Shown here: one piece after another, positions 1-64,000 of the stretch
How positions within the stretch are numbered: position 1 is the stretch's first letter
Layout of the letters: each line of letters begins with the position of its first letter
Source of the DNA: Cystobacter fuscus
Lineage (GTDB): Bacteria; Myxococcota; Myxococcia; Myxococcales; Myxococcaceae
Length of the DNA stretch: 64,000 nucleotides
Assembly (NCBI RefSeq): GCF_002305875.1
Contig: NZ_CP022098.1
Location: forward strand, 2,108,001 to 2,172,000
Direction of reading: 5' to 3'
Position numbers and translations under genes: made by a program
The notes under the pieces: generated by a model
The model's database searches: none
Seen by the model: the letters and a program-made list of their open reading frames with translations, nothing else
Told to the model about the DNA's origin: nothing

Positions 1-1
1 C

Positions 2-214
2 CAGTTCCCCAGGCCCGAGATCGCCGTCGAGTTCGACGTCGACAGCCCCAAGGCGATCGCCACCCGCAAGCGGCTGTTCGCCGAGGCGGCCAAGAGCAAG
101 CACTGGATCGCCGGTGCCCACCTGCCGTTCCCCGGCCTGGGCCATGTGCGCGCCGAGGGCAAGGGCTACACCTGGGTGCCCGCGCAGTTCGGTCCCGTCC
201 AGTCCACCCCATGA
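2..214 (+). CDS. MBL-fold metallo-hydrolase, C-terminal fragment
   Basis: This is the 3' end of a gene that begins before the window; 70 residues are visible in the frame ending with TGA at 212-214. The readable segment contains HWIAGAHLPFPGLGHVRAEG and GYTWVP. From memory this is the usual C-terminal tail of secreted metallo-beta-lactamase-fold hydrolases, where the His of the GAHLPFPG segment is a late metal-site residue. The catalytic HxHxDH part lies outside the window, so the substrate cannot be judged. The stop overlaps the start of the next gene (ATGA at 211-214), so the amidohydrolase is probably translationally coupled to it. Confidence 0.7.
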   Translation, partial: QFPRPEIAVEFDVDSPKAIATRKRLFAEAAKSKHWIAGAHLPFPGLGHVRAEGKGYTWVPAQFGPVQSTP

Positions 215-1566
215 GCACTTCCACTCCCGAGGCACGCCAGACGTGCATCCGTGACTGTCACGCCCTCGTTCCGGGCGCCAACGGCATGCTTACCCTCGCG
301 CGCCATCAGGACATCCTGATCCAGGGCTCGCGGATCTCGGAGATCCGCCCCACCGGAGCACCGCTGGCGCCCGGGGTGGAGGTGCTCGAGGGCCAGCGGA
401 TGATCGCCATGCCCGGGCTCATCAACACCCATGCGCACGTGTCCATGGTCATCTTCCGCGGACTGGCCGAGGACGTGTCCATCGAGCGGTGGTTCAACGA
501 CTTCATCTGGCCCCTGGAGAACAACCTCACCGACGCGGACGTGTACTGGGGCGCGATGCTCGGCCTCATCGAGATGATCGAGGGCGGCATCACCACCGTG
601 GCCGATCACTACTTCTCCATGGACGAGGTGGCCCGGGCCGTCGAGGGCGCGGGGACGCGGGCGCATCTGGGGTGGACGGCGTTCTCCAGCCGGGGCTACC
701 AGGAACTCGCGCGGACCGCCTCCTTCGCGGAGCGCTGGAAGGGCGGAGCGGAGGGGCGCATCACCACGTGCATGGCCCCCCACGCGCCCTATACCTGCGA
801 TGACGGACTGCTGCGCGCGTGCGTGGGGCACGCCACCCGGCTCGGGGTGGGCATCCACATCCACGCCGCCGAGGACATGAACCAGACGCTCGCCAGCGTG
901 AACCGGCGGGGCCACACGCCCATCCAGGTGCTCCAGGACACGGGCGTGCTCGGCGTGCCCACGCTCATCGCCCATGGCGGCGGCCTGCTGCCCCAGGACA
1001 TCGAGACGCTCGCTCGCCACCGTGCGCACGTGGGCATCGCCCATGCGCCCAAGACGTCGCTCAAGCTGGGCATGGGCCTGGCCCCCGTGCGCGCCCTGCG
1101 CAAGGCCGGCATCCCCGTGGGGCTGGCCACCGATGGCGCCGTGAGCAGCAACACGCTCGACCTCTTCGAGGCCCTGCGCCTGCTGGCGCTCACGCAGAAG
1201 CACGACGCGCTCGACTCCGAGGTCATGCCCCTCGCCGAGGTGCTCGACATCGCCACGCGGGGCAGCGCGGCCGCGCTGGGCATGGGGGATCGGCTCGGCA
1301 CGCTCGCGCCCGGCTACCAGGCCGACATCGTCCTCGTGGACACCCGTGGCACCCACTGGCAGCCGCTCCACGATCCGATGGCTGGCCTCGTCTACAGTGC
1401 CCGCGCCAGCGACGTGCACACCGTCATGGTGGATGGCCGGCTCCTCTTGCGCGACCGCCAGTTGCTCACGATCGACAAGGAGCGCGTCCTCGCCGAGGTG
1501 GCCAGCGGCATGGAGCGTCTGGCCCAGCGGGTGCCGGGCTCGCGCATCCAGCACTACCGGCCCTGA
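211..1566 (+). CDS. Amidohydrolase/deaminase of the TRZ/ATZ (MtaD-like) family
   Basis: A 451-residue cytosolic metal-dependent hydrolase of the amidohydrolase superfamily, in the group that deaminates or dechlorinates heterocycles (S-adenosylhomocysteine/methylthioadenosine, guanine or triazine-like substrates). Visible metal and catalytic positions are NTHAHVSM (His74, His76), HIHAAE (His218, Glu221), AHGGG (His255) and ATDGAVSSNTLDLF (Asp308). The small N- and C-terminal composite beta domains of the family are both present. The segment after the third metal His is AHGGG where family members usually show AHC plus a hydrophobic residue, so substrate assignment is open. The ATG start overlaps the preceding stop by four bases. 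A membrane protein gene follows after 7 bases. Confidence 0.88.
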   Translation: MSTSTPEARQTCIRDCHALVPGANGMLTLARHQDILIQGSRISEIRPTGAPLAPGVEVLEGQRMIAMPGLINTHAHVSMVIFRGLAEDVSIERWFNDFIWPLENNLTDADVYWGAMLGLIEMIEGGITTVADHYFSMDEVARAVEGAGTRAHLGWTAFSSRGYQELARTASFAERWKGGAEGRITTCMAPHAPYTCDDGLLRACVGHATRLGVGIHIHAAEDMNQTLASVNRRGHTPIQVLQDTGVLGVPTLIAHGGGLLPQDIETLARHRAHVGIAHAPKTSLKLGMGLAPVRALRKAGIPVGLATDGAVSSNTLDLFEALRLLALTQKHDALDSEVMPLAEVLDIATRGSAAALGMGDRLGTLAPGYQADIVLVDTRGTHWQPLHDPMAGLVYSARASDVHTVMVDGRLLLRDRQLLTIDKERVLAEVASGMERLAQRVPGSRIQHYRP

Positions 1567-1573
1567 GCCGCCC

Positions 1574-2725
1574 ATGCCCCGTCTCCTCGCTCCCTCCCAG
1601 GCGTGGCTCTTCGGCCGTGGCGTGGACCTCGCCGTCTTCGCGGGCAGCGCGCTCGTGTCGGTGGGGCTCGTGCTCGCCGCGCCGGCTTTGGGGGCGGTGG
1701 GCGAGACGCCCCCGTGGGCCTGGGTGCTGCTCGTCGTCGGCGTGGACGTGGCCCACGTCTGGTCCACGCTCCTGCGCACCTACGCGGATGGGGAGGAGCT
1801 GCGCCGCCGGCCCGCCCTCTACACGGCGGCGCCGCTCGCCGCGTATCTGCTGGGCGTGTTCGCCTGGAGCCAGTCCCCCGGTCTCTTCTGGCGCCTCTTC
1901 GCGTACACCGCCCTGTTCCACTTCATCCGCCAGCAGTACGGCTGGGTGGCCCTCTACGGGCGCAAGGCCCGTGCCTCCTCCACCGAGCGCGCCCTCGATG
2001 CCGCCGCCATCTACGCCGCCACGCTCGGCCCCGTGGTGTGGTGGCACGCCCACCTGCCTCGCGCCTTCTGGTGGTTCGTCGAGGAGGACTTCATCGCCGG
2101 GCTTCCCGCCTGGGTGGGGACCGCGGCGCTCGTCGTGCAGGGTGGGGTGCTCGCCACGTGGGCGGGCTTCCAGGGAGCGCGGGCCCTGCGCGGCGAGGGG
2201 CTCCAGGTAGGCAAGGTGCTGCTCGTGCTCGCCACGGCGGTGACGTGGTTCGGGGGCATCGTGCTCGCCCGGGACGACTTCTCCTTCACGGTGATGAACG
2301 TCCTGCTGCACGGGGTGCCCTACTTCGCGCTGCTGCTGCGCTACGCGCGGGGCCGGCTCGCGGAAGGGGGCTATGGCGTGCTCGCCCCCGTGGTGCGCGC
2401 CGGAGCCCCCGCGGTGCTGGGCGTGCTGGTCGTGCTCGCCCTGGGCGAGGAGGGGCTCTGGGACTGGCTCGTGTGGCACGAGCGGCCCCGGCTCTTCGGC
2501 GAGGCGGGCCTCTTGCTGCCCGCGGACGTGCTGGCGCTCGTGGTGCCCCTGCTCGCGCTGCCCCAGGCCACGCACTACCTGCTGGACGCGTTCATCTGGA
2601 AGCCGGGCCGCGAGCCGGCCCTCCTCGTGCGGCTGGGCTGGGCCCCCCGGGGCGCGGCGGCTGAAGGTTCTAAAGCAGGCACCTCGCGAGATTCCCCGGT
2701 GACCCATGCGCGCCCGTCCAGCTAG
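1574..2725 (+). CDS. Polytopic membrane protein with conserved-looking histidines, function unknown
   Basis: A 383-residue protein with about eight or nine hydrophobic segments (near residues 17-40, 47-65, 83-98, 105-125, 143-158, 178-198, 212-232, 240-256, 273-292 and 315-330). Histidines sit at or beside these segments: His61 (DVAHVWSTLLRTY), His116 (LFHFIRQQYG), His246 (LLHGVPYF) and His334 (THYLLDAFIWK). That pattern resembles integral-membrane metal oxidases or dioxygenases (Brp/Blh or desaturase-like), but no canonical His-box set is present, so this is only a suggestion. The ATG at 1574 follows the amidohydrolase stop by 7 bases, suggesting one operon. The open frame extends further upstream, but inside the amidohydrolase gene. 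Confidence 0.75.
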   Translation: MPRLLAPSQAWLFGRGVDLAVFAGSALVSVGLVLAAPALGAVGETPPWAWVLLVVGVDVAHVWSTLLRTYADGEELRRRPALYTAAPLAAYLLGVFAWSQSPGLFWRLFAYTALFHFIRQQYGWVALYGRKARASSTERALDAAAIYAATLGPVVWWHAHLPRAFWWFVEEDFIAGLPAWVGTAALVVQGGVLATWAGFQGARALRGEGLQVGKVLLVLATAVTWFGGIVLARDDFSFTVMNVLLHGVPYFALLLRYARGRLAEGGYGVLAPVVRAGAPAVLGVLVVLALGEEGLWDWLVWHERPRLFGEAGLLLPADVLALVVPLLALPQATHYLLDAFIWKPGREPALLVRLGWAPRGAAAEGSKAGTSRDSPVTHARPSS

Positions 2726-2739
2726 AGACGCGCGACGTC

Positions 2740-4908
<2,169 letters not shown>

Positions 4909-4909
4909 C

Positions 4910-5563
4910 TCAGAGCCGGATGTGCTCGTGCTCGAGCAGCGCCACGAGCCCCTCCTCCAGGGCTTCCCGGGCGCGGGCCATCTGCCGGTCGAGCAGCTCG
5001 TGGAGGCGCTGGTCCTTCTCGTCGTGCGGCTCGCAGCCCGCCGTGTACTCGCGAAAGCCGCGCAGGCCGCCGACGAGCCGCGCGAGCTGGGAGGCGCACT
5101 CGCACCCCTCCTGGGTGGACAGCTCCATCAGCCGGCCGAGCTGCTCGGGGCTGAAGCGCGGGGCGCGGCCAGCGGGGCCCTGACTCGGGGGCATGCCCGC
5201 CCGTTTGAGGTCGTCGAGGCTCTGGTGCACGCGCAGGTGCAGCAGGCTCAGGGGCACCGGCCCCCGGAGGAAGCTCACGCGCGGCGAGCGGAGCGCGTCG
5301 ATGAGGGGCGCGTGGGGCAGGCGGTAGCTGATGAGCGCGTGCCGGGCGCCGGTGCTCTCCAGCATCCCGGGAATCAGCTCGGTGGGCACCTGGGTCAGGT
5401 CCATGAAGTCCAGCGCGAGCACCTGGGGCCGGAGCCTGGGTACCTCCCGGAAGAAGGTCTCACGGGACTGTCCGACCCACACGACGTCCAGCTCTCCGAG
5501 GGCCCGGGGATTGACCCGGACCTGGGACGGATAGCTATCTCCCAACAACGCCAGCTTCATCAT
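4910..5563 (-). CDS. Uncharacterised protein with a receiver-like N-terminus
   Basis: A 217-residue protein not firmly recognised. The N-terminal 120 residues (KLALLGDSYPSQV, then alternating beta-strand and helix segments including VLALDFMDL) look like a Rossmann or receiver-like fold. A proline-rich linker leads to a helical C-terminal domain with EGCECASQL, an acidic/aromatic stretch and DEKDQRLHELLDRQ. From memory, a similar helical tail occurs after DNA-binding and B12-binding modules in some MerR-type regulators, but no helix-turn-helix is seen here. It could be a stand-alone signalling adaptor. It is transcribed toward otsAB, one base separating the stops. No clear Shine-Dalgarno site precedes the ATG. 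Confidence 0.7.
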   Translation of the reverse strand: MMKLALLGDSYPSQVRVNPRALGELDVVWVGQSRETFFREVPRLRPQVLALDFMDLTQVPTELIPGMLESTGARHALISYRLPHAPLIDALRSPRVSFLRGPVPLSLLHLRVHQSLDDLKRAGMPPSQGPAGRAPRFSPEQLGRLMELSTQEGCECASQLARLVGGLRGFREYTAGCEPHDEKDQRLHELLDRQMARAREALEEGLVALLEHEHIRL

Positions 5564-5667
5564 GAGCGCCCCCCCGTCGCGGGCCCGGAGTGCTCGTTCG
5601 GGCGGTCGCGCGAAAGGCCAGGATGCGCCAACCCCGGGGGCGTTTCATGCGGCCCCCCGGGATGAGG

Positions 5668-8600
5668 TCAGCGTTGGGCGGTGGGCGATGCGGGGCCGCG
5701 CAGCGTGACCTTGCGCGAGAAGCCTTGGTCCACCCGGCCGAGGAAGGTACGGAAGGCGGCGTAGTCGTCCGCCTTCACCCGGGCCGAGGTGAGCGCCACC
5801 TCGCCGTCGCACACCAGTTGCTGTCCCTCCTGCTTGTAGGTGAGCCGCACCCGGCCAAAGGGCGTCTCCTCCTGGAGGGTGGGGGGCAGCTCGGCCACGG
5901 AGTAGCCCGCGGGCAGCGTGTAGCGGAAGGTGAAGCGGTTCACCCACGGGCCGCTCATCATCAGATCGAAGCGGCGCTCGGCGAGCGCGGCGTACGTCTG
6001 GGTGTAGGCGCGCCCGGTGCCGAAGGGCAGGAAGCGCAGTTGACCGGGGAGCGCCTCGGCGAAGCGGGGGATGGCCATGCGGAAGTCCACCTTCACGTCC
6101 TCGTCCAGGCGCGTGGTGTCATTGAGCTTCACGTCGCGCACGGTGAGGCCGGGGAAGCTCTGGGCCCAGGCGCGCTCGAAGGTGGACTTGCGCGAGGACA
6201 CGGAGGTGTAGGCGCGGCGGTACTCGGGCGCCATCTGCCCACCCACCGTCGTGGCACCGCCCACCTCGGCGCTGCCATCCGGACGCAACGTCACGTCCAT
6301 GCTCAGGCGCGTGGCGTTGTCGTCCGCCGTCGCCTCGGGGGTGGTGAGGAACGAGGCCTTGCCGCCCGGCTCCACCACCAGCACGTTGGCCACCCGGTCC
6401 GCGCTGGGCAGCTCGCGCGCGCTGTGGAACTCGGCGGTGCCGTCCAGGTAGAGGCCGAACTGCGGCACGTAGACGATGGCGTGGTTGAAGGCCGCCAGGC
6501 TCGCCGGCTCCTCGCCGATGGAGCCCAGGTCGCGCATGCGCAACAGCACCAGCCGGCTGTCCACCCCCGCCACCTTCAACATGGCGTGGATGAGGCTCGC
6601 CTTGTCCTTGCAGTCGCCGAAGCGCCGCGACAGCACCCGGTCCACCCGGTACGGCTTGAAGCCGTGGATGCCGAACTCCAGCGCCACGTAGCGCGTGTTC
6701 GTCACCACGAAGTTGTAGATGGCGCGCATCACCGCCTGCTGATCCTTGCGGTCCACGCCCTTGAGCACCGTCTCCACCGTCTGGCGCAGCTCCTCGTTGG
6801 GCGTGAGCTGATCCCTCACCAGGCCCCACCAGTAGCGACCCACCTCGTCCCAGGTGCGGTAGGTGGAGACGTGGAGGTTGGCGGCCACCTCGGCCCAGCC
6901 GGGCATGCCGGGCTCGGGCACCACCTTGGCCACGTGCTTCGCGCTCCAGCGGTGCAGCACGCGCTCGCCCTCCACGGGCTCGTGGGCATAGGCGACCCCG
7001 GGCAGCTTCTTCTCGTTCCAGTAGAGGGGCCGCTCCTGGGGCATCTCCACGAGGAACTGATAGCTCACCTTGGGATAGACACCCTGCACGCTCTCCACGT
7101 CGCCCCAGTAGTCGGACAGCAGGTTGTCCTGGGCGGTGTCGTCCACGCGGTACTGCAACTCCAGCACGTCCCCGGCGGCGAGCGCGGGGAAGGAGAGCAT
7201 CTTGGCGCGCGCGTCGTAGTACATGCCCGTCCAGGGCTCGTTGATGTTGCGGTCGCTCTCGCCGTAGCTGTCCACCACGGAGCCGTCCGGCTTGGTGATG
7301 CGGGCGCGGAGGATGCGCACCTCCTGCCGATCCGGCGAGTAGGTGACGGGGAATGTGCGGAAGGCGTCCACGCCGCGGGCGTTGAGCACCTTCACGGCGA
7401 ACTGGTGCAGCCGGCCGGACAGGCCACTCTTCTGCACGCGCACGTAGGTGCTCTCCGTGAGGTAGACGGCGTCCTCGTTGGTGTAGCCGTCGGCTTCTCG
7501 GACGAGGGCCTTGGGGTCCAGGAGGTACTGGGAGCCGGCGCTGGCGGCCTCGCCCTTGAGGGCGCGCAGGGCGTCCTTGAGAGTGGGGTTCTGCGGGCGC
7601 AGCGCGAGCGAGCGCTCGAAGGCGGCGATGGCCTCCTCGCGGTGGCTGGCGGCGAGCAGCGCGCGGCCCTCGCGCTCGTACAGCTCGGGCTCGTCCGGGG
7701 AGAGGGCGCGCGCCTCGGCGAAGCCGGTGGTGGCCGCGTCGAGCTGGCCATTGGCGGCGCGCAGCTCGGCGAGCTTCAACCGCGAGCCGTTGTCGAAGGG
7801 GTAGAGCGAGAGCAACTGGGTGTACTCGCGCACGGCGGGCTCCAGCTGGCCGCGGTCCGCGAGCAGCGAGGCGAGCAGGGTGCGGCTGGTGCGATCGTCA
7901 TGGCGCAGCGCGAGCGCCACGCGCAGCCGGGAGGCGGCCTCCTCGGGCCGGTCCAGGGCGCGCGCGGAGCTGGCGGCGGCGCGCACCACGCGGGGGATGC
8001 GCGGCAGCCGCAGGAGCGTCTCCTCCACGAGCTTGTGCGCGCGCGCCGTCTCCCCGAGCGCCTCGTGGGCCCGGGCGAGCGTGAGCCGGACCCCGGCCGA
8101 GTCGGGGGAGTTCGTCAGGTCGGGGGTGAGCAGCTCCAGGACGCGCTCGGGGTGGCCGCGCTCCAGCTCGAACTCGGCGAGCGCCACGCGGGCGCGCACC
8201 AGCGAGGGGTCGGCGCGCACGGCGGCTTCCAGGAAGAGGCGGCGCTGGTTGAGGTCCTCGCGGGCGGTGGTGGCGGCGATCAGTTGCAGCCGCGCGTCGT
8301 TCGGGGCGGCGCGGGCGGCGCGCTCGGCCTCCACGGTGGCGGTGTGCTCGCGCTCGTCGAAGGCGCGGAAGTAGTCGAGCACGGTGGCGTACTCGCCACG
8401 CAGGGTGGCGTCCGCGGGAGCGCGGGCCACCGCGTCCCTCAGGCTGGAGGTGAGGGTGGGCAGGAGCTGGGGCGCGGGGGTGGTGCCCTTGGTGATCGCC
8501 GGGGCGGTGGAGGGCAGGGTGACGCGCAGCCGGCCGGGGGGATCCCGGCGCAGGTAGAAGCCGAGGGGCCCCGACTCCTGGCACACCTTGACGAGGACGC

Positions 8601-9354
8601 GGTTGAGGCCCTTGCGCAGGCGCACGGAGACGCGCGTCTGATCCGGCCGGGGCAGGTTGTAGTGGTCGCTGGTGGCGGCCTTCTCACCATTCACCCACAG
8701 CCGGAAGGCGCCGGAGGTGCCCACGCCGAGCGTCACGCGCGCCTCGGCCGGAGCCTCCAGCCAGGTGACGGCGTAGGCCACGGCCTCGCGGTTGGGACGC
8801 AGCGCGGCGCCCAGGTCGATGTAGCCATCGTTGGGGGTGACGGACAGGGGGCGCCAGGACACGGGGCCCTTGGCGCCAGAGTAGCGGGCGGACAGGTCGA
8901 GCGCGGTCGCCTCGGGGCCGAAGTCGGTGTCACAGCCGGCCTTGCCCTCGTTGTCGAAGCCGCCGACGACGTAGAAGTCGCGCACGAAGCCCAGCGAGTC
9001 CTGCCACTCGGCGGCGCGGGTGAGCCGGCCGCGGGCGCGCTCCAGGTCCAGCATGAGGAACTGCGCGGTGGCGCGGGTGCCGGGGTCCACGAACTTCCGG
9101 GTCGTGGCCACCTCGGTATAGGTCTTCGCCAGGAGGGTGAGATCGTCGAGGTCCGGCTCGAGCGCCTGCATGCGCAGCAGGTGCGCGGCGCCCCGGGGGG
9201 ACGAGGCGAGGGAGAGGGCCTGCTCGGCCTCTTGTTGGGCCTCGGCGGCGCTCGGGTTGGAGGCGGCCCGCGACAGGAGCGGGCAGGCGAGCACGAGGAG
9301 TGTCGCGAGCCAGGGAGCGGGAGAGCGCGGGGCGAGCCGTGGGGTACGAGACAT
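5668..9354 (-). CDS. DUF3857/TPR/transglutaminase-like exported protein
   Basis: A 1228-residue exported protein. A signal peptide (MSRTPRLAPRSPAPWLATLL, ending near LLSRAAS) supports the ATG at 9354 rather than an upstream in-frame start. Residues about 50-300 look like beta-rich carbohydrate or lectin-like domains, 310-620 are TPR helices rich in Ala/Leu/Arg, 640-830 match the DUF3857 fold, and 830-1010 form a transglutaminase-like domain with a complete triad: Cys915 (FGDCKDKASL), His958 (FNHAIVYV) and Asp971 (YLDGTAEF). A further beta domain closes the protein. The family is widespread in myxobacteria and Bacteroidetes, but its substrate is unknown; periplasmic protein processing or cross-linking is plausible. 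It is not obviously in an operon. Confidence 0.88.
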   Translation of the reverse strand: MSRTPRLAPRSPAPWLATLLVLACPLLSRAASNPSAAEAQQEAEQALSLASSPRGAAHLLRMQALEPDLDDLTLLAKTYTEVATTRKFVDPGTRATAQFLMLDLERARGRLTRAAEWQDSLGFVRDFYVVGGFDNEGKAGCDTDFGPEATALDLSARYSGAKGPVSWRPLSVTPNDGYIDLGAALRPNREAVAYAVTWLEAPAEARVTLGVGTSGAFRLWVNGEKAATSDHYNLPRPDQTRVSVRLRKGLNRVLVKVCQESGPLGFYLRRDPPGRLRVTLPSTAPAITKGTTPAPQLLPTLTSSLRDAVARAPADATLRGEYATVLDYFRAFDEREHTATVEAERAARAAPNDARLQLIAATTAREDLNQRRLFLEAAVRADPSLVRARVALAEFELERGHPERVLELLTPDLTNSPDSAGVRLTLARAHEALGETARAHKLVEETLLRLPRIPRVVRAAASSARALDRPEEAASRLRVALALRHDDRTSRTLLASLLADRGQLEPAVREYTQLLSLYPFDNGSRLKLAELRAANGQLDAATTGFAEARALSPDEPELYEREGRALLAASHREEAIAAFERSLALRPQNPTLKDALRALKGEAASAGSQYLLDPKALVREADGYTNEDAVYLTESTYVRVQKSGLSGRLHQFAVKVLNARGVDAFRTFPVTYSPDRQEVRILRARITKPDGSVVDSYGESDRNINEPWTGMYYDARAKMLSFPALAAGDVLELQYRVDDTAQDNLLSDYWGDVESVQGVYPKVSYQFLVEMPQERPLYWNEKKLPGVAYAHEPVEGERVLHRWSAKHVAKVVPEPGMPGWAEVAANLHVSTYRTWDEVGRYWWGLVRDQLTPNEELRQTVETVLKGVDRKDQQAVMRAIYNFVVTNTRYVALEFGIHGFKPYRVDRVLSRRFGDCKDKASLIHAMLKVAGVDSRLVLLRMRDLGSIGEEPASLAAFNHAIVYVPQFGLYLDGTAEFHSARELPSADRVANVLVVEPGGKASFLTTPEATADDNATRLSMDVTLRPDGSAEVGGATTVGGQMAPEYRRAYTSVSSRKSTFERAWAQSFPGLTVRDVKLNDTTRLDEDVKVDFRMAIPRFAEALPGQLRFLPFGTGRAYTQTYAALAERRFDLMMSGPWVNRFTFRYTLPAGYSVAELPPTLQEETPFGRVRLTYKQEGQQLVCDGEVALTSARVKADDYAAFRTFLGRVDQGFSRKVTLRGPASPTAQR

Positions 9355-9519
9355 CCGTGTTCCTCGTCCGTCGGAAGGGGGGACCGGGGTGTCATTCCCG
9401 GCGCCGGTGAACAGCCGGACTTCGGGCAGCCTTCCCTGCATGCGCTGTTGGGAGCGGGCAGGCAACTGAAATGTCGAGGAACGTGCGAGGGAGCGGGCCC
9501 GGCGTCCGGGGCCCGGGGT

Positions 9520-10218
9520 TCAGGCGAGGGAGAAGGCGCGGGCGAGGGTGAGGACCTCCACGTGGGGGGCCCCGGCCTCCTGGAGGGCGGTGGCGGCGGC
9601 GCGGACGGTGGCGCCGGTGGTGAGCACGTCGTCCACGAGGAGCACGTCCCGTCCGGCCACGGAGGCGGAGGCGCGGAAGGCCTGGGAGACATTGAGGGCG
9701 CGCTCGGCCTCGGACAGGCCCACCTGGCGGCGCGTCTCGCGGGCGCGGTGGAGCAGACCCAGGCTGGCCTCGCGGCCCGTGGCGCGGGCCAGGGCCTCCA
9801 CGAGCAGTTGGGCCTGATCGTACTTGCGTTCGCGAAAGCGCTTGCCATGCAGGGGCAGGGCGACGAGCAGGGTGGGGGCCCGGGAGAGGAAGTGGCGGCA
9901 CTCGGTGGCGAGCAGCTCTCCGAGGACGGGGGCGAGCTCGGGATGGTCCTCGTACTTGAAGCGGTGGATGGCGCGGGCGACGGGGCCCTCGTGGGCGAAG
10001 GGAGCCCAGGCGCGGGAGAAGGGAGGCGGCGAGTCGTGGCAGCGGGGGCAGGTGTGGCGGGGGAAGGAGCCGGGCTCGGCGCAGGTGCGGCAGCGCGCGA
10101 TGGGCAGCCGTTCCACGGCGAGGTCGCACGTCTCGCAGAAGGCGGCGCGCACGGGCATCACCTTCGCGCAGGCGATGCACGCGGGCGGGTAGAGCAGTTC
10201 GAGGAGGGACTGGAGCAC
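9520..10218 (-). CDS. comF: ComF family phosphoribosyltransferase-like protein
   Basis: ComF family protein linked in other bacteria to DNA uptake and to recovery of stalled forks. The N-terminal zinc-ribbon region has paired cysteines (YPPACIAC, FCETC, CRTC, HTCPRC). The C-terminal type I phosphoribosyltransferase domain carries the PRPP-binding motif VLLVDDVLTTGAT and the family motif KRFRERKYDQAQLL. Length, about 232 residues, is normal. The start is uncertain: the GTG at 10218 gives an N-terminus like other ComF proteins (VLQSLLELLYPPAC), while a TTG at 10236 would add six residues; neither has a clear ribosome-binding site. It is transcribed divergently from the ATPase operon, 107 bases away. 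Confidence 0.88.
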   Translation of the reverse strand: MLQSLLELLYPPACIACAKVMPVRAAFCETCDLAVERLPIARCRTCAEPGSFPRHTCPRCHDSPPPFSRAWAPFAHEGPVARAIHRFKYEDHPELAPVLGELLATECRHFLSRAPTLLVALPLHGKRFRERKYDQAQLLVEALARATGREASLGLLHRARETRRQVGLSEAERALNVSQAFRASASVAGRDVLLVDDVLTTGATVRAAATALQEAGAPHVEVLTLARAFSLA

Positions 10219-10325
10219 GCGGGGCGGACTGTGCAACCCGGGGGCCAGCGGAGGCCGGAGCGCTCGAGGATGCTTGTTGAAGTCTCCCGCCCTGTGTCAG
10301 CGTCCCTCTCCTCTTTGGAGGACAT

Positions 10326-11468
10326 GTGGCTGCTGATGTTCTGGAGGTCCGTAATCTCGGGCAGATCGCACATGCTCGCATCGAGTTTGGAGACCTGACC
10401 GTGCTGGTAGGTCCCCAAGCGGCGGGGAAGAGCCTCCTGTTGCAGACGTGGAAGCTGGGGCTCGACGCGGGAGAGATCGTCTCCGCGCTGCGTGATGCTG
10501 GGACCTCCCTGGAGAACAAGAACGAGCTGTTGGATGCGTACTACGGCGAGGGGATGAGCACGGCGTGGGTGGGGAAGACCCGGGTGTCCATCAATGGCCA
10601 GCCGTTGCGCCCCGAGGAACTGCTACATGCCCGGAAGGCAAAGGGCCGCGTGTTCTTCGTCCCGGCTCATCGTGCCCTCCTCATGTCAGAGGGGTGGCCA
10701 TCGCCCTTCATTCGGCTCAAGGCGGATACGCCAACCGTGGCCCGCCTGTTCAGCCAGAGTCTGTATGATCGTTTCACGGGAAAGCAGACAGGAGATCTGT
10801 TTCCAGTGGAGCGACGGTTGAAGCAGGGGGTGCGTACCCTGATCGACGATGCCGTCTTCCATGGGGGCACGGTGCGGCTGGAGAAGGCCGGATTGCAGAC
10901 CCGGCTTGAGCTGGGCTACGGCAAGACACAGCTCCCGTTCATGACCTGGACCGCTGGTCAGCGTGAGTTCACGCCGCTCCTGTTGGGCCTCTACCGGGTT
11001 CTTCCCGAGCGGCGCAAAAGGAAGGAAGAGGACATCGAGTGGGTCATCATCGAGGAGCCTGAAATGGGTCTTCATCCCCAGGCACTGACGGCGGTCATGG
11101 CCCTGGTCCTCGATCTGTTGTGGCGAGGCTACCGGGTGGTTTTGTCAACTCACTCGCCCGTCGTGCTGGATGTCGTCTTCGCCATCCAGTCCCTGCGGGA
11201 CAAGAAGCAAGGCGCTCGGAAGCTGCGCGAGGCATTCGGGCTGTCCGCTGGGGCGGAGAATGTGCGGTTCATCAGCGAGGCACTCAACAAGTCCACGAGG
11301 ACCTACGCCCTGGCGTTCGATGAGGAACTCCGCGTCCACGGCCGGGACATTTCCAGCCTCGATCCAGGCGCCGATGACGCGGCGACCTCGGGCTGGGGTG
11401 GGCTGACCGGTTTCAGTGGGAGATTTGGAAAAGCCATCTCCGATGCGGTCAACGAGGAGGGCTCGTGA
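10326..11468 (+). CDS. ABC/SMC-like AAA ATPase, first gene of an uncharacterised two-gene operon
   Basis: A 380-residue ATPase of the AAA_21/OLD-like class. Walker A is GPQAAGKS (29-36). The signature-like segment WTAGQREFTPLL lies near 208-219, Walker B VIIEEPEMGLHP near 240-251, and the switch STHSP near 274-278. It lacks the long coiled coil of RecF/SMC proteins and the C-terminal TOPRIM of OLD nucleases. The GTG start at 10326 is supported by TGGAGGA at 10316-10322, while an out-of-frame ATG two bases earlier is not. The stop overlaps the GTG of the next gene (GTGA), so the pair is coupled. Such ATPases often work with a small effector in phage-defence or toxin modules; that role here is inference. 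Confidence 0.85.
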   Translation: MAADVLEVRNLGQIAHARIEFGDLTVLVGPQAAGKSLLLQTWKLGLDAGEIVSALRDAGTSLENKNELLDAYYGEGMSTAWVGKTRVSINGQPLRPEELLHARKAKGRVFFVPAHRALLMSEGWPSPFIRLKADTPTVARLFSQSLYDRFTGKQTGDLFPVERRLKQGVRTLIDDAVFHGGTVRLEKAGLQTRLELGYGKTQLPFMTWTAGQREFTPLLLGLYRVLPERRKRKEEDIEWVIIEEPEMGLHPQALTAVMALVLDLLWRGYRVVLSTHSPVVLDVVFAIQSLRDKKQGARKLREAFGLSAGAENVRFISEALNKSTRTYALAFDEELRVHGRDISSLDPGADDAATSGWGGLTGFSGRFGKAISDAVNEEGS

Positions 11469-11920
11469 GCGTCCGCAAAGCGCTGGAGCCAGGTTGCGCG
11501 CTCGTGGCCGCGGTCCATCCGGGCAAACGAGCCCTCCGAAAGAGTGATCGCGAGCGCATCGTCGAGTCCGCTGCCGCCCGGGTCGTCGACTCGCTCGACC
11601 TCGACACTCAAACCGCGGCCGAGCGCGGTAGCGAGAATCGCTGGGACTACCTGCTGGGAACGACCCGATCGGATCTTCCGCTCATCGCGGTCGAGGTCCA
11701 TCCGGCGAATACCGGACAGGTCAAGGTCCTCATCGCGAAAAAGCGTGCCGCCGAAGCGGTGCTGCGCTCCGTGCTCGAGCCGGGCCAGACCGTGAAGCGG
11801 TGGTACTGGATCGCGAGTGGCAAGACGGTCATCACGCGCAACACACCCGAGTCGAGAATGCTCGACGCCGCGGGCATCCGGCTCGTCGGCTCCCTGCTGC
11901 ACCTCACGCGCGATTCATGA
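11465..11920 (+). CDS. Small protein coupled to the ATPase; possible nuclease-fold effector
   Basis: A 151-residue protein of unknown function whose GTG start overlaps the ATPase stop. The central part reads WDYLLG (Asp61), then LIAVEVHPA (Glu78), then VKVLIAKKRAAE (Lys92/Lys93). The order Asp, Glu-x-x and Lys within a beta-beta-alpha pattern recalls PD-(D/E)xK nucleases, although the expected ExK is ExH here, so catalysis is uncertain. A WYWIASG segment follows near 113-119. I recall homologous small proteins beside similar ATPases in other bacteria, but know no published function. The tight overlap suggests the products act together in fixed ratio. The phosphofructokinase gene follows after about 75 bases and is probably separate. 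Confidence 0.75.
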   Translation: MSVRKALEPGCALVAAVHPGKRALRKSDRERIVESAAARVVDSLDLDTQTAAERGSENRWDYLLGTTRSDLPLIAVEVHPANTGQVKVLIAKKRAAEAVLRSVLEPGQTVKRWYWIASGKTVITRNTPESRMLDAAGIRLVGSLLHLTRDS

Positions 11921-11994
11921 CCTTTTCTCACTGGGTTCAGCCGTCGCTCCGGGGGAGGATGCGGCCAAAGAAATCACGGGAGACACGCGCACTC

Positions 11995-13341
11995 ATGAAG
12001 AAGCTCGCCATTGTCGTCGCCGGGGGGCCTGCCCCGGGCATCAACAGCGTGATTGGAGCGGCCACCATCCGAGCCTGCCTCGCGGGCGTGGAGGTGCTCG
12101 GCATCCAGGATGGCTTCAAGTGGCTCGCCGAGGGAGACACCTCCCACGTCATCCCCCTCACCATCGAGGACACCAGCCGCATCCACTTTCGCGGCGGCTC
12201 GTACATCGGCATCTCGCGCGCCAACCCCACGCGCTCCCCCGAGCACCTCCAGCGCACCATCGATGGGCTGGAGCGCCTGGGAGTGGGCATGCTCGTCACG
12301 GTGGGCGGAGATGGCACGGCCACGCTCGCGCAGATCATCTCCGAGAAGACGCGCGGCCGCATCCGCGTGGTGCACGTGCCCAAGACGATCGACAACGACA
12401 TCGACCTGCCCGACGACACGAGCACCTTCGGCTTCCAGACGGCGCGCCACGTGGGCGTGGAGATCGTCAAGAACCTGATGGTGGACGCGAAGACGACGTC
12501 GCGCTGGTACTTCGTCGTCGCCCAGGGACGGAAGGCGGGACACCTCGCCCTGGCGATCGGCAAGGCGGTGGGCGCCACCGTCACCCTCATCCCCGAGGAG
12601 TTCCGCGGCAAGAAGGTGCCCTTCACCACCGTGGTGGACCTGCTCGCCGGCTCCGTCATCAAGCGGCTCTCGTACGGGCGCCCGGACGGCATCGCGCTGC
12701 TGGCCGAGGGGCTCGCCGACTGCATCGAGCCCGAGGATCTGGCGCGCTACACGGAGCTGCCGCGCGACCACATGGGCAACCTGCACGTGGCGGACGTGCC
12801 CCTGGCCGAGGTGCTCGAGAAGGCCGTCAAGATGCGGCTCGCGGCGTTGGGCATCAAGTCCACGATCGTCTCCAAGTACATCGGCTACGAGGTGCGCTGC
12901 GCGGATCCCATTCCGTTCGACATGGAGTACACGCGGGACCTCGGCCATTGCGCGGCGCGCTACATCATCGAGGGGGGAACCGAGGCCGTGGTGGCGATGA
13001 TCAACGGACGCTTCCAGGCCATCCCGTTCGAGAAGATGAAGGACCCGGCCACCGGGCGGCCCCGTGTGCGCATGGTGGATGTGGACTCGGATCGCTACCG
13101 CATCGCGCGCAGCTTCATGCTGCGGCTCAAGCGCGAGGACTTCGCCCGGCCGGGAGAGGTGGCGCGCTTCGCGGAGACGTGCCAGCTCACCCCCGAGGCG
13201 TTCCGCCGCGAGTTCTTCCACCTGGTGAAGGACGAGCCGGAGATCGCGGTGGACGTCGGCCAGGCTCTGGCGGCCACGCCGACTCCAGGAGGCAACGCGG
13301 AGAGCGGAGAGAGCCAGGAGGGCGGTCCTCCCGCGACCTGA
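11995..13341 (+). CDS. pfkA: 6-phosphofructokinase
   Basis: A 448-residue phosphofructokinase of glycolysis. The catalytic motif PKTIDNDIDLP (Lys130, Asp133, Asp135) and nucleotide motif VGGDGTAT (Gly104-Gly107) are intact, with GGPAPGIN near the N-terminus. The Gly in GGDG is the residue associated with ATP use, whereas the Lys of PKTIDND is shared by pyrophosphate-dependent enzymes and the trypanosomatid-type ATP enzymes; ATP is my preferred phosphoryl donor. The ATG at 11995 fits the family start; an in-frame ATG at 11959 would add 12 unlikely residues with no spacing to its GGGGGAGG. The C-terminus (FFHLVKDEPEIAVDVGQALA) is repeated as an isolated fragment at 17066-17140. Confidence 0.93.
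   Translation: MKKLAIVVAGGPAPGINSVIGAATIRACLAGVEVLGIQDGFKWLAEGDTSHVIPLTIEDTSRIHFRGGSYIGISRANPTRSPEHLQRTIDGLERLGVGMLVTVGGDGTATLAQIISEKTRGRIRVVHVPKTIDNDIDLPDDTSTFGFQTARHVGVEIVKNLMVDAKTTSRWYFVVAQGRKAGHLALAIGKAVGATVTLIPEEFRGKKVPFTTVVDLLAGSVIKRLSYGRPDGIALLAEGLADCIEPEDLARYTELPRDHMGNLHVADVPLAEVLEKAVKMRLAALGIKSTIVSKYIGYEVRCADPIPFDMEYTRDLGHCAARYIIEGGTEAVVAMINGRFQAIPFEKMKDPATGRPRVRMVDVDSDRYRIARSFMLRLKREDFARPGEVARFAETCQLTPEAFRREFFHLVKDEPEIAVDVGQALAATPTPGGNAESGESQEGGPPAT
13207..13281 (+). repeat. 3' end of pfkA, left copy of a 75-bp direct repeat
   Basis: This in-gene segment, encoding REFFHLVKDEPEIAVDVG and following residues, matches 17066-17140 at 60 of 75 positions by hand alignment, with no gaps. 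The two copies bracket 3.8 kb of accessory genes. Confidence 0.75.
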
Positions 13342-13470
13342 CACCCTCGCGGCATCTGCCGTGTGCCGCGCCCCTCGCGCGCTCGTTCGTCGCTGTCGGA
13401 GCATGCTGGCCATGCTCCCCAACGCGCCCGACTAGAGCCTGCCCCCCGCGCTTGATGAAAGGATGTGACG

Positions 13471-14475
13471 ATGCGCTTGCGAACCTGGAGCGCGCTCCTG
13501 GTGCTGCTCACCGCCTGCGCGAGCGCGCCCGCCCCGCAGTCGATGCCACGGCCCCATGCCTTCGTGTCGACTCCCACTTTGGGCCCTCGCATCCGGCTCG
13601 TTTCCGCGCCGATGGAGCCGGCACCGGAACGGTCGTGGATTGGAAAGGCGGACCTGGACAAGGCCAGGGCACTGCTGTCTCGGGCGCGCGAGGACCTGGA
13701 ACCGCGTCAGTGGGAACAGTTGGACCGCGAGCTCACCGCGGCGGAGCGGGCCTTCGAGCGCTTCTCGCGCGCCGCGAGGACGAGCGGGCATGCCGCTGAG
13801 GTAGCGAGGGGAGCCGAGGGCCTCGCCCAGGCTGGACGCGCAGGCGAGGCCCCTTTGGCGCTCTCCAGGGTGGGTCCGGTGCTTGTGGCCCTCGTCCTGC
13901 TCTGGCCCTTCCGCACCGCCGGGCCGGAGTCTGACAGCCGCCCGCCCTGGGTCGACGCTCAACGGGAGTTCGAGGCACGGCTGCGGGACGTCTCGGAGTC
14001 CTCGCGGCAACTCATGGTGGAACTTGAGGCCCAGCCTCGTGCGGCGAAAGCACCGGCCCGGAAGCCCTCGCCACAGAAGCAGCTCGCGTCCGCCCTCGTG
14101 GAGGAAGACGACCCGAGATGCAAGCCCGTCCCGGTGCCACACTTGGGCGGTAATGACCCGCACAACAAATGCGCCGACCTGATGCCGAACAACAGCTTCC
14201 CCGGTTGGGATGTGTTCGTGAATGGGAAGAACTTCGACGCGCTGCAACTGGCCACGCGCACTCTGTGGGACGTCAAGACGGATGACTTCGACAGACACTC
14301 GTCTCGGTCCCAGGAGTTTCTTGCTGGAGTGAAGTTGCCGGAATTACAACGCGAGGACGGGCTCGCCAAACAGTGTGGATATGACTTCATCGTTGGTGTC
14401 AAAAGCGCCACGCACAAAGCCATGTTGTTCAAACTAGACCCCAACCTCAAAGTTGTTGTCATGGATTGGTGCTGA
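13471..14475 (+). CDS. DUF6310-type lipoprotein, putative toxin
   Basis: A 334-residue lipoprotein. The signal peptide ends in lipobox LLTAC (Cys16), and the +2 Ala predicts an outer-membrane destination by E. coli rules. Next comes an Ala-rich helical stalk, a hydrophobic segment (VGPVLVALVLLWPF, about 130-143), and a C-terminal domain of about 120 residues containing CKPVPVPHLGGNDPHNKCAD, FDALQLATRTLWDVKTD and CGYDFIVGVKSATHKAML. From memory this is DUF6310, common in Cystobacterineae; the DALQ/LWDVKTD segment looks nuclease-like. The ATG at 13471 has AAAGGA seven bases upstream; a GTG at 13465 is too close to it. The DUF5953 gene follows after one base, suggesting a toxin/immunity pair, though this is unproven. 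Confidence 0.82.
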   Translation: MRLRTWSALLVLLTACASAPAPQSMPRPHAFVSTPTLGPRIRLVSAPMEPAPERSWIGKADLDKARALLSRAREDLEPRQWEQLDRELTAAERAFERFSRAARTSGHAAEVARGAEGLAQAGRAGEAPLALSRVGPVLVALVLLWPFRTAGPESDSRPPWVDAQREFEARLRDVSESSRQLMVELEAQPRAAKAPARKPSPQKQLASALVEEDDPRCKPVPVPHLGGNDPHNKCADLMPNNSFPGWDVFVNGKNFDALQLATRTLWDVKTDDFDRHSSRSQEFLAGVKLPELQREDGLAKQCGYDFIVGVKSATHKAMLFKLDPNLKVVVMDWC

Positions 14476-14476
14476 G

Positions 14477-15235
14477 ATGGCAGCCACGCAAAACTCTTTA
14501 CACCTTATTGTCTACGCACCTGCGCTTGTAGGCGACGATGGGCGCCCTCTTGCCATCGTCCATGGAATGGAGCGCGCGGTTCCCGGCTTGCGGCTGGGGT
14601 GGACGACTTCTGAAAAGGACGACCTCATTGCATTGCCTCACCGTGATGAGTGGGTCACGACAAATAGGACAGACAACGGGTTTCCGTTCCTCTGCAATGA
14701 CGACGAGAATCGCGTCATGACGCTTACCGGATGGGAGAATGCGAGAGGTCTTGCCGCGGACATGACGCCACACTTTGAAGTCCATGCGACGCTGCCACAA
14801 GACGAAGCGGGTATTGCGGCGGCAGCGGATGCGCTAGAAGCCGTAGCAGAGGGGGCTCGCGCGATCTGGGGGCGCGTGCTGCCAGATAGCGTGGCCGAGA
14901 CAGTGGCGCAGCAGTTTCGCCACCCGGGGGATGCGGCTCATATTCCGCCCAAAGGGCTACCCTCTCTCAAACTCTCATGGGATATCCCCGCGCCTGAGAT
15001 TCCGCATTACCTGGGATGGCTGAACTATTGGTCTTCCGCTACCGCGCGCGCCATCGGCTTTCCGGACCCCGCCCGCGACGCGGATTTGCTTTCGCGCTCA
15101 CGGCGTACCACGACGGGCGGGTGGGTTGTCAGGCTCACCGATGCGCCGCTCGACCTGGACAACCCCGCACACCTGGACGCGCTTAAACGGGCCTACGAGC
15201 GCTTCCCGGAGATTGGTGGGCGCTCCACCCCTTGA
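14477..15235 (+). CDS. DUF5953-like protein, putative immunity partner
   Basis: A 252-residue soluble protein with no signal peptide or membrane segment. Sequence features are LHLIVYAPALVGDDGRPLAI, a central FEVHATLP segment, LGWLNYWSSATARAIGFPDP and WVVRLTDAPLDL. I recall this as DUF5953, related in size and position to the Imm52-type immunity proteins that follow DUF6310 lipoproteins in myxobacteria. The ATG at 14477 lies one base after the upstream stop; a TTG at 14453 inside the upstream gene would add eight residues and is less likely. If the pair is a toxin system, this protein would protect the producer cell by binding the DUF6310 domain. Base composition is a little lower in GC than in neighbouring core genes. 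Confidence 0.8.
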   Translation: MAATQNSLHLIVYAPALVGDDGRPLAIVHGMERAVPGLRLGWTTSEKDDLIALPHRDEWVTTNRTDNGFPFLCNDDENRVMTLTGWENARGLAADMTPHFEVHATLPQDEAGIAAAADALEAVAEGARAIWGRVLPDSVAETVAQQFRHPGDAAHIPPKGLPSLKLSWDIPAPEIPHYLGWLNYWSSATARAIGFPDPARDADLLSRSRRTTTGGWVVRLTDAPLDLDNPAHLDALKRAYERFPEIGGRSTP

Positions 15236-15345
15236 GGCTTGGCACGGCTCGAAGTGGCCGGGCTCATGGTCCCACCCTCTGGCTCACCGGGAAGGTGGCC
15301 CCGGTGCAACTCCACCACCGGAAGTCCCCGGCCAATTCTCCCAGC

Positions 15346-15558
15346 CTACCTGGCTTCTTGATCCCGCAGGTAAGCCACGAGTGCGTTGGCGTGCCCGTGG
15401 CCGAGTCCGTGTTCGGACTTCAGCCAGTTCACGATCTCCATGTGCTTCTTGACGGGCGCTGAGCGAATGACCTTGAACCACTCCTCCACGGGGCGGCCGT
15501 ACGTCTTCTCGATCGACGGGAAGTACGATTGGGGTCCCTTCACCGGTTTGGTCGTCAC
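15346..15558 (-). CDS. DUF4287 domain protein
   Basis: A 70-residue protein consisting of one domain: GPQSYFPSIEKTYGRPVEEW, then KHMEIVNWLKSEHGLGHGHA. These strings match DUF4287 as I remember it, a short helical domain also found at the N-terminus of longer proteins with an unknown role. The GTG start at 15558 is chosen because AAAGGAG lies five bases upstream on the minus strand; the longer open frame reaching 15672 has no such site and runs into the remains of an AraC gene. It lies between the DUF5953 gene and that pseudogene. Confidence 0.82.
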   Translation of the reverse strand: MTTKPVKGPQSYFPSIEKTYGRPVEEWFKVIRSAPVKKHMEIVNWLKSEHGLGHGHANALVAYLRDQEAR

Positions 15559-15672
15559 TGCTGCTCCTTTCTCTGTGGCTACCCGGTCTCTTGCACCGGG
15601 CATTCGGTAAGCCTCCCAGGAATCTCCCTTGGAGCGGGTTCGTCTTCGTTGAAGTAGTAAGCCAGAAGGCAT

Positions 15673-16006
15673 TCACCGGCGCGAGGCAGCCGTCTCTCCG
15701 TCCATGCGCCATTCCCGTGGAGATAGGCCCGTCCAACGGCGGAAGGCGTGGTGGAAGGCGCTCGGCGCGGAGTAACCGAGCCGCCCACCATTCACGAAGC
15801 GTGTAGACGGAGCGCAGGGGCACCCGCGCCTCGGGCCCGGTGAGTCGCACGCGCTCGGGCCCGGAGGACTCCAGCAGGACGCGACGGGGAATGCCGCTGG
15901 CCTCGGCGGAGTCGAGTACGCGCGACACCAGTCCGGCCCATGCGGTGGGGCCCGCCGGTGCCGGGCGCGACTGTCGCGTGGGAGCACTCTTTCTGGCGCG
16001 TGGCAT
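15673..16006 (-). pseudogene. Remnant of an AraC-family regulator
   Basis: Two pieces of one AraC-family protein remain in different frames. From the ATG at 16006 about 70 residues read SRVLDSAEASGIPRRVLLES and ARVPLRSVYTLREWWAARL, matching the start of the AraC N-terminal ligand-binding domain. In another frame the last 40 residues read RLGYSAPSAFHHAFRRWTGL then SPREWR, the end of the second helix-turn-helix. Most of the ligand-binding domain and the first HTH, about 180 residues, are missing, and a frameshift lies near 15776-15785, where loss of one CTCGG unit from a duplicated CTCGGCTCGG would explain it. No functional product is expected. The pseudogene is divergent from the Rieske gene, which it may once have regulated. 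Confidence 0.78.
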
Positions 16007-16042
16007 CACTCACGTCCGATGGGGCTTCTCTACGTTGGAGAC

Positions 16043-17062
16043 ATGGACAGCCCTGGATGGATGAGAACGGATGAGAATAGGCGGATGCGGGGAGCGGGAG
16101 CACGGGAGGACTTCGTGCGCGACACGTGGTACCCGGTGCTGGAGTCGAAGCGGCTGGGCCGCCGGCCGGTGGGCGTCACCCGGCTCGGGCGCGAGCTCGT
16201 GCTGTGGCGGGACGCGCGGGGCCAGCCGGTGGCTCAGGAAGCCGCCTGTCCCCACCACCGGGGCGCCGACCTCTCCCGGGGCCGGGTGGTGGGTGGATGC
16301 CTGGAGTGCCCCTACCATGGCATGCGCTTCGCGGTGGATGGCGCGTGCGTGCGCGTGCCTTGCGAGGGGAAGGCGCGCCCGATCCGGGCCGACCTGCGGG
16401 TGAGGGGATACGCGGTGCGGGAGAGCCTCGGCCTGGTGTGGCTGTGGTGGGGCGAGCAACGGAGCGAGCTTCCCCCGCTGCCCTGGAACCAGGAGCTTCC
16501 CGGGGAGGGAGCGGACACGTGCACCGCCACGCTGACGTGGGACGTTCCCTTCGCCCGGGTGATGGAGGGGAATCTGGACCTGCACCACTTCCCCTTCGCG
16601 CACCGCCGGTGGGCTCTGGGGACGGGGACCTGGCTGGACCCTTACACGGCGCGCCTCGAGGGCGATGTCATCCACACCCACGGCGTCCTGCGCGAGGACG
16701 ATGGCAAGCCTTGGGATGGTCGAAGCGGTTTCGCGGCGGAGCTCAAGGTGCTCTTTCCCCATCTGATGCTCGCCCGCTTTGGTGGCCTCACCCAGGCCCT
16801 GGTGGCCGCCACGCCCATCGACGCGGAGCACACCTGGGTAGTCTTCCGCTATCGCAGTGCTCTCCCACTCGTGGGCGGGCTGGTGGCGTGGTTGCTGGTC
16901 CGGACGGAACTGTGGCTCATCCAGCCGGAAGACTACGCACTGCTGCGCGACAGTGAGCCCCGGCATCCCGCCCGCGAGGACTTCCACCTGGTGCGGGCCG
17001 ACGCGGGCATCGCGCTCTGGTTCCGCTTGTACGAGCGACGGCTGGAGGCCCAGCCCAAATAA
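16043..17062 (+). CDS. Rieske [2Fe-2S] non-heme iron oxygenase, alpha-subunit type
   Basis: A 339-residue oxygenase component. The Rieske cluster motif is CPHHRGADLS with CLECPYHG (Cys69, His71, Cys89, His92). The mononuclear iron site is MEGNLDLHHFPFAH (Asn177, Asp179, His182, His187), with the bridging Asp preserved. A hydrophobic stretch near residue 270 (PLVGGLVAWLLVRTELWL) is unusual for soluble dioxygenases and is seen in membrane-associated relatives such as chlorophyll or sterol oxygenases. No reductase or ferredoxin gene is adjacent, so electrons must come from elsewhere. The start is uncertain among ATGs at 16019, 16043, 16061 and 16085; 16043 has TTGGAG just upstream. The product hydroxylates or demethylates an unknown hydrophobic substrate. 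Confidence 0.88.
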   Translation: MDSPGWMRTDENRRMRGAGAREDFVRDTWYPVLESKRLGRRPVGVTRLGRELVLWRDARGQPVAQEAACPHHRGADLSRGRVVGGCLECPYHGMRFAVDGACVRVPCEGKARPIRADLRVRGYAVRESLGLVWLWWGEQRSELPPLPWNQELPGEGADTCTATLTWDVPFARVMEGNLDLHHFPFAHRRWALGTGTWLDPYTARLEGDVIHTHGVLREDDGKPWDGRSGFAAELKVLFPHLMLARFGGLTQALVAATPIDAEHTWVVFRYRSALPLVGGLVAWLLVRTELWLIQPEDYALLRDSEPRHPAREDFHLVRADAGIALWFRLYERRLEAQPK

Positions 17063-17065
17063 CCC

Positions 17066-17140
17066 AACGAGTTCTTCCAGCGGGTGATAGACGAGCCGGA
17101 GAGTTCCGTGGACGTCGGCCTCGCCCTGGCGGCCACGCAT
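17066..17140 (+). repeat. Orphan copy of the pfkA 3' end
   Basis: Reads NEFFQRVIDEPESSVDVGLA followed by LAATHP in an open frame with no start of its own. It aligns gap-free to pfkA 13207-13281 (60 of 75 bases). It ends five bases before the ATG of the next gene and is in a different frame from that gene, so it is not part of it. Confidence 0.75.
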
Positions 17141-17144
17141 CCCC

Positions 17145-18041
17145 ATGAACCATTCCGAATCCACGTTCCTCGCCGGCTGCGCGCCCTTCCACGACTACTG
17201 CTTCGTGGCCAAGGCGCTCGACGAGCTGTCGGCGAAAGGGCTGAACAACTCGACCTTCCTGTGCTTCGTCGACGGCGGCGTGGAGAAGGTCCCGACGTCG
17301 GTCGGATGGGCGGCTGTCGCGGCCGCCACGGTCAAGCCACCCGGCCAGCAGCGCGCGGTCGTGTTCATCGGGGCCGGGCGGGACGTGTTCGAGATCAACC
17401 CCGAGACGCTGCAGCAGGCGGAAGGCGAACTGCACCAGGCGCGGCATGCGCTCGCCGCATTGACGGTGGTGAACCACGTCGTTCTCGCCTGCGGCATGGG
17501 CCGCGAGGTGCTGGTGCGGGACGGCCCCGCACAGTGGCGCGCCATCGGCCCGGGCCCGCGGCCCGACGACCACGGCGTCGTCGGCTTCGAGGGCCTGCAT
17601 GGCTTCTCGCTCGACGAGCTCTACGCGGTGGGCTGGCAGGGGGAGGTGTGGCGCGGTGATGTGCAAGGGCGTTGGGCGCGCATCGACAGCCCCACGTCGG
17701 CCAACCTCAACGCCGTCTGCTGCGCCGCCGACGGGCAGGTGTACGCGGTCGGGGACGGCGGCATGCTGGTGCGCGGCCGGGGGAACCTCTGGGAAACGGT
17801 GGACACCGGACGCGGCGAAACGCTGCGGGACGTGGCCGACTTCGGCGGCGAGGTCTTCGTCGTCAGCGACTTCCGCATCCTGCGCCTGCGGGGTGACCGC
17901 CTGGTCCCGGACGACCGCTTCGACAGCGACGCCCGCCCCGGCAGTTGCCTGCGGCTGCTGCCGGCGGAGGACGGCTTGTACTCCCTCGGCCCGAAGGACC
18001 TCTATCTGTTCCGCAACGGGCGCTGGCGGTCCGCGATCTGA
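17145..18041 (+). CDS. Beta-propeller-like protein of unknown function
   Basis: A 298-residue protein without a signal peptide or membrane segment. Residues about 150-290 contain recurring short strands ending in aromatic or Gly residues: LDELYAVGWQGEVWRGD, NAVCCAADGQVYAVGDGGML, VFVVSDFRILRLRGD and GLYSLGPKDLYLFRNGRW, the spacing of WD40/YVTN-type propeller blades. The N-terminal 140 residues include FIGAGRDVFEINPE. The pfkA fragment runs up to five bases before the ATG and no Shine-Dalgarno site is visible, so the original 5' region may have been replaced. Codon choice looks more like that of beta/gamma-proteobacteria than of its neighbours, as in the LysE gene downstream, suggesting joint transfer. 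The function is not known. Confidence 0.75.
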   Translation: MNHSESTFLAGCAPFHDYCFVAKALDELSAKGLNNSTFLCFVDGGVEKVPTSVGWAAVAAATVKPPGQQRAVVFIGAGRDVFEINPETLQQAEGELHQARHALAALTVVNHVVLACGMGREVLVRDGPAQWRAIGPGPRPDDHGVVGFEGLHGFSLDELYAVGWQGEVWRGDVQGRWARIDSPTSANLNAVCCAADGQVYAVGDGGMLVRGRGNLWETVDTGRGETLRDVADFGGEVFVVSDFRILRLRGDRLVPDDRFDSDARPGSCLRLLPAEDGLYSLGPKDLYLFRNGRWRSAI

Positions 18042-18182
18042 ATCTCCATCTCGCGGCCGGCGGCCGTCCTGGCCGGCGGCAGGTCGTGGGCCACGCACAG
18101 CCCTATACCTGGCGGGACAGGGCCGCGGGCCCAAGGCTGCCCCAGTGAACGGGGACGGACAGGGCCGTGCTACAACGCCGGC

Positions 18183-18830
18183 ATGGCTCTGTCCGTCTGG
18201 CTCACCTTCTTCGCCGCCTCCTGGGCGATCAGCCTGTCGCCCGGCGCGGGCGCGGTCGCCGCGATGAGCGCGGGTCTCGACCACGGCTTTCTCCGCGGCT
18301 ACTTCGTGACCTTCGGTCTGGTGCTCGGCATCGTCACGCAGGTGTTCGTCGTCGCGATGGGGCTGGGCGCGCTGATCGCCGCCTCGACACTTGCGTTCTC
18401 GGTGGTGAAGTGGGTCGGTGTGGCGTACCTCGTCTGGCTGGGAGTGCGCCAGTGGCGCGCGTCGGCGCTGCCGCTGGTCGCGGACTCCGATGCCAGCCCT
18501 GCCGGTGGACGGAGCATGGTGCCGCGCCGCCAGCTCGTGCTGAAGGGCTGGATCGTCAATGCGCTGAACCCCAAGGGCACGGTCTTCATCCTCGCCGTCG
18601 TGCCCCAGTTCGTCGCGCTGTCGGAACCGCTGGGCCCGCAGTATCTCGCGATCGGCGCGACGATCGGGTTCACCGACCTCGTCGTGATGGGCGGCTACAC
18701 GCTGCTGGCGGCGCGCGCGCTGCGGCTGCTGCGCTCGCCACGGCACCTGTCGGTGCTGAACAAGACCTTCGGCACGCTGTTCATCCTCGCCGGCGTGCTG
18801 CTGGCCTCGTTCCAGCGCACCCAGCGCTGA
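18183..18830 (+). CDS. LysE/RhtB family amino-acid exporter
   Basis: A 215-residue inner-membrane exporter. It has six hydrophobic segments and the family's N-terminal SLSPGAGAVAAMSAGLDHG motif, plus KGWIVNALNPKGTVFILAVV in the second half. Members export lysine, homoserine, threonine or other amino acids, and the substrate cannot be told from sequence. The length is usual for the family. It lies 141 bases downstream of the propeller-like gene and ends nine bases before a convergent gene. No regulator of the ArgP/LysG type is adjacent. Confidence 0.9.
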   Translation: MALSVWLTFFAASWAISLSPGAGAVAAMSAGLDHGFLRGYFVTFGLVLGIVTQVFVVAMGLGALIAASTLAFSVVKWVGVAYLVWLGVRQWRASALPLVADSDASPAGGRSMVPRRQLVLKGWIVNALNPKGTVFILAVVPQFVALSEPLGPQYLAIGATIGFTDLVVMGGYTLLAARALRLLRSPRHLSVLNKTFGTLFILAGVLLASFQRTQR

Positions 18831-18839
18831 GCGCCAGCG

Positions 18840-19652
18840 CTACAGCGTGGCGATCGAAACCTCGTCACGGTCCCAGCGAGTCAACAGCCAGAGCAGGTCC
18901 GCTGTACATGCAGCCGATACCCGCTCGAAGGACCTCGGGTCGAGGGTGGTGAGGCGCTCGCGCTGGAAGTCAGGGTCGGCCACCACCTTCCAGTGCTTCA
19001 ACTCGCCGACATGTGCGAGCGCTCGCGGCATCTCCCGGAAGATGGCGTCGATGCAGTCCTCCCGTGTTGCCTTCTCCATGCGCTGCGCCGCCATCTCCAG
19101 GCGCTCACGTACCGAGACTTCTCCCAACGGGCACCACGCATCCATGGCCCAGTCGCAGGAGGCCACCATCAGTTCCTCCAGCGTGTGCGCCATCCCCAGC
19201 TTCTTGAAGAGATAGCGCGCGCACTGGAGTGGTTCCCAGAAGCGCAGCACCGCCTGGAGGCGCCGCGCCGTCCGCTCCGCACTCACCGGACCCATCTGCG
19301 CGAGGGTGAAGTAGAGCGCACCCCAGGCCGTCTCCAGGAAGGCGGCTTCATAGGCATCCCTCGCGGGCAACGTGTTCTTCGAGTCCACTGCATCGAGCAG
19401 ACCGTCGATGACATTCGACACCATGTACAGCCGCCAGGCCGGGTGCTCTCGCTGGAGGTCCACCACCTCGTGCGCCACCACTATCTCTCCCGGAGCGACT
19501 TCCAGCATCTGTCGCGGAACGGGGAAGGTGCCATCCTCACGATACTGCTCGCCACACCGCGAGCCATCCCGTCTCGTCTTCTGCTGCACCGAGCGGAAGG
19601 TGCCATGTAGGAACGATGGCAGTTGCAGCGAAGAGGTCTGTCCTGATGCCAT
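18840..19652 (-). CDS. Uncharacterised soluble protein
   Basis: A 270-residue protein that I do not recognise. It is largely helical, with an acidic/aromatic mix, no signal peptide and no repeats. Notable stretches are TFPVPRQMLEVAPGEIVVAH, WRLYMVSNVIDGLLDAVDS and WEPLQCARYLFKKLGM. The ATG at 19652 is preferred to the upstream open frame because the extension is low-complexity Ser/Arg sequence typical of a shadow frame, and a GGA lies nine bases before 19652. Its 5' end faces the pab operon across 142 bases, so both promoters probably lie in that gap. It may be an adaptor or immunity-type protein, but nothing in the sequence proves this. Confidence 0.65.
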   Translation of the reverse strand: MASGQTSSLQLPSFLHGTFRSVQQKTRRDGSRCGEQYREDGTFPVPRQMLEVAPGEIVVAHEVVDLQREHPAWRLYMVSNVIDGLLDAVDSKNTLPARDAYEAAFLETAWGALYFTLAQMGPVSAERTARRLQAVLRFWEPLQCARYLFKKLGMAHTLEELMVASCDWAMDAWCPLGEVSVRERLEMAAQRMEKATREDCIDAIFREMPRALAHVGELKHWKVVADPDFQRERLTTLDPRSFERVSAACTADLLWLLTRWDRDEVSIATL

Positions 19653-19794
19653 GAAGTGGGTCCTACCAGACAGGCTCCTCGAGGAGGAAGCGCGCGAAGC
19701 GGATGCACGAGGCCCGCCTGGCATACGAGCGGGATCCTCCTGATGGACCACCCCTGACGGGTTTCCCCTCCACTCCTCTGTTACAAGCCCGCCC

Positions 19795-21270
19795 ATGTCA
19801 GTCGTCCCCATTCCGCCTCCCTCTCCGCTGGACCGCGAACGCTTCGAGGCGCTCGTGGTGGAGGGGTACAATCAGGTTCCCCTCGTTCGCTCGGTGGAAT
19901 TGCACGGCGCACGGCCCGTGGACGTGCTGCGAGCCCTTCCCCCGGGGCACCGCTTCCTGCTCGAGAGCACCCGCGTCTCCAGCGAGGGCCGCTACTCCTT
20001 CGTGGGAGCGAAACCCTTCCTGTCGTTCCGGGCCCAGGGGACGCGGTGCGAGGTGAACGGCGAGCCCCAGCCGGGCGAGCCCCTGGCCACCCTGAGTGGG
20101 TTGCTGGGGCGCTGGCGGGGCGTGCGGCTGCCGGGAATGCCGCTCTTCTGCGGCGGGGCGGTGGGCTTCTTCGCCTACGAGGCCGCACACCACTTCGAAT
20201 CCCTGCCGCGCCGCCCGAACGACGAGCTGGGCCTGCCGGACATCGCGCTGGATTTCGTGGACACCTTCGTGGCGGTGGACCACCTGGAGGACCGGGCGCT
20301 CGTGGTGGCCACGGGCCGTGACTACGAGGATTGCCTGCGACGTTTGGATGCGCTGGAGCGTGTCGTGCGCGCGGTCGTCTCGGCCGGGCCGCCGGCACCG
20401 GCCTGGCGCCTCGCGGACGGCCAGACGCCGGACGTGCCCTGGTGCTCCAACTTCACGCAGGAGGGCTACCAGCGCGCGGTGGAGCGCGTGCAGGAGTACA
20501 TCCGCGCGGGAGATACCTACCAGGTCAATCTCTCGCAGCGGCTGGAAGTGGAGCCGAGGCTCCCCGCGCTGGAGCTGTACGAGGCCCTCGCGTCCATCAG
20601 CCCGGTGCACTTCGCCAGCTACCTGGAGGTGGATGGCTTCGAGGTGGTGAGTGCCTCGCCCGAGCGTCTGGTCCGGGTGGAGGACGGCCGGGCCATCACC
20701 CGCCCGATCGCGGGCACGCGCCGCAAGGGCACGCCGGAGGAGAACGCCCGGTTCGCGCACGAGCTGCGCACCAGCGAGAAGGAGCGGGCGGAGCACGCGA
20801 TGCTGGTGGACCTGGAGCGCAACGACCTGGGGCGCGTCTGCGCCTACGGGAGCGTCCAGGTGACGAAGCTGATGGAGATCATCGAGTACGCCCACGTGCT
20901 CCACATCGAGTCCGAGGTGGTGGGTCGGCTGGCGCCGGGAGTGGAGCCGCTCGACGTGGTGGCGGCGGTGTTCCCGGGTGGCACCATCACCGGCGTGCCG
21001 AAGATCCGCACCATGCAGATCATCACCGAGCTGGAGCCCCACGCGCGGGGCCTCTACACGGGCTCGCTCGGGTACGTGAGCTTCACGGGCGAGCTGGACC
21101 TGAACATCGTCATCCGCACCATGGTGCTCAAGGGTGGCCGGGCCTGGGTGCAGGTCGGGGCGGGCATCGTCCACGACTCGGAGCCGAGGCGCGAGTACCA
21201 GGAGACGCTGCACAAGGCCCGCTCGTTGTTGCTGGCGCTGTCCGCGCGCCCGGTGGAGGACGCGGCATGA
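19795..21270 (+). CDS. pabB: Aminodeoxychorismate synthase component I (or anthranilate synthase I)
   Basis: A 491-residue chorismate-binding enzyme. The C-terminal half carries the catalytic signatures [32 protein letters not shown] (304-313), [33 protein letters not shown] and [16 protein letters not shown]. TrpE and PabB share these. The gene order pabB-pabA-pabC, with an aminotransferase class IV gene third, argues for p-aminobenzoate and folate synthesis. Against that, the PIAGT motif has Ala where E. coli PabB has its nucleophilic Lys (PIKGT), so a TrpE-like role is not excluded. The stop overlaps pabA (ATGA), giving a coupled operon. Confidence 0.88.
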
Positions 21271-21839
21271 TGCTGCTCATCGACAACTTCGACTCCTTCA
21301 CCTTCAACCTCGTGCAGGCGCTGGGCGGGCTCGGGGCGGAGCCGAAGGTGGTGCGCAACGACGCCCTCGCTCTCTCCGGGGTGGAGGCCCTGCGGCCGGA
21401 GCGCATCGTCATCTCACCGGGCCCGTGCACGCCGAACGAGGCCGGCATCTCCCTGGAGGTCATCCGCGCTTTCGCGAGCCGGGTGCCGGTGCTCGGGGTG
21501 TGCCTGGGGCACCAGTCCATCGGTCAGGTGTTCGGCGGGCGCGTCGTGCGGGCACCGGTGCCCGTGCACGGGAAGACGGCCGACATCCACCACGATGGCC
21601 GAGGCGTCTTCCGGGGCCTGCCCAACCCGTTTGTCGCCGCGCGCTATCACTCGCTGGTGGTGGAGCGGGCGAGCCTTCCAGAGTGCCTGGAGGTCACGGC
21701 CTGGTGCGGCGAGCTGGTGATGGGGCTGCGCCACCGCGAGTACCCGTGGGTGGAGGGCATCCAGTTCCATCCCGAGTCCTTCCTCACACCGCACGGCAAC
21801 ACGTTGCTCGCGAACTTCCTGGAGGAGCGAAGCGGATGA
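21267..21839 (+). CDS. pabA: Glutamine amidotransferase subunit (aminodeoxychorismate/anthranilate synthase component II)
   Basis: A 190-residue class I glutamine amidotransferase that supplies ammonia to the chorismate-binding partner. It begins with [17 protein letters not shown]. The nucleophile is Cys79 in [15 protein letters not shown], and the His/Glu pair is His167 and Glu169 in IQFHPES. The oxyanion segment [11 protein letters not shown] and the conserved [11 protein letters not shown] are present. It overlaps pabB at its start and pabC at its end, each by four bases (ATGA), so all three are made from one message in close to equal amounts. The same subunit may serve both folate and tryptophan synthesis, as in Bacillus, if no other copy exists. 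Confidence 0.95.
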
Positions 21840-22645
21840 TGGACACGGTCGCGGTGAACGGAGAGGTGCGGCGGCTCGAGGAGTTGCGGCTCCAGGACTT
21901 CCTCCAGTCGTTCTTCTTCGGCGCGGGCTTCTTCGAGACGTTCCTCGTCACCGGGGGCATGCCCATGTTCCTCGGGCGGCACCTCGCGCGGCTCCGGTCG
22001 AGCCTCGAGGCCCATGAGGGCTGCGTGCGCGCACCACCCGAGGACGTGCTCACCGTCGGCGCCGTCCGTCAGTCCTTGCAACGGTGTCTGGAGGCGGATG
22101 CCAGCCTGGGCCCGAGCTTCTCCGGCGTGGGTAAGCTGGTGGCGGGAGATGGGCGGCTGCTGCTGTCCTTCCGGGCCTTGCCGGCCCCCCAAGAGCACAC
22201 GGTCCTCGATGAGAGGGAGGAGCATTGCTACCGGAGGGGTGACCCCACCTTGAGACACAAGAGCGTCTCGTACCTGCGGCAGTACGCGCACTTCGGCCGG
22301 GGAGTGGTCTTCGCCAACGAGGCCGGGGAACTCTGTGAGGCGCCGAACGGGAATCTGTTCTTCCTCCTGGATGATGCGGTGGTGACTCCACCCCTGGAGG
22401 CCCCCTGCCTTCCCGGCATCATCCGCTCCGTGCTGCTGGAGGAAGGACGGCTCGGGGACATGCCGGTCGTGGAGCGCTCGGTGGGGCGGGAGCAACTGGA
22501 GTCAGTCCGAGGCTGTGTCCTCACCAACTCCGTGAGCCTCGCGCTCGCCGTTCCGCGGCTGCTCGGGCGGGAACTGCCCGGCAGCCACGTGCTGGCCGAG
22601 CATGCTCGGGCCGTGGTGCGGGAGTACGCACGGCGCGAGGAGTGA
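21836..22645 (+). CDS. pabC: Aminodeoxychorismate lyase-like class IV aminotransferase
   Basis: A 269-residue PLP enzyme of fold type IV. The Schiff-base lysine is Lys142 in [11 protein letters not shown]. The later motifs [27 protein letters not shown] and GCVLTNSV match the PLP-phosphate binding part of PabC and branched-chain aminotransferases. With pabB and pabA directly upstream it most likely cleaves 4-amino-4-deoxychorismate to p-aminobenzoate and pyruvate. The ATG overlaps the pabA stop. The 3' third of the gene is duplicated downstream with an internal in-frame deletion (25045-25236), marking the left edge of a tandem duplication that also contains the following lipoprotein gene. Confidence 0.9.
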
Positions 22646-22752
22646 AGGTCCTCACCCGCTGCTTCCCCGCTCGTCCCCAGCGAGGATTGACGTTGGGTGA
22701 AATTTCGAAGGACGATGGGCACACGCGTTGTATGTCGATGACAGGGACGGTC

Positions 22753-24123
22753 ATGAATCGGCTTCTGGTACTGTGCGTGCTGGGCTCGATGGCGTTGTTG
22801 GGTTGTGAGCCGGCGGGGGAGATGTTGCAGCTCATCCCTTCGCCCGATGGGACCTACCAGGCCGTCGTGCTGGATTGTCGCAATGGCCCGATTGAGCGAA
22901 TGACTTTGATCAAGGTGGTTCGTTCGGGTGGAGCGTTGGACTGCGCGACCAGGGCTTTGCAGCAAGTGACGTTGTCCCCCGGGCTGTCTCCACGCATGGT
23001 CTGGATGTCGGAGGACTCGTTGCTCATCGATGATCGGAAAGAGCGGACGCTCACCTTCATGGAAATCAAGGAGGGAGAGGTGTCGATGACGTTCTCATCG
23101 TGGACGGTTCTCAAGACTCCGTCGCGCGAGCAGAGCAGAGGCAGGGAGCATCTCCCGCCAGCACCGCCCTCCATCAAGACGCCGCCCTTCGCCGTGCGAA
23201 GCATGTCCAGGGCAGATGTCGTGCCAGAACCGCCCATCAAGACGCCACCCGTCGCGCCAGCGTGCGGTTTCAGGGGCCTGACCTTGCCCGCCGACTTCGC
23301 CGTCCTGGCTGGTGGCGGCCACGGGGGCAAGAGGAGCACGGTGCAGATCGATCAGAGCGGGAGCGCCGCCACGACCATGACAGTGAGTGTCGACAACCCG
23401 GGCAAGCCCGTCGTGCTGATGCTTGGTTCCCAAGAGCCGACCCTCTGGTCGATCCGACGCTCTCAAGAGACGACCATCCTGGCCGTGCTGGTCAGCAGTT
23501 CCTATCGACAGATCGTCGCGGGCCTGGATGCCACCACGCCGGTCACCGTTCTCACGGCCGAGAACAGGAGCGAGTGCGGTTACTTCTACGTGGATGCGAA
23601 TCGCCTCGAGACGCTGAACCCCATGGCCCAGCGCTTCTTCGGGCGTGATGTCGACATGGTCTACCCGGCAAGCGGAGGTGAGGTCACCCTGGGCGAGGCG
23701 AAGGGCACGCCCTCCAAGTGGGTGGGGGGGAGCGACGCGCCAGTGGAGTCGTACGCCGACAAGACGGCGCCGCTGGCGGGGGAGGCGGGCCTTGATGATG
23801 CCTTGCGCAAGGGGCTGCTGCGGCGCGCGAACATTGGCGACATCAATAAGTGGGAAGCGCAGATGGCGCGCGTGGCGCCTGGGCGCGGAGCGACATCCGT
23901 CTCGGGCGATGGGCAGGCCTCCAGGCTCAGGTCGTCGCACATGATGCGCAATGCATACGTCGTGCTGCGGCCCATGACGTTTCCGGCGGGCCTCTATGGG
24001 GCGCGCTCGGCGGTGTTCTTCGTACCGAAAGGCACGAAGCGCCCGCGTGGCAATCCAGGTCACTCCGAGGTCTACGACTTCAACGACATGAGTTGTACCG
24101 GTGGTCCGAGGTGTCACCTGTAG
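22753..24123 (+). CDS. Lipoprotein of unknown function, copy A
   Basis: A 456-residue lipoprotein: MNRLLVLCVLGSMALLGC ends in lipobox LLGC, with Glu-Pro following Cys18. A short beta domain (LIPSPDGTYQAVVLDCRNG) is followed by a Pro-rich linker (residues about 135-175), and then a domain whose strands read MTVSVDNPGKPVVLMLGS, SIRRSQETTILAVLVSS and RQIVAGLDATTPVTVLTA. From memory, a similar beta domain occurs in uncharacterised secreted proteobacterial proteins. No catalytic motif stands out. The gene is nearly identical in layout to copy B at 25333; the two arose by tandem duplication. The ATG at 22753 is chosen for the signal peptide and the AGGGA six bases upstream. No immunity-type gene follows. 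Confidence 0.8.
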   Translation: MNRLLVLCVLGSMALLGCEPAGEMLQLIPSPDGTYQAVVLDCRNGPIERMTLIKVVRSGGALDCATRALQQVTLSPGLSPRMVWMSEDSLLIDDRKERTLTFMEIKEGEVSMTFSSWTVLKTPSREQSRGREHLPPAPPSIKTPPFAVRSMSRADVVPEPPIKTPPVAPACGFRGLTLPADFAVLAGGGHGGKRSTVQIDQSGSAATTMTVSVDNPGKPVVLMLGSQEPTLWSIRRSQETTILAVLVSSSYRQIVAGLDATTPVTVLTAENRSECGYFYVDANRLETLNPMAQRFFGRDVDMVYPASGGEVTLGEAKGTPSKWVGGSDAPVESYADKTAPLAGEAGLDDALRKGLLRRANIGDINKWEAQMARVAPGRGATSVSGDGQASRLRSSHMMRNAYVVLRPMTFPAGLYGARSAVFFVPKGTKRPRGNPGHSEVYDFNDMSCTGGPRCHL

Positions 24124-24169
24124 TCGCGTGTTGGCGTTGGTTGGAGGACTCGCTCATCCATGGGGGTGT

Positions 24170-24813
24170 TCATGCCGCCTCCATCGTGGGGTAGTCCGTC
24201 AGGCCGGTTTCACCCGGTGCGTAGAAGGTCTGAGGGTTGGGATTGTTCAGCGGGGCCCGCCTGGCGAAGCGCTTCGGCAGATCCGGATTGGCGAGGAACA
24301 GCCGGCCATAGGCGACGGCGTCCAGGGTGCCCCGGGCGAGTGCCTCTTCGCCCGTCTCGCGGTCGAACTCACCCGCTCCGATCAGCCGGCCCGCGTAGTG
24401 CGACCGGCTCCACTCCAGCGGGATTCCTGGTCCAGACCCATGGGCGAGATCCTGCGCGGTGACACGGGTCACATCGACCCAGGCGAGACCCAGCGGACGG
24501 AGCCGCTCGAGAAGATAGGCGAAGGTCTCCTCAACCCGTGGATCCGGGCTCCCCGCGACGGTGGCGCTGGGCGAGAACCTGATTCCAACGCGCTCGGCAC
24601 CGTAGACGTCCGAGACCGCCGCGAGGATTTCCAGCGTCAAGCGTGTGCGGTTCTCGAGGTTCCCCCTTCACGATGCCGGCGATTTCGGATGTCGTGAGAT
24701 CAACCGGCGTGAGCGCTTCCATCATGGCCCAGCCGGGTGGCCGTCCCCTGGCTTCGTCTTCCGTGCGTTCGCGCCCGGTGTGCCAGAGCTGGGTGGCGAT
24801 CAGGCCACCCGCG
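24170..24813 (-). pseudogene. Decayed old yellow enzyme (NADH:flavin oxidoreductase)
   Basis: Three pieces of an OYE/NemA-type ene-reductase remain in order. The 5'-most piece reads GGLIATQLWHTGR, the active-site barrel segment. The second reads EALTPVDLTTSEIAGIV. The third, in a shifted frame, reads NLENRTRLTLEILAAVSDVY and runs to the natural C-terminus (FYAPGETGLTDYP). The N-terminal 90 or so residues and the middle segment with the catalytic Tyr and the HGANGYL motif are deleted. The longest open frame is only 156 residues and cannot fold as the barrel. It sits inside copy A of the tandem duplication and is absent from copy B. Confidence 0.8.
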
Positions 24814-25044
24814 TCATGGCGTCATGAAGACGCTGTTCGGGTCGGGCACATGGTCGCCGAACGGCGGGCACTCCACGATCTCACCATGCTCCGGCGAGAG
24901 CCGCTTCAGCGCGCCGACACCCAGAAGCGTCTCGTCCTCCCAGATCGTCCAGAGGCGGATGTCGGGCGATCGCAGCTCGGTGAGGTCCAAGGCGTGCGCA
25001 CTGCCCGGTGCCGTCTCCTCCCGGGCACGCGTGGGATGGATGTG
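24814..25044 (-). pseudogene. Truncated GNAT acetyltransferase, copy A
   Basis: A decayed copy of the intact GNAT gene at 26731-27189. The readable part runs HALDLTELRSPDIRLWTIW, LLGVGALKRLSPEHGEI and then directly VECPPFGDHVPDPNSVFMT. Compared with the intact copy, 56 residues are deleted in frame between GEI and VEC, including the acetyl-CoA-binding QSMRGRGAG loop. The first 20 or so residues are also lost where the fragment meets the pabC remnant. It cannot bind acetyl-CoA. Confidence 0.85.
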
Positions 25045-25236
25045 GTGTTCCTCCTCCTGGGGGACGCGGTGGTGACTCCGCCCCTGGAGGCCCCCTGCCT
25101 TCCCGGCATCATCACCAACTCCGTCAGCCGCTCGCTCGCCGTTCCGCGGCTGCTCGGGCGGGAGTTGCCCGGGAGTCACGCGCTGGCCGAGCGTGCTCGG
25201 GCCGTGGTGTGGGAGTATGCACGGCGCGAGGAGTGA
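25045..25236 (+). pseudogene. 3' remnant of a second pabC
   Basis: Encodes [17 protein letters not shown] joined directly to [18 protein letters not shown], and ends with the same YARREE C-terminus as pabC. Relative to intact pabC, 33 residues (99 bp) are missing in frame and everything upstream of the FFLLDD segment is absent, including the PLP lysine. It marks the start of duplication copy B. The 3' flank after its stop remains similar to that of intact pabC. Confidence 0.87.
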
Positions 25237-25332
25237 CGGCCCGCACCGCTGCTTCCCCGGCGAGGGTTGACGCTGGGTAAAACCTCAGAGGACGATGGAC
25301 CCACGCATTGTGTGTTGATGACAGGGATGGTC

Positions 25333-26706
25333 ATGAATCGGCTGCTGGTGCTGTGCGTGCTGGGCTCGATGGCGTTGTTGGGTTGTGAGCCAGCGGGGGA
25401 GATGTTGCAGCTCATCCCGTCGCCCGACGGGACCTACCAGGCCGTCGTGCTGGATTGCCGCAATGGCCCGAGTGAGCGAAGCACTTTGATCAAGGTGGTT
25501 CGTTCGGGTGGAGCGTTGGACTGCGAGAGCAGGGCCTTGCAGGAAGTGACGTTGTCTCCCGGGCTGTTTCCACGCATGGTCTGGATGTCGGAGGACTCGT
25601 TGCTCATTGATGATCGGAAAGAGCGGGAGCTCACCTCCATGGAGCGCAAGGAGGGAGAGGTGTCGATCATGTTCTCATCGTGGACGGTTCTCAGGACTCC
25701 GTCGCGCGAGCTGAGCAGACTCAGGGAGCATCTCCCGCCAGTACCGTCCCCCATCAAGACTCCGCCCGTCGTCGCTTCGCGCGAGCCCAGGGGGGCCGAT
25801 GTCGTGCCAGAACCGCACATCAAGGCGCCACCCGTCGCGTCGGCTTGCGGCTTCAGGGGCTTGTCCTTGCCCGCCGACTTCGCCGTTCTGGCTGGCGGCG
25901 GCTACGCGGGCAAGGAGAGTTCGGTACAGATTGATCAGAGCGGGAGTGTCGCCACGACCATGACGGTGAGTGTCGACAACCCTGGCAAGCCCGTCGTGCT
26001 GATGCTTGGTGCCTATGCGCCGACCATCTGGTCGATCCGGCGCTCTCAGAAGACGACCCTGCTGGCCGTGCTGGTCAGCGGCTACCATCGCCAGATCGTC
26101 GCGGGCCTGGATGCCGATACGCCGGTCGCCATCCATACGGCCGACGACGGGAGTTCATGCGGTTCCTTCTATGTGGACACGGATCACCTCGAGGAGCTGA
26201 ACCCCATGGCTCGGCGGTTCTTCGGGCGTGATGTCGACATGGTCTACCCGGCGCACAACGGTGAGGTCATCCTGGGCGAGGCGAAGGGCACGCCCTCCAA
26301 GTGGGTGGGTGGGAGCGATGCGCCAGTGGAGTCGTACGCCGACAAGACGGCGCCGTTGGTGGGGGATGCGGGCCTTGATGATGCTGTGCGCAAGGGGCTG
26401 CTGCGGCGCGCGAACATCGCGGACAGCAACGCGTGGGACGAGGAAATGGCGCGCCTGGCGCCTGAGCGCGGATCGCCACCCGTCGCGGGCGGAGTGCCAG
26501 CCCCCAGGCGGAGGTCGTTGCACATGATGTACAACGAATACGTCGTCCTGCGGCCCATGACGTTTCCGGCGGGTCTCTACGGAGCGAACTCGGCGGTGTT
26601 CTTCGTACCAAGAGGTACGGAGCGTCCGCGTGGCAATCCAGGCGGCTCCGTGGTCTACGACTTCAACGACATGAGTTGTACCGGCATGTTGTGCCGCCTC
26701 GAGTAG
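25333..26706 (+). CDS. Lipoprotein of unknown function, copy B
   Basis: A 457-residue paralogue of the lipoprotein at 22753, with the same signal peptide and lipobox (LLGC), Pro-rich linker and beta-rich domain (MTVSVDNPGKPVVLMLGA, LVSGYHRQIVAGLDADTPVA). The C-terminal part VVLRPMTFPAGLYGANSAVF and VVYDFNDMSCTG is also shared. Differences are spread along the gene, with the linker (residues 135-180) most divergent. Unlike the genes around it in the duplication, both lipoprotein copies keep full open frames, which suggests both are expressed and selected. The ATG at 25333 is the one that starts the signal peptide. The function is unknown. Confidence 0.8.
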   Translation: MNRLLVLCVLGSMALLGCEPAGEMLQLIPSPDGTYQAVVLDCRNGPSERSTLIKVVRSGGALDCESRALQEVTLSPGLFPRMVWMSEDSLLIDDRKERELTSMERKEGEVSIMFSSWTVLRTPSRELSRLREHLPPVPSPIKTPPVVASREPRGADVVPEPHIKAPPVASACGFRGLSLPADFAVLAGGGYAGKESSVQIDQSGSVATTMTVSVDNPGKPVVLMLGAYAPTIWSIRRSQKTTLLAVLVSGYHRQIVAGLDADTPVAIHTADDGSSCGSFYVDTDHLEELNPMARRFFGRDVDMVYPAHNGEVILGEAKGTPSKWVGGSDAPVESYADKTAPLVGDAGLDDAVRKGLLRRANIADSNAWDEEMARLAPERGSPPVAGGVPAPRRRSLHMMYNEYVVLRPMTFPAGLYGANSAVFFVPRGTERPRGNPGGSVVYDFNDMSCTGMLCRLE

Positions 26707-26730
26707 CCGCGTGTTGGACCGGCGGGAAGC

Positions 26731-27189
26731 TCACAGCTCGAGCGTCATGAAGACGCTGTTCGGGTCGAGCACATAGTCGGCGAACGGCGGGCACTCCACG
26801 AAGCCATGGCTCGTGTAGAGCGCCCGTGCGGGCCGGAAATAATCCCAGGAGCCCGTTTCCAGGCTGAGGCGCGACATACCGCTGGCCCGTGCGGTCTCGA
26901 TGATATGGCGCAACATGGCGCTTCCAGCGCCCCGGCCGCGCATGGATTGCGCCGTATGCATCGACTTGATCTCACCATGCTCCGGTGAGAGCTGCTTCAG
27001 CGCGCCGACACCCAGAAGCGTCTCGTCCTCCCAGATCGTCCAGAGGCGGATGTCGGGCGATTGCAGCCCGGTGAGGTCCAAGGCGTGCGCACTGCCCGGT
27101 GCCGTCTCCGCCCGGGCTCGTGTGAGATGGATGTGGAGCAGCTCGATGACGCGCGGGTCACCGAGGTCGCCTGGGATGATTCGCATCAT
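26731..27189 (-). CDS. GNAT family N-acetyltransferase
   Basis: A 152-residue acetyltransferase. The acetyl-CoA pyrophosphate loop reads QSMRGRGAGSAMLRHII (motif A, Q/RxxGxG/A), preceded by a beta strand (EIKSMHT) and followed by LSLETGSWDYFRPARALY and GFVECPPF (motif B). The overall pattern resembles small-molecule GNATs such as the YsnE/phosphinothricin type, but the substrate is unknown. It is convergent with lipoprotein copy B. It is the only intact copy of a gene that is truncated at 24814-25044. The start at 27189 (MMRIIPGDL) matches the usual N-terminal strand of the family. Confidence 0.9.
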   Translation of the reverse strand: MMRIIPGDLGDPRVIELLHIHLTRARAETAPGSAHALDLTGLQSPDIRLWTIWEDETLLGVGALKQLSPEHGEIKSMHTAQSMRGRGAGSAMLRHIIETARASGMSRLSLETGSWDYFRPARALYTSHGFVECPPFADYVLDPNSVFMTLEL

Positions 27190-27230
27190 GGCTGGCTTCC
27201 TATCATCTCACGCGACCTTCTCGCCTTGCT

Positions 27231-27992
27231 TCAGTCCCCGGCGTGCTTCGCGGCGTCCTCGATCAGCGCCGCGACCTCCTTGGGGTGCGACACGTAGACC
27301 GCATGGCTTCCCTTCACCTCGACCTTGTGGCTGTGGGCGCGTGCGGCGTACATCCGTTGCAGCTCGGGATGGATGATCTTGTCCTCCGTCGACACGAGCA
27401 TCCAACTGGGCTTTGTCTTCCAGGCGGGATTGACGATGGGCGTCGACATCGCCCGGAGCGAGGTGGGCATCTGCGAGCGAGCCATGAACTCGGCCTGCTC
27501 GCGCGGCAGGTCAGCGGCGAAGTCCTCATGGAAGCGCGCGGGATCGATGAAGAGGAAACCGTCCGGCGTGGGTGCGATCGCCTTCGAGGCGCCTGGCATC
27601 TTCGCTTTGTTGGAGACGCCGCTCTCTCCCGTGTCCGGCATGTGGGCCGCGATGTAGACGAGCCCGGCGACCCGTGGATCCGTTCCCGCCTGGGTGATGA
27701 CGGTGCCACCGTAGCTGTGACCGACCAGCAGGACGGGGCCTTGCTGGCGGTCGAGAAGACGCTTCGTCGCGGCGACATCGTCTTCCAGCGAGGTCATCGG
27801 GTGCTGGAGGATGCTGACGTTGTACCCGTGCTTGATCAGGATGTCGTGAACGGGCTTCCAGCCGGAGCCGTCGACGAAGGCTCCATGAACCAGAACGACG
27901 TTCTTCACCGGGGCGGCGAGCACGGGAGAGGAAACCCCTCCGAGGACGAGGAAGGCGGCGAAAGCAGAGGCGAGGCGGTTGAGGTGCATCAT
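27231..27992 (-). CDS. Exported alpha/beta hydrolase
   Basis: A 253-residue hydrolase. A signal peptide (MMHLNRLASAFAAFLVLGG, cleaved near VLAAP) exports it to the periplasm. The fold motifs are VVLVHGAFVDGSGW (oxyanion hole), the nucleophile elbow VGHSYGGTVI, and a late His in KGSHAVYVSHPKEV; the acidic residue is probably the Asp of STEDKIIHP. The sequence is close to the pyrethroid-esterase/HNL-like single-domain hydrolases often annotated as alpha/beta fold family. AAAGGA lies six bases before the ATG at 27992. The promoter upstream (28042 to 28016, minus strand) matches that of the divergent sigma-factor gene, so this hydrolase is probably part of that sigma factor's regulon. Confidence 0.9.
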   Translation of the reverse strand: MMHLNRLASAFAAFLVLGGVSSPVLAAPVKNVVLVHGAFVDGSGWKPVHDILIKHGYNVSILQHPMTSLEDDVAATKRLLDRQQGPVLLVGHSYGGTVITQAGTDPRVAGLVYIAAHMPDTGESGVSNKAKMPGASKAIAPTPDGFLFIDPARFHEDFAADLPREQAEFMARSQMPTSLRAMSTPIVNPAWKTKPSWMLVSTEDKIIHPELQRMYAARAHSHKVEVKGSHAVYVSHPKEVAALIEDAAKHAGD

Positions 27993-28015
27993 GAGGTGTC
28001 CTTTGAAGAGCCCGT

Positions 28016-28042
28016 GAGACGACGCTCGCGCGCACCTATTCC
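28016..28042 (-). promoter_or_regulatory. ECF-type promoter of the alpha/beta hydrolase gene
   Basis: On the minus strand, GGAAT (28042-28038) is followed by exactly 16 bases and then CGTCTC (28021-28016), the -35/-10 arrangement of extracytoplasmic-function sigma factors. The wider strings GGAATAGG and CGTCTCACGGGC are almost identical to the plus-strand promoter at 28062-28088. The hydrolase ATG lies about 24 bases downstream of the -10 element. Confidence 0.72.
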
Positions 28043-28061
28043 CCGGCTTTCGGAGCGGTGC

Positions 28062-28088
28062 GGAATAGGGACAGGATTCGGTCGTCTC
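28062..28088 (+). promoter_or_regulatory. ECF-type autoregulatory promoter of the sigma-factor operon
   Basis: GGAAT (28062-28066), a 16-base spacer and CGTCTC (28083-28088), continuing CACGAGC. It has the same core and spacing as the divergent promoter at 28042-28016; GGAATAGG forms an 8-bp inverted repeat with CCTATTCC at 28035-28042. The ATG at 28100 lies only 11 bases past the -10 element, so the message may be nearly leaderless. Confidence 0.72.
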
Positions 28089-28099
28089 ACGAGCGCCCC

Positions 28100-28609
28100 A
28101 TGACCGAGACCGACGAAGCCGAACTCCGTGACTTGATTCCCCGCTTGCGGCGGTTCGCACGGGCCTTGACCCACGATTCCACCGCCGCCGACGACCTCGT
28201 GCAGGCGAGCCTCGAGCGCGCGGTGTCGAGATGGAAGAGCCGGCACGAGGCGGGCAGCCTCCAGGCCTGGCTGTTCTCCATCCTGTACCGGCGCTTCCTC
28301 GACGAGCGCAAGCGCGCGGGGCGCTTCTCGCGGCTGCTGGACGTGTTCCGGGGTCCCCGGGACGTGGCGCCCTCGGCCGAGGAGGTGGTCATCGCCCGCG
28401 CCTCGCTGGAGTCCTTTGGCCGGTTGCCACCCGAGCAGCGGGCGTTGATGCTGCTGGTGGCCGTGGAGGGCTTGAGCTATGGCGAGGCCGCCGAGGCGCT
28501 CGGGGTGCCCATCGGGACGGTGATGTCCCGCCTGTCGCGCGCGCGCAAGGCGCTGCGCGAGTTGACGGACAATGATGTGTCTCCTCCTTCTCTCCGGGTG
28601 CTGAAATGA
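28100..28609 (+). CDS. ECF RNA polymerase sigma factor
   Basis: A 169-residue group IV sigma factor. Region 2 spans LRRFARALTHDSTAADDLVQ to LQAWLFSILYRRFLDE, and region 4 spans LPPEQRALMLLVAVEGLSYG to the helix-turn-helix GVPIGTVMSRLSRARKAL. It has only regions 2 and 4, as ECF factors do. The ATG at 28100 is chosen; a GTG at 28058 would place the start upstream of the -35 element of its own promoter. The stop overlaps the anti-sigma gene (ATGA). The matching promoters on both sides imply positive autoregulation and control of the exported hydrolase. Confidence 0.93.
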   Translation: MTETDEAELRDLIPRLRRFARALTHDSTAADDLVQASLERAVSRWKSRHEAGSLQAWLFSILYRRFLDERKRAGRFSRLLDVFRGPRDVAPSAEEVVIARASLESFGRLPPEQRALMLLVAVEGLSYGEAAEALGVPIGTVMSRLSRARKALRELTDNDVSPPSLRVLK

Positions 28610-29361
28610 CGCCGCTCATTCCGACCGAGGACGAACTGCACGCCTATGTCGATGGCCAGTTGGACGATGGCCGGAGGCGGGAGGTCGAGGCCTGGCTCGA
28701 GGCCACCCCCGAGTGGGCGGAGACGGTTGCCGCATGGAAGCGCGATGCCGAGCGGCTGCGCGCTGCGCTCGCCAATCCCCGTGCCCTCCCGCCCGCTCCC
28801 CAACTCGAGCCCTCCGCCATCCGCCGCTCGTTGCGCGCCCGGACGCGCCAGCGCGTGGCCTTGGCGGCGGCCCTGGTGCTCACGGCGGGCGTGGGCGCCG
28901 TGGGCGGCTGGGTGGCCCGCTCGATGACGATGGCCGCCACGCTCCCGCCCATGGAGGACGCGCTCCAGGCCTACCGCCTGTTCGCGATGGACCAGGCGCA
29001 CGCGCTCGAGCTGGACGCGTCGAAGTCCGACGACTTGAAGCGATGGCTGGTCAGGAACCTGGGCCCCCGGGCGGCGGTGCCGGATCTCCAGGCGCACGGC
29101 TTCACGCTGCTCGGCGGGCAATTACTGTCGACCGACGCGGGCGCGGCCGCTCTGTTGCTCTACGAGGCCCGGGACGGACGACGTCTCGGCTTCTACATGC
29201 GTCCGGGAACCCGGGTTCCCGGCCGGACGAAGGGGCTGCGTCAGGATGGAGTGCTGCTCACCCATTACTGGTTCCGCGACGGCTACGGCTTCGCCGTCAT
29301 CAGCCTCTCGGATGATCCGCGCGCGGACGAGGTGAAGGAGGCCCTCGACGCCTCGACGTGA
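28606..29361 (+). CDS. Membrane-bound anti-sigma factor
   Basis: A 251-residue partner of the sigma factor. The cytoplasmic N-terminus (EDELHAYVDGQLDDGRRREV) is the RsiW/ChrR-like helical domain of anti-sigma factors, but it lacks the HxxxCxxC zinc motif, so it is a non-zinc (plain ASD) type. One transmembrane helix lies near residues 84-106 (VALAAALVLTAGVGAVGGW). The periplasmic domain of 145 residues contains LQAHGFTLLGGQLLS and GYGFAVISLSDD, and probably senses the signal. Start and stop codons overlap with the sigma gene (ATGA), which fits the equal production needed for a sigma/anti-sigma pair. Confidence 0.88.
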   Translation: MTPLIPTEDELHAYVDGQLDDGRRREVEAWLEATPEWAETVAAWKRDAERLRAALANPRALPPAPQLEPSAIRRSLRARTRQRVALAAALVLTAGVGAVGGWVARSMTMAATLPPMEDALQAYRLFAMDQAHALELDASKSDDLKRWLVRNLGPRAAVPDLQAHGFTLLGGQLLSTDAGAAALLLYEARDGRRLGFYMRPGTRVPGRTKGLRQDGVLLTHYWFRDGYGFAVISLSDDPRADEVKEALDAST

Positions 29362-29414
29362 CGGGCCCGTTCGCCCCGGGCTCGGTGCGTCACCGCCGCG
29401 AGCACCATACGCTC

Positions 29415-30026
29415 TCACGCCACCGGGTCGCGCAGGCGCAGGTGGCGTGGTTGGGCCTGCACCCGCTCGAACCAGGCGCGGATGGCCCGGTAGCGTCCCA
29501 GCTCGAAGCGGCCCTCGTCCGCCACGTGTGTATAGGCATACAGCGAGATGTCCGCGAGGCTGTAGGTGTCTCCGGCGAAGAAGGGGCGCTTCTTGAGCTC
29601 GCCTTCCATCACGTCCAGCGCGGCGTAACCCTTGTGGATGCGCTCCTCCAACTCCTGCTCCTTGCCCGCGGGAATCCCGAAGAAGGAGATCCACGCGCGC
29701 GCCACGGCGATGTAGGGCTCGTGGCTGTACTGCTCGAAGAACATCCACTGCAGCATCCGCGCCCGCTCCAGCTTGTCCGAGGGGATGAAGGGCGTGCCCT
29801 CGGCGAAGTACCAGAGGATGGCATTGGACTCGGCGAGGAACACTCCCGGCTCCAGCTCCACGGTGGGCACCTTGGCGATGGGATTCTTCGTCTTGAATTC
29901 CGGCGTGCGGGTCTGCCCGGCGGCGATGTCCACCTCCGCCGTCTCGAAGGGAATGGCGAGCTGGTGCAACAGCAGGCGGACCTTGTAGCAATTACCCGAG
30001 GGATGGAACTGGTAGAGCTTGAGCAT
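29415..30026 (-). CDS. Glutathione S-transferase family protein
   Basis: A 203-residue GST. The N-terminal thioredoxin-like domain (MLKLYQFHPSGNCYKVRLLL) has SGNCYK near residues 9-14, where Ser or Cys would contact the glutathione thiol. AKVPTVELEPG provides the cis-proline and ESNAILWYFAE the glutamyl-binding Glu-Ser. The helical C-terminal domain ends with RAWFERVQAQPRH. The type is theta/beta-like. The ATG at 30026 gives the standard N-terminus; a GTG at 30035 would add three residues. It ends 53 bases from the anti-sigma stop and begins 13 bases after the rtcB stop, so it may be transcribed together with rtcB. Confidence 0.9.
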   Translation of the reverse strand: MLKLYQFHPSGNCYKVRLLLHQLAIPFETAEVDIAAGQTRTPEFKTKNPIAKVPTVELEPGVFLAESNAILWYFAEGTPFIPSDKLERARMLQWMFFEQYSHEPYIAVARAWISFFGIPAGKEQELEERIHKGYAALDVMEGELKKRPFFAGDTYSLADISLYAYTHVADEGRFELGRYRAIRAWFERVQAQPRHLRLRDPVA

Positions 30027-30039
30027 GGCGGGCACGAGC

Positions 30040-31164
30040 CTACTCCCGCCGACTCCGGGTCTTGTAGGTCAGCAGCGGGGCGAGCGTGGCCACCACGCGC
30101 ACGAGTCCGGCATCGACCAGATCGCCCACCACGCGATCGATGGCCTTGTACGCGGGCGGGGCCTCCTCGAAGAGCAGGTCGCGGTCCTCGCACACGACGT
30201 GGCTCTTGAAGGTGGTGCGCAGGAGCGCATCGGGGGTGAAGCGCTCGCGCAGGCGCTCGCGGGCATGGGTGCGCGTCCACTTGCGGCCCGCCCCATGCGC
30301 GAGGCTGTAGGCATGGTCCTCGCCGTCTCCCAGGGGCAGCACCAGGTAGCTCAGCGCGCCGCGGCTGCCGGGAATCACCACCGGCCCTTGATCCGAGGGC
30401 GCCGCGCCCTTACGGTGCAGCCAGCCTTGCCCTCCCTCCCACGTCTTGGGCGTGACGCTGTTGTGGCAGACATCGAGCACCCGCCGCCCCGCCGTGCCCA
30501 CGCCCCGCATCACCCGCTCGGCGATGGCGGCGCGATTGGCCCGCGCCCAACCCACCGCCTGATCATGCCGAGCGAGGTAGGTGCGCGCCTCGGCCGACTC
30601 CTCCGCGAGGCTTCCCGCGCCATGTCGGTCCACGTGCGCGCGCAGGATGTGTTCTCCCAGGCCCCGCGAGCCCGAGTGCACCAGCAGCAGCAACCGATCC
30701 GTCTCCAGCTTCAGCGTCTGGAAGGCCCGTGCGTCGTGCACCGCCTCCACCCGCTGCACCTCGGCGAAGTGGTTGCCACCGCCCACGGTGCCGAGCGAGG
30801 CCTCGAAGCCGCAGGGCCTGACGCCCGCGTCCGCGAGCATCGCCTCCGCGTCGCCCTCCCAGGGGCCTTCCAGGTCCAGCCGCGCGGCCCATCGCTCCGG
30901 CTTCGCCTTGCGCGCGGGCAGATCCAACGCCCACAGCCCCATGCCGCACCCGATGTCGTTGCCCACCAGGAAGGGATAGAAGACGCCTTGCGAGGTGAAC
31001 GCGGCACCCACGGGAGCGCCCTTGCCCGGGTGCAGGTCTGGCAGGCCCACCGCGGAGCGCATGCCGGGAAGCCGCGCGGCGGCCTCGAGTTGACGCAGGG
31101 CTTCTCCCTCCACCCACGACTGGGGCGAGGCGATGACACGGACTCGGGGAAGGGTGGAGTTCAT
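30040..31164 (-). CDS. RtcB family RNA ligase
   Basis: A 374-residue member of the 3'-phosphate/5'-hydroxyl RNA ligase family, which uses Mn2+ and GTP. Metal ligands are visible: Asp70 and Cys73 (VGNDIGCGMG), His132 (GGGNHFAEV), His163 (LVHSGSRGLG) and His234 (DVCHNSV). The guanylylated histidine is His290 in LAHGAGRKW. All active-site residues are present, so it should be active. At 374 residues it is slightly shorter than E. coli RtcB (408) and belongs to the short RtcB-like branch sometimes paired with the PrfH release factor; no prfH lies in this window and no RtcA or RtcR is adjacent. It could repair tRNA or rRNA cut by toxin ribonucleases. It lies 53 bases after the rlmH stop. Confidence 0.92.
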   Translation of the reverse strand: MNSTLPRVRVIASPQSWVEGEALRQLEAAARLPGMRSAVGLPDLHPGKGAPVGAAFTSQGVFYPFLVGNDIGCGMGLWALDLPARKAKPERWAARLDLEGPWEGDAEAMLADAGVRPCGFEASLGTVGGGNHFAEVQRVEAVHDARAFQTLKLETDRLLLLVHSGSRGLGEHILRAHVDRHGAGSLAEESAEARTYLARHDQAVGWARANRAAIAERVMRGVGTAGRRVLDVCHNSVTPKTWEGGQGWLHRKGAAPSDQGPVVIPGSRGALSYLVLPLGDGEDHAYSLAHGAGRKWTRTHARERLRERFTPDALLRTTFKSHVVCEDRDLLFEEAPPAYKAIDRVVGDLVDAGLVRVVATLAPLLTYKTRSRRE

Positions 31165-31217
31165 GCCGCCCCCGGACGCGCGCGGCGCGCGCCGTCTGAC
31201 GCGCCGGGCGGGGCGGG

Positions 31218-31682
31218 CTACTTGTGGTACGGCTCGCCCTTGAGGAGCGTGAAGGCGCGGTAGAGCTGCTCCACCAGCACCACGCGCGCCAGGCGGTGCG
31301 GCAGCGTCATCTTCGACAGCGAGAGCACGAGGTCGGCCGACTGCCGCACCCGCTCGTCCAGCCCCTCATCGCCTCCGATGACGAGGAGGAGATCCTTCGC
31401 GCCATCCCGGGCCCGGCCCACGTAGCGGCTGAACTCCACCGAGTCGAGCAGCTTGCCCCGCTCGTCGAGCGCCACCAACAGGTCCTGCGGCTTCTTGCGC
31501 GCGAGCAGGGCGTCGGCCTCGAGCGCGCGGGCGTCCGTGGCCTTGCCCTTCTTGCCACCGGCCTCGGGCAGCTCCACCAGCTCGAAGCGGGTGTAGTGGG
31601 CTAGGCGCGAGGCGTATTCCTGGACCGCGGGCTCATAGAGGCCCGAGCGATCCCTGCCCACCGAGACGAGCCGGACCTTCAG
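31218..31682 (-). CDS. rlmH: 23S rRNA (pseudouridine1915-N3)-methyltransferase RlmH, probable CTG start
   Basis: SPOUT-family methyltransferase that methylates pseudouridine 1915 of 23S rRNA. The knotted SAM-binding site is [15 protein letters not shown] with the C-terminal [20 protein letters not shown] and PYH. With the CTG at 31682 as start the protein is 154 residues (E. coli 155) and begins [14 protein letters not shown], which restores the first beta strand. The first conventional start, GTG at 31661, would give 147 residues and cut that strand. GGGAGAAGG lies just upstream, and CTGA overlaps the rsfS stop exactly where related genes have ATGA. It is the third gene of proA-rsfS-rlmH. 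Confidence 0.9.
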
Positions 31683-32209
31683 GCCACCTTCTCCCGGCGC
31701 GCGTCGGCCCAGATGCCCTCGAGGTCATAGTGGGCGCGCATCTCCGAGTAGAAGACGTGGGCGACCACCTCGCCGAAGTCCAGGAGCACCCACTGGCCGG
31801 TGTCCATGCCCTCGTGGCCCACGGGGCGCAGGCCCTCGCTCTCCTTGAGCTTGACGAGCACGTGCTCGGCCATGGAGGACACCTGCCGGTCGCTCTCGCC
31901 CGAGGCCACCACGACGTAGTCGGCGTAGGACGTCATGCCGCGCACGTCGAGGATGACGATGTCCACGGCCTTCTTGTCCGACAGCAGGTTGGCGATCTTT
32001 CGCGCGAGCGCATGGGCGCGTGGATTCTCCGGGATGGCCGGAGCGGCCGCCGCAGGCGCGGGCGCCTTCTTCTTGCGGACGGACGGCTTCTTGCGCACGG
32101 CCAGCTTCTTCGCCGTCGTCTTCTTCGCGGCCGTCTTCTTGCGGGCGGCGGGCGTCTTCGTCGCGCTCTTCTTCGCCGCCGGCTTCTTCGTCGTCTTCTT
32201 GGTCGCCAT
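31679..32209 (-). CDS. rsfS: Ribosomal silencing factor RsfS with a lysine/alanine-rich N-terminal tail
   Basis: A 176-residue protein. The RsfS/Iojap domain (about 65-170) contains [49 protein letters not shown] and [10 protein letters not shown]; it binds ribosomal protein L14 and blocks subunit joining when nutrients are low. The first 55 residues are unusual: repeated Lys-Lys-Thr/Ala/Pro blocks ([20 protein letters not shown]) like histone H1 tails. Such a tail is not part of the family and could bind RNA or DNA. The ATG at 32209 is the only sensible start, 17 bases after proA; the stop overlaps the rlmH start. Confidence 0.92.
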
Positions 32210-32226
32210 ACGTGTCTGGGCGCACC

Positions 32227-33495
32227 CTAGCGCACCTGGCCCTGTCCGTGGATGACGTACTTTTGACTCGTCAATTCTCTCAGGCCCATGGGTCCAAAGG
32301 CGTGCAGTCGGCTGGTGGAAATCCCGATTTCGGCCCCCAGGCCCAGCTCTCCCCCGTCGTTGAAGCGCGTGGAGGCGTTCCAGACCACCGCGCTCGCCTG
32401 GGCCTCCCGGGTGAAGCGCCCGGCCACCCCGGCGTCCGCCGTGACGATGGCCTCGGTGTGCTCGCTGCCGTAGCGGCCGATGTGCTCCAGCGCCTCCTCC
32501 AGCCCGTCCACCACCCGGATGGCCAGGATGAGGTCCAGGTACTCCCGGCCCCAGTCCTCCTCGGTCGCGGGTCGCGCCGCCACGCCGGCCTGCCCGAGAA
32601 TCCCTCCCGAGGCCGCGTCCGCGCGCAGCTCCACGCCCCGCGCCGCGAGCTCCCGGCCCACCTGGGGCAGGAAGCGCCCGGCGATGGCCCGGTCCACCAG
32701 CAGACACTCGGCGGCGTTGCACACCCCCGGACGGCTCGTCTTGGCGTTGAGCACGATGCGCGTGGCCATCTCCAGGTCCGCCGCGGCGTGCACGTACACG
32801 TGGCAGACGCCCTTGTAGTGCTTCACCACGGGAATGCGCGCGTGCTCCGCCACGAAGCGGATGAGGCTCTCGCCGCCCCGGGGAATGCACAGGTCGATGA
32901 GGCCCTCGAGCTTGAGCAGCTCCAGCAGCGTCTCGCGCTCGCCCGGGGGCACCGGCTGGATGCTCGCGGCCGGCAGCCCCGCCTCGGTGAGCCCCACCGC
33001 CAGCGCCGCCGCGATGGCCGCGTTGGAGCGCGCCGCCTCGCTGCCTCCGCGCAGGAGCGCCGCGTTGCCACTCTTGAGGCACAGCGCCGCCGCGTCACTC
33101 GTCACGTTGGGTCGGGCCTCGTAGATCATCAGCACCACCCCCAGCGGCAGCCGCACCTTGCTCACGTGCAGGCCGTTGGGCCGGTCCCACTCCTCCGTCC
33201 GCTCGCCCACCGGATCCTTCAGGTTCGCCACCTCCTCCACCGCCCGGGCCATGGCCTCCACCCGTCCGGCATCCAGCAGGAGCCGGTCCAGGAAGGCCGA
33301 GGGCTTGCCCGCGGCGCGCGCGGCGGCCAGGTCCTCCGCGTTGGCGGCCAGCAGCGAGGGCAGGGCGGCGCGCAGGTGGCGGGCCATGGCACGCAGGGCC
33401 TCGTCCTTCTGGGCGGTGGGGGCGGAGGCGAGCACGCGCGAGGCCTTGCGGGCGGCCTCGGCGAGGGAGCGCACGTCTTGCTTGGCAACGGACAT
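32227..33495 (-). CDS. proA: Glutamate-5-semialdehyde dehydrogenase (gamma-glutamyl phosphate reductase)
   Basis: A 422-residue proline-synthesis enzyme that reduces gamma-glutamyl phosphate with NADPH. The catalytic cysteine is Cys259 in [14 protein letters not shown]. Other family segments are [45 protein letters not shown] and [17 protein letters not shown]. The length matches the family. The partner kinase proB is not in the window. It is the first gene of proA-rsfS-rlmH on the minus strand, and divergent from the small TPR gene 22 bases away, so their promoters overlap. Confidence 0.96.
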
Positions 33496-33517
33496 GCCTC
33501 TCCTCTATCACCCCGCC

Positions 33518-33832
33518 ATGAGCGACGCCCGGTTGGAGCAGTTCAAGAAGATGGCCGCCCAGTTCCCCGACGCCCCCATGGCGCACTTCTCCCTGGGCAA
33601 GGCCCTGCTGGAGGCGCGGCGCTACGCCGAGGCGGCCGAGGCCCTGGAGACCGCCGTCCGCCTGGATCCCCAGTACGCCGCCGCCCTGGTGTCCCTGGGA
33701 GACGCCTACTCCGGAGCCGGGCAGACGTCCCGGGCGCGCGAGGTGCTCACCCGTGCCCGCGACACGGCGCTCGCCCAGAGCCATGCGAGCCTCGCCGAGG
33801 AGATCGACGAGCGGCTCTCCGGGCTGGAGTGA
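33518..33832 (+). CDS. Small TPR protein
   Basis: A 104-residue protein made of about two and a half tetratricopeptide repeats: PMAHFSLGKALLEARRYAEA, LETAVRLDPQYAAALVSLGD and AREVLTRARDTALAQS. No signal peptide is present, so it is cytosolic. TPRs bind proteins and no partner is evident. The ATG at 33518 is 22 bases from the divergent proA start; the longer open frame upstream is the antisense of proA. It ends 7 bases before the convergent barrel-protein gene. Confidence 0.82.
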   Translation: MSDARLEQFKKMAAQFPDAPMAHFSLGKALLEARRYAEAAEALETAVRLDPQYAAALVSLGDAYSGAGQTSRAREVLTRARDTALAQSHASLAEEIDERLSGLE

Positions 33833-33839
33833 GCGGTCG

Positions 33840-34892
33840 TCAGGGCCGCCAGGTCAGGCCCACGCCCACCACGGGGCGGAAGTAGGACAGGCCCGTGGTG
33901 GGCATCCGGCTGCTGCCATAGACGGCCGAGGACAGCTCCACGTCGAGCCAGTCGTTCAGGGGCCGTACCAGTCGCACCGACAGCATGTTCTGCGCCTCGT
34001 CCTCCTCGAGCAGGGTGATCTCCGGCGACAGGTAGACGCCATCCGGGTAGAGGTTGAGCCCCAACGCGCCCTGGGCCAGCAGCGTCAGCTTCCAGGGCAG
34101 GCGCATCCCCAGGGTGGCGCTCAGCCGGTGGCGGTGCACCGACTCGCCGAAGCTGTTGGAGTTGTTCTCCGCGTAGGTGTACGCGAGCCCCAGCGACAGG
34201 GGCCCCTTGTAGGTGTAGCCCACGGTCGCGAGCAGGGCCGTGTCCGCGCGCCGAGCCGTCACGCGGGGAGGCTCGGCCGGGGCCAGGCGCGCGGCCGAGG
34301 CGTAGCGGCGCGCACCGTACTCCCCGGTGAGGCTGAAGGTATGGCGGCGGTCGAGCCGGTAGCGCGCGAGCACCCCCAGCTCGGGGCTGCTGAAGTTCGC
34401 GGAGGGCTCCGGGCGGTAGAGGAAGCGGTGGGCACCCAGGCGCAGGCGCAGGGCGAGCCGCGCGTCCGGGACGTACTCGGCGAAGGCCGAGGCGGCCAGG
34501 TCCGTGTACGCGCGGCCTCCACCTCGCCGGTCCTTGGCGCGTCCCTCCGCACCCAGACCGAGCGACTCGCCCAGCGCGCGCGAGCCCTCCACCGCGGCGG
34601 CCTGCACGAGCGTGTTCTCCCAGGTGTAGTCGAGGTAGACGCGAGCGCCCCCGTCGTAGCGGCCCACCAGCTGCCAGCGCTCGGCGGTGTAGCGGCCCTC
34701 GGCCGAGGCGAGCAGGCTGAACACCCCGTCCGAGGTGTCGCGGGTGGTGCCCCGTTGGGAGAAGTCCCGCGGCGCGTTGCCATCCCACAGCACCCGGCCC
34801 GTCACGCGCAGGCGTCCCTCCACGTCGGCGGCCCGCGCACCACCGGCCCGCGCCACGACCAGCACCAGGAGCGTGGAGAGGATGCGTTTCAA
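33840..34892 (-). CDS. Predicted outer-membrane beta-barrel protein
   Basis: A 350-residue exported protein. The signal peptide is xKRILSTLLVLVVARAGGARA with a TTG start at 34892, because no ATG or GTG lies before the hydrophobic core in frame. The mature part is a succession of amphipathic strands with alternating hydrophobic and polar residues and aromatic girdles: YDGGARVYLDYTWEN, LRLRLGAHRFLYRPE, TFSLTGEYGARRY, LSLGLAYTYAENN, MLSVRLVRPLNDWLDVELSS. It ends in VGVGLTWRP; outer-membrane barrels usually end with an aromatic, and here Trp lies third from the end. About 14-16 strands can be counted. Function unknown; it may be a porin or surface barrel. Confidence 0.78.
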   Translation of the reverse strand: MKRILSTLLVLVVARAGGARAADVEGRLRVTGRVLWDGNAPRDFSQRGTTRDTSDGVFSLLASAEGRYTAERWQLVGRYDGGARVYLDYTWENTLVQAAAVEGSRALGESLGLGAEGRAKDRRGGGRAYTDLAASAFAEYVPDARLALRLRLGAHRFLYRPEPSANFSSPELGVLARYRLDRRHTFSLTGEYGARRYASAARLAPAEPPRVTARRADTALLATVGYTYKGPLSLGLAYTYAENNSNSFGESVHRHRLSATLGMRLPWKLTLLAQGALGLNLYPDGVYLSPEITLLEEDEAQNMLSVRLVRPLNDWLDVELSSAVYGSSRMPTTGLSYFRPVVGVGLTWRP

Positions 34893-35009
34893 GCGAGCGC
34901 ACCATACTCCGGGCCAGGCCCGCTCTGTCCACGAGAGGACCGGACTCCAAGGGAGGGCTTCAAGGGGGCTCGGTGACGTCTCCCCGGCGGGCCGGTAGAT
35001 TCCCACCCC

Positions 35010-35549
35010 ATGCGCCCCCCTTTCGTGCTTCCCATGTGTGCCCTGCTCGCGCTCGTGGCCTGCGCGTCCCCTTCCTACGTCGCCAATCTCAAGGGCGAGA
35101 CGACCATTCCCGCCGCTCCCCCGGGCGACACCAACACCCCGCTCGACGCCTTCCCGGCCTTTGGTGGCTTCACCAACCTCGACTTCAACCGGAACCAGGA
35201 CTTCCAGAACCTGGACATCACCAAGGATCGCGTGACGTCCGCGCGGATCTTCTCCTTCCAGCTCAAGGTGCTCGCGCCCGCGGATCAGGACTTCTCCTTC
35301 CTGGACACCGTGGAGTGCTATGCGCGCTCGGGAGATCGGGAGGTGCGGGTGGCGCACAAGCAGAACATCTCCGCGCTGAACTTGAGCGCGCCCAATCCCG
35401 TGCTGTTCCTGGAGTTGACGGACGCGGAGCTGCAGCCCTTCCTCGCCGCTCCGTCCATGAGCCTGCTCGTGCGGGGCAAGGGCCGCATGCCGTCACGCGA
35501 GGTGCGCCTGCAGGCCGAGGTGAAGCTGGACGTGCTCGTGGGGCGGTGA
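35010..35549 (+). CDS. Small lipoprotein, unknown function
   Basis: A 179-residue lipoprotein: MRPPFVLPMCALLALVAC gives lipobox LVAC (Cys18), followed by Ala-Ser, which predicts release to the outer membrane by E. coli rules. The mature part is beta-rich with no known motif: FGGFTNLDFNRNQDFQN, SARIFSFQLKVLAPADQDFS and LSAPNPVLFLELTDAELQPF. The last segments resemble a beta-sandwich of the kind seen in periplasmic binding lipoproteins. It is divergent from the barrel-protein gene, with 117 bases between them. Its stop directly abuts the stop of the convergent monooxygenase gene. Confidence 0.8.
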   Translation: MRPPFVLPMCALLALVACASPSYVANLKGETTIPAAPPGDTNTPLDAFPAFGGFTNLDFNRNQDFQNLDITKDRVTSARIFSFQLKVLAPADQDFSFLDTVECYARSGDREVRVAHKQNISALNLSAPNPVLFLELTDAELQPFLAAPSMSLLVRGKGRMPSREVRLQAEVKLDVLVGR

Positions 35550-36686
35550 TCAGCCGGCCGCGGCGTACCGGGCCATCATGTTCAGCAGCCCCTGGGGGGC
35601 GTCGGGCTCGAAGAGCGCGATGAGGTTGGCGGCGGACTCGGCGGCCGACCTCTCGCCGCGGGGGAACAGCTCCCGCTCGTACGCCGCCAGCGCTGCTTCC
35701 ACGTCGCCGGGGTGGGCGATGAGTGCCCGCCCGAGTTCGGCACCGTCGAGCATGGCCAGGTTGGCGCCCTCTCCGGCGAAGGGCGACATCAGGTGGGCGG
35801 CGTCGCCGAGCAGGGTGACTCCCGGCGTCCGGGGCCAGGAATGTCCGACCGGCAGGGCGTGGATGGGCCGGGGAACGAGGTGGTCGTCGGCGTCGGAGAT
35901 CAGCGCCAGCAGGGATTCGTCCCAGCCGGCGAAGTGCTCGAGCAAGCGGGCCTTGATGGCGGCCGGGTCGGTGACGTCGAGGGAGGCCGCCCAGTCGGCT
36001 GGCTTCATCAGCGCGATGTAGACGTGCAGCTCGCCCTTGCCTCCGCGGTGGGCGATCATTCCCTTGTGCGCGCCCAGCGCGAACATCGAGCCTCGGCCCA
36101 CGAGGGCGGCGCTGGCGGGATGCCGGGTGTCGGCCTCGCTCAGGTGTGCCTCGATGAAGGACAGTCCCGAGTAGACCGGCACGGCCGCCGACACGAGGGG
36201 TCGGACCTTCGACCAGGCTCCGTCGGCGCCGATCAGCAGCTCGGTGTCGACCACGTCCCCGTTGCCCAGGGTCAGTCGGTGCCGGCCATCGCCGAGCGCG
36301 CGGATGGCGGTGACCTTGGACCCCCAGCGGACCCGTCCCTCGGGCAGGGAGGACAGCAGCAGATCTCGCAGCGCGCCGCGCTCGACCTCCGGCCGGCCGC
36401 CTTCGCCCTGCTCTTCAAGTCGCACCGTCGCGTTCTCGTCCAGGACGCGCAGCTCCTCGCCGCCGGGTTGGATGAGCGGCAGGAACCGCTCGAACAGCCC
36501 GGCCTCGCGCAGGGCTCGCTGCCCGGAGTCCTCGTGGATGTCCAGCATTCCGCCCTGGGGGCGGGCCGTGGGTGAGGCGTCGAGATCGTAGAGCGTGGCG
36601 TGGATTCCGGAGAGGGCCAGGACGCGGGCGAGGGTCAATCCGCCCAGCCCGGCACCGACGATGGTGATCGAGGGGGTCGCGGTCAT
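35550..36686 (-). CDS. FAD-dependent monooxygenase, TetX-like
   Basis: A 378-residue flavoprotein of the aromatic hydroxylase (PHBH) class. The N-terminal Rossmann motif is IVGAGLGGLTLARVLALSG (GAGLGG 11-16), the middle FAD/NADPH motif is ELLIGADGAWSKVRP (DG), and the C-terminal FAD motif is VTLLGDAAHLMSPFAGEGAN. The nearest described relatives I recall are TetX-type tetracycline-inactivating enzymes and similar antibiotic-modifying monooxygenases, but the substrate is not predictable. It is transcribed with the TetR gene 50 bases upstream, so a substrate-like ligand probably induces it by releasing TetR. Confidence 0.9.
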   Translation of the reverse strand: MTATPSITIVGAGLGGLTLARVLALSGIHATLYDLDASPTARPQGGMLDIHEDSGQRALREAGLFERFLPLIQPGGEELRVLDENATVRLEEQGEGGRPEVERGALRDLLLSSLPEGRVRWGSKVTAIRALGDGRHRLTLGNGDVVDTELLIGADGAWSKVRPLVSAAVPVYSGLSFIEAHLSEADTRHPASAALVGRGSMFALGAHKGMIAHRGGKGELHVYIALMKPADWAASLDVTDPAAIKARLLEHFAGWDESLLALISDADDHLVPRPIHALPVGHSWPRTPGVTLLGDAAHLMSPFAGEGANLAMLDGAELGRALIAHPGDVEAALAAYERELFPRGERSAAESAANLIALFEPDAPQGLLNMMARYAAAG

Positions 36687-36736
36687 GGGTATGGCTTCTT
36701 CGTGGGGGTGGGTTGCGTCGTGGGTGGGGACGGGCG

Positions 36737-37420
36737 TCAGCGCCGCGGTCTGGGGGTGCGCGGGATTCCGTTGATCAGGACGTCGAAGCCCCAGGTGAGG
36801 CGGTCGGGGCCGGGGCCGGACAACAGCTCGTCACCGAGTGCGGCGATGCGTGGGTGGCTGGCGGCCGGGACGGTGCGCAACGCGGTGGCCAGGGTGTTGA
36901 ACCCGTCTTCTTTACTCGCCTCCCCATCGCGGGTGCCGTGCTCGACCGCCGTGCTCGTGGCGTGCAGCAGGAGCAGATCGACACCCCACGCCGCCTGGTC
37001 GTCGGCAACACCGCCCTCGGCGAGGAGGGCGAGCAGCTTCTCCAGCAGCGCCAGGTAGTGCGGCCCCGAGGGGCGGGAGACCATCGCGGAGCGGGCGAGG
37101 CTCGGCTGCTCGAGCAGCACCTGGGTGTAGGAGCGCAGCACCCCGACGAGCCGGGTCCGCCAGTCGCCGTCCCCGCCGCCGAGATCGACGGTGCCCAGCA
37201 ACTCATCCAGCACGCCGGCGTGGAGCTCGGCGGCGTTGCGGAAGTAGACGTAGAGCGAGGCCGCGCCGGTATCCAGCTCGGTGGCCAGCCGGCGCATCGT
37301 CAGCCGCTCCAGTCCCTCCCTGCGGACCACGTCCAGTGCGGCACTCACGATGGCCTGGCGGGTGAGCGCTGGCTTCGCTGGGCGCTCGCGACGGCTGGTG
37401 GGCGGTGGGGTCGAACTCAT
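36737..37420 (-). CDS. TetR family transcriptional regulator
   Basis: A 227-residue repressor. The N-terminal helix-turn-helix reads LTRQAIVSAALDVVRREGLE with LTMRRLATELDTGAASLYVY, the canonical TetR_N pattern. The C-terminal domain resembles the TetR_C type of tetracycline repressors (LLLLHATSTAVEHG). It heads an operon with the flavin monooxygenase. Its start is 13 bases from the first of three evenly spaced palindromes (37433-37476), so it almost certainly represses itself and the monooxygenase. The ATG at 37420 precedes the HTH by 20 residues. Confidence 0.92.
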   Translation of the reverse strand: MSSTPPPTSRRERPAKPALTRQAIVSAALDVVRREGLERLTMRRLATELDTGAASLYVYFRNAAELHAGVLDELLGTVDLGGGDGDWRTRLVGVLRSYTQVLLEQPSLARSAMVSRPSGPHYLALLEKLLALLAEGGVADDQAAWGVDLLLLHATSTAVEHGTRDGEASKEDGFNTLATALRTVPAASHPRIAALGDELLSGPGPDRLTWGFDVLINGIPRTPRPRR

Positions 37421-37432
37421 GCCCCTACTCTA

Positions 37433-37476
37433 ACGAACATGTTCGTCAGGAACAAGTTCTTGACGAACATGTTCGT
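37433..37476. promoter_or_regulatory. Triple palindromic operator for the TetR repressor
   Basis: Two identical 14-bp perfect palindromes ACGAACATGTTCGT lie at 37433-37446 and 37463-37476. Between them TCAGGAACAAGTTCTTGA contains a degenerate third palindrome (GAACAAGTTC). The three centres are exactly 15 bases apart (37439.5, 37454.5, 37469.5). The array lies directly before the TetR start, as expected for an autorepressor operator. Confidence 0.82.
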
Positions 37477-37533
37477 TGCAAGGGGTATGGGGGTGCGAGA
37501 GGGTCGGCCACGAACCGACCGTGGGATGGTGAG

Positions 37534-38625
37534 CTAGCGCAACTCTCGCGCGCGGCGCTCTAGCGAGTCCGCGCGCGAGTCCAGCTCCCGAGCGAGCGAC
37601 TCGAGCCGCGCGGCTTCCTGCTCCAGGCCCCGTACATCCTCCGGGAAATCACTGGCGAGTACCTGGGCGCGCACCGTTCCCACCTGCGGGCGGCTGTCGA
37701 TGGCCTGCTGGTAGGTAGGGGGCGTCCCGTTGTCGGAGTTGTAGGGCCCTCCCGGGGTACCGGGGGTGCTCGCCGGGGGGGGACTCACGACGGTCCCTGG
37801 CGACGCCGGGGGCGATGCTCCCCCCGACCCGATTCCCCCAGGGGCTTCGTCCCCCGCCACGAGGAACGGGATCCCGGTGCGAGGGGTGGCGCTCACCGAG
37901 ATGTTCCTCGTGGCGGTGTCGATGCTCAAGCGCAGGCGCCGGTCCTGCTCGTCGAACATGGACTCCTCGCCGAGGAAGTCGCTCATGCGCCGCTCCAGCT
38001 CCCGCTCCTCGCGCACCTCGGTGAGGCGGGCGCGCAGTGCCTGGAGCCGCTGGTGCACCTTGTCCTCGGTGTCGCGCAGCGCGTCCGCCTGCTCCAGCAG
38101 ATCCTCGGCGTCATCGCTCGTGGCCGCCCCGGGCAGCGCAGGCACCTGGGAGGGCGGCAGCGCGGTGCGCACCGCATCTCGCTCGGCGCGCAGGGTGCGC
38201 ATGCGCTCGAGCAGTCCGGCCCGCGCCCGACGATCGCTCGTGGCGTCCCAGGCCGCGCGCACCCGATCGAGCTCCTCGGAGAGCGCCGTGTGCAACGCCA
38301 GGTGGCGCCGCTCCGCCTCGGACTCGGCCCCGGCGAGCGACTGGGCCAGCCCCGTGAGCTGTCCGGACAGCTCCTGTGAGCGTCGCAGCGCCTGCTCCAG
38401 CTCCGAGCCCGCCACCAGCCGGCCCTTCTGCCCGGCCTTGAGCTGCTCGATGCGTCCGGCCAGGGTGTTCAACTCCGCGCGCAGCACCTGCTGTTGCTCG
38501 CGCAGCTCGCGCACCCGGGCGCGCGCTTCCTGGGCCTGCGTCCTGGGCGTGTCCAGTCCCGAAGCCGCCCACACGGGGACTCCCGGCACGAGACACAGCC
38601 ACAGGGCGAGCAGGACGCGCTTCAT
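37534..38625 (-). CDS. Exported coiled-coil protein, unknown function
   Basis: A 363-residue protein with a signal peptide (MKRVLLALWLCLVPGVPVWA, cleaved after Ala-Ala). Residues about 25-220 are almost pure coiled coil, rich in Glu/Arg/Leu/Gln with heptad spacing (RARVRELREQQQVLRAELN, RDTEDKVHQRLQALRARLTE). A Pro/Gly/Ser-rich low-complexity linker follows (about 265-310), then a second short coiled coil (EQEAARLESLARELDSRADS). The architecture fits a periplasmic scaffold or spacer protein. The ATG at 38625 starts the signal peptide; the longer frame has no signal. It stands alone between the TetR operator and the NtrC-type regulator. Confidence 0.8.
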   Translation of the reverse strand: MKRVLLALWLCLVPGVPVWAASGLDTPRTQAQEARARVRELREQQQVLRAELNTLAGRIEQLKAGQKGRLVAGSELEQALRRSQELSGQLTGLAQSLAGAESEAERRHLALHTALSEELDRVRAAWDATSDRRARAGLLERMRTLRAERDAVRTALPPSQVPALPGAATSDDAEDLLEQADALRDTEDKVHQRLQALRARLTEVREERELERRMSDFLGEESMFDEQDRRLRLSIDTATRNISVSATPRTGIPFLVAGDEAPGGIGSGGASPPASPGTVVSPPPASTPGTPGGPYNSDNGTPPTYQQAIDSRPQVGTVRAQVLASDFPEDVRGLEQEAARLESLARELDSRADSLERRARELR

Positions 38626-38822
38626 CACCCGATTCCTATCAGCAAGACGGATGCCAGGGCCACTGCACGGCGAGGCGAGCCGTTTTCCGTCCAACCCGCG
38701 TGGTTCCAGGGGGTTCGGCCAGGCGGGACGGGTGGGGCCGGGGTGCCGTCCCGTGGAAATCCGCCAGGGGAGGCTGGGGGCGATGGATTTTCGAGGGGAG
38801 GGGCCCCGCGGTGTCCCCCGCG

Positions 38823-40232
<1,410 letters not shown>

Positions 40233-40290
40233 GGGGGCGAACCTATATCGTTCTGGCACTCGGGATCGAAGTGGGCACAATGCGCGCCCC

Positions 40291-40863
40291 ATGAATGCCT
40301 CCCTGGACTCCCTGCGCGCCTTGCTGTCCCACCACGTTCCCGCGGACGAGCGGGAGCGCGAGGACCTGGAGCGCATGCGCCGCTTCGCCGAGGAGCTGGA
40401 GCAGCCCTTCTCCCGTGCCCAGCCGCGAGCGCACTTCACCGGGAGCGCCGTGGTGGTGGACCCGGCGGGAGCGCGGGTGGTGCTGCTGTTGCACGGCAAG
40501 CTCAAGCGCTGGCTGCAACCCGGCGGACACGCGGAGGAGGCGGACGCGGGCCGCATGGAGGACTCGGCGCTGCGCGAGGCACGGGAAGAGACGGGTTGCC
40601 GCGTGGTGCTCCATCCGCGCGCTCCCCGCCCGCTGGACGTGGACGTGCACACCATTCCCGCGCGCAAGGATGAAGCGGAGCACCAGCACCTGGACGTGCG
40701 CTACCTCGTGGTGGCGGAGAACCCGGAGGCGCTGGTGCATGATCCCAACGAGTCCACGGGCGCGCAGTGGCTGACATGGGACGAGGCCCTCGCGCGGGTG
40801 GGCGAGGACGCGCCGCTGCGGCGCCTGCTGGAGAAGGCCCGGGCGGTGGCTCGCGCGGGGTGA
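40291..40863 (+). CDS. Nudix hydrolase
   Basis: A 190-residue Nudix enzyme. The Nudix box begins [20 protein letters not shown] and continues EAREETGC, giving the catalytic REAREETG helix and upstream Gly; the spacing between GGH and RE is slightly long. An N-terminal helical part ([20 protein letters not shown]) precedes the domain, a layout shared with a Nudix group often annotated as nucleoside-diphosphate-X hydrolases. The family cleaves nucleotide pyrophosphates, and the substrate is unknown. The ATG at 40291 is 58 bases from the divergent NtrC-type gene. It ends nine bases before the convergent sensor kinase gene. Confidence 0.9.
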
Positions 40864-40872
40864 GCCCCCCGC

Positions 40873-43311
40873 TCAACCGCTGACGGGGCGGACCGACGCT
40901 CCCGGGATGGGCGGAGGTGTCTGGGGGCCGCGCGGCAGCCGCACGGCGAAGCGCGTACCCTCGCCCTCGCGCGAGGTCACCTGGATGCGGCCTCCGTGGG
41001 CCAGCACCAGCTGCCGGGTGATGTAGAGGCCGAGCCCCACGCTGCCCGCGCCACTGCCCGCGTGACGCCCCCGGCGGAAGGGCTCGAACAGCTCCGGCAG
41101 GTACGCGGGATCGATGGGGGCTCCCTCGTTGTGCACCTCGATGACGACCGTGGAGGGCTCGCCCTGGCAGCGCACGCGCACCGGGGTGTGCGCGGGGCTG
41201 TGCTGCAACGCGTTGCCCACCAGGTTGCCGAGCACCTGCGCGAGCCTGTCTCCATCCCAGTCCCCCGCGCCCTCGCCCTCCTGGCTGATCTCCACCTCGC
41301 GCTCCGGGTGGCTCGCGGCGAGCTCCTCCACCACGCCGCGCGTCAGCTCGAAGAGGTCCATCTGCTTGCGCTCCACGGGGATGCCGCCGCCGAGCCGTGC
41401 CTGGCTGAAGTCCAGCAGGTCGCGGATGAGGCGGGTGGAGCGGTCCGTGGCGGTGATGATGCGGGTGAGGCTCTTGCTCTGCCGCTCGTCCAGCCCCTCG
41501 CGCGCGAGCAGGGTGGAGGCGGAGATGCGGATGACGCTCAAGGGGTTGCGCAGATCGTGGCTGACGATGCCGAGGATCTGCCGCTCGAACTCGGCGAGCT
41601 GGCGCGCCTCGGCCTCCTGCTGCTTCTGCACGGTGATGTCCACGCAGGCGCCCGTCATGTAGAGCGGCCGCCCGCCCGCGTCCACGAACGTCTTGCCCTT
41701 GCAGTTGAGCCAGTGCAGGCGCTCGTCCGGCCACACCACGCGGAAGTCCATGTCGAAGTCCGCGCCCTCGCGCGCGCACGCCTCGGTGCGCCGCCGCGCC
41801 TCGTCGCGCTCCTCGGGGTGCAGCAGCGACAGGAAGTCCTCGATGCTCTGCACCGTGCGCCCCGGCGGCAGCCCGAAGAGCTGATCCAGGTTCTCGTCCC
41901 ACTCCAGGGCCCCGGTGCGCAGGTCCCAGCGGAAGGTGCCGGTGCTGCTCGCCCACAAGGCCGCGCGCAGCCGCTCGTCGCGCTCCTGGAGCGTGGCCTC
42001 CATGCGCTCGCGCTCGGCGAGCACGTGGCGCAGCTGCGTCTCACTGGCCTCGGCGGCGGCGCGTGCCTGCTGCGCGGCCTCGTAGAGGCGGGCGCGCTCG
42101 AGTGCCTGGGCTCCCTGGCGCGCCAGGGCGAGGAAGAACTCCTGCTCGTCCTGGGGCAGCACGCGCCGGCGCGTGAAGTCCACCACCAGGGCGCCCATGA
42201 CGCCGCGGCTGCCGCGCAGGGGGATGACCGCCGAGGCCTCGAAGGGCAGCCCCTGCCGGGCGAGCAGCGGGTAGCGCCGGTCGCGCTCCTCGCGCGTGGC
42301 GTAGGTGACGAGCCGATCCTGCCGCACCGCCTCGGCCACCGGCACGGCGGTGTCGAGCGTGAGGCGCTCCAGGCCCCGGGCCAGCTCGCGGGCGTGGAGC
42401 GAGGGGCCCACGACCTCGAGGGACTGGTTGTCCTCGGACACGAGCCACACCGCGCCCGCCTGGGCGTCCATCGCCACGAGCCCCTGGGTGACGATGACGT
42501 CGAGCACCTGGCGCGGGGCGAGCGCCTCGGAGAGGGCGGCGGTGACGGCCTGGAGCCGGGAGATGCGCTCCTGGGCCCGCCGCTGGCCGTCGATGTTCGC
42601 GTTGGTGCCGAACCAGCGCAGCACCCGTCCCCGGGAGTCACGCATGGGGTGGGCCCGGATGAGGTGCCAGTGGTCGCCACCCTCGGGGCCCCGCAGGCGG
42701 CTCTCCACCTCGAAGGGCTCGCCCGTGTTCAGGCTGCGCTGCCACAGCTCGTGCAGGCGCGGCAGATCATTCGGGTGCACCGCCTCCATCCACCGCGCGG
42801 GGTTGGCCTCGGGCACCGCCATGGTCTCGAAGCCCCGGTGGCTGAGGTAGTCCATGTGCCCGTCCGGGCGGCTCGTCCAGATGGTGTGGGGCAGCACCTC
42901 GGCGAGCGTGCGGTACTGCTGCTGGGCCTCGTGCAGCCGCAGCGCCTGGCGCAACAGGTGCGAGAGCCGCTCGGCGGTGAGCGCCGACTTGCCGAGGTAG
43001 TCGGTGGCGCCCGCCTTCATCAACTCCACGGCCGTCTGCTCGTCCCCCTGGCCGGTGAGCATGATGATGGGGGTTTCCACCAGCGCGGCGCGCGCCTTGC
43101 GCAGCACCTGCAGCCCGTCCTGGCCGGGCATCTGGAAGTCGAGCAGGGCACAGTCGAAGGATTGTTGCAGCAGCGCCGCGAGCGCGGACGCACCGTCGGC
43201 CACCTCGACGAGCTGCGCGCTCAGTCCCGCCTTGAGCAGGGCGCGCCGCACCGCGAGCCGGTCCACCTCGTCGTCATCCGCCACCAGCAGGCGCAGCCGT
43301 TGATCCTCCAT
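40873..43311 (-). CDS. Receiver-PAS-GAF-PAS hybrid sensor histidine kinase
   Basis: An 812-residue cytosolic kinase. Domain order is receiver (1-125; Asp58 in CALLDFQMPG, Lys near KSALT), PAS (about 140-260; LAEVLPHTIWTSRPDG), GAF (270-420; QGLVAMDAQAGAVWLVSED), coiled-coil linker, PAS (455-570; TGTFRWDLRTGALEWDENL), then HisKA with His585 in GIVSHDLRNPLSVI, and HATPase (N-box NLVGNALQHSP, G-box GLGLYITRQLVLAHGG). No membrane segment is present. The start is uncertain: ATG 43311 is preferred, though GTG 43329 would overlap the upstream receiver gene by four bases. It is the third gene of a kinase-receiver-kinase operon. Confidence 0.92.
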   Translation of the reverse strand: MEDQRLRLLVADDDEVDRLAVRRALLKAGLSAQLVEVADGASALAALLQQSFDCALLDFQMPGQDGLQVLRKARAALVETPIIMLTGQGDEQTAVELMKAGATDYLGKSALTAERLSHLLRQALRLHEAQQQYRTLAEVLPHTIWTSRPDGHMDYLSHRGFETMAVPEANPARWMEAVHPNDLPRLHELWQRSLNTGEPFEVESRLRGPEGGDHWHLIRAHPMRDSRGRVLRWFGTNANIDGQRRAQERISRLQAVTAALSEALAPRQVLDVIVTQGLVAMDAQAGAVWLVSEDNQSLEVVGPSLHARELARGLERLTLDTAVPVAEAVRQDRLVTYATREERDRRYPLLARQGLPFEASAVIPLRGSRGVMGALVVDFTRRRVLPQDEQEFFLALARQGAQALERARLYEAAQQARAAAEASETQLRHVLAERERMEATLQERDERLRAALWASSTGTFRWDLRTGALEWDENLDQLFGLPPGRTVQSIEDFLSLLHPEERDEARRRTEACAREGADFDMDFRVVWPDERLHWLNCKGKTFVDAGGRPLYMTGACVDITVQKQQEAEARQLAEFERQILGIVSHDLRNPLSVIRISASTLLAREGLDERQSKSLTRIITATDRSTRLIRDLLDFSQARLGGGIPVERKQMDLFELTRGVVEELAASHPEREVEISQEGEGAGDWDGDRLAQVLGNLVGNALQHSPAHTPVRVRCQGEPSTVVIEVHNEGAPIDPAYLPELFEPFRRGRHAGSGAGSVGLGLYITRQLVLAHGGRIQVTSREGEGTRFAVRLPRGPQTPPPIPGASVRPVSG

Positions 43312-43325
43312 GTGCCCCTCGGCTC

Positions 43326-43745
43326 TCACGGCAACTCCACTCGCGCCCAGTATGCGTTGAGCGCGGTCATCAACTCCACGAATGCCGAGGAGGTGACGGG
43401 CTTGAGGAGATAGCCGGCAACATGGTGGGCGTAGCTTTGCACCCGGTCCCGGTCATCGTTGGATGTGGTGAGCACCACCACAGGCGTGCACGTCAGATCG
43501 GGATCCGCGCGGATGGCGCGCAGGAACTCCAGGCCATTCATGCGTGGCATGTTGAGGTCCAGCAGGATGAGCCGGTTGGTCGCTGGCACCCGGCCCTCGT
43601 GCAGCATGTCCAGCGCCTGCTTGCCGTCGCTCGCGACGTAGAGGGCGCTCTGGATGTTGCTCTTCTTGAAGGCGCGCTGGACGTTCATCACGTCCACCGA
43701 GTCGTCGTCCACCAGGAGGATGTTGAGCATCTTCAGGGGAACCAT
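43326..43745 (-). CDS. Single-domain response regulator (Rcp1 type)
   Basis: A 139-residue receiver with no output domain. The acidic pocket is LLVDDDSVD, the phospho-acceptor is the Asp in RLILLDLNMPRMNG (about Asp63), and the conserved Thr/Lys are in VVLTTSNDD and GYLLKPVTS. The sequence pattern (NxxRAFKKSNI, LNMPRMNGLEFL) is that of small regulators paired with phytochrome-like kinases. It lies between two such kinases and overlaps the upstream kinase stop (TGATG), so it probably carries phosphate between them. The start may instead be GTG 43748 or ATG 43730. Confidence 0.92.
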   Translation of the reverse strand: MVPLKMLNILLVDDDSVDVMNVQRAFKKSNIQSALYVASDGKQALDMLHEGRVPATNRLILLDLNMPRMNGLEFLRAIRADPDLTCTPVVVLTTSNDDRDRVQSYAHHVAGYLLKPVTSSAFVELMTALNAYWARVELP

Positions 43746-45859
43746 CACCTTCCCTCATCCGGCATGTGGCCGGGCCAGGTGAAGAGGAAGGTGGCCCCCT
43801 GCCCCGGCGTGGAGCGCAGCCAGGCGCGCCCGCCGCGTGCCTCCACGCTCTTCTTCACCACCGACAGTCCGATGCCCGTGTTCTCCATCTCGTCCCTCGC
43901 CCGGAGCGTCTGGAAGAGGCCCCAGATGCGCTCATGGTACTCCGGTGCGATTCCCGGGCCGTTGTCTTCCACGGAGAACTCCCAGAAGCCGTCCGCCGGG
44001 CGCACGCCCACGCGGATGCGCGGCTCGACCCCCTGCGCGTGCTTGAGGGCGTTGCTCAGCAGGTTGAGGAACACCTGCTGCAGGGGCACGCGCTCGGTGC
44101 GCATCGTGGGCATGTCCGGCGCCACCTCGATCCGCGTGCCCTCGGGAGGCGCGAGCAGCTCCACGCACTCCGTGATGAGCCGCCCCACGTCCACCCGCTC
44201 CGGCCGGCCGCGCATCCGGCCCGCGCGGCTGTAGTCGAGGATGCCGTTGATGAGCGCCTCCATGCGCTGCACGCGCCCGCGCAAGAGCCGCATCTGCTCG
44301 CGCGTCTCCGCGGTCATCACTTCCTGCAGGTCATCCTCGATCCACTGCGACAGGTTGGCGATACCCCGCAGGGGCGCCTTCAGGTCATGGCTGGCCACGT
44401 AGGCGAATTGATCCAGATCCTGGTTGCTGCGCTCCAGCGCGGCGATGAGGCGCTCGCGCTCGGCCTCGGCGCGCTTGCGCTCGGTGATGTCGAGCACCAC
44501 GGTGGCCACGCCCAGCGTGCTGCCCTCTGCCGAGCGCACGGGCGCGTAGCGCGCCAGCCACGCCCGCTCCTCGCCATTGGGCAGCCGCGTGGTGGACTCC
44601 ACCGTCTGTGTCTCTCCCGTCTCCAGCGCCTTGACGAGCGACTTGACCACGAGCGTCGCCCCGGGGCCCTGCGTGGAGATGGCCTCGGAGAAGGCCGGGT
44701 CATCCGTGGACAGGCGGTTGATGTCGCGCAGGGTGCGGTTGACGCGCACGAAGCACAGCATCCGGTCGAAGAGCGCGATGCCGGCGGGGGCGGCGTCGAG
44801 CAGCGTGTCGAGCATCGCCCGGGCCTGCTCGGCGAGGTATCGCTCGTGCTGGGCGCGGCTCACGGCCTCCTGGCTCTCGCGGTACAGGCGCGCGTTGTCC
44901 AGCGCGAGCGCGGCCCGGCGCGCGAACTCCTCGGCCAGGGGCAGGTCCGCGGCGGAGAAGTTCCGGGTGCCGCTGGCCTGCGCGAGGGTGATGGTGCCCA
45001 GCGTCCGCCCATGCACCACCAGGGGAACGATGATGGAGGAGCGCAGGCCGAGTTCACCCAGCAGGCGCAGCTCGTCCGGAGTGTGCGCCAGGCTGGCGAG
45101 CAGCTCGTCGGAGACCAGCTCCAGCAGCTCCGACTCGCCGGTGCGGATGACCTGGCCCACCCCCCGCGTGGCGCTCTGGAGGTCCGCCGGCACCTTGCGC
45201 GCCAGCTCCCACGCCAGGGTCTCCTTGGCCGGGTCGATGTGGGTCACCGCCGCGCGCTCGACACTCTCGTCCACTCCCACCAGGTCCACCGTGCACCAGT
45301 CCGCCAGCCGTGGCACCGCCAGGCGGGTGAAGTTGCGCAGCGTCTCCTCCGGATCCAACGTGAGCGCCAGCAGGGAGCTCGCCTCGGCCAGGAAGCTGTG
45401 GACGTCCGAGGTGCGCTTCTGGTCGTCGATGTCGGTACAGGTGCCGAACCAGCGGATGACGCGACCCTGGGGGTCCTGCACGGGGATGGCACGGGCGAGG
45501 AACCAGCGCCAGACTCCGTCCAGACGGCGGCAGCGCGACTCCGCCTCGAAGGGCTCGCCGGTGGTGAGGCTGTGGCGCCAGCGGTGCTCGTACTCCAGCA
45601 GATCATCGGGGTGGAAGGCGCGCATCCAGGCGTCACCCCGGGACTCCTCGGCGGACATGCCCGTGTACTGGAACCAGCGCCGGTTGAGGTAGTCCTGGAC
45701 TCCATCGGCCCGGGCCGTCCAGACGATCTGCGGCAGGGCCTCGGCGAGCAGCCGGAACTGTTCCCGCTCGGTGTCCAGCCGCTGCTCCTGGCCCCCGCCC
45801 CCGAAGAGCGCGTGCAGGGCGCCGGGCGAGGAGAGATCGTTATCCGATGGCAGGGACAC
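43745..45859 (-). CDS. PAS-GAF-PAS sensor histidine kinase
   Basis: A 704-residue cytosolic kinase. The PAS domain (about 30-150; LAEALPQIVWTARADG) is followed by GAF (160-320; ADWCTVDLVGVDES), a second PAS (340-460; LLDAAPAGIALFDRMLCFVR), then a phytochrome-type HisKA with His491 in VASHDLKAPLRGI and HATPase (NLLSNALKHAQ, DNGPGIAPEYHERIWGLFQT). The H-box and ATP lid resemble bacteriophytochrome kinases, but no bilin-binding PAS-GAF-PHY core is present. It is the first gene of the three-gene operon, followed by an Rcp1-type receiver and a receiver-led hybrid kinase. The signal may be redox or a small ligand bound by GAF. Confidence 0.93.
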   Translation of the reverse strand: MSLPSDNDLSSPGALHALFGGGGQEQRLDTEREQFRLLAEALPQIVWTARADGVQDYLNRRWFQYTGMSAEESRGDAWMRAFHPDDLLEYEHRWRHSLTTGEPFEAESRCRRLDGVWRWFLARAIPVQDPQGRVIRWFGTCTDIDDQKRTSDVHSFLAEASSLLALTLDPEETLRNFTRLAVPRLADWCTVDLVGVDESVERAAVTHIDPAKETLAWELARKVPADLQSATRGVGQVIRTGESELLELVSDELLASLAHTPDELRLLGELGLRSSIIVPLVVHGRTLGTITLAQASGTRNFSAADLPLAEEFARRAALALDNARLYRESQEAVSRAQHERYLAEQARAMLDTLLDAAPAGIALFDRMLCFVRVNRTLRDINRLSTDDPAFSEAISTQGPGATLVVKSLVKALETGETQTVESTTRLPNGEERAWLARYAPVRSAEGSTLGVATVVLDITERKRAEAERERLIAALERSNQDLDQFAYVASHDLKAPLRGIANLSQWIEDDLQEVMTAETREQMRLLRGRVQRMEALINGILDYSRAGRMRGRPERVDVGRLITECVELLAPPEGTRIEVAPDMPTMRTERVPLQQVFLNLLSNALKHAQGVEPRIRVGVRPADGFWEFSVEDNGPGIAPEYHERIWGLFQTLRARDEMENTGIGLSVVKKSVEARGGRAWLRSTPGQGATFLFTWPGHMPDEGR

Positions 45860-46043
45860 GAGGAGGAGGCCTCCGCTGGGTTGAGGAGATGGTTTTCACC
45901 GAGCAGCCATCCACCTATTGCCTGTCCGGGCCCCCTTGGATCTCCTCTTATAACCCGTGGTGGAGGGGGTGGCCGTCGCGCGGTCCAGGCTGTCGTCCGC
46001 GCAACAGGTCCTTTCCCTACTTCATTTCCTCTCTGGAGGGCAG

Positions 46044-46065
46044 GGCGGGCATGTGCTGGCCCGCC
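46044..46065. terminator. GC-rich hairpin at the end of the HAMP kinase gene
   Basis: GGCGGGC (46044-46050) and GCCCGCC (46059-46065) form a perfect 7-bp stem with an 8-base loop, beginning 3 bases beyond the stop of the minus-strand kinase gene. No T-tract follows on either strand, so it may only stabilise the mRNA end. The other 180 bases up to the next gene show nothing recognisable. Confidence 0.35.
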
Positions 46066-46068
46066 GGG

Positions 46069-47541
46069 TCAATGAGGAGGCGGTGGAGCGGCCCGGGGGA
46101 GGGTGAGCTCGAAACAGGTCACGCCCGGCGTGGGGACCAGGCGCAGGTCGCCGCCGTGGGCCCGGGCGATCTTGCGCGACAGGGGCAGGCCCAGGCCCGT
46201 GCCCTTCTGCCGGGTGGTGAAGAAGGGCTCGAAGATGCGCTCGCGTTCGGCCTCGGGCACGCCCCCGCCCGGGTCCTCGACGCGGATGGTGTAGTGGGGG
46301 CCCTCGCCGCGGCCCGTCACCCGCACGAGGCCCCCGGGAGGGGTGGCCTGCACGGCGTTCTTCACCAGGTTCACCACCGCGGCCGTCAACAGGCTGCCAT
46401 CGGCTTCCAGCACGGCCTCCTCGGCGTCCACGCGCACCTCCACCTGCCGCGCCGCCGCGTCCGAGGTGAGCAGGCCCCTCGCTTCCCAGAGCAGCTCCGA
46501 GGCCGCCACGCTCGCGCGCGAGAGCGGCTGCTCGCGGGCGAAGGCGAGGAAGTCCTCGACGATGCGCTGCAGGTAGTCCACCTCGTGCTGGATGCGCGCC
46601 ACGTGCCCGGCGGCCTCCTGGGTGGCGCCCGCCTCGAGGTCCTCGGTGAGCAGGCCCGAGAAGAGCGAGATGCCGCCCAGGGGGTTGCGCACCTCGTGGG
46701 CCACGCCCGCGAGCATCAACTTGAGCTGCCGGTCGCGGCTCTCGAGCGCCCCGCGCATCACCTCCAGCTCGCGCGCCAGCACGCCAATCTCCCGGGTGGG
46801 CTCGGGGGGCACGGGGGTGGTCAGGTCCCCCCGGCCGATGCGCAGCGCCGAGTCCATGAGCCGGCTCAAGGGCCGGGCGAGCCCACGCGCGGTGAAGAGC
46901 GCCACGAGCGCGAGCACTCCGAGTGCGCCCGCGCTCGCCGCCGCGAAGCCCCGGGACAGGCGCGCGAGCGGGCCGAAGAAGGCGGCGCTGCCTTCCACCG
47001 CCACGGCGCCCACCACCTCGCCCTCGCGGCGCACGGGCGCGTAGCCCGTCTTGTAGAGCTGGCCGTCGGAGCCCTGGAAGAGGACCTGGCTCGCGGCGCG
47101 CTGCCCGGAGAAGACGCGGGAGAGCTCGAGCCGATCCCGGGCGAGCTCGGGGACCTCGGTGCCCACGGGGAGGCCACCGCCCACGTCGGCGCGCACCTGG
47201 CCGCGGGTGTCCACGACGTACACGCGGCGCACGCCGCTGGCGTCACGCACGTCGGTGAGCAGACGCACGAGGTTGCGCCACGTGCGCGTGCCGGTGGTGT
47301 CGTCCCCCGGCTCGATGGTGAGCATGCGCTCGCCGCTCACCTGGGTGGCGGTGGCCGCGGCGATGGCGGTGAGGCTCGTGCCCAGCTCGTCCTCGAGGAT
47401 GCCGCGGGCGAGCGCGTAGACGGCCGTGCCGGTGAGGGCGAGGAAGAGCAGGGTGGGCAGGAGGAAGGCCACGAGCAGGCGCGCCGAGAGCGAGCCGAGC
47501 GCGTCCGACAGCCGGGTGGTGAGCGGGGTCCAGGGGGCCAT
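46069..47541 (-). CDS. Membrane-bound HAMP sensor histidine kinase
   Basis: A 490-residue kinase. It has a first transmembrane helix (about 20-42; LLVAFLLPTLLFLALTGTAV), a periplasmic dCache/sCache-like sensor (45-195; VRRVYVVDTRGQVRADVGGG), and a second helix (200-220; AGALGVLALVALFTARGLA). A HAMP linker (220-270; PLSRLMDSALRIGRGDLTTP) leads to HisKA with His282 in LAGVAHEVRNPLGGISLFSG and HATPase (NLVKNAVQATPPGG, KGTGLGLPLSRKIARAHGG). The H-box EVRNPL and overall layout are those of NtrB-type kinases that act on sigma-54 regulators, so the orphan NtrC-type regulator at 38823 is a reasonable partner. Transcription is independent of its neighbours. Confidence 0.93.
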   Translation of the reverse strand: MAPWTPLTTRLSDALGSLSARLLVAFLLPTLLFLALTGTAVYALARGILEDELGTSLTAIAAATATQVSGERMLTIEPGDDTTGTRTWRNLVRLLTDVRDASGVRRVYVVDTRGQVRADVGGGLPVGTEVPELARDRLELSRVFSGQRAASQVLFQGSDGQLYKTGYAPVRREGEVVGAVAVEGSAAFFGPLARLSRGFAAASAGALGVLALVALFTARGLARPLSRLMDSALRIGRGDLTTPVPPEPTREIGVLARELEVMRGALESRDRQLKLMLAGVAHEVRNPLGGISLFSGLLTEDLEAGATQEAAGHVARIQHEVDYLQRIVEDFLAFAREQPLSRASVAASELLWEARGLLTSDAAARQVEVRVDAEEAVLEADGSLLTAAVVNLVKNAVQATPPGGLVRVTGRGEGPHYTIRVEDPGGGVPEAERERIFEPFFTTRQKGTGLGLPLSRKIARAHGGDLRLVPTPGVTCFELTLPRAAPPPPH

Positions 47542-47572
47542 GGGCGGACCCTCAGTCTACTCACGGCGGGGC

Positions 47573-48136
47573 TCAGACCTCGATGAAGCGGATACCACCC
47601 ACCTGCTCGTCTTCCAGCGCCTGCTTGAGACGCTCGGAGACGAGCAGGACGGAACTCCAACCCCTGGGCCGGAAGATGTCCGAATCACCCGCCTGGGATG
47701 GGTTGATGCGCAGTCCCCTGACGAGGCGGTAGTCACCTGTCCTGTCGGGCGCTCCATCCTCGGGTCTCCAGTATTCCACCCGCTCGCACCGGGCATCGTC
47801 GATGCAGGAAATGACGCGCAGGGTGTTGACGATGAAATAGGACTCCATCCGCCCTGATACCTCGACCGGGAGGAACTGTACTTGTTGCTGGAAACCGAGG
47901 CGCTCGAAGAGGGTGACGAGCCGCGAGTGAATGATGGGGATGCTGAGCGTGGTGAAGCTGAAGTCGAGCGCACGCCCTGGGGCTGCTTGGACTATTCGGG
48001 GTGTCCTCACCAGCGCGATGGGCTGCCCACCGAAGAATTGCCAGGGGTCGAGATCCTCGCCATTCTCGTCGATGGGCTCTGCCAGGACCCACTGGTCGCG
48101 GATGCGCGAGTCGAAGAACAATTCATGAAATCTCAT
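47573..48136 (-). CDS. Imm11-type immunity protein
   Basis: A 187-residue soluble protein. Segments MRFHELFFDSRIRDQWVLAE, LDFSFTTLSIPIIHSRLVTL, VQFLPVEV and VLLVSERLKQALEDEQVGGI fit the Imm11 (DUF1629-like) fold remembered from immunity proteins next to lipoprotein toxins in myxobacteria; the final LKxALExxxxxGIxF pattern is the strongest hint. It follows the SitA5-like toxin gene on the same strand. A TTG at 48151 would overlap the toxin stop (TTGA) and add five residues; ATG 48136 is preferred. It should neutralise the neighbouring nuclease toxin in the cytoplasm. Confidence 0.8.
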   Translation of the reverse strand: MRFHELFFDSRIRDQWVLAEPIDENGEDLDPWQFFGGQPIALVRTPRIVQAAPGRALDFSFTTLSIPIIHSRLVTLFERLGFQQQVQFLPVEVSGRMESYFIVNTLRVISCIDDARCERVEYWRPEDGAPDRTGDYRLVRGLRINPSQAGDSDIFRPRGWSSVLLVSERLKQALEDEQVGGIRFIEV

Positions 48137-48147
48137 GTCCGCCCATC

Positions 48148-49524
48148 TCAATCACTGGTTTTCGTCGTCAGCCCGTGGAGTTGCGTGCCAGGAGTGCAGA
48201 CCTCATTCGCGATCCGCGTGAGTTCCGCCAACAGTCTGGCCCTGCATTGCTGTTGCGGTTTGCAGAACCTGAGAGCGTCTTCGAGACGTCTGAAGACCTC
48301 TACGTGGTATTCTTCGGGGTGAGGTCCGAAGTGGCCCAGCAGGTTCACTTTGTTCGCATCGTCGTCGAGACCCATTCCCGCCCTGGCGAAGAGCTTCTCG
48401 AAGCGCGGTGTCCAGGGGCCACCCCGCACATGGGACTCATCATTCTTGTTGGTGGCAAGGTGGTGGCGCGAGTACCCGGGCGTTTTATCTGGGAGTTCCT
48501 TGCAGGCACTGCGCAGGGCAGCACTGGCTGTACCAGCGACCGTACCCGTGACGAGAAGTGTGCCCTCGGTTGTATTGGCCTGGGCGAGGGTGACGTTGCT
48601 CCAGTTGTAGCCTCCTGGCAGGGCCAATCGGCGGGGCCAGAGCCTCCCCAATCCACCTTGAGGAATTCGCACGCTCTTGCCGACACCCCGCATCGCCACG
48701 AAGGCGAGGATGCGGAGCCCGGCGCCTCCCAGATACCTGCCAAAGTGCTCGGAGGCGGCCTCGACTTCCTTCAAGCTTCGAGCATCACGGGTGCCTTCAT
48801 AAAGGCGGAAGGCCATCAGACCGAAGTGGGTGAGTTCCGCGAAGGAGAAGAGGGTGAGGAGCACCACGGTCACGGAGGCGGCGAACGCCTTGGTGAAGAG
48901 GGGCTCGGGGGCCGCCCAGGCAATGCCATACAGGACGAGGGCCGTGACCATGCTGGCAAGGAAGGCCGGATCCGTTACGAGTGTCTCGAATCCCTCTTTC
49001 ATCCCTTGGGGCATGTACCGGGGCGACAGGCGCAGTGCCATGAGAAGCGGACTATTTTCCAGGCATGGCGGTAGGGGAAAAAGCGCTTCGCCATAGCGAA
49101 TAGTGAACTGCTCGCGCAGTGTGCGCTCCATCGGGGAGGGCCGAGACAAGCCAGAGGAGGACGCAAATGGGTCGCCCAGAACAGGCTGTTGGGTGGCATG
49201 GCCTTGGAGTTCAGCGCAGAGCCCGATCCCTGCTCTTCGAAGCAGCTCGGGTTTCAAGCTGGAGAGATCCTCATGGAACTGGGCGAGCACCCTACGGGCG
49301 TCTTCCGATGAGAACCGCTGGAGGGATGGTTCCTCGGGCAGCGGAGGGAAGGTGAGCAGGAGCCTGCCATCTGGCAGTGAGGTGACGCGGATGGTTCCCT
49401 CTGACACGGTACCTCGAGGGGCGGGCGAGGGAGACTCGTCGAGGGTGACGCACGCGGAGACAAGCATCAGGCTCAGCGCTACGGGCAGGTGCGCAACCAG
49501 AGGTCCCTTTCTCGTCTCGAGCAT
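48148..49524 (-). CDS. SitA5-like lipoprotein polymorphic toxin with a C-terminal HH nuclease domain
   Basis: A 458-residue lipoprotein. The signal peptide ends in LMLVSAC (Cys25). A long N-terminal region has two hydrophobic segments (about 172-190 MVTALVLYGIAWAAPEPLF and 195-215 AASVTVVLLTLFSFAELTHF). The C-terminal domain carries YSRHHLATNKNDE (His354, His355), GGPWTPRFEKLFARAGMGLD and HFGPHPEEYHVEVFRRLEDA, matching the AHH/HNH nuclease domain of myxobacterial SitA5 toxins as I remember them, with Arg replacing the Ala of AHH. SitA lipoproteins pass between kin cells by TraA-dependent outer-membrane exchange and kill recipients lacking immunity. GAGGAGGAA precedes the ATG at 49524. The immunity gene follows directly. 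Confidence 0.85.
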   Translation of the reverse strand: MLETRKGPLVAHLPVALSLMLVSACVTLDESPSPAPRGTVSEGTIRVTSLPDGRLLLTFPPLPEEPSLQRFSSEDARRVLAQFHEDLSSLKPELLRRAGIGLCAELQGHATQQPVLGDPFASSSGLSRPSPMERTLREQFTIRYGEALFPLPPCLENSPLLMALRLSPRYMPQGMKEGFETLVTDPAFLASMVTALVLYGIAWAAPEPLFTKAFAASVTVVLLTLFSFAELTHFGLMAFRLYEGTRDARSLKEVEAASEHFGRYLGGAGLRILAFVAMRGVGKSVRIPQGGLGRLWPRRLALPGGYNWSNVTLAQANTTEGTLLVTGTVAGTASAALRSACKELPDKTPGYSRHHLATNKNDESHVRGGPWTPRFEKLFARAGMGLDDDANKVNLLGHFGPHPEEYHVEVFRRLEDALRFCKPQQQCRARLLAELTRIANEVCTPGTQLHGLTTKTSD

Positions 49525-49706
49525 GGATGGTTCCTCCTCGAAGGATGGCCAGGAGCTTAGACGGCCGTGCCGGTAAGGTCGATCGCTGCGAGGTGGCACG
49601 TCACGAGCGAACCGGGTGTGTCCGGGAGTCGGATGGGGTGGTGAGGGAGGCTCCTACTCCAGCATTTGCTTCCCCCGCACCCGCGCCATGCTACGACGCG
49701 ACACGC

Positions 49707-50294
49707 ATGGAAATTTCCATCTATCAGGCCAGCATTCCCACCTTGCGCCTCATGCTGCGGAATCTGAGCCAGATCCTGCACAAGGCCGCCACCTTCGCCG
49801 AGAAGGAGCGGATGAGCCCGGAGTCGCTCCTGGAGCGGCGCCTCGCTCCAGACATGTTTCCTCTCTCGAGACAGGTGGAAATCATCGTCTCCGGCGTGAA
49901 GGGCTGTGCTGCCCGGCTGGCCGGCCGCATCGACCCGAACGATGAGTCCCCCGAGTTCGCGGTCTTCAACCGCGGCGCCGAGCAGTCCTTCGGAGAGCGA
50001 TTGACGTCATTCGCCGCTCTGCAGGCACTGATTCTGGGGGCGCTCGGCTATCTGGAGACCCTCTCGCGGGAGGAGATCGACGCCGCGCCAGAGGCGCCTG
50101 TCTCGGTGGCCAGGCCGGGAGAGGCTCGTGTCTTCGAGAATCCCCGGGCCTTCGTCCTCCAGTGTGTTCTGCCGAATCTCTATTTCCACGTGACCGTGGT
50201 GTACGCCTTGCTGAGATCGGCGGGAGTCACCCTCGGGAAACAGGACTACGAGGGCGCCCCGGTCTATCAGGTCGTGAATCGGCGCTTCCAGTGA
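49707..50294 (+). CDS. DUF1993 family protein
   Basis: A 195-residue protein. The hallmarks are IPTLRLMLRNLSQILHKAAT, LLERRLAPDMFPLSRQVEII, AARLAGRIDPNDE and a C-terminal LPNLYFHVTVVYALLRSAGV. From memory this is DUF1993, a DinB-like four-helix-bundle family whose role is unknown; the His of YFHVTV would be a metal-ligand candidate. The ATG at 49707 gives the standard start; the open frame upstream is toxin-gene antisense. The last 30 bases, including the stop, are repeated at 51783-51812 beyond the collagen-like gene. It ends three bases before the convergent collagen-like lipoprotein gene. Confidence 0.88.
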   Translation: MEISIYQASIPTLRLMLRNLSQILHKAATFAEKERMSPESLLERRLAPDMFPLSRQVEIIVSGVKGCAARLAGRIDPNDESPEFAVFNRGAEQSFGERLTSFAALQALILGALGYLETLSREEIDAAPEAPVSVARPGEARVFENPRAFVLQCVLPNLYFHVTVVYALLRSAGVTLGKQDYEGAPVYQVVNRRFQ

Positions 50295-50295
50295 C
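50266..50295. repeat. 30-bp direct repeat, left copy (DUF1993 3' end)
   Basis: Starts ATCAGGTCGTGAATCGG and ends CCAGTGAC; 28 of 30 bases are identical to 51783-51812. It contains the final codons and stop of the DUF1993 gene. The two copies flank the collagen-like lipoprotein gene. Confidence 0.8.
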
Positions 50296-50297
50296 TC

Positions 50298-51575
50298 TCA
50301 GGGGCAGGTGACGGGCGCGAAGCTCGGGCCGTAGTCGTTGAAGCAGGTATAGGCCCCGGAGGAGGCACTGGCGTCGGACTCCTGCGTGACGGAGCCCTTG
50401 AGCTGCGAACCCGCGATGCGGATGTTCACATACCTCGCGCGGTGGACACTGACGGAAGCGCCCTCGATGGTGGAGCCGTGGACGGAGACGGTGCGGAAAA
50501 CACCGTGGGTGTTGTAGTCCGTGGACGAGGAGAGGCCCTCGTTGCTCGTCGTCGCGCCCGTGGCCATCAGGGTGCTGTGGCGCACGGTGCCATTGCCCTC
50601 GCCAACGAAAAAGCCAGTGGCGCTGGTGCCGCCGCGGCCCAGGGCCTCGACGTCGGCGAGCGTCATGTCACCATCCGTGTAGATGCCCCAATTCTCGGTG
50701 GCCCCCTGAGCGGTGGCGTTCACGTCACGCAGGACCACGGAGCCCCCCGCCGTGTAGATGCCGACGCCCTGTGTGCCTCCCTTTGCCTCGGCCTCGGAGT
50801 CGTGCAGGCGGAGGTTGCAGTCGCGGCAGCGAAAGGCATTGGCGTAACCGCGGCTGGACGCGGAGGCGCGCACGCGCTCGAACGTGCCCCGTGCCCCCTT
50901 GAGATAGATGGCGACGGCGTCGAAGGTGTCGCTGCTCGCGGTGGCCACGAGATCGTGGAAGGCGAAGGAGTCCGCCTCACTGTAGAGGGCGAAGGCGTTG
51001 CCGCCCCCTCCCGTGTTCTGCACGGTGAGCGCGCTCACGAACGAACCCGCGACCCCCACCAGCGTGCCGCCGTTCGACTCACCGACATGGGAGCGCACGA
51101 AGGTGACCTCCGGGCCCGAGCCTTCCAGGGAGATCCCCGGCTTGAGGCGCAGGGGAGTTGCTTCGAGGTCATAGGTTCCCGGCTCCAGCTTCACCCGCCA
51201 GGGTCCGCCACCCGTGATGCCCGCGATGGCGGCGCGCAAGGAGTTGCCACTGTCCACGTCGGAGGCCGCGGGACTCACCACCTTCGTGCGCACATACATC
51301 ACGCCCGGAGGGCCCATGGCACCTGGCTCGCCCTTGTCACCCTTCGGGCCCGGTGCTCCATCCTGGCCCCTGGCACCTGGCTCGCCGCTGTCTCCCTTCG
51401 GGCCCGGTGCTCCATCCTGGCCCCTGGCACCCGGCTCGCCGCTGTCCCCCTTCGGGCCCGGTACTCCATCCTGGCCCGCGGAACCGGGCTCCCCCCGAGG
51501 ACCCGTGGAGGGATTGGTGCATGCAACGAGGAATCCGAGCAGAGCGGCGGAAAGACCAGCAGCGATGAATCTCAT
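50298..51575 (-). CDS. Collagen-like lipoprotein with a parallel beta-helix domain
   Basis: A 425-residue lipoprotein. The signal peptide ends in LGFLVAC (Cys19). Residues 25-91 are an unbroken run of more than 20 Gly-X-Y triplets ([20 protein letters not shown]), rich in Pro at X/Y and with Lys-Gly-Asp/Glu pairs that stabilise trimers. Residues about 95-400 form a right-handed parallel beta-helix: recurring short turns such as [40 protein letters not shown] and [18 protein letters not shown]. The architecture, a trimeric stalk carrying a pectate-lyase-like head, suggests a surface adhesin or polysaccharide-binding fibre. GGAGG lies six bases before the ATG. It is flanked by 30-bp direct repeats, which suggests acquisition as a unit. 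Confidence 0.9.
51315..51476 (-). repeat. Three tandem 54-bp repeats encoding 18-residue collagen units
   Basis: Residues 34-87 of the collagen-like lipoprotein are three copies of GQDG(V/A)PGPKGD(S/K)GEPGA(R/M). The nucleotide copies are nearly identical, so copy number can change by slippage and alter the stalk length. Confidence 0.88.
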
Positions 51576-51782
51576 GACGAGCCTCCAGGGAGGAACGGCG
51601 GGAAGCGGCGTTCTCTAACACAGCGCAGTTCCAGCTACTATCTGGTCGAGGCCCCGCGATTTCGTTGCCCTGGTGCGCACCGACAGAGGTGGGATCGGGC
51701 GCGTTTTCGCGTGATTGAAGTAGGACTTCCTCGAGGTCCGAACGTGCATACTCGGCGGCCTGAGCATGAAGAAAAGGAGTCC

Positions 51783-51812
51783 ATCAGGTCGTGAATCGGT
51801 GCTCCCAGTGAC
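51783..51812. repeat. 30-bp direct repeat, right copy
   Basis: 28 of 30 bases are identical to 50266-50295. It overlaps the last codons of the minus-strand DUF3396 gene. The 170 bases on its left show no other similarity to the DUF1993 gene and hold nothing recognisable. Confidence 0.8.
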
Positions 51813-52725
51813 GCAGTTGCTCCAGGGAGAAGCTGAACCAGCCTGGTTTCTCCTGATGCAGAAAGGGCTCCAGCACCCGGGTCAGGGCCCGATACGGATG
51901 TAGCTCGCTCTTCCGTTCCACTTCCCCTGTCGTTGGTTCCGCCCCGAGCGCCACCAGAACCTTTCCTTTCCCGAGTTCTTCGACGGAGACCTGGGGTGAA
52001 TCGAGTTGCTGGCGAAGACGGTCCGCGCCTCCGAGTTGTCCGAGCAGCGGCTGTCCGTAGAAGTTCAACCAATACGCCCCGCGAACCCGTGTGCCGAGTT
52101 CCATGGACGCGTCGCTCAGGTCATGCACATCCAGACCCGGGTAGCGGAAGCAATTTTCGTGTACCGCACGGACGACGTCTCGGAACCTGAAAAGGTAGTT
52201 GAAGGCGAGACTGACATAGCCTGAGTTGATGGGAAGCTCGCGAGCCATCGCCACGGCCATGTCCCTGACCCGCGAGGGGCCCTTCTCCTCCAGGTACTCC
52301 GTGGGCAACCAGAAGGACAGTGCGCTAACGGTTTGTGACCGAGCAGGGCGTTCGAGGGTGGCGCGTTGTCTGCCGTAGTACTCGACATGGAATCCACCCA
52401 CCTGGTTTTCATGCTCTTCCAATTGGAGGAGGCAACTGATGGGGTCGCTCAATTTCCTTCGAACGCTTGCCCACTGCACACTGTCGAGTGGTCGCATGAC
52501 CGTCTCAATGCCCTCTTCATCGGGATCGTCGTCCCTTTCTGGCTCCAGGGACCAGCCCAGCTTCTCGGGTCCTACCGCATCGAGATAGATGTCCAGGGCG
52601 CGTATGACGGCTTGTGCTATCGCATCGTGCGAGTGCCGCATGAAAAAGCAGAGGACCAGCCCCTCTCGGAGCATCAATGGGCCATGCTCGTCGTACCGTC
52701 TGATTCGCGGATAGCGATTGCTCAT
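51784..52725 (-). CDS. DUF3396 (type VI immunity family) protein
   Basis: A 313-residue soluble protein. It begins MSNRYPRIRRYDEHGPLMLR and contains LVLCFFMRHSHDAIAQAVIR, LPTEYLEEKGPSRVRDMAVA, PINSGYVSLAFNYL, RYPGLDVHDL and GAYWLNFYGQPLLGQLGG. This series matches DUF3396, now called the type VI immunity family, as I remember it; the GYVSLAF and WLNFYG blocks are typical. The ATG at 52725 overlaps the stop of the upstream nuclease-like gene (ATGA). The C-terminus HWEHRFTT is encoded inside the 30-bp direct repeat, so its end may have been replaced during recombination. It probably protects against the neighbouring toxin. Confidence 0.85.
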   Translation of the reverse strand: MSNRYPRIRRYDEHGPLMLREGLVLCFFMRHSHDAIAQAVIRALDIYLDAVGPEKLGWSLEPERDDDPDEEGIETVMRPLDSVQWASVRRKLSDPISCLLQLEEHENQVGGFHVEYYGRQRATLERPARSQTVSALSFWLPTEYLEEKGPSRVRDMAVAMARELPINSGYVSLAFNYLFRFRDVVRAVHENCFRYPGLDVHDLSDASMELGTRVRGAYWLNFYGQPLLGQLGGADRLRQQLDSPQVSVEELGKGKVLVALGAEPTTGEVERKSELHPYRALTRVLEPFLHQEKPGWFSFSLEQLRHWEHRFTT

Positions 52726-53666
52726 CGGATGACGCCCTTCTTGCCGGGCGCGACACGCCCAGGCGGTACACCGAACGCTTCGTTGTATTGTTCTCCTTGT
52801 GTGCTGTCCCGATATGCGCCTTTTTCGTAGACACGCCATGTAGGAGGTTTGTCGTTTCCGCAGGGGAACTTGAAGTCGTAGACAAGCCGGGCTTGCGTTG
52901 GATCTCCTGAGTGGATGACGACATCCGGCTTCAACGTGCCCCTGAGTTCGTGTTTCCGCCCCTGCCGTATCAAGTGTTGTTCTTCTTCTGTGCTCACGAG
53001 CTTGAGCTTCCCCGTTAACGGATCGTACCGGTAGCGCTGCTCGATGCGGAATTGCCCCTTGATAAGCTTGCTGAGCTTCTCTTCGACACAGTTGGATGCT
53101 TCTTTGTGCTTCTCATTGCCCAACTGCATGGCTCGGGTCACTCGTTTCCCGTTGGCGTCTTTCCCCACCTCCTCGTTGCACCTGACGGAGTCGAGGATTT
53201 CGCCTTTGGGCCGTCTCGAATCGATGGTTCGATCCGCCAGATCCACACACTCCTCCATCACCCTGTCCAACTCCGCCTGTAGCTTCTCGAACTGGACGGC
53301 ATCGCTCATGTTGACCAACACCGCTGCCGTCCCAGTCGCCGCGACGGTCGCGACGGCGATCATTGGACCCTTGCTGCTGGAGGTCTTGACCTGTTGAGGG
53401 GTGGAGGAACTCCGGAAGGCCGTGCCTTCCACTGCCTCGATCCCGTCACATGCTTCAGGCTTCTCGGGGTGGTTCTTCACGCAGCAGCTATGGGTCGTAT
53501 CCGCGGGCGTGCAATTGGCGTCCGCGTAACAACCGTTGGTGCCCATGCTGGCGAGCAGGGTGACCAGGAATGCCGCCCGTGCCTCGCTCTTTCTGGTGGG
53601 GTGGGTTCGAGCATCCTCAGATTGAGTGCTGGTCCGTACCTTGGGAGCGTTGTGCCCTGTGGCCAT
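52722..53666 (-). CDS. Exported toxin candidate with a C-terminal PD-(D/E)xK nuclease domain
   Basis: A 314-residue protein. An N-terminal hydrophobic segment (AAFLVTLLASMGTNGC) may be a signal peptide with an imperfect lipobox (TNGC), preceded by a long polar leader. A second hydrophobic stretch lies near 100-120 (MIAVATVAATGTAAVLVNMS). The C-terminal 100 residues read RGTLKPDVVIHSGDP and LVYDFKFPCGNDKP, giving Asp248, then 15 residues, then Asp264-Phe-Lys266: the PD-(D/E)xK signature of restriction-type nucleases. A conserved-looking tail follows (YRDSTQGEQYNEAFG). The stop overlaps the DUF3396 immunity gene. I infer a contact- or exchange-delivered DNase. The start could also be GTG 53672. 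Confidence 0.8.
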   Translation of the reverse strand: MATGHNAPKVRTSTQSEDARTHPTRKSEARAAFLVTLLASMGTNGCYADANCTPADTTHSCCVKNHPEKPEACDGIEAVEGTAFRSSSTPQQVKTSSSKGPMIAVATVAATGTAAVLVNMSDAVQFEKLQAELDRVMEECVDLADRTIDSRRPKGEILDSVRCNEEVGKDANGKRVTRAMQLGNEKHKEASNCVEEKLSKLIKGQFRIEQRYRYDPLTGKLKLVSTEEEQHLIRQGRKHELRGTLKPDVVIHSGDPTQARLVYDFKFPCGNDKPPTWRVYEKGAYRDSTQGEQYNEAFGVPPGRVAPGKKGVIR

Positions 53667-53820
53667 GTGCACATGTTACCGCTCGGTTTCTGGTCCTGGC
53701 GGGTGAAATGGTGCGCCGGGTTGACTGGAGAGGTAACATGGTCGGCGTGATGTACCAGCACGGGCGAGCACAGCCGCTAGATAGGGATGGACTGTTGGAT
53801 TCGAGCGAGAGGATGCGCCG

Positions 53821-54756
53821 ATGACGAAGTGGCGTGTCGTGCTGGGGATCTCCGCCGCATCGTTGTTGATTCTCCCACTGGTGGGAGTCCTCCTGCTCTG
53901 GCACCGGGCCCCCGCTGAGCAGTTCGTCGAGGGATGGCGCGTCGCTGCCTGGTTGCCGCCCGCGGAGGCCCGTCAACGGCCGACCCTGCTCCAGCCATGT
54001 CAGGGGGATGAGCAGTGTGACCCTCCGCTCGTGTGTTTTCACGATCCGCGCTACCAGATGCGGAGATGCACGACCAGTGGATGCGAATCCGATCGGTGGT
54101 GCGCGCCCTATGGAAACGTCTGCCGTGCCATCCCCGTGCGTGGACGACGGATGGCCTTGCGCCAGTGTGTCTTCGTGGGCTCGCGCAAGGAGGGGGAACG
54201 ATGCATTCGGGATCCTTTGCCGGCCTCGAGGGAATGGGCCTGTGGGGAGGGACTCGTTTGCGCGGGTTCCGGCTGGTGCGGCCGGCGGTGTGTTCCTGGT
54301 GAGGAGGGAACGTGTTCCGAGGGCTTCTTCTGCGCTCGCGGAGACCCCGAGGGGCCCGTGTGTCTGCCCACGTGTGAGGGCCGTGTGTGTGCCGAGGACC
54401 AGGAGTGCGTTCGCCTGGAGGGCGGCGTGTCGGCGTGCCTCGTGGTTCTGGGTCACTCATGCCTCGGTGAGGCGCCTTGTCCCGACGGTAAGGTCTGCGA
54501 GACGGAGCCCTTCCTCACCCTGGTGGGGCGTGCCCAGGGCCAGTGCGTCCAGCCCTGTGGACACGAGGGGGAGGCGAGCTGTCCGGAAGATTCCGCGTGC
54601 GTCCAGGGCCGGTGCCGCCAACGCTGCTCCTTGTCGGGCCCCTCCCCGTGTGTGAACGAGTTCTGCGTGAGCACCGATGACGCGGGCAACGGTGTCTGCA
54701 TGTTCTCGCCGGAGCAATGGGACATGGACGCCGAGCCAACCCCGGAGGGTGGGTGA
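53821..54756 (+). CDS. Membrane-anchored cysteine-rich protein
   Basis: A 311-residue protein with an N-terminal signal-anchor helix (about 5-28; VVLGISAASLLILPLVGVLL) and a large exported domain holding roughly 34 cysteines in small modules: CQGDEQCDPPLVC, CTTSGCESDRWCAPYGNVC, CGEGLVCAGSGWCGRRC, CEGRVCAEDQEC, CGHEGEASCPEDSACVQGRC. The repeated C-x5-6-C-x-x-G-x-x-C spacing is common among secreted proteins of myxobacteria and is probably fully disulfide-bonded. No enzyme motif is seen; cell-surface adhesion or a structural role is possible. It is divergent from the nuclease-like toxin gene with 154 bases between, and its GC content is lower at the 5' end. Confidence 0.82.
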   Translation: MTKWRVVLGISAASLLILPLVGVLLLWHRAPAEQFVEGWRVAAWLPPAEARQRPTLLQPCQGDEQCDPPLVCFHDPRYQMRRCTTSGCESDRWCAPYGNVCRAIPVRGRRMALRQCVFVGSRKEGERCIRDPLPASREWACGEGLVCAGSGWCGRRCVPGEEGTCSEGFFCARGDPEGPVCLPTCEGRVCAEDQECVRLEGGVSACLVVLGHSCLGEAPCPDGKVCETEPFLTLVGRAQGQCVQPCGHEGEASCPEDSACVQGRCRQRCSLSGPSPCVNEFCVSTDDAGNGVCMFSPEQWDMDAEPTPEGG

Positions 54757-54819
54757 CCTGGCGCGAGACCTCCGTGCCCGCGTACCGGCGCCGGAGGTCG
54801 TGCACCGCGAAGCCAGTGA

Positions 54820-55314
54820 TTACTTGCTCTCGAGGACCCGGCTGATGCGCAGGATCTTGGCGGGGCCAGCGGGGCCGGCGCTCGCGCCGATGCCCAGGAT
54901 GGCCTCCACCTTGATGCCGGGGGCCGTGTGGGTCGCCTCCATCAGGCTGTCGCGCTTCTCCTGGCTGAGGCCCAGCGCGTTGAGGTCGAGGTCGGTGATC
55001 TGGAGCCCGTCCTCGTCGGGCTTGTCCACCCGGGTGGCGATGAAGGCCGGGCAGGGCGGGGCGATGCAGCGGATGCCACTGTCTCGGACGTAATAGGTGG
55101 CGCTCTGCTGGGTGGCGGCAGTCTCTGCCGCATTGCTCCCGGCCGACGGGGTGTCGGCGGGCGGCGTGGGAGTCTCGTTGGCGGGCTTGTCGGTCTGCGC
55201 GGGCGTTCCACCGGACTCGGAGGGCTGCGACGACGGGGGCGGCGCATTGCGGCTGCATCCAGCGAGCAGGCCCATGGCGAGGGTGGCGGCCAACAGCGGA
55301 CGGCGTGGGGTCAT
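54820..55314 (-). CDS. DUF6748-like lipoprotein
   Basis: A 164-residue lipoprotein. The signal peptide ends in MGLLAGC (Cys20). A Pro/Thr/Ser/Ala-rich linker (about 22-75) separates the anchor from a C-terminal domain of 85 residues that reads ATYYVRDSGIRCIAPPCPAF, LQITDLDLNALGLSQEKRDS and ILRISRVLES. The RC-x-x-PPCP segment is the mark of DUF6748 as I recall it, a small domain of unknown role frequent in myxobacterial lipoproteins. The ATG at 55314 starts the signal peptide. It is divergent from the metal-efflux operon across a 250-base region that contains the inverted repeat at 55430-55466. Confidence 0.82.
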   Translation of the reverse strand: MTPRRPLLAATLAMGLLAGCSRNAPPPSSQPSESGGTPAQTDKPANETPTPPADTPSAGSNAAETAATQQSATYYVRDSGIRCIAPPCPAFIATRVDKPDEDGLQITDLDLNALGLSQEKRDSLMEATHTAPGIKVEAILGIGASAGPAGPAKILRISRVLESK

Positions 55315-55429
55315 GTGTGAACTCCAGCAAGGGTCGCGCGCACTTTCGTCCCCTCCGTGGGCCGATGTCACTCCCGGTGTTCCCTCCCCCCACGCGCCCG
55401 GCACCAGGCGGTTCAAGAATCTTCAATGA

Positions 55430-55466
55430 AAGGATTTTGAAGTCCGGCCGGCACTTCAAGATCCTT
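55430..55466. promoter_or_regulatory. Inverted repeat upstream of the RND efflux operon
   Basis: AAGGATTTTGAAG (55430-55442) and CTTCAAGATCCTT (55454-55466) form an inverted repeat matching at 12 of 13 positions around an 11-base spacer holding CCGGCCGG. A third, direct copy of the arm, TTCAAGAATCTT, begins at 55412. The site lies about 100 bases before the first efflux gene and is AT-rich against a GC-rich background, as expected for a regulator-binding site. The regulator is not identified. Confidence 0.6.
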
Positions 55467-55564
55467 GCAGTGACTCCTTGGCCCAACCCCTCGGAATCAC
55501 TGGAAGTGGCGCGGGCACGCGGCTTGCCCAGGGACTCCTCCGAACCCCACCGGGAGTCCCTTTC

Positions 55565-56911
55565 GTGCGTCGTGTTCCACTGCTGCTCGTCTCCTGTCTG
55601 GTGCTCGGGGCCCCCCCCGCCCTCGCCCAGCCCGACTCCCCCACCGCCACATCAGCGTCCGCCGCCTCGTCCGCCTCCCTGTCGCTCGCCTCGCTGCCCG
55701 ACGAGAAGGGCCTGGCCTCGCTGCTGTGGGCGCACTCGCCCGAGTTCGCCACCGCCCGTGCCCGCCTCGCCGCCGCTCGCGCCGAGGTGGTGCGCGCGCG
55801 CCAGCTCCCCAATCCCGAGATGGATCTCTCCGTCGGAACCATCGCGGTGGGGCCCACCAACCCGCCGGGGCTGAATCGGCTGACGCAGGTGCCCAACGCG
55901 GGGGTGGGCATCTCGGAGCTCATCGAGTTGGGCAAGCGCGGCCCCCGTGGCGATGCGGCCCGGGCGGCCCTGGCCTCCACCGCGCTCGAGGTGCAGTCCG
56001 ACCTGCGCGAGCGCACCTATGACGTGCTGGAGCGCGCGGCGGAGGTGGCCACCTCCGAGGTGCGTCTGGCCGAGCTGGAGCGTCTGGCCGAGGACGCCAC
56101 GCGGCTGACGGAGCTGCAACGCGTCCGGGCGCAGCGGGGCGACACCGCGGGCCTGGACGTGGACCGGGCCACGCTGGAGGAGACGCAGCTCCAGGGACAG
56201 CTCGTCGAGGAGCACAGCCGGCTGGCCGCGGCGCTCCTAGCGTGCTCACAGACGGTGGGGTTGTCCTGCTCGCCCTTCGGCGGTCGCGAGGTCGCGAGCC
56301 AATTCCTCTCCTCGCGCCTGTCGCGTCCGCTCCCGCCCTCCGAGGTGGAACAGCGGCCCGATCTGCTCTCGCTGGAGGCCCAGCGGCGCGGCGCTCAATC
56401 CTCGCTCACGCTCGCCCGGCGGCGCTGGATTCCGGATCCCACCGTGCGTGTGGGCTACCTGCGCGACCAGTTCCTCATCTCCGGCAACCAGCGCGACTCA
56501 CTGGGTGTCAGCCTGTCCTTTCCCCTGCCCGTGTTCGATCATGGTCAGGCGGACGCGCTCGCCGCGAGCGCCCAGGCCGAGGCCTCCGCGCGGGCCCGCG
56601 TGCAGCTCACCGCCCAGGCCGAGCGCGACACCCAATCCCTCACCACCCAGCGCGACGCGGTGGCGGCCCGGCGCGAGCGCGTGCGCCAGCAGACGCTGCC
56701 CCTGGCCTCCTCGCTGGTGCAGCGGCTGGAGGCGGCGGTGAAGGCCGGAGGGGCCTCGCTGCAGGACCTGCTCCTCGCCCGGCGCACCTACGGCCAGCTC
56801 CTGCTGGATGCCGCCGACATCGACCTCTCCGCCTTCCGCCTCTCGCTGGACCTGGACCGCGTGCGCTCGGCCGGTCCCAAGCCGCCGCCGGAGCTCGGCG
56901 AGCACTTCTGA
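55565..56911 (+). CDS. Outer-membrane factor of an RND efflux system (CzcC/TolC type)
   Basis: A 448-residue TolC-family protein. It has a signal peptide (xRRVPLLLVSCLVLGAPPAL, cleaved near AQ) and two OEP repeats of long amphipathic helices with barrel strands: FATARARLAAARAEVVRARQ, LPNPEMDLSVGTIAVGPTNP, GISELIELGKRGPRGDAARA and the mirrored SLGVSLSFPLPVFDHGQADA. This is the pattern of CzcC-like outer-membrane channels for metal export. The GTG start at 55565 opens the signal peptide and has GGGAG nine bases upstream; a longer frame from 55478 lacks a signal. First gene of a three-gene operon; spacing to the adaptor gene is 37 bases. Confidence 0.9.
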   Translation: MRRVPLLLVSCLVLGAPPALAQPDSPTATSASAASSASLSLASLPDEKGLASLLWAHSPEFATARARLAAARAEVVRARQLPNPEMDLSVGTIAVGPTNPPGLNRLTQVPNAGVGISELIELGKRGPRGDAARAALASTALEVQSDLRERTYDVLERAAEVATSEVRLAELERLAEDATRLTELQRVRAQRGDTAGLDVDRATLEETQLQGQLVEEHSRLAAALLACSQTVGLSCSPFGGREVASQFLSSRLSRPLPPSEVEQRPDLLSLEAQRRGAQSSLTLARRRWIPDPTVRVGYLRDQFLISGNQRDSLGVSLSFPLPVFDHGQADALAASAQAEASARARVQLTAQAERDTQSLTTQRDAVAARRERVRQQTLPLASSLVQRLEAAVKAGGASLQDLLLARRTYGQLLLDAADIDLSAFRLSLDLDRVRSAGPKPPPELGEHF

Positions 56912-56948
56912 CCTCCTTCCCCACCCCTTTTCCCCTTCGGAGTCTTCC

Positions 56949-58118
56949 ATGACCGCATCCTCCTCCCGTTCTCCCCGCCGTCCCTTCTGGCTCGCCGCCG
57001 CCGGTCTCGGCGTGGGCGCCGCCGTCTCCGTGGGCCTGGTGCTCGGCCGCCCCTCGAACGCCGAGGCCGAGCCCACGCCCGTGTCCGGTCCCGTCGTCAA
57101 GGGCGAGAGCGTGCAACTGCCCCCGGAGGGGCCGCAGTGGCAGTACATCGAGCTCGCGGTGGCCGCGGAGGCATCCGCGCTCGCGCCGCTGCCCGCGCCC
57201 GGCCGCGTGGAGCTGGACGAGCGCCGCACCGCCTCCATGGGCGCGCCCCTGGCGGGCCGGGTGGATCAGGTGCGCGTGCGCATCGGTGACCGGGTGAAGG
57301 CGGGAGACCGGCTCTTCTCCGTGCGCTCGGCGGCCTACGCGGACCTGGATCGCGAGCAGAAGAGCGCCGAGACGGAGGTGGCGGACAAGCAGCGCGTGGC
57401 GGACCGGCTGCGCGAGCTGGTGAACCTGCAGGCCGCGCCGGAGAAGGAGCTGCTGGCCGCCGAGGCCGAGCTGCGCCAGGCGAGGCTGGCCCTGGAGGCG
57501 GCTCGGGCCAAGCGCGCCAGCCTCTCGGTGTCCGCCGAGGGCGACAACCTCTTCTGGGTGACGGCGCCGCGCGCGGGCACGGTGGTGGAGCTGGACGTGG
57601 TGTCCAACCAGGAGGTGACGCCGGAGCGCGACAAGCCGCTCGCGCGCATCTCGGACCTGAGCGAGGTGCTGGTCATCGCGGACATGCAGGAGTCGGACGC
57701 CTCGGACCTGCGCGAGGGCCAGCCGGCCATCGTCCGCACGCAGTCGGGTGGAGTGGAGCGGCGTGGCATGGTGGAGCGTGTCTCGGAGGTGGTGGACCCG
57801 CGGCGGCGCACGGTGGAGGTGCGGGTGCGGGTGGTGAACGAGGATCGGGTGCTGCGCCCCAACGCCTTCATGGAGGTGACGCCCGAGGCGCCCGCGGACG
57901 TGAGGCGCGTGCGCGTGCCGGCCAGCGCCGTGGTGACGGACGGGGCGCGCTCGGTCGTCTTCGTGGCGCGGGAGGCCGGACGGCTGGAGCGCGTGGCGGT
58001 GATGACGGGCCGCCGCCGGGACGGCGAGGTCGAACTGCGCGCCGGGTTGGAGACGGGCAGCCGCTACGTCGCCCGCGGCGCGCTGCTGCTGGAGAACACC
58101 ATCGAGCTGGCGGACTAG
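56949..58118 (+). CDS. RND efflux periplasmic adaptor subunit (CzcB/CusB type)
   Basis: A 389-residue membrane-fusion protein. A signal or anchor segment (about 12-35; FWLAAAGLGVGAAVSVGLVL) is followed by the lipoyl/biotinyl half-motifs APLAGRVDQVRVRIGDRVKA and APRAGTVVELDVVSNQEVTP flanking an alpha-hairpin (DLDREQKSAETEVADKQRVA to ALEAARAKRASL), then beta-barrel and membrane-proximal domains (VRVPASAVVTDGARSVVFVA). It links the outer-membrane channel to the pump. No N-terminal His- or Met-rich metal-binding stretch of the classic CzcB/CusB kind is seen, so the metal is unknown. It ends 21 bases before the pump gene. Confidence 0.92.
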   Translation: MTASSSRSPRRPFWLAAAGLGVGAAVSVGLVLGRPSNAEAEPTPVSGPVVKGESVQLPPEGPQWQYIELAVAAEASALAPLPAPGRVELDERRTASMGAPLAGRVDQVRVRIGDRVKAGDRLFSVRSAAYADLDREQKSAETEVADKQRVADRLRELVNLQAAPEKELLAAEAELRQARLALEAARAKRASLSVSAEGDNLFWVTAPRAGTVVELDVVSNQEVTPERDKPLARISDLSEVLVIADMQESDASDLREGQPAIVRTQSGGVERRGMVERVSEVVDPRRRTVEVRVRVVNEDRVLRPNAFMEVTPEAPADVRRVRVPASAVVTDGARSVVFVAREAGRLERVAVMTGRRRDGEVELRAGLETGSRYVARGALLLENTIELAD

Positions 58119-58139
58119 CCGCGGACCGGAGACGCATCC

Positions 58140-61100
58140 ATGTTCGACAAACTCGTAGACTTCTCACTCAAGAACCGGGCCGCGGTCCTCTTCTTCTCGG
58201 TGCTGGTGGCCATCTGGGGCTGGGTGAGCTTCCAGGGCCTCACCGTGGAGGCCTTTCCGGATCCCACGGACACGCAGGTGCAGGTGATTACCCTCTTTCC
58301 CGGCCAGCCCTCGGAAGAGGTGGAGCGGCAGATTGGCCTGCCGCTGGAGCGCGCGCTCAATGGCACTCCGGGTCTGAACCGGCTGCGCAACCTGTCGCTC
58401 TTCGGGCTGTCCTTCGTCACCCTCACCTTCAACGACGGGGTGGACGGACTGATGGCGCGCCAGCAGGTGCTGGAGCGGTTGCGTGAAGCGGAGCTGCCCG
58501 AGGGCATCACCCCGGAGCTGGGGCCCTACGCCACGCCCATTGGCGAGGTGTACCGCTACACGCTCAGCGGCGCGAAGGGGGATCCCATGAAGCTGCGCAC
58601 CCTGCAGGACTGGGTGGTGCGCCCGATGATGCTGCGGGTGAACGGCGTGGCGGACGTGGTGTCCATCGGTGGCCTGCTGCGCGAGGTGCACGTGCAGCCG
58701 GACCCGGCGCGTCTGGCCTCCTTCGGCCTGACGCTGGACGATCTGGAGAAGGCCCTCCAGGGCGGCAGCAAGAACGCCTCGGGCGGAGTCCTGGAGCGCG
58801 GCGCCGAGCAGCTCGTCATCCGCAGCCAGGGCCTCTTCTCCACGCTGGACGACATCCGCGACGTGCGCGTGGCCACGCATGACGGCACGCCCGTCTTCAT
58901 CAAGGACGTGGCGGAGGTGGCGGACGGCTGGGCCCCGCGCCAGGGCGTGGTGAGCCGTGGCACCAACCTCGACTCCGTGGAGGGCATCGTGCTGATGCGC
59001 CGCGGGGAGAATCCCTCCGATGTGCTCGCGCGCCTGCGCGACTCGGTGGGGGAGATCAACCACCGCCTGGAGCAGGACGGGGCGAAGGTGGAGCCGTTCT
59101 ATGATCGCACGGACCTGGTGAACACCACCCTCAAGACGGTGGGCCACAACCTGCTCGAGGGCGGCATCGTGGTGACGCTCGTCCTCTTCATCTTCCTGTT
59201 GGACCTGAGGGCGGCGCTGGTGGTGGGGACGCTGATTCCCCTCTCGCTGCTCAGCTCGTTCATCTACCTGAAGATGCGAGGCATGTCCGCCAACCTGTTG
59301 TCGCTGGGCGCGGTGGACTTCGGCGTCATCGTGGACGGCGGCGTGGTCATCATCGAGAGCATCCTGCTCAAGCTGGCGCTGGGCCACGGGCAGGGCCACG
59401 GGGCGCCGGGCGAGGAGGTGCCGGTGGAGGAGCGCATCCGCCAGGCCACCTCCCAGGTGGTGCGGCCCACGGTGTTCTCCATGCTCATCATCATCGCGGC
59501 CTATCTGCCCATCTTCATGCTGGAGCGGGTGGAGGGGCGCATCTTCAGCCCCATGGCCAACACGGTGGTGGCGGCGCTGGTGGGCGCGCTCGTCTTCTCG
59601 GTGACGCTGGTGCCGGTGCTCGCCTCGTTCGTCTATCGCAAGGGGGCCAGGCACAAGGAGAGCCCGGTGCTGAAGCTGGCCGAGCGCGCCTACGGCCCCA
59701 CGCTGAGGTTCGCCCTGAAGCGGCCCGCGCTGGTGCTGGGCGTGGCCACGGCGGGCCTGTTGGTGGCGGGGGTGATGGTGCCGCGGCTGGGCAGCGAGTT
59801 CCTCCCCGCGCTCAACGAGGGCAGCATCTACATGACCTTCAGCCTGCCCCCCAATGTCTCGCTCACCGAGGGCCGCAAGCTGGTGCCGCGCATCACCCAC
59901 CTCATCGAGCAGGCGCCGCAGGTGGAGCAGGTGCTCTCCGCCCTGGGCCGCCCCGAGGACGGCACGGACGCCAAGCTGGCCAACAACCTGGAGTTCTTCG
60001 TCAAGCTCAAGCCGCCGCACGAGTGGCCCAAGGAGACGCCCACGCTCGACGAGGTGATGGACGCGCTCAAGAGGCCCATCGACGGCATCCCCGGCCTGGA
60101 GGTGAACTTCAGCCAGCCCATCGGCGACAACGTCAACGAGAGCATCTCCGGCCAGCAGGGACAGATCGCCGTGAAGCTCTTCGGTGACGACCTGGCGGCG
60201 CTGCAGGAATTGGCGGAGAAGGTGAAGAACAGCATCTCCCATGTGGAGGGTGTGGCGGACCTGGGCCTGGTGAAGAGCGCGGCGGTGTTGCAGGTGCAGG
60301 TGACGCCGGACCGGGTGGCGCTCGCGCGCTACGGCATGGACATGGGCGAGTTCCAGCACGTGCTGCAGACGGCGCTCAGCGGCCAGCCGGTGAGCGAGTT
60401 CTGGGACGGTGAGCGGCGCTTCGACGTCGTCATGCGTCTGCCCTCCTCCAGCCGCGACGACGTGGAGAAGATCCGCAAGCTGCGCGTTCCGGTGGACGGT
60501 GGAGTGACGGTGCCGCTCGAGGCGCTGGCCCAGGTGGGCAACGGCCAGGGCCGCGCGTCCATCAATCGCGAGAATGGCCGGCGTTACATCGGCATCCGCA
60601 TGAACGTGCGTGGGCGCGACATGGGCTCGTTCGTGGAGGAGGCTCGCGCGAAGGTGGCCAGGGAAGTGCCCCTGCCCCAGGGTGTGGGCATCGAGTGGGG
60701 TGGCGAGTTCGAGAGCAAGGAGCGCGCGATGCACCGGCTGCTGACGGTGGTGCCGGTGGCGCTCGTGCTGACGCTGCTGCTGCTCTTCAAGGCGTTCAAC
60801 TCGTTTGGCCGCGCGGTCATCACGCTGCTGAACGTGCCCTTCGCGCTGATCGGGGGCGTCTTCGGCCTGTTCCTCGCGGGCATGCCGCTGTCGGTGGCGG
60901 CGGCGGTGGGCTTCATCGCGCTCATCGGCCAGGCGGCGCTCAACGGGGTGCTGGTGATGTCGGCCATCGCCGAGCGGCGCGAGGCGGGCGAGCCGCTGGA
61001 GTCCGCCATCCTCAACGGCGCGATGGAGCGCCTGCGGCCGGTGCTGATGACGGCGTCGCTGGCGGCGCTGGGCCTGGTGCCGGCGTGCTTGAGCCGGGGC

Positions 61101-61295
61101 ATTGGCTCGGAGACGCAGAAGCCGCTGGCGGTGGTGATCGTGGCGGGGACCATTTCCGCGTGCGTGCTGACGCTGGTGTTGCTGCCGGTGCTCTATCGCC
61201 TGTTCACCCAGTACACCGAGCGGCTGGTGGACAAGATGCCAGTGAGCTTCCTCAAGGTGGTGCCGTCGGCGGAGAAGATTCGCAAGGCGGGCTGA
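58140..61295 (+). CDS. CusA/CzcA family heavy-metal efflux RND transporter
   Basis: A 1051-residue inner-membrane pump of the HME-RND class. It has twelve membrane helices in the 1+5+1+5 layout with two large periplasmic loops. Helix 4 reads LGAVDFGVIVDGGVVIIES, carrying the two Asp residues of the proton relay (DFGxIVDGxVVxxE), a form closer to divalent-cation Czc/Cnr pumps than to the CusA Cu/Ag form. The N-terminus FDKLVDFSLKNRAAVLFFSV and SGQQGQIAVKLFGDD are typical. It exports metal ions through the adaptor and the CzcC-like channel encoded upstream in the same operon. Divalent Zn/Co/Ni/Cd is the likely cargo, but sequence alone cannot decide. Confidence 0.95.
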   Translation: MFDKLVDFSLKNRAAVLFFSVLVAIWGWVSFQGLTVEAFPDPTDTQVQVITLFPGQPSEEVERQIGLPLERALNGTPGLNRLRNLSLFGLSFVTLTFNDGVDGLMARQQVLERLREAELPEGITPELGPYATPIGEVYRYTLSGAKGDPMKLRTLQDWVVRPMMLRVNGVADVVSIGGLLREVHVQPDPARLASFGLTLDDLEKALQGGSKNASGGVLERGAEQLVIRSQGLFSTLDDIRDVRVATHDGTPVFIKDVAEVADGWAPRQGVVSRGTNLDSVEGIVLMRRGENPSDVLARLRDSVGEINHRLEQDGAKVEPFYDRTDLVNTTLKTVGHNLLEGGIVVTLVLFIFLLDLRAALVVGTLIPLSLLSSFIYLKMRGMSANLLSLGAVDFGVIVDGGVVIIESILLKLALGHGQGHGAPGEEVPVEERIRQATSQVVRPTVFSMLIIIAAYLPIFMLERVEGRIFSPMANTVVAALVGALVFSVTLVPVLASFVYRKGARHKESPVLKLAERAYGPTLRFALKRPALVLGVATAGLLVAGVMVPRLGSEFLPALNEGSIYMTFSLPPNVSLTEGRKLVPRITHLIEQAPQVEQVLSALGRPEDGTDAKLANNLEFFVKLKPPHEWPKETPTLDEVMDALKRPIDGIPGLEVNFSQPIGDNVNESISGQQGQIAVKLFGDDLAALQELAEKVKNSISHVEGVADLGLVKSAAVLQVQVTPDRVALARYGMDMGEFQHVLQTALSGQPVSEFWDGERRFDVVMRLPSSSRDDVEKIRKLRVPVDGGVTVPLEALAQVGNGQGRASINRENGRRYIGIRMNVRGRDMGSFVEEARAKVAREVPLPQGVGIEWGGEFESKERAMHRLLTVVPVALVLTLLLLFKAFNSFGRAVITLLNVPFALIGGVFGLFLAGMPLSVAAAVGFIALIGQAALNGVLVMSAIAERREAGEPLESAILNGAMERLRPVLMTASLAALGLVPACLSRGIGSETQKPLAVVIVAGTISACVLTLVLLPVLYRLFTQYTERLVDKMPVSFLKVVPSAEKIRKAG

Positions 61296-61542
61296 GTCGG
61301 CCTCCTCGGCGCGACGCAGAGGGGTGCACGATTGCCGCGCGGGTCATGCACCCCGCCTCTCTTTCTCTCTGGCCAGATGACCGGCTGGGCGTGGAGGGCT
61401 CCCTGGGGGTGCTCCGAATTCGCTCGGAAATGGTTCCGAAAATCTGGGAGGAAACTCCGACTCTCAAGAATCGATAACCAATTTATCAAGCAGTTGGATT
61501 CGAACCCCAGCTTCGGCCCCGAGCGGGCCCAAGGAAAATCAC

Positions 61543-61764
61543 ATGTCCTCTCTGTCCTCTATCGTGAATTCGACCCAGGGTGCCATGGGCGGTCTGAGCG
61601 CTGCCCAGAACCAGATGCTCGCGACCGCTCCCGCCGAGATGAAGCCCTTCCTGGAGGCCCAGATGAAGATGCAGAAGGAGCAGGAGCTCAACCAGTTCAT
61701 CACGCAGATGATGAAGCAGCTGCACGAGATGGGCATGTCCGTCCTCAAGAACATCGGCGGCTGA
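61543..61764 (+). CDS. Small helical protein, unknown function
   Basis: A 73-residue protein rich in Met, Gln, Lys and Glu. It reads MSSLSSIVNSTQGAMGGLSA then a long helix (MKPFLEAQMKMQKEQELNQF and MMKQLHEMGMSVL). AAGGA lies seven bases before the ATG, and the codon pattern (G/C in third position) supports a real gene although it is short. No signal peptide or membrane segment is present. A Gly/Ser-rich start followed by an amphipathic Met-rich helix is reminiscent of small secreted or needle-like subunits, but no secretion genes are nearby. The 247 bases upstream hold no other gene and no promoter I can name. Confidence 0.7.
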   Translation: MSSLSSIVNSTQGAMGGLSAAQNQMLATAPAEMKPFLEAQMKMQKEQELNQFITQMMKQLHEMGMSVLKNIGG

Positions 61765-61865
61765 TTCCCGCTCCTCGAGCGGCTCATCCGCACCGGCCTC
61801 GCGCGGTCCTCCGATGAGGGGGACGCGGCGCGGGGCCGGTCGTCGTTCGTGGGGGAGGGACCCGC

Positions 61866-63227
61866 TCAGTCGAACATGGCGCCGAGCGCCTCGGACAGCG
61901 TCTCCACGCCCACCACCTCCAGCTTGGAGTCCTCGAGCCGCCGGGCGCTGCCCTTGGGAATGACGGCGCGCTGGAAGCCCATCTTCGCCGCCTCGGCGAG
62001 TCGCGGCTCCACCTGGCCCACCGCGCGCACCTCGCCCGCGAGTCCCACCTCGCCGAGCACCAGGGTATGCGCCTCCAGTGGCCGGTTCTGCAGGCTGCTC
62101 ACCAGGGCCGCGCACACCGCCAGGTCACATGCCGGCTCGGACAACTGCATGCCGCCGGCCACGTTGACGAAGAGGTCGCAGCCCACCAGTGGAATGTCCT
62201 CCTTCTTCTCCAACACCGCGGCGAGCAGGGCCACGCGGTTGCCATCCACGCCGATGGCCGTGCGCCGCGCGGTGCCGTAGCCGGTGGGCGCCACCAGCGC
62301 CTGCACCTCCACCAGCAGGGGGCGCGTGCCATTGAGCGTGCACGTCACCACGCTGCCCGCCTTGCCCGCCGGGCGCTCGGCGAGGAAGAGCGCCGAGGGG
62401 TCGGCCACCTCCACCAGCCCCGCGCCCTTCATCTCGAAGACGCCAATCTCGTTCGTCGAGCCGAAGCGGTTCTTGTGCGCCCGCAGAATCCGGAAGGGGT
62501 GGCCGCGCTCGCCCTCGAAGTAGAGGACGGTGTCCACCATGTGCTCGAGCACGCGCGGGCCCGCGATGGAGCCCTCCTTCGTCACGTGGCCCACGAGGAA
62601 GGTGGGCACGCCGCTGCGCTTGGCGTAGGCCATGAAGCGCCCGGCCACCTCGCGCACCTGGGAGATGCTCCCCGGCGCGCTGCCCAGCTCCGGCAGGTAC
62701 ATGGTCTGGATGGAGTCCACCACCAGCGCCCGGGGCTTGAGCGACTCGGCCACCGAGAGCACCCGGTCCGCGTCCGTCTCCGCGAAGAGGTGGATGGCCT
62801 CGCCCTCCACCCGCAGGCGCTCGGCGCGCATCTTCGTCTGCCGCAGCGACTCCTCGCCCGACACGTAGAGCACCGGGCCCGCGTGGCCCAGCCGATCCAA
62901 CGCGGCGAGCAGCAGCGTGGACTTGCCGATGCCGGGGTCGCCGCCGAGCAGCACCAGAGAGCCGTCCACCACTCCGCCACCGAGGACCCGGTCGAACTCG
63001 GCGATGCCCGTGTGCCGGCGCTGCTCCTGCTCGCCGCTCACCTCGCGCAGCCGCACCGGCTTGGAGGCTCCGCCCGAGGCGCCCCAGGCCGGGCGCTTCT
63101 CGTCCACCTTCGTCTCGGTCTCCTCCACCAGCGAGCTCCACGCGCCGCAGTCAGGGCATTTGCCCAACCACTTCGCCGACTGGTACCCGCACGCCTGACA
63201 CGCGTAATGCGTCTTCGCCTTCGCCAT
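61866..63227 (-). CDS. radA: DNA repair protein RadA
   Basis: A 453-residue RecA-related helicase that extends D-loops in recombination and repair. It has an N-terminal C4 zinc finger (Cys10, Cys13, Cys24, Cys27 in YACQACGYQSAKW and GKCPDCGAW), a RecA-type ATPase with Walker A GGDPGIGKSTLL (96-103 core) and Walker B ALVVDSIQTMY, the RadA-specific KNRFGS motif (252-257), and a C-terminal Lon-protease-like domain (VNVAGGMQLSEPACDLAVCA; GEVGLAGEVRAV). All motifs are intact and the length is normal. The ATG at 63227 starts the zinc-finger region. It is transcribed alone; about 100 bases separate it from the small helical gene. Confidence 0.97.
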   Translation of the reverse strand: MAKAKTHYACQACGYQSAKWLGKCPDCGAWSSLVEETETKVDEKRPAWGASGGASKPVRLREVSGEQEQRRHTGIAEFDRVLGGGVVDGSLVLLGGDPGIGKSTLLLAALDRLGHAGPVLYVSGEESLRQTKMRAERLRVEGEAIHLFAETDADRVLSVAESLKPRALVVDSIQTMYLPELGSAPGSISQVREVAGRFMAYAKRSGVPTFLVGHVTKEGSIAGPRVLEHMVDTVLYFEGERGHPFRILRAHKNRFGSTNEIGVFEMKGAGLVEVADPSALFLAERPAGKAGSVVTCTLNGTRPLLVEVQALVAPTGYGTARRTAIGVDGNRVALLAAVLEKKEDIPLVGCDLFVNVAGGMQLSEPACDLAVCAALVSSLQNRPLEAHTLVLGEVGLAGEVRAVGQVEPRLAEAAKMGFQRAVIPKGSARRLEDSKLEVVGVETLSEALGAMFD

Positions 63228-63414
63228 GGAGATTGTTCTCTAGCGCACCCGTCCCACGCCGCCCCACTTCATTTCCTGGATGGAAGGAGAGCGGGCAGGG
63301 AGGCGTGGCGATTCATCGGAATCCGCCGGATCAAGTTGTGCTCCGGGGAGGGGGTCCCCAAGTTGCAGACCACTGGGGCCGCACGGGGCGGTGCCCGATC
63401 TGAGGAGAGAACAG

Positions 63415-63684
63415 ATGAGCATCATTTGGTTCATCGTGGTGGGTCTGGTGGCGGGTCTGATCGCGCGTGCTCTGGTTCCGGGCCGCCAGTCCATGGGTGT
63501 CATCGCGACGATGTTGCTGGGTATCGTGGGCTCGTTCGTGGGTGGCTTCATCGGCGCGCTGTTCTCGCCGGGTCGGAGCGTGCTGGACCTGCAGCCCTCG
63601 GGTCTCATCATGTCGGTGATTGGCTCCATCGTCGTGTTGTTCCTGGCGGGCTGGGCGGGCCGCGGACGCAGAATCCACGCCTGA
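63415..63684 (+). CDS. GlsB/YeaQ/YmgE family membrane protein
   Basis: An 89-residue inner-membrane protein with three hydrophobic helices: IIWFIVVGLVAGLIARALVP, GVIATMLLGIVGSFVGGFIG and LIMSVIGSIVVLFLAGWAG. The Gly-rich first helix with GLIAR and the PGRQ loop are the marks of the transglycosylase-associated/GlsB family, small stress-response membrane proteins of unknown mechanism. GAGGAGAGA lies six bases before the ATG. It is divergent from radA with 187 bases between and is followed by the biotin operator region. Confidence 0.9.
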   Translation: MSIIWFIVVGLVAGLIARALVPGRQSMGVIATMLLGIVGSFVGGFIGALFSPGRSVLDLQPSGLIMSVIGSIVVLFLAGWAGRGRRIHA

Positions 63685-63755
63685 TTCAGCGGGCCTTCGG
63701 GGGGATGACCCCTGTAAGTCCCTGATATCCCAGTGATTTTCGGCACGCCCGGGGG

Positions 63756-63787
63756 TTGTCAACCCGGGCGTTCCGCGTGGTTGACAA
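63756..63787. promoter_or_regulatory. BirA-type biotin operator upstream of bioB
   Basis: TTGTCAACC (63756-63764), 14 bases, then its exact inverted repeat GGTTGACAA (63779-63787). This matches the E. coli bio operator design TTGTAAACC-N14-16-GGTTTACAA with one symmetrical substitution per arm. The right arm contains TTGACA (63781-63786), usable as a -35 element. It ends 43 bases before the biotin synthase start, so biotinyl-AMP-loaded BirA should repress bioB. Confidence 0.82.
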
Positions 63788-63830
63788 CGATGGGGCCATC
63801 CACGACGTTCGGCGCTCTTCCGAGGAGCCC

Positions 63831-64000
63831 ATGTCCGCCCACGCCCCTTCCGACGACTCGTTCCACGGCCACGCCCACTTCGCCACGCCGCCTCCCGGAG
63901 TCACCGTCCGCCATGACTGGACGCTGCCCGAGGTGCGGGCCCTCTACGCGCTGCCGCTCCTGGAGCTCATCCACAAGGCGCAGACCGTCCACCGGGCCGT
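63831..64000 (+). CDS. bioB: Biotin synthase, N-terminal fragment
   Basis: The first 56 residues of a gene that continues past the window. [20 protein letters not shown] then [12 protein letters not shown] is the N-terminal helix and start of the radical-SAM barrel of biotin synthase, just before the CxxxCxxC cluster that would follow. The N-terminus ([20 protein letters not shown]) is a His-rich extension of about 20 residues. GAGGAG lies four bases before the ATG. The BirA-type operator upstream supports the identification and predicts repression by biotin. Confidence 0.88.

Follow-up and report, generated by a model that had tools for sequence, protein, structure and literature searches.

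A tandem duplication ending inside pabC and a GNAT gene, with two open lipoprotein copies, in Cystobacter fuscus

Within a 64,000-nt window of the 12.35-Mb single-contig genome of Cystobacter fuscus (G000; positions 2108001-2172000), we analyzed a locus in which pabC, a lipoprotein gene, and a GNAT acetyltransferase gene each occur twice, in whole or in part. The direct repeats (300 nt at 91% and 87%, 169 nt at 95%, and 139 nt at 89%) form two tandem copies, as the initial annotation had said and as the open reading frames agree, and their length and identity exclude a chance match. In its present state, copy A occupies 22356..25045 (2690 bp) and copy B 25046..27136 (2091 bp); the start of the unit had earlier been placed at 22384 and is corrected here to 22356, inside pabC. 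The left end gene of the unit is an intact, aminodeoxychorismate lyase-like aminotransferase class IV gene on the forward strand (21836..22645; PF01063, E 6.8e-26), the product of which shares 90% protein identity with that of a relative from the same genus (G003). Because it scores below the NCBIfam cut-offs for pabC, the name is taken from its position behind trpE/pabB and pabA (the latter with amidotransferase domain PF00117 in the window). The right end gene is an intact GNAT acetyltransferase on the reverse strand (26731..27189; PF00583, E 1.7e-14), with protein identities of 93% to a second relative of the genus (G001) and 90% to G003. Between these two genes lie lipoprotein genes A (22753..24123, 456 aa) and B (25333..26706, 457 aa), both on the forward strand, belonging to an orphan family and encoding proteins with 80% identity, together with remnants of pabC, GNAT, and an OYE-type flavin oxidoreductase gene.

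Both relatives carry the locus in a single-copy state. In G003, the gene order is trpE/pabB (PF00425, PF04715), pabA, pabC, lipoprotein, alpha/beta hydrolase (PF00561), OYE-type flavin oxidoreductase (PF00724), LysR (PF03466, PF00126), GNAT, and GST, with the hydrolase and OYE genes on the strand opposite to the preceding genes. In G001, hydrolase, OYE, and LysR (all three confirmed by Pfam), GNAT, and GST follow in the G003 order, while pabC and the lipoprotein gene were not found. Each of the two genomes holds one GNAT match (E <= 1e-15), with whole hydrolase, OYE, and LysR frames beside it. A genome from another genus (G010) has a pabC match at 89% and no lipoprotein match. Further, of the trpE/pabB core G001 retains no more than 121 nt at this locus, and its pabA stretch is approximately 10 nt shorter than that of the window (L026 13053-13814). 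Given this fragment, the shortened pabA, and the absent pabC and lipoprotein genes, the trpE/pabB end of the locus is rearranged in more than one species. On the other side, GNAT directly abuts GST in G003 and G001, and only G000 of the three genomes has an insertion of approximately 2.2 kb there (27196-29422), which encodes an alpha/beta hydrolase, an ECF sigma factor, and a likely anti-sigma factor. Left of the duplication (19000-23192), the window is approximately 91% identical to G003, and right of it (29423-32000) 97%, which suggests that the two sides had different recombination histories.

Mapped onto G003 with blastn (reverse strand of L016; small indels inside the lipoprotein gene left aside), the window is collinear apart from six gaps and a single step back, at window 25043/25046, where the G003 coordinate falls from 11104 to 5942. 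Copy A thereby covers G003 5942..11104 with four deletions, in five pieces: 22356-24164 corresponds to 5942-7670, 24164-24666 to 8583-9085, 24663-24818 to 9210-9365, 24819-24878 to 10712-10771, and 24877-25043 to 10938-11104. Copy B follows in three, with 25046-25113 corresponding to 5942-6009, 25109-26717 to 6104-7640, and, running into the flank, 26729-27195 to 10699-11165. By the length of G003, the unit in its single-copy state measured approximately 5165 bp. Its left end lies inside pabC at codon ~174, leaving the first 173 codons plus one base outside, and its right end lies inside the minus-strand GNAT gene at codon ~18, leaving the first 17 codons plus two bases outside. The two ends are joined head to tail at 25045..25046, distal to proximal, as expected of a tandem duplication. 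Compared with the intact GNAT and pabC genes of the window itself, this joint has no shared bases, and, by eye, no common stretch is seen in the 22 nt on either side in G003. The joint, lacking long end repeats over those 22 nt, and the single-copy order in the relatives are those of a tandem duplication with short or no homology.

This geometry bears directly on the pattern of whole and cut genes. The initial annotation had described an intact pabC, lipoprotein genes open in both copies, and an intact second GNAT, all of which are present, along with internal losses of 56 residues from the first GNAT and 33 from the second pabC, each with 2 nt of microhomology, which are likewise present (168 nt and 99 nt, respectively). 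The remnants are, however, shorter than those losses alone would leave them. The pabC remnant of copy B (25046..25236, forward strand) also lacks codons 1-173, and the GNAT remnant of copy A (24819..25045, reverse strand; 95% to 26742-26801 and 26968-27136) also lacks codons 1-17 (53 nt) and the last 11 nt, with the duplication junction joining GNAT to pabC directly. Since the two ends of the unit lie inside its first and last genes, a tandem copy would leave the first pabC whole, the second GNAT whole, and a headless GNAT set against a headless pabC. The complementarity, earlier attributed to independent decay, therefore requires none and follows mainly from the position of the breakpoints: both partial genes were cut by the duplication joint itself, and the losses of 56 and 33 codons came later, in pieces already dead. 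Both of these losses happen to be divisible by three, to which we attach no meaning, as those of 913, 128, and 1346 bp are not. A 197-aa open frame also runs across the antisense OYE and GNAT remnants, in frame into the C-terminus of the pabC remnant (24643-25236), and is probably open by chance in this G+C-rich DNA.

Six deletions, from 99 to approximately 3050 bp, with joints sharing 0-4 nt, have reduced the doubled unit by slightly over half (by G003 length). Those in copy A removed ~913, 128, 1346, and 168 bp, with 1, 4, 0, and 2 shared bases, and those in copy B 99 and ~3046 bp, with 2 and 2-3. The hydrolase and LysR genes were lost from both copies, and OYE persists as two pieces in copy A only, both on the reverse strand: a C-terminal part (24164..24666; 95% to the G003 gene; PF00724, E 3.5e-12) and a middle part (24663..24818; 93% to G003 and G001) that lost 128 nt on its left and approximately 1346 nt (the rest of OYE, LysR, and the end of GNAT) on its right. 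These OYE pieces (24164-24818) were missing from the earlier inventory, and the loss of hydrolase, OYE, and LysR is visible only against a relative. In copy B, the map to G003 places the joint of the ~3046-bp deletion that removed all three genes at 26707..26730; it ends just behind the GNAT stop, so that the ends of lipoprotein B and GNAT are now 24 bp apart. All six deletions left both lipoprotein genes untouched, starting 41 bp behind the stop in copy A and approximately 11 bp behind it in copy B. In crude simulations of randomly placed deletions, which ignored small indels, used simple limits, and took one deletion as 124 rather than 128 bp, the lipoprotein gene was spared with a chance of 0.19 in copy A and 0.01 in copy B, so that only copy B speaks for protection.

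In a search of the C. fuscus genome with the G003 hydrolase-OYE-LysR stretch, in which 40 of 161 candidates were scored, 12 places reached E <= 0.001. These comprise, in the window, both OYE pieces and the end of the lipoprotein gene, and elsewhere a stretch resembling OYE at 71% and matches of 68-86% that are weaker or short. Among the 40 scored candidates there was no second ortholog-level match, the best other place being that at 71%. The earlier proposal of a tandem duplication followed by decay of its spare parts is backed by two relatives without the duplication.

The lipoprotein family itself is patchily distributed. Both window proteins have, as read by eye, a signal peptide with a lipobox cysteine (LLGC), which is also present in homologs V and X from Archangium and absent from the G003 copy and from P, a dispersed paralog in the C. 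fuscus genome (G000:C1, ~26.9-28.2 kb). The G003 gene (L016 8376-9674, reverse strand) reads LLGG in place of the lipobox cysteine. Matches at E <= 1e-6 were found in 6 of 96 family genomes (G000, G003, G039, G040, G042, and G012), that in G012 being partial (75 positions). A contig scan with one query protein found no relative among 18 stretches, and a second scan, with alignment A1, found 2 among 110. The Archangium lansinium copy (L044 10001-10765) lacks the middle part. Neither A nor B matched a curated Pfam or NCBIfam profile at E <= 0.1. The fold model was unusable (mean pLDDT 54.6, pTM 0.40), with no PDB match at E <= 0.001, and the best PDB match, a betaglycan orphan domain (E 1.3e-3), was rejected as a fold match, the TM-scores of the first four rows being <= 0.30. 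No sigma-70-like promoter was found in 22500-25400, with 0.3 expected in shuffles, a result that says little for a myxobacterium. Given the patchy presence and decay elsewhere, the lipoprotein is most likely an envelope protein of modest selective value.

Copies A and B do not tell a single history. Over all sites, they differ by 16/191 in the pabC fragment (8.4%), 12/225 in the GNAT fragment (5.3%), 49/534 in the lipoprotein N-terminal stretch with its upstream region (9.2%), and 135/885 in the C-terminal part (15.3%; dS 0.27). The C-terminal part has diverged more than the two fragments pooled (p = 9e-6 for all sites, p = 0.011 for silent sites), and the N-terminal part does not differ significantly from the fragments (p = 0.19). 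Since dead DNA is not expected to evolve more slowly than live DNA, part of the lipoprotein gene is either older than its flanks or was replaced. A divergence of the lipoproteins that long precedes that of the flanking fragments, which the initial annotation had named as incompatible with its account, is accordingly seen in the C-terminal part and not in the N-terminal part.

The trees conflict along the same line. Specifically, in the N-terminal part (to residue ~162), A and B share 23 sites, A and G003 4, and B and G003 1, whereas in the C-terminal part the corresponding counts are 6, 30, and 9 (23:4 versus 6:30, Fisher p = 9e-8). Trees that include P, V, and X group A with B in the N-terminal part (UFBoot 97) and A with G003 in the C-terminal part, with B outside (UFBoot 98). 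AU tests give 0.963 for A+B, 0.053 for A+G003, and 0.025 for B+G003 in the N-terminal part, and 1e-4, 0.982, and 0.023, respectively, in the C-terminal part. In 25-residue windows, support for A+B stops behind residue 125 and is followed by patchy support, mostly for A+G003, with A+B returning at 326-350. Directly upstream of the lipoproteins (22556-22755), B is closer to G003 than A is. In the GNAT fragments, eight sites unite A and B against G003 and G001, and one unites A and G003 against B and G001; A/B dS is 0.056, versus 0.25-0.29 to G003 over the same codons. The pabC fragment (A+G003 3, A+B 2, B+G003 2) leaves the grouping undecided, with an A/B dS of 0.18 versus 0.27 and 0.23 to G003 over the same codons. 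Significantly different trees for parts of one gene are what recombination or gene conversion produces, and one of these is the likeliest cause of the C-terminal conflict. These patterns are best accounted for if the duplication postdates the split from G003 and part of one copy was subsequently replaced by recombination.

With regard to selection, the lipoprotein is indeed the only gene open in both copies. A comparison of substitution rates between A and B, proposed earlier as a check, gave dS 0.219, dN 0.121, and dN/dS 0.55 over the whole gene, with 0.71 in the N-terminal and 0.50 in the C-terminal part. In the C-terminal part, 80/130 differences are nonsynonymous, whereas neutral simulation gave a mean fraction of 0.735 and reached so low a value once in 1000 runs; part of this divergence may predate the duplication, such that the constraint is no proof of selection on both copies since. 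The N-terminal count (34/49, p = 0.2) is not distinguishable from neutral simulation. Counting only C-terminal codons in which one of A, B, and G003 stands alone, 17/29 changes in A, 37/60 in B, and 10/27 in G003 are nonsynonymous, and constraint appears weaker in A and B than in the unduplicated G003 gene. The chance that one copy stays stop-free after 90 random substitutions is approximately 0.15, small indels being ignored in this equally crude simulation. Retention due to the lipoprotein, as put forward in the initial annotation, is compatible with the six deletions that spare the genes, the two open frames, and the C-terminal dN/dS; selection on both copies is likely, if weakly shown. Between species, N-terminal dN is 0.31 versus dS 0.20 (G003 against A and B), and with a Fisher p of 0.11 we do not claim positive selection on this part. 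In a more speculative and improbable vein, the duplication and an imported foreign C-terminal part might have given a diversified pair with a second specificity and a fast-changing N-terminal part, like polymorphic cell-surface recognition proteins.

The reading that we favor, at a probability of roughly 0.85, is that a single-copy stretch was duplicated in tandem with its ends in pabC and GNAT and then underwent deletions, with the lipoproteins kept and recombination in their C-terminal part. The stretch of pabC, lipoprotein, hydrolase, OYE, LysR, and GNAT was duplicated without visible end homology, as the joint and the two relatives show, and by this geometry pabC and GNAT each had one intact and one truncated copy from the outset. 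Six deletions with 0-4 shared bases trimmed both copies, stopping just outside the lipoproteins and the whole GNAT, and both lipoprotein copies stayed open, probably under weak constraint. The C-terminal part of at least one of them has probably been changed by recombination, either between the copies or with another strain's allele, as the conflicting trees suggest. That three whole genes were instead present in both copies and decayed independently under selection for the lipoprotein could account for the internal losses of 33 and 56 codons and for the two open lipoprotein frames. We consider it improbable, because the 5' cuts of pabC and GNAT coincide at 25045/25046, and no sequence from ahead of pabC or past GNAT separates them. 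A duplication of whole genes would take one extra deletion ending in both genes, whereas a breakpoint at that place needs no extra step.

Other readings accept this geometry and differ in timing or in the source of the copies. If the duplication were older than the split from G003, with one copy since lost there by recombination, the likeness of A and B in the GNAT fragments and N-terminal parts would reflect gene conversion between the tandem copies. This is doubtful: the C-terminal grouping of A with G003, with B outside (30 sites versus 6 and 9, UFBoot, AU), and two pabC sites near the junction that group B with the outgroup G010 are in line with it, but whole hydrolase, OYE, and LysR genes and a single GNAT stand at the locus in G003 and G001, and both the GNAT and pabC fragments have lower dS between A and B than to G003. 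The judgment on this order depends mainly on the 225 sites of the GNAT fragment together with the N-terminal part of the lipoprotein, and it counts against the favored reading that A+G003 narrowly escapes exclusion by the AU test in that part (p = 0.053). Alternatively, and unlikely in our view, the tandem arrangement was born as a merodiploid during genetic exchange, with A and B from two strains and different from the start. The uneven A/B divergence (5% to 15%), in which the live C-terminal part exceeds the dead pieces, would agree, as would the ability of transformation to make tandem duplications in Streptococcus pneumoniae, as described in PMC3784515, but the mechanism set out in that source uses repeats at both ends, which are not seen here in 22 nt on either side, and A and B are sisters in the GNAT fragment and in the N-terminal part of the lipoprotein. 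Conversion of lipoprotein B by the dispersed paralog P is very improbable; although C-terminal B shares 30 sites with P at which A and G003 share another base, the two are only 71% alike in this part, and, against the majority of P and Archangium V and X, B groups with the outgroups at 33 sites from residue 151 on (versus 9 and 14), which makes the states of B look ancestral rather than derived from P.

An apparent complementary survival of genes can thus arise without selection, in that any tandem unit ending in its first and last genes leaves one whole copy of each, which cautions against reading complementary whole and cut patterns as decay or subfunctionalization. In duplication-degeneration-complementation, two initially whole copies lose different functions through subsequent mutations; here, the second pabC and first GNAT were cut by the joint itself. 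Nor can a small tandem pair be dated from one stretch, given the conflicting trees. Gene conversion or allelic recombination between tandem paralogs gives different trees for parts of one gene, as in the lipoproteins.

We found no mention of this locus in the titles and abstract beginnings of the open-access literature, and its closest counterparts are general ones. Work on partial and chimeric gene duplicates describes breakpoints that ignore gene boundaries, such that one event partly covering two genes abuts two cut genes (PMC3449122, in eukaryotes). The truncated GNAT and pabC lie side by side in the same way; unlike in the cases of that account, the two truncated genes originally had four genes between them, their remnants are oppositely oriented, and no notable chimeric gene is seen. 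The merodiploid tandem duplications of S. pneumoniae can join two alleles and, in the mechanism worked out in PMC3784515, have repeats at both ends, whereas no end repeats are seen in the window unit; small duplications without repeats are mentioned in that source as well, their mechanism being described as unclear. The closest likeness in form is to tandem duplications by illegitimate recombination as described in PMC11111574, according to which, in many naturally occurring bacterial duplications, sequence identity plays no mediating role: direct tandem copies, a novel joint, and no visible repeat are common to both, and the locus described here differs in being old, with copies 5-15% different and slightly over half of the doubled unit gone. 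The duplication is ordinary in kind, and its elements are known in kind.
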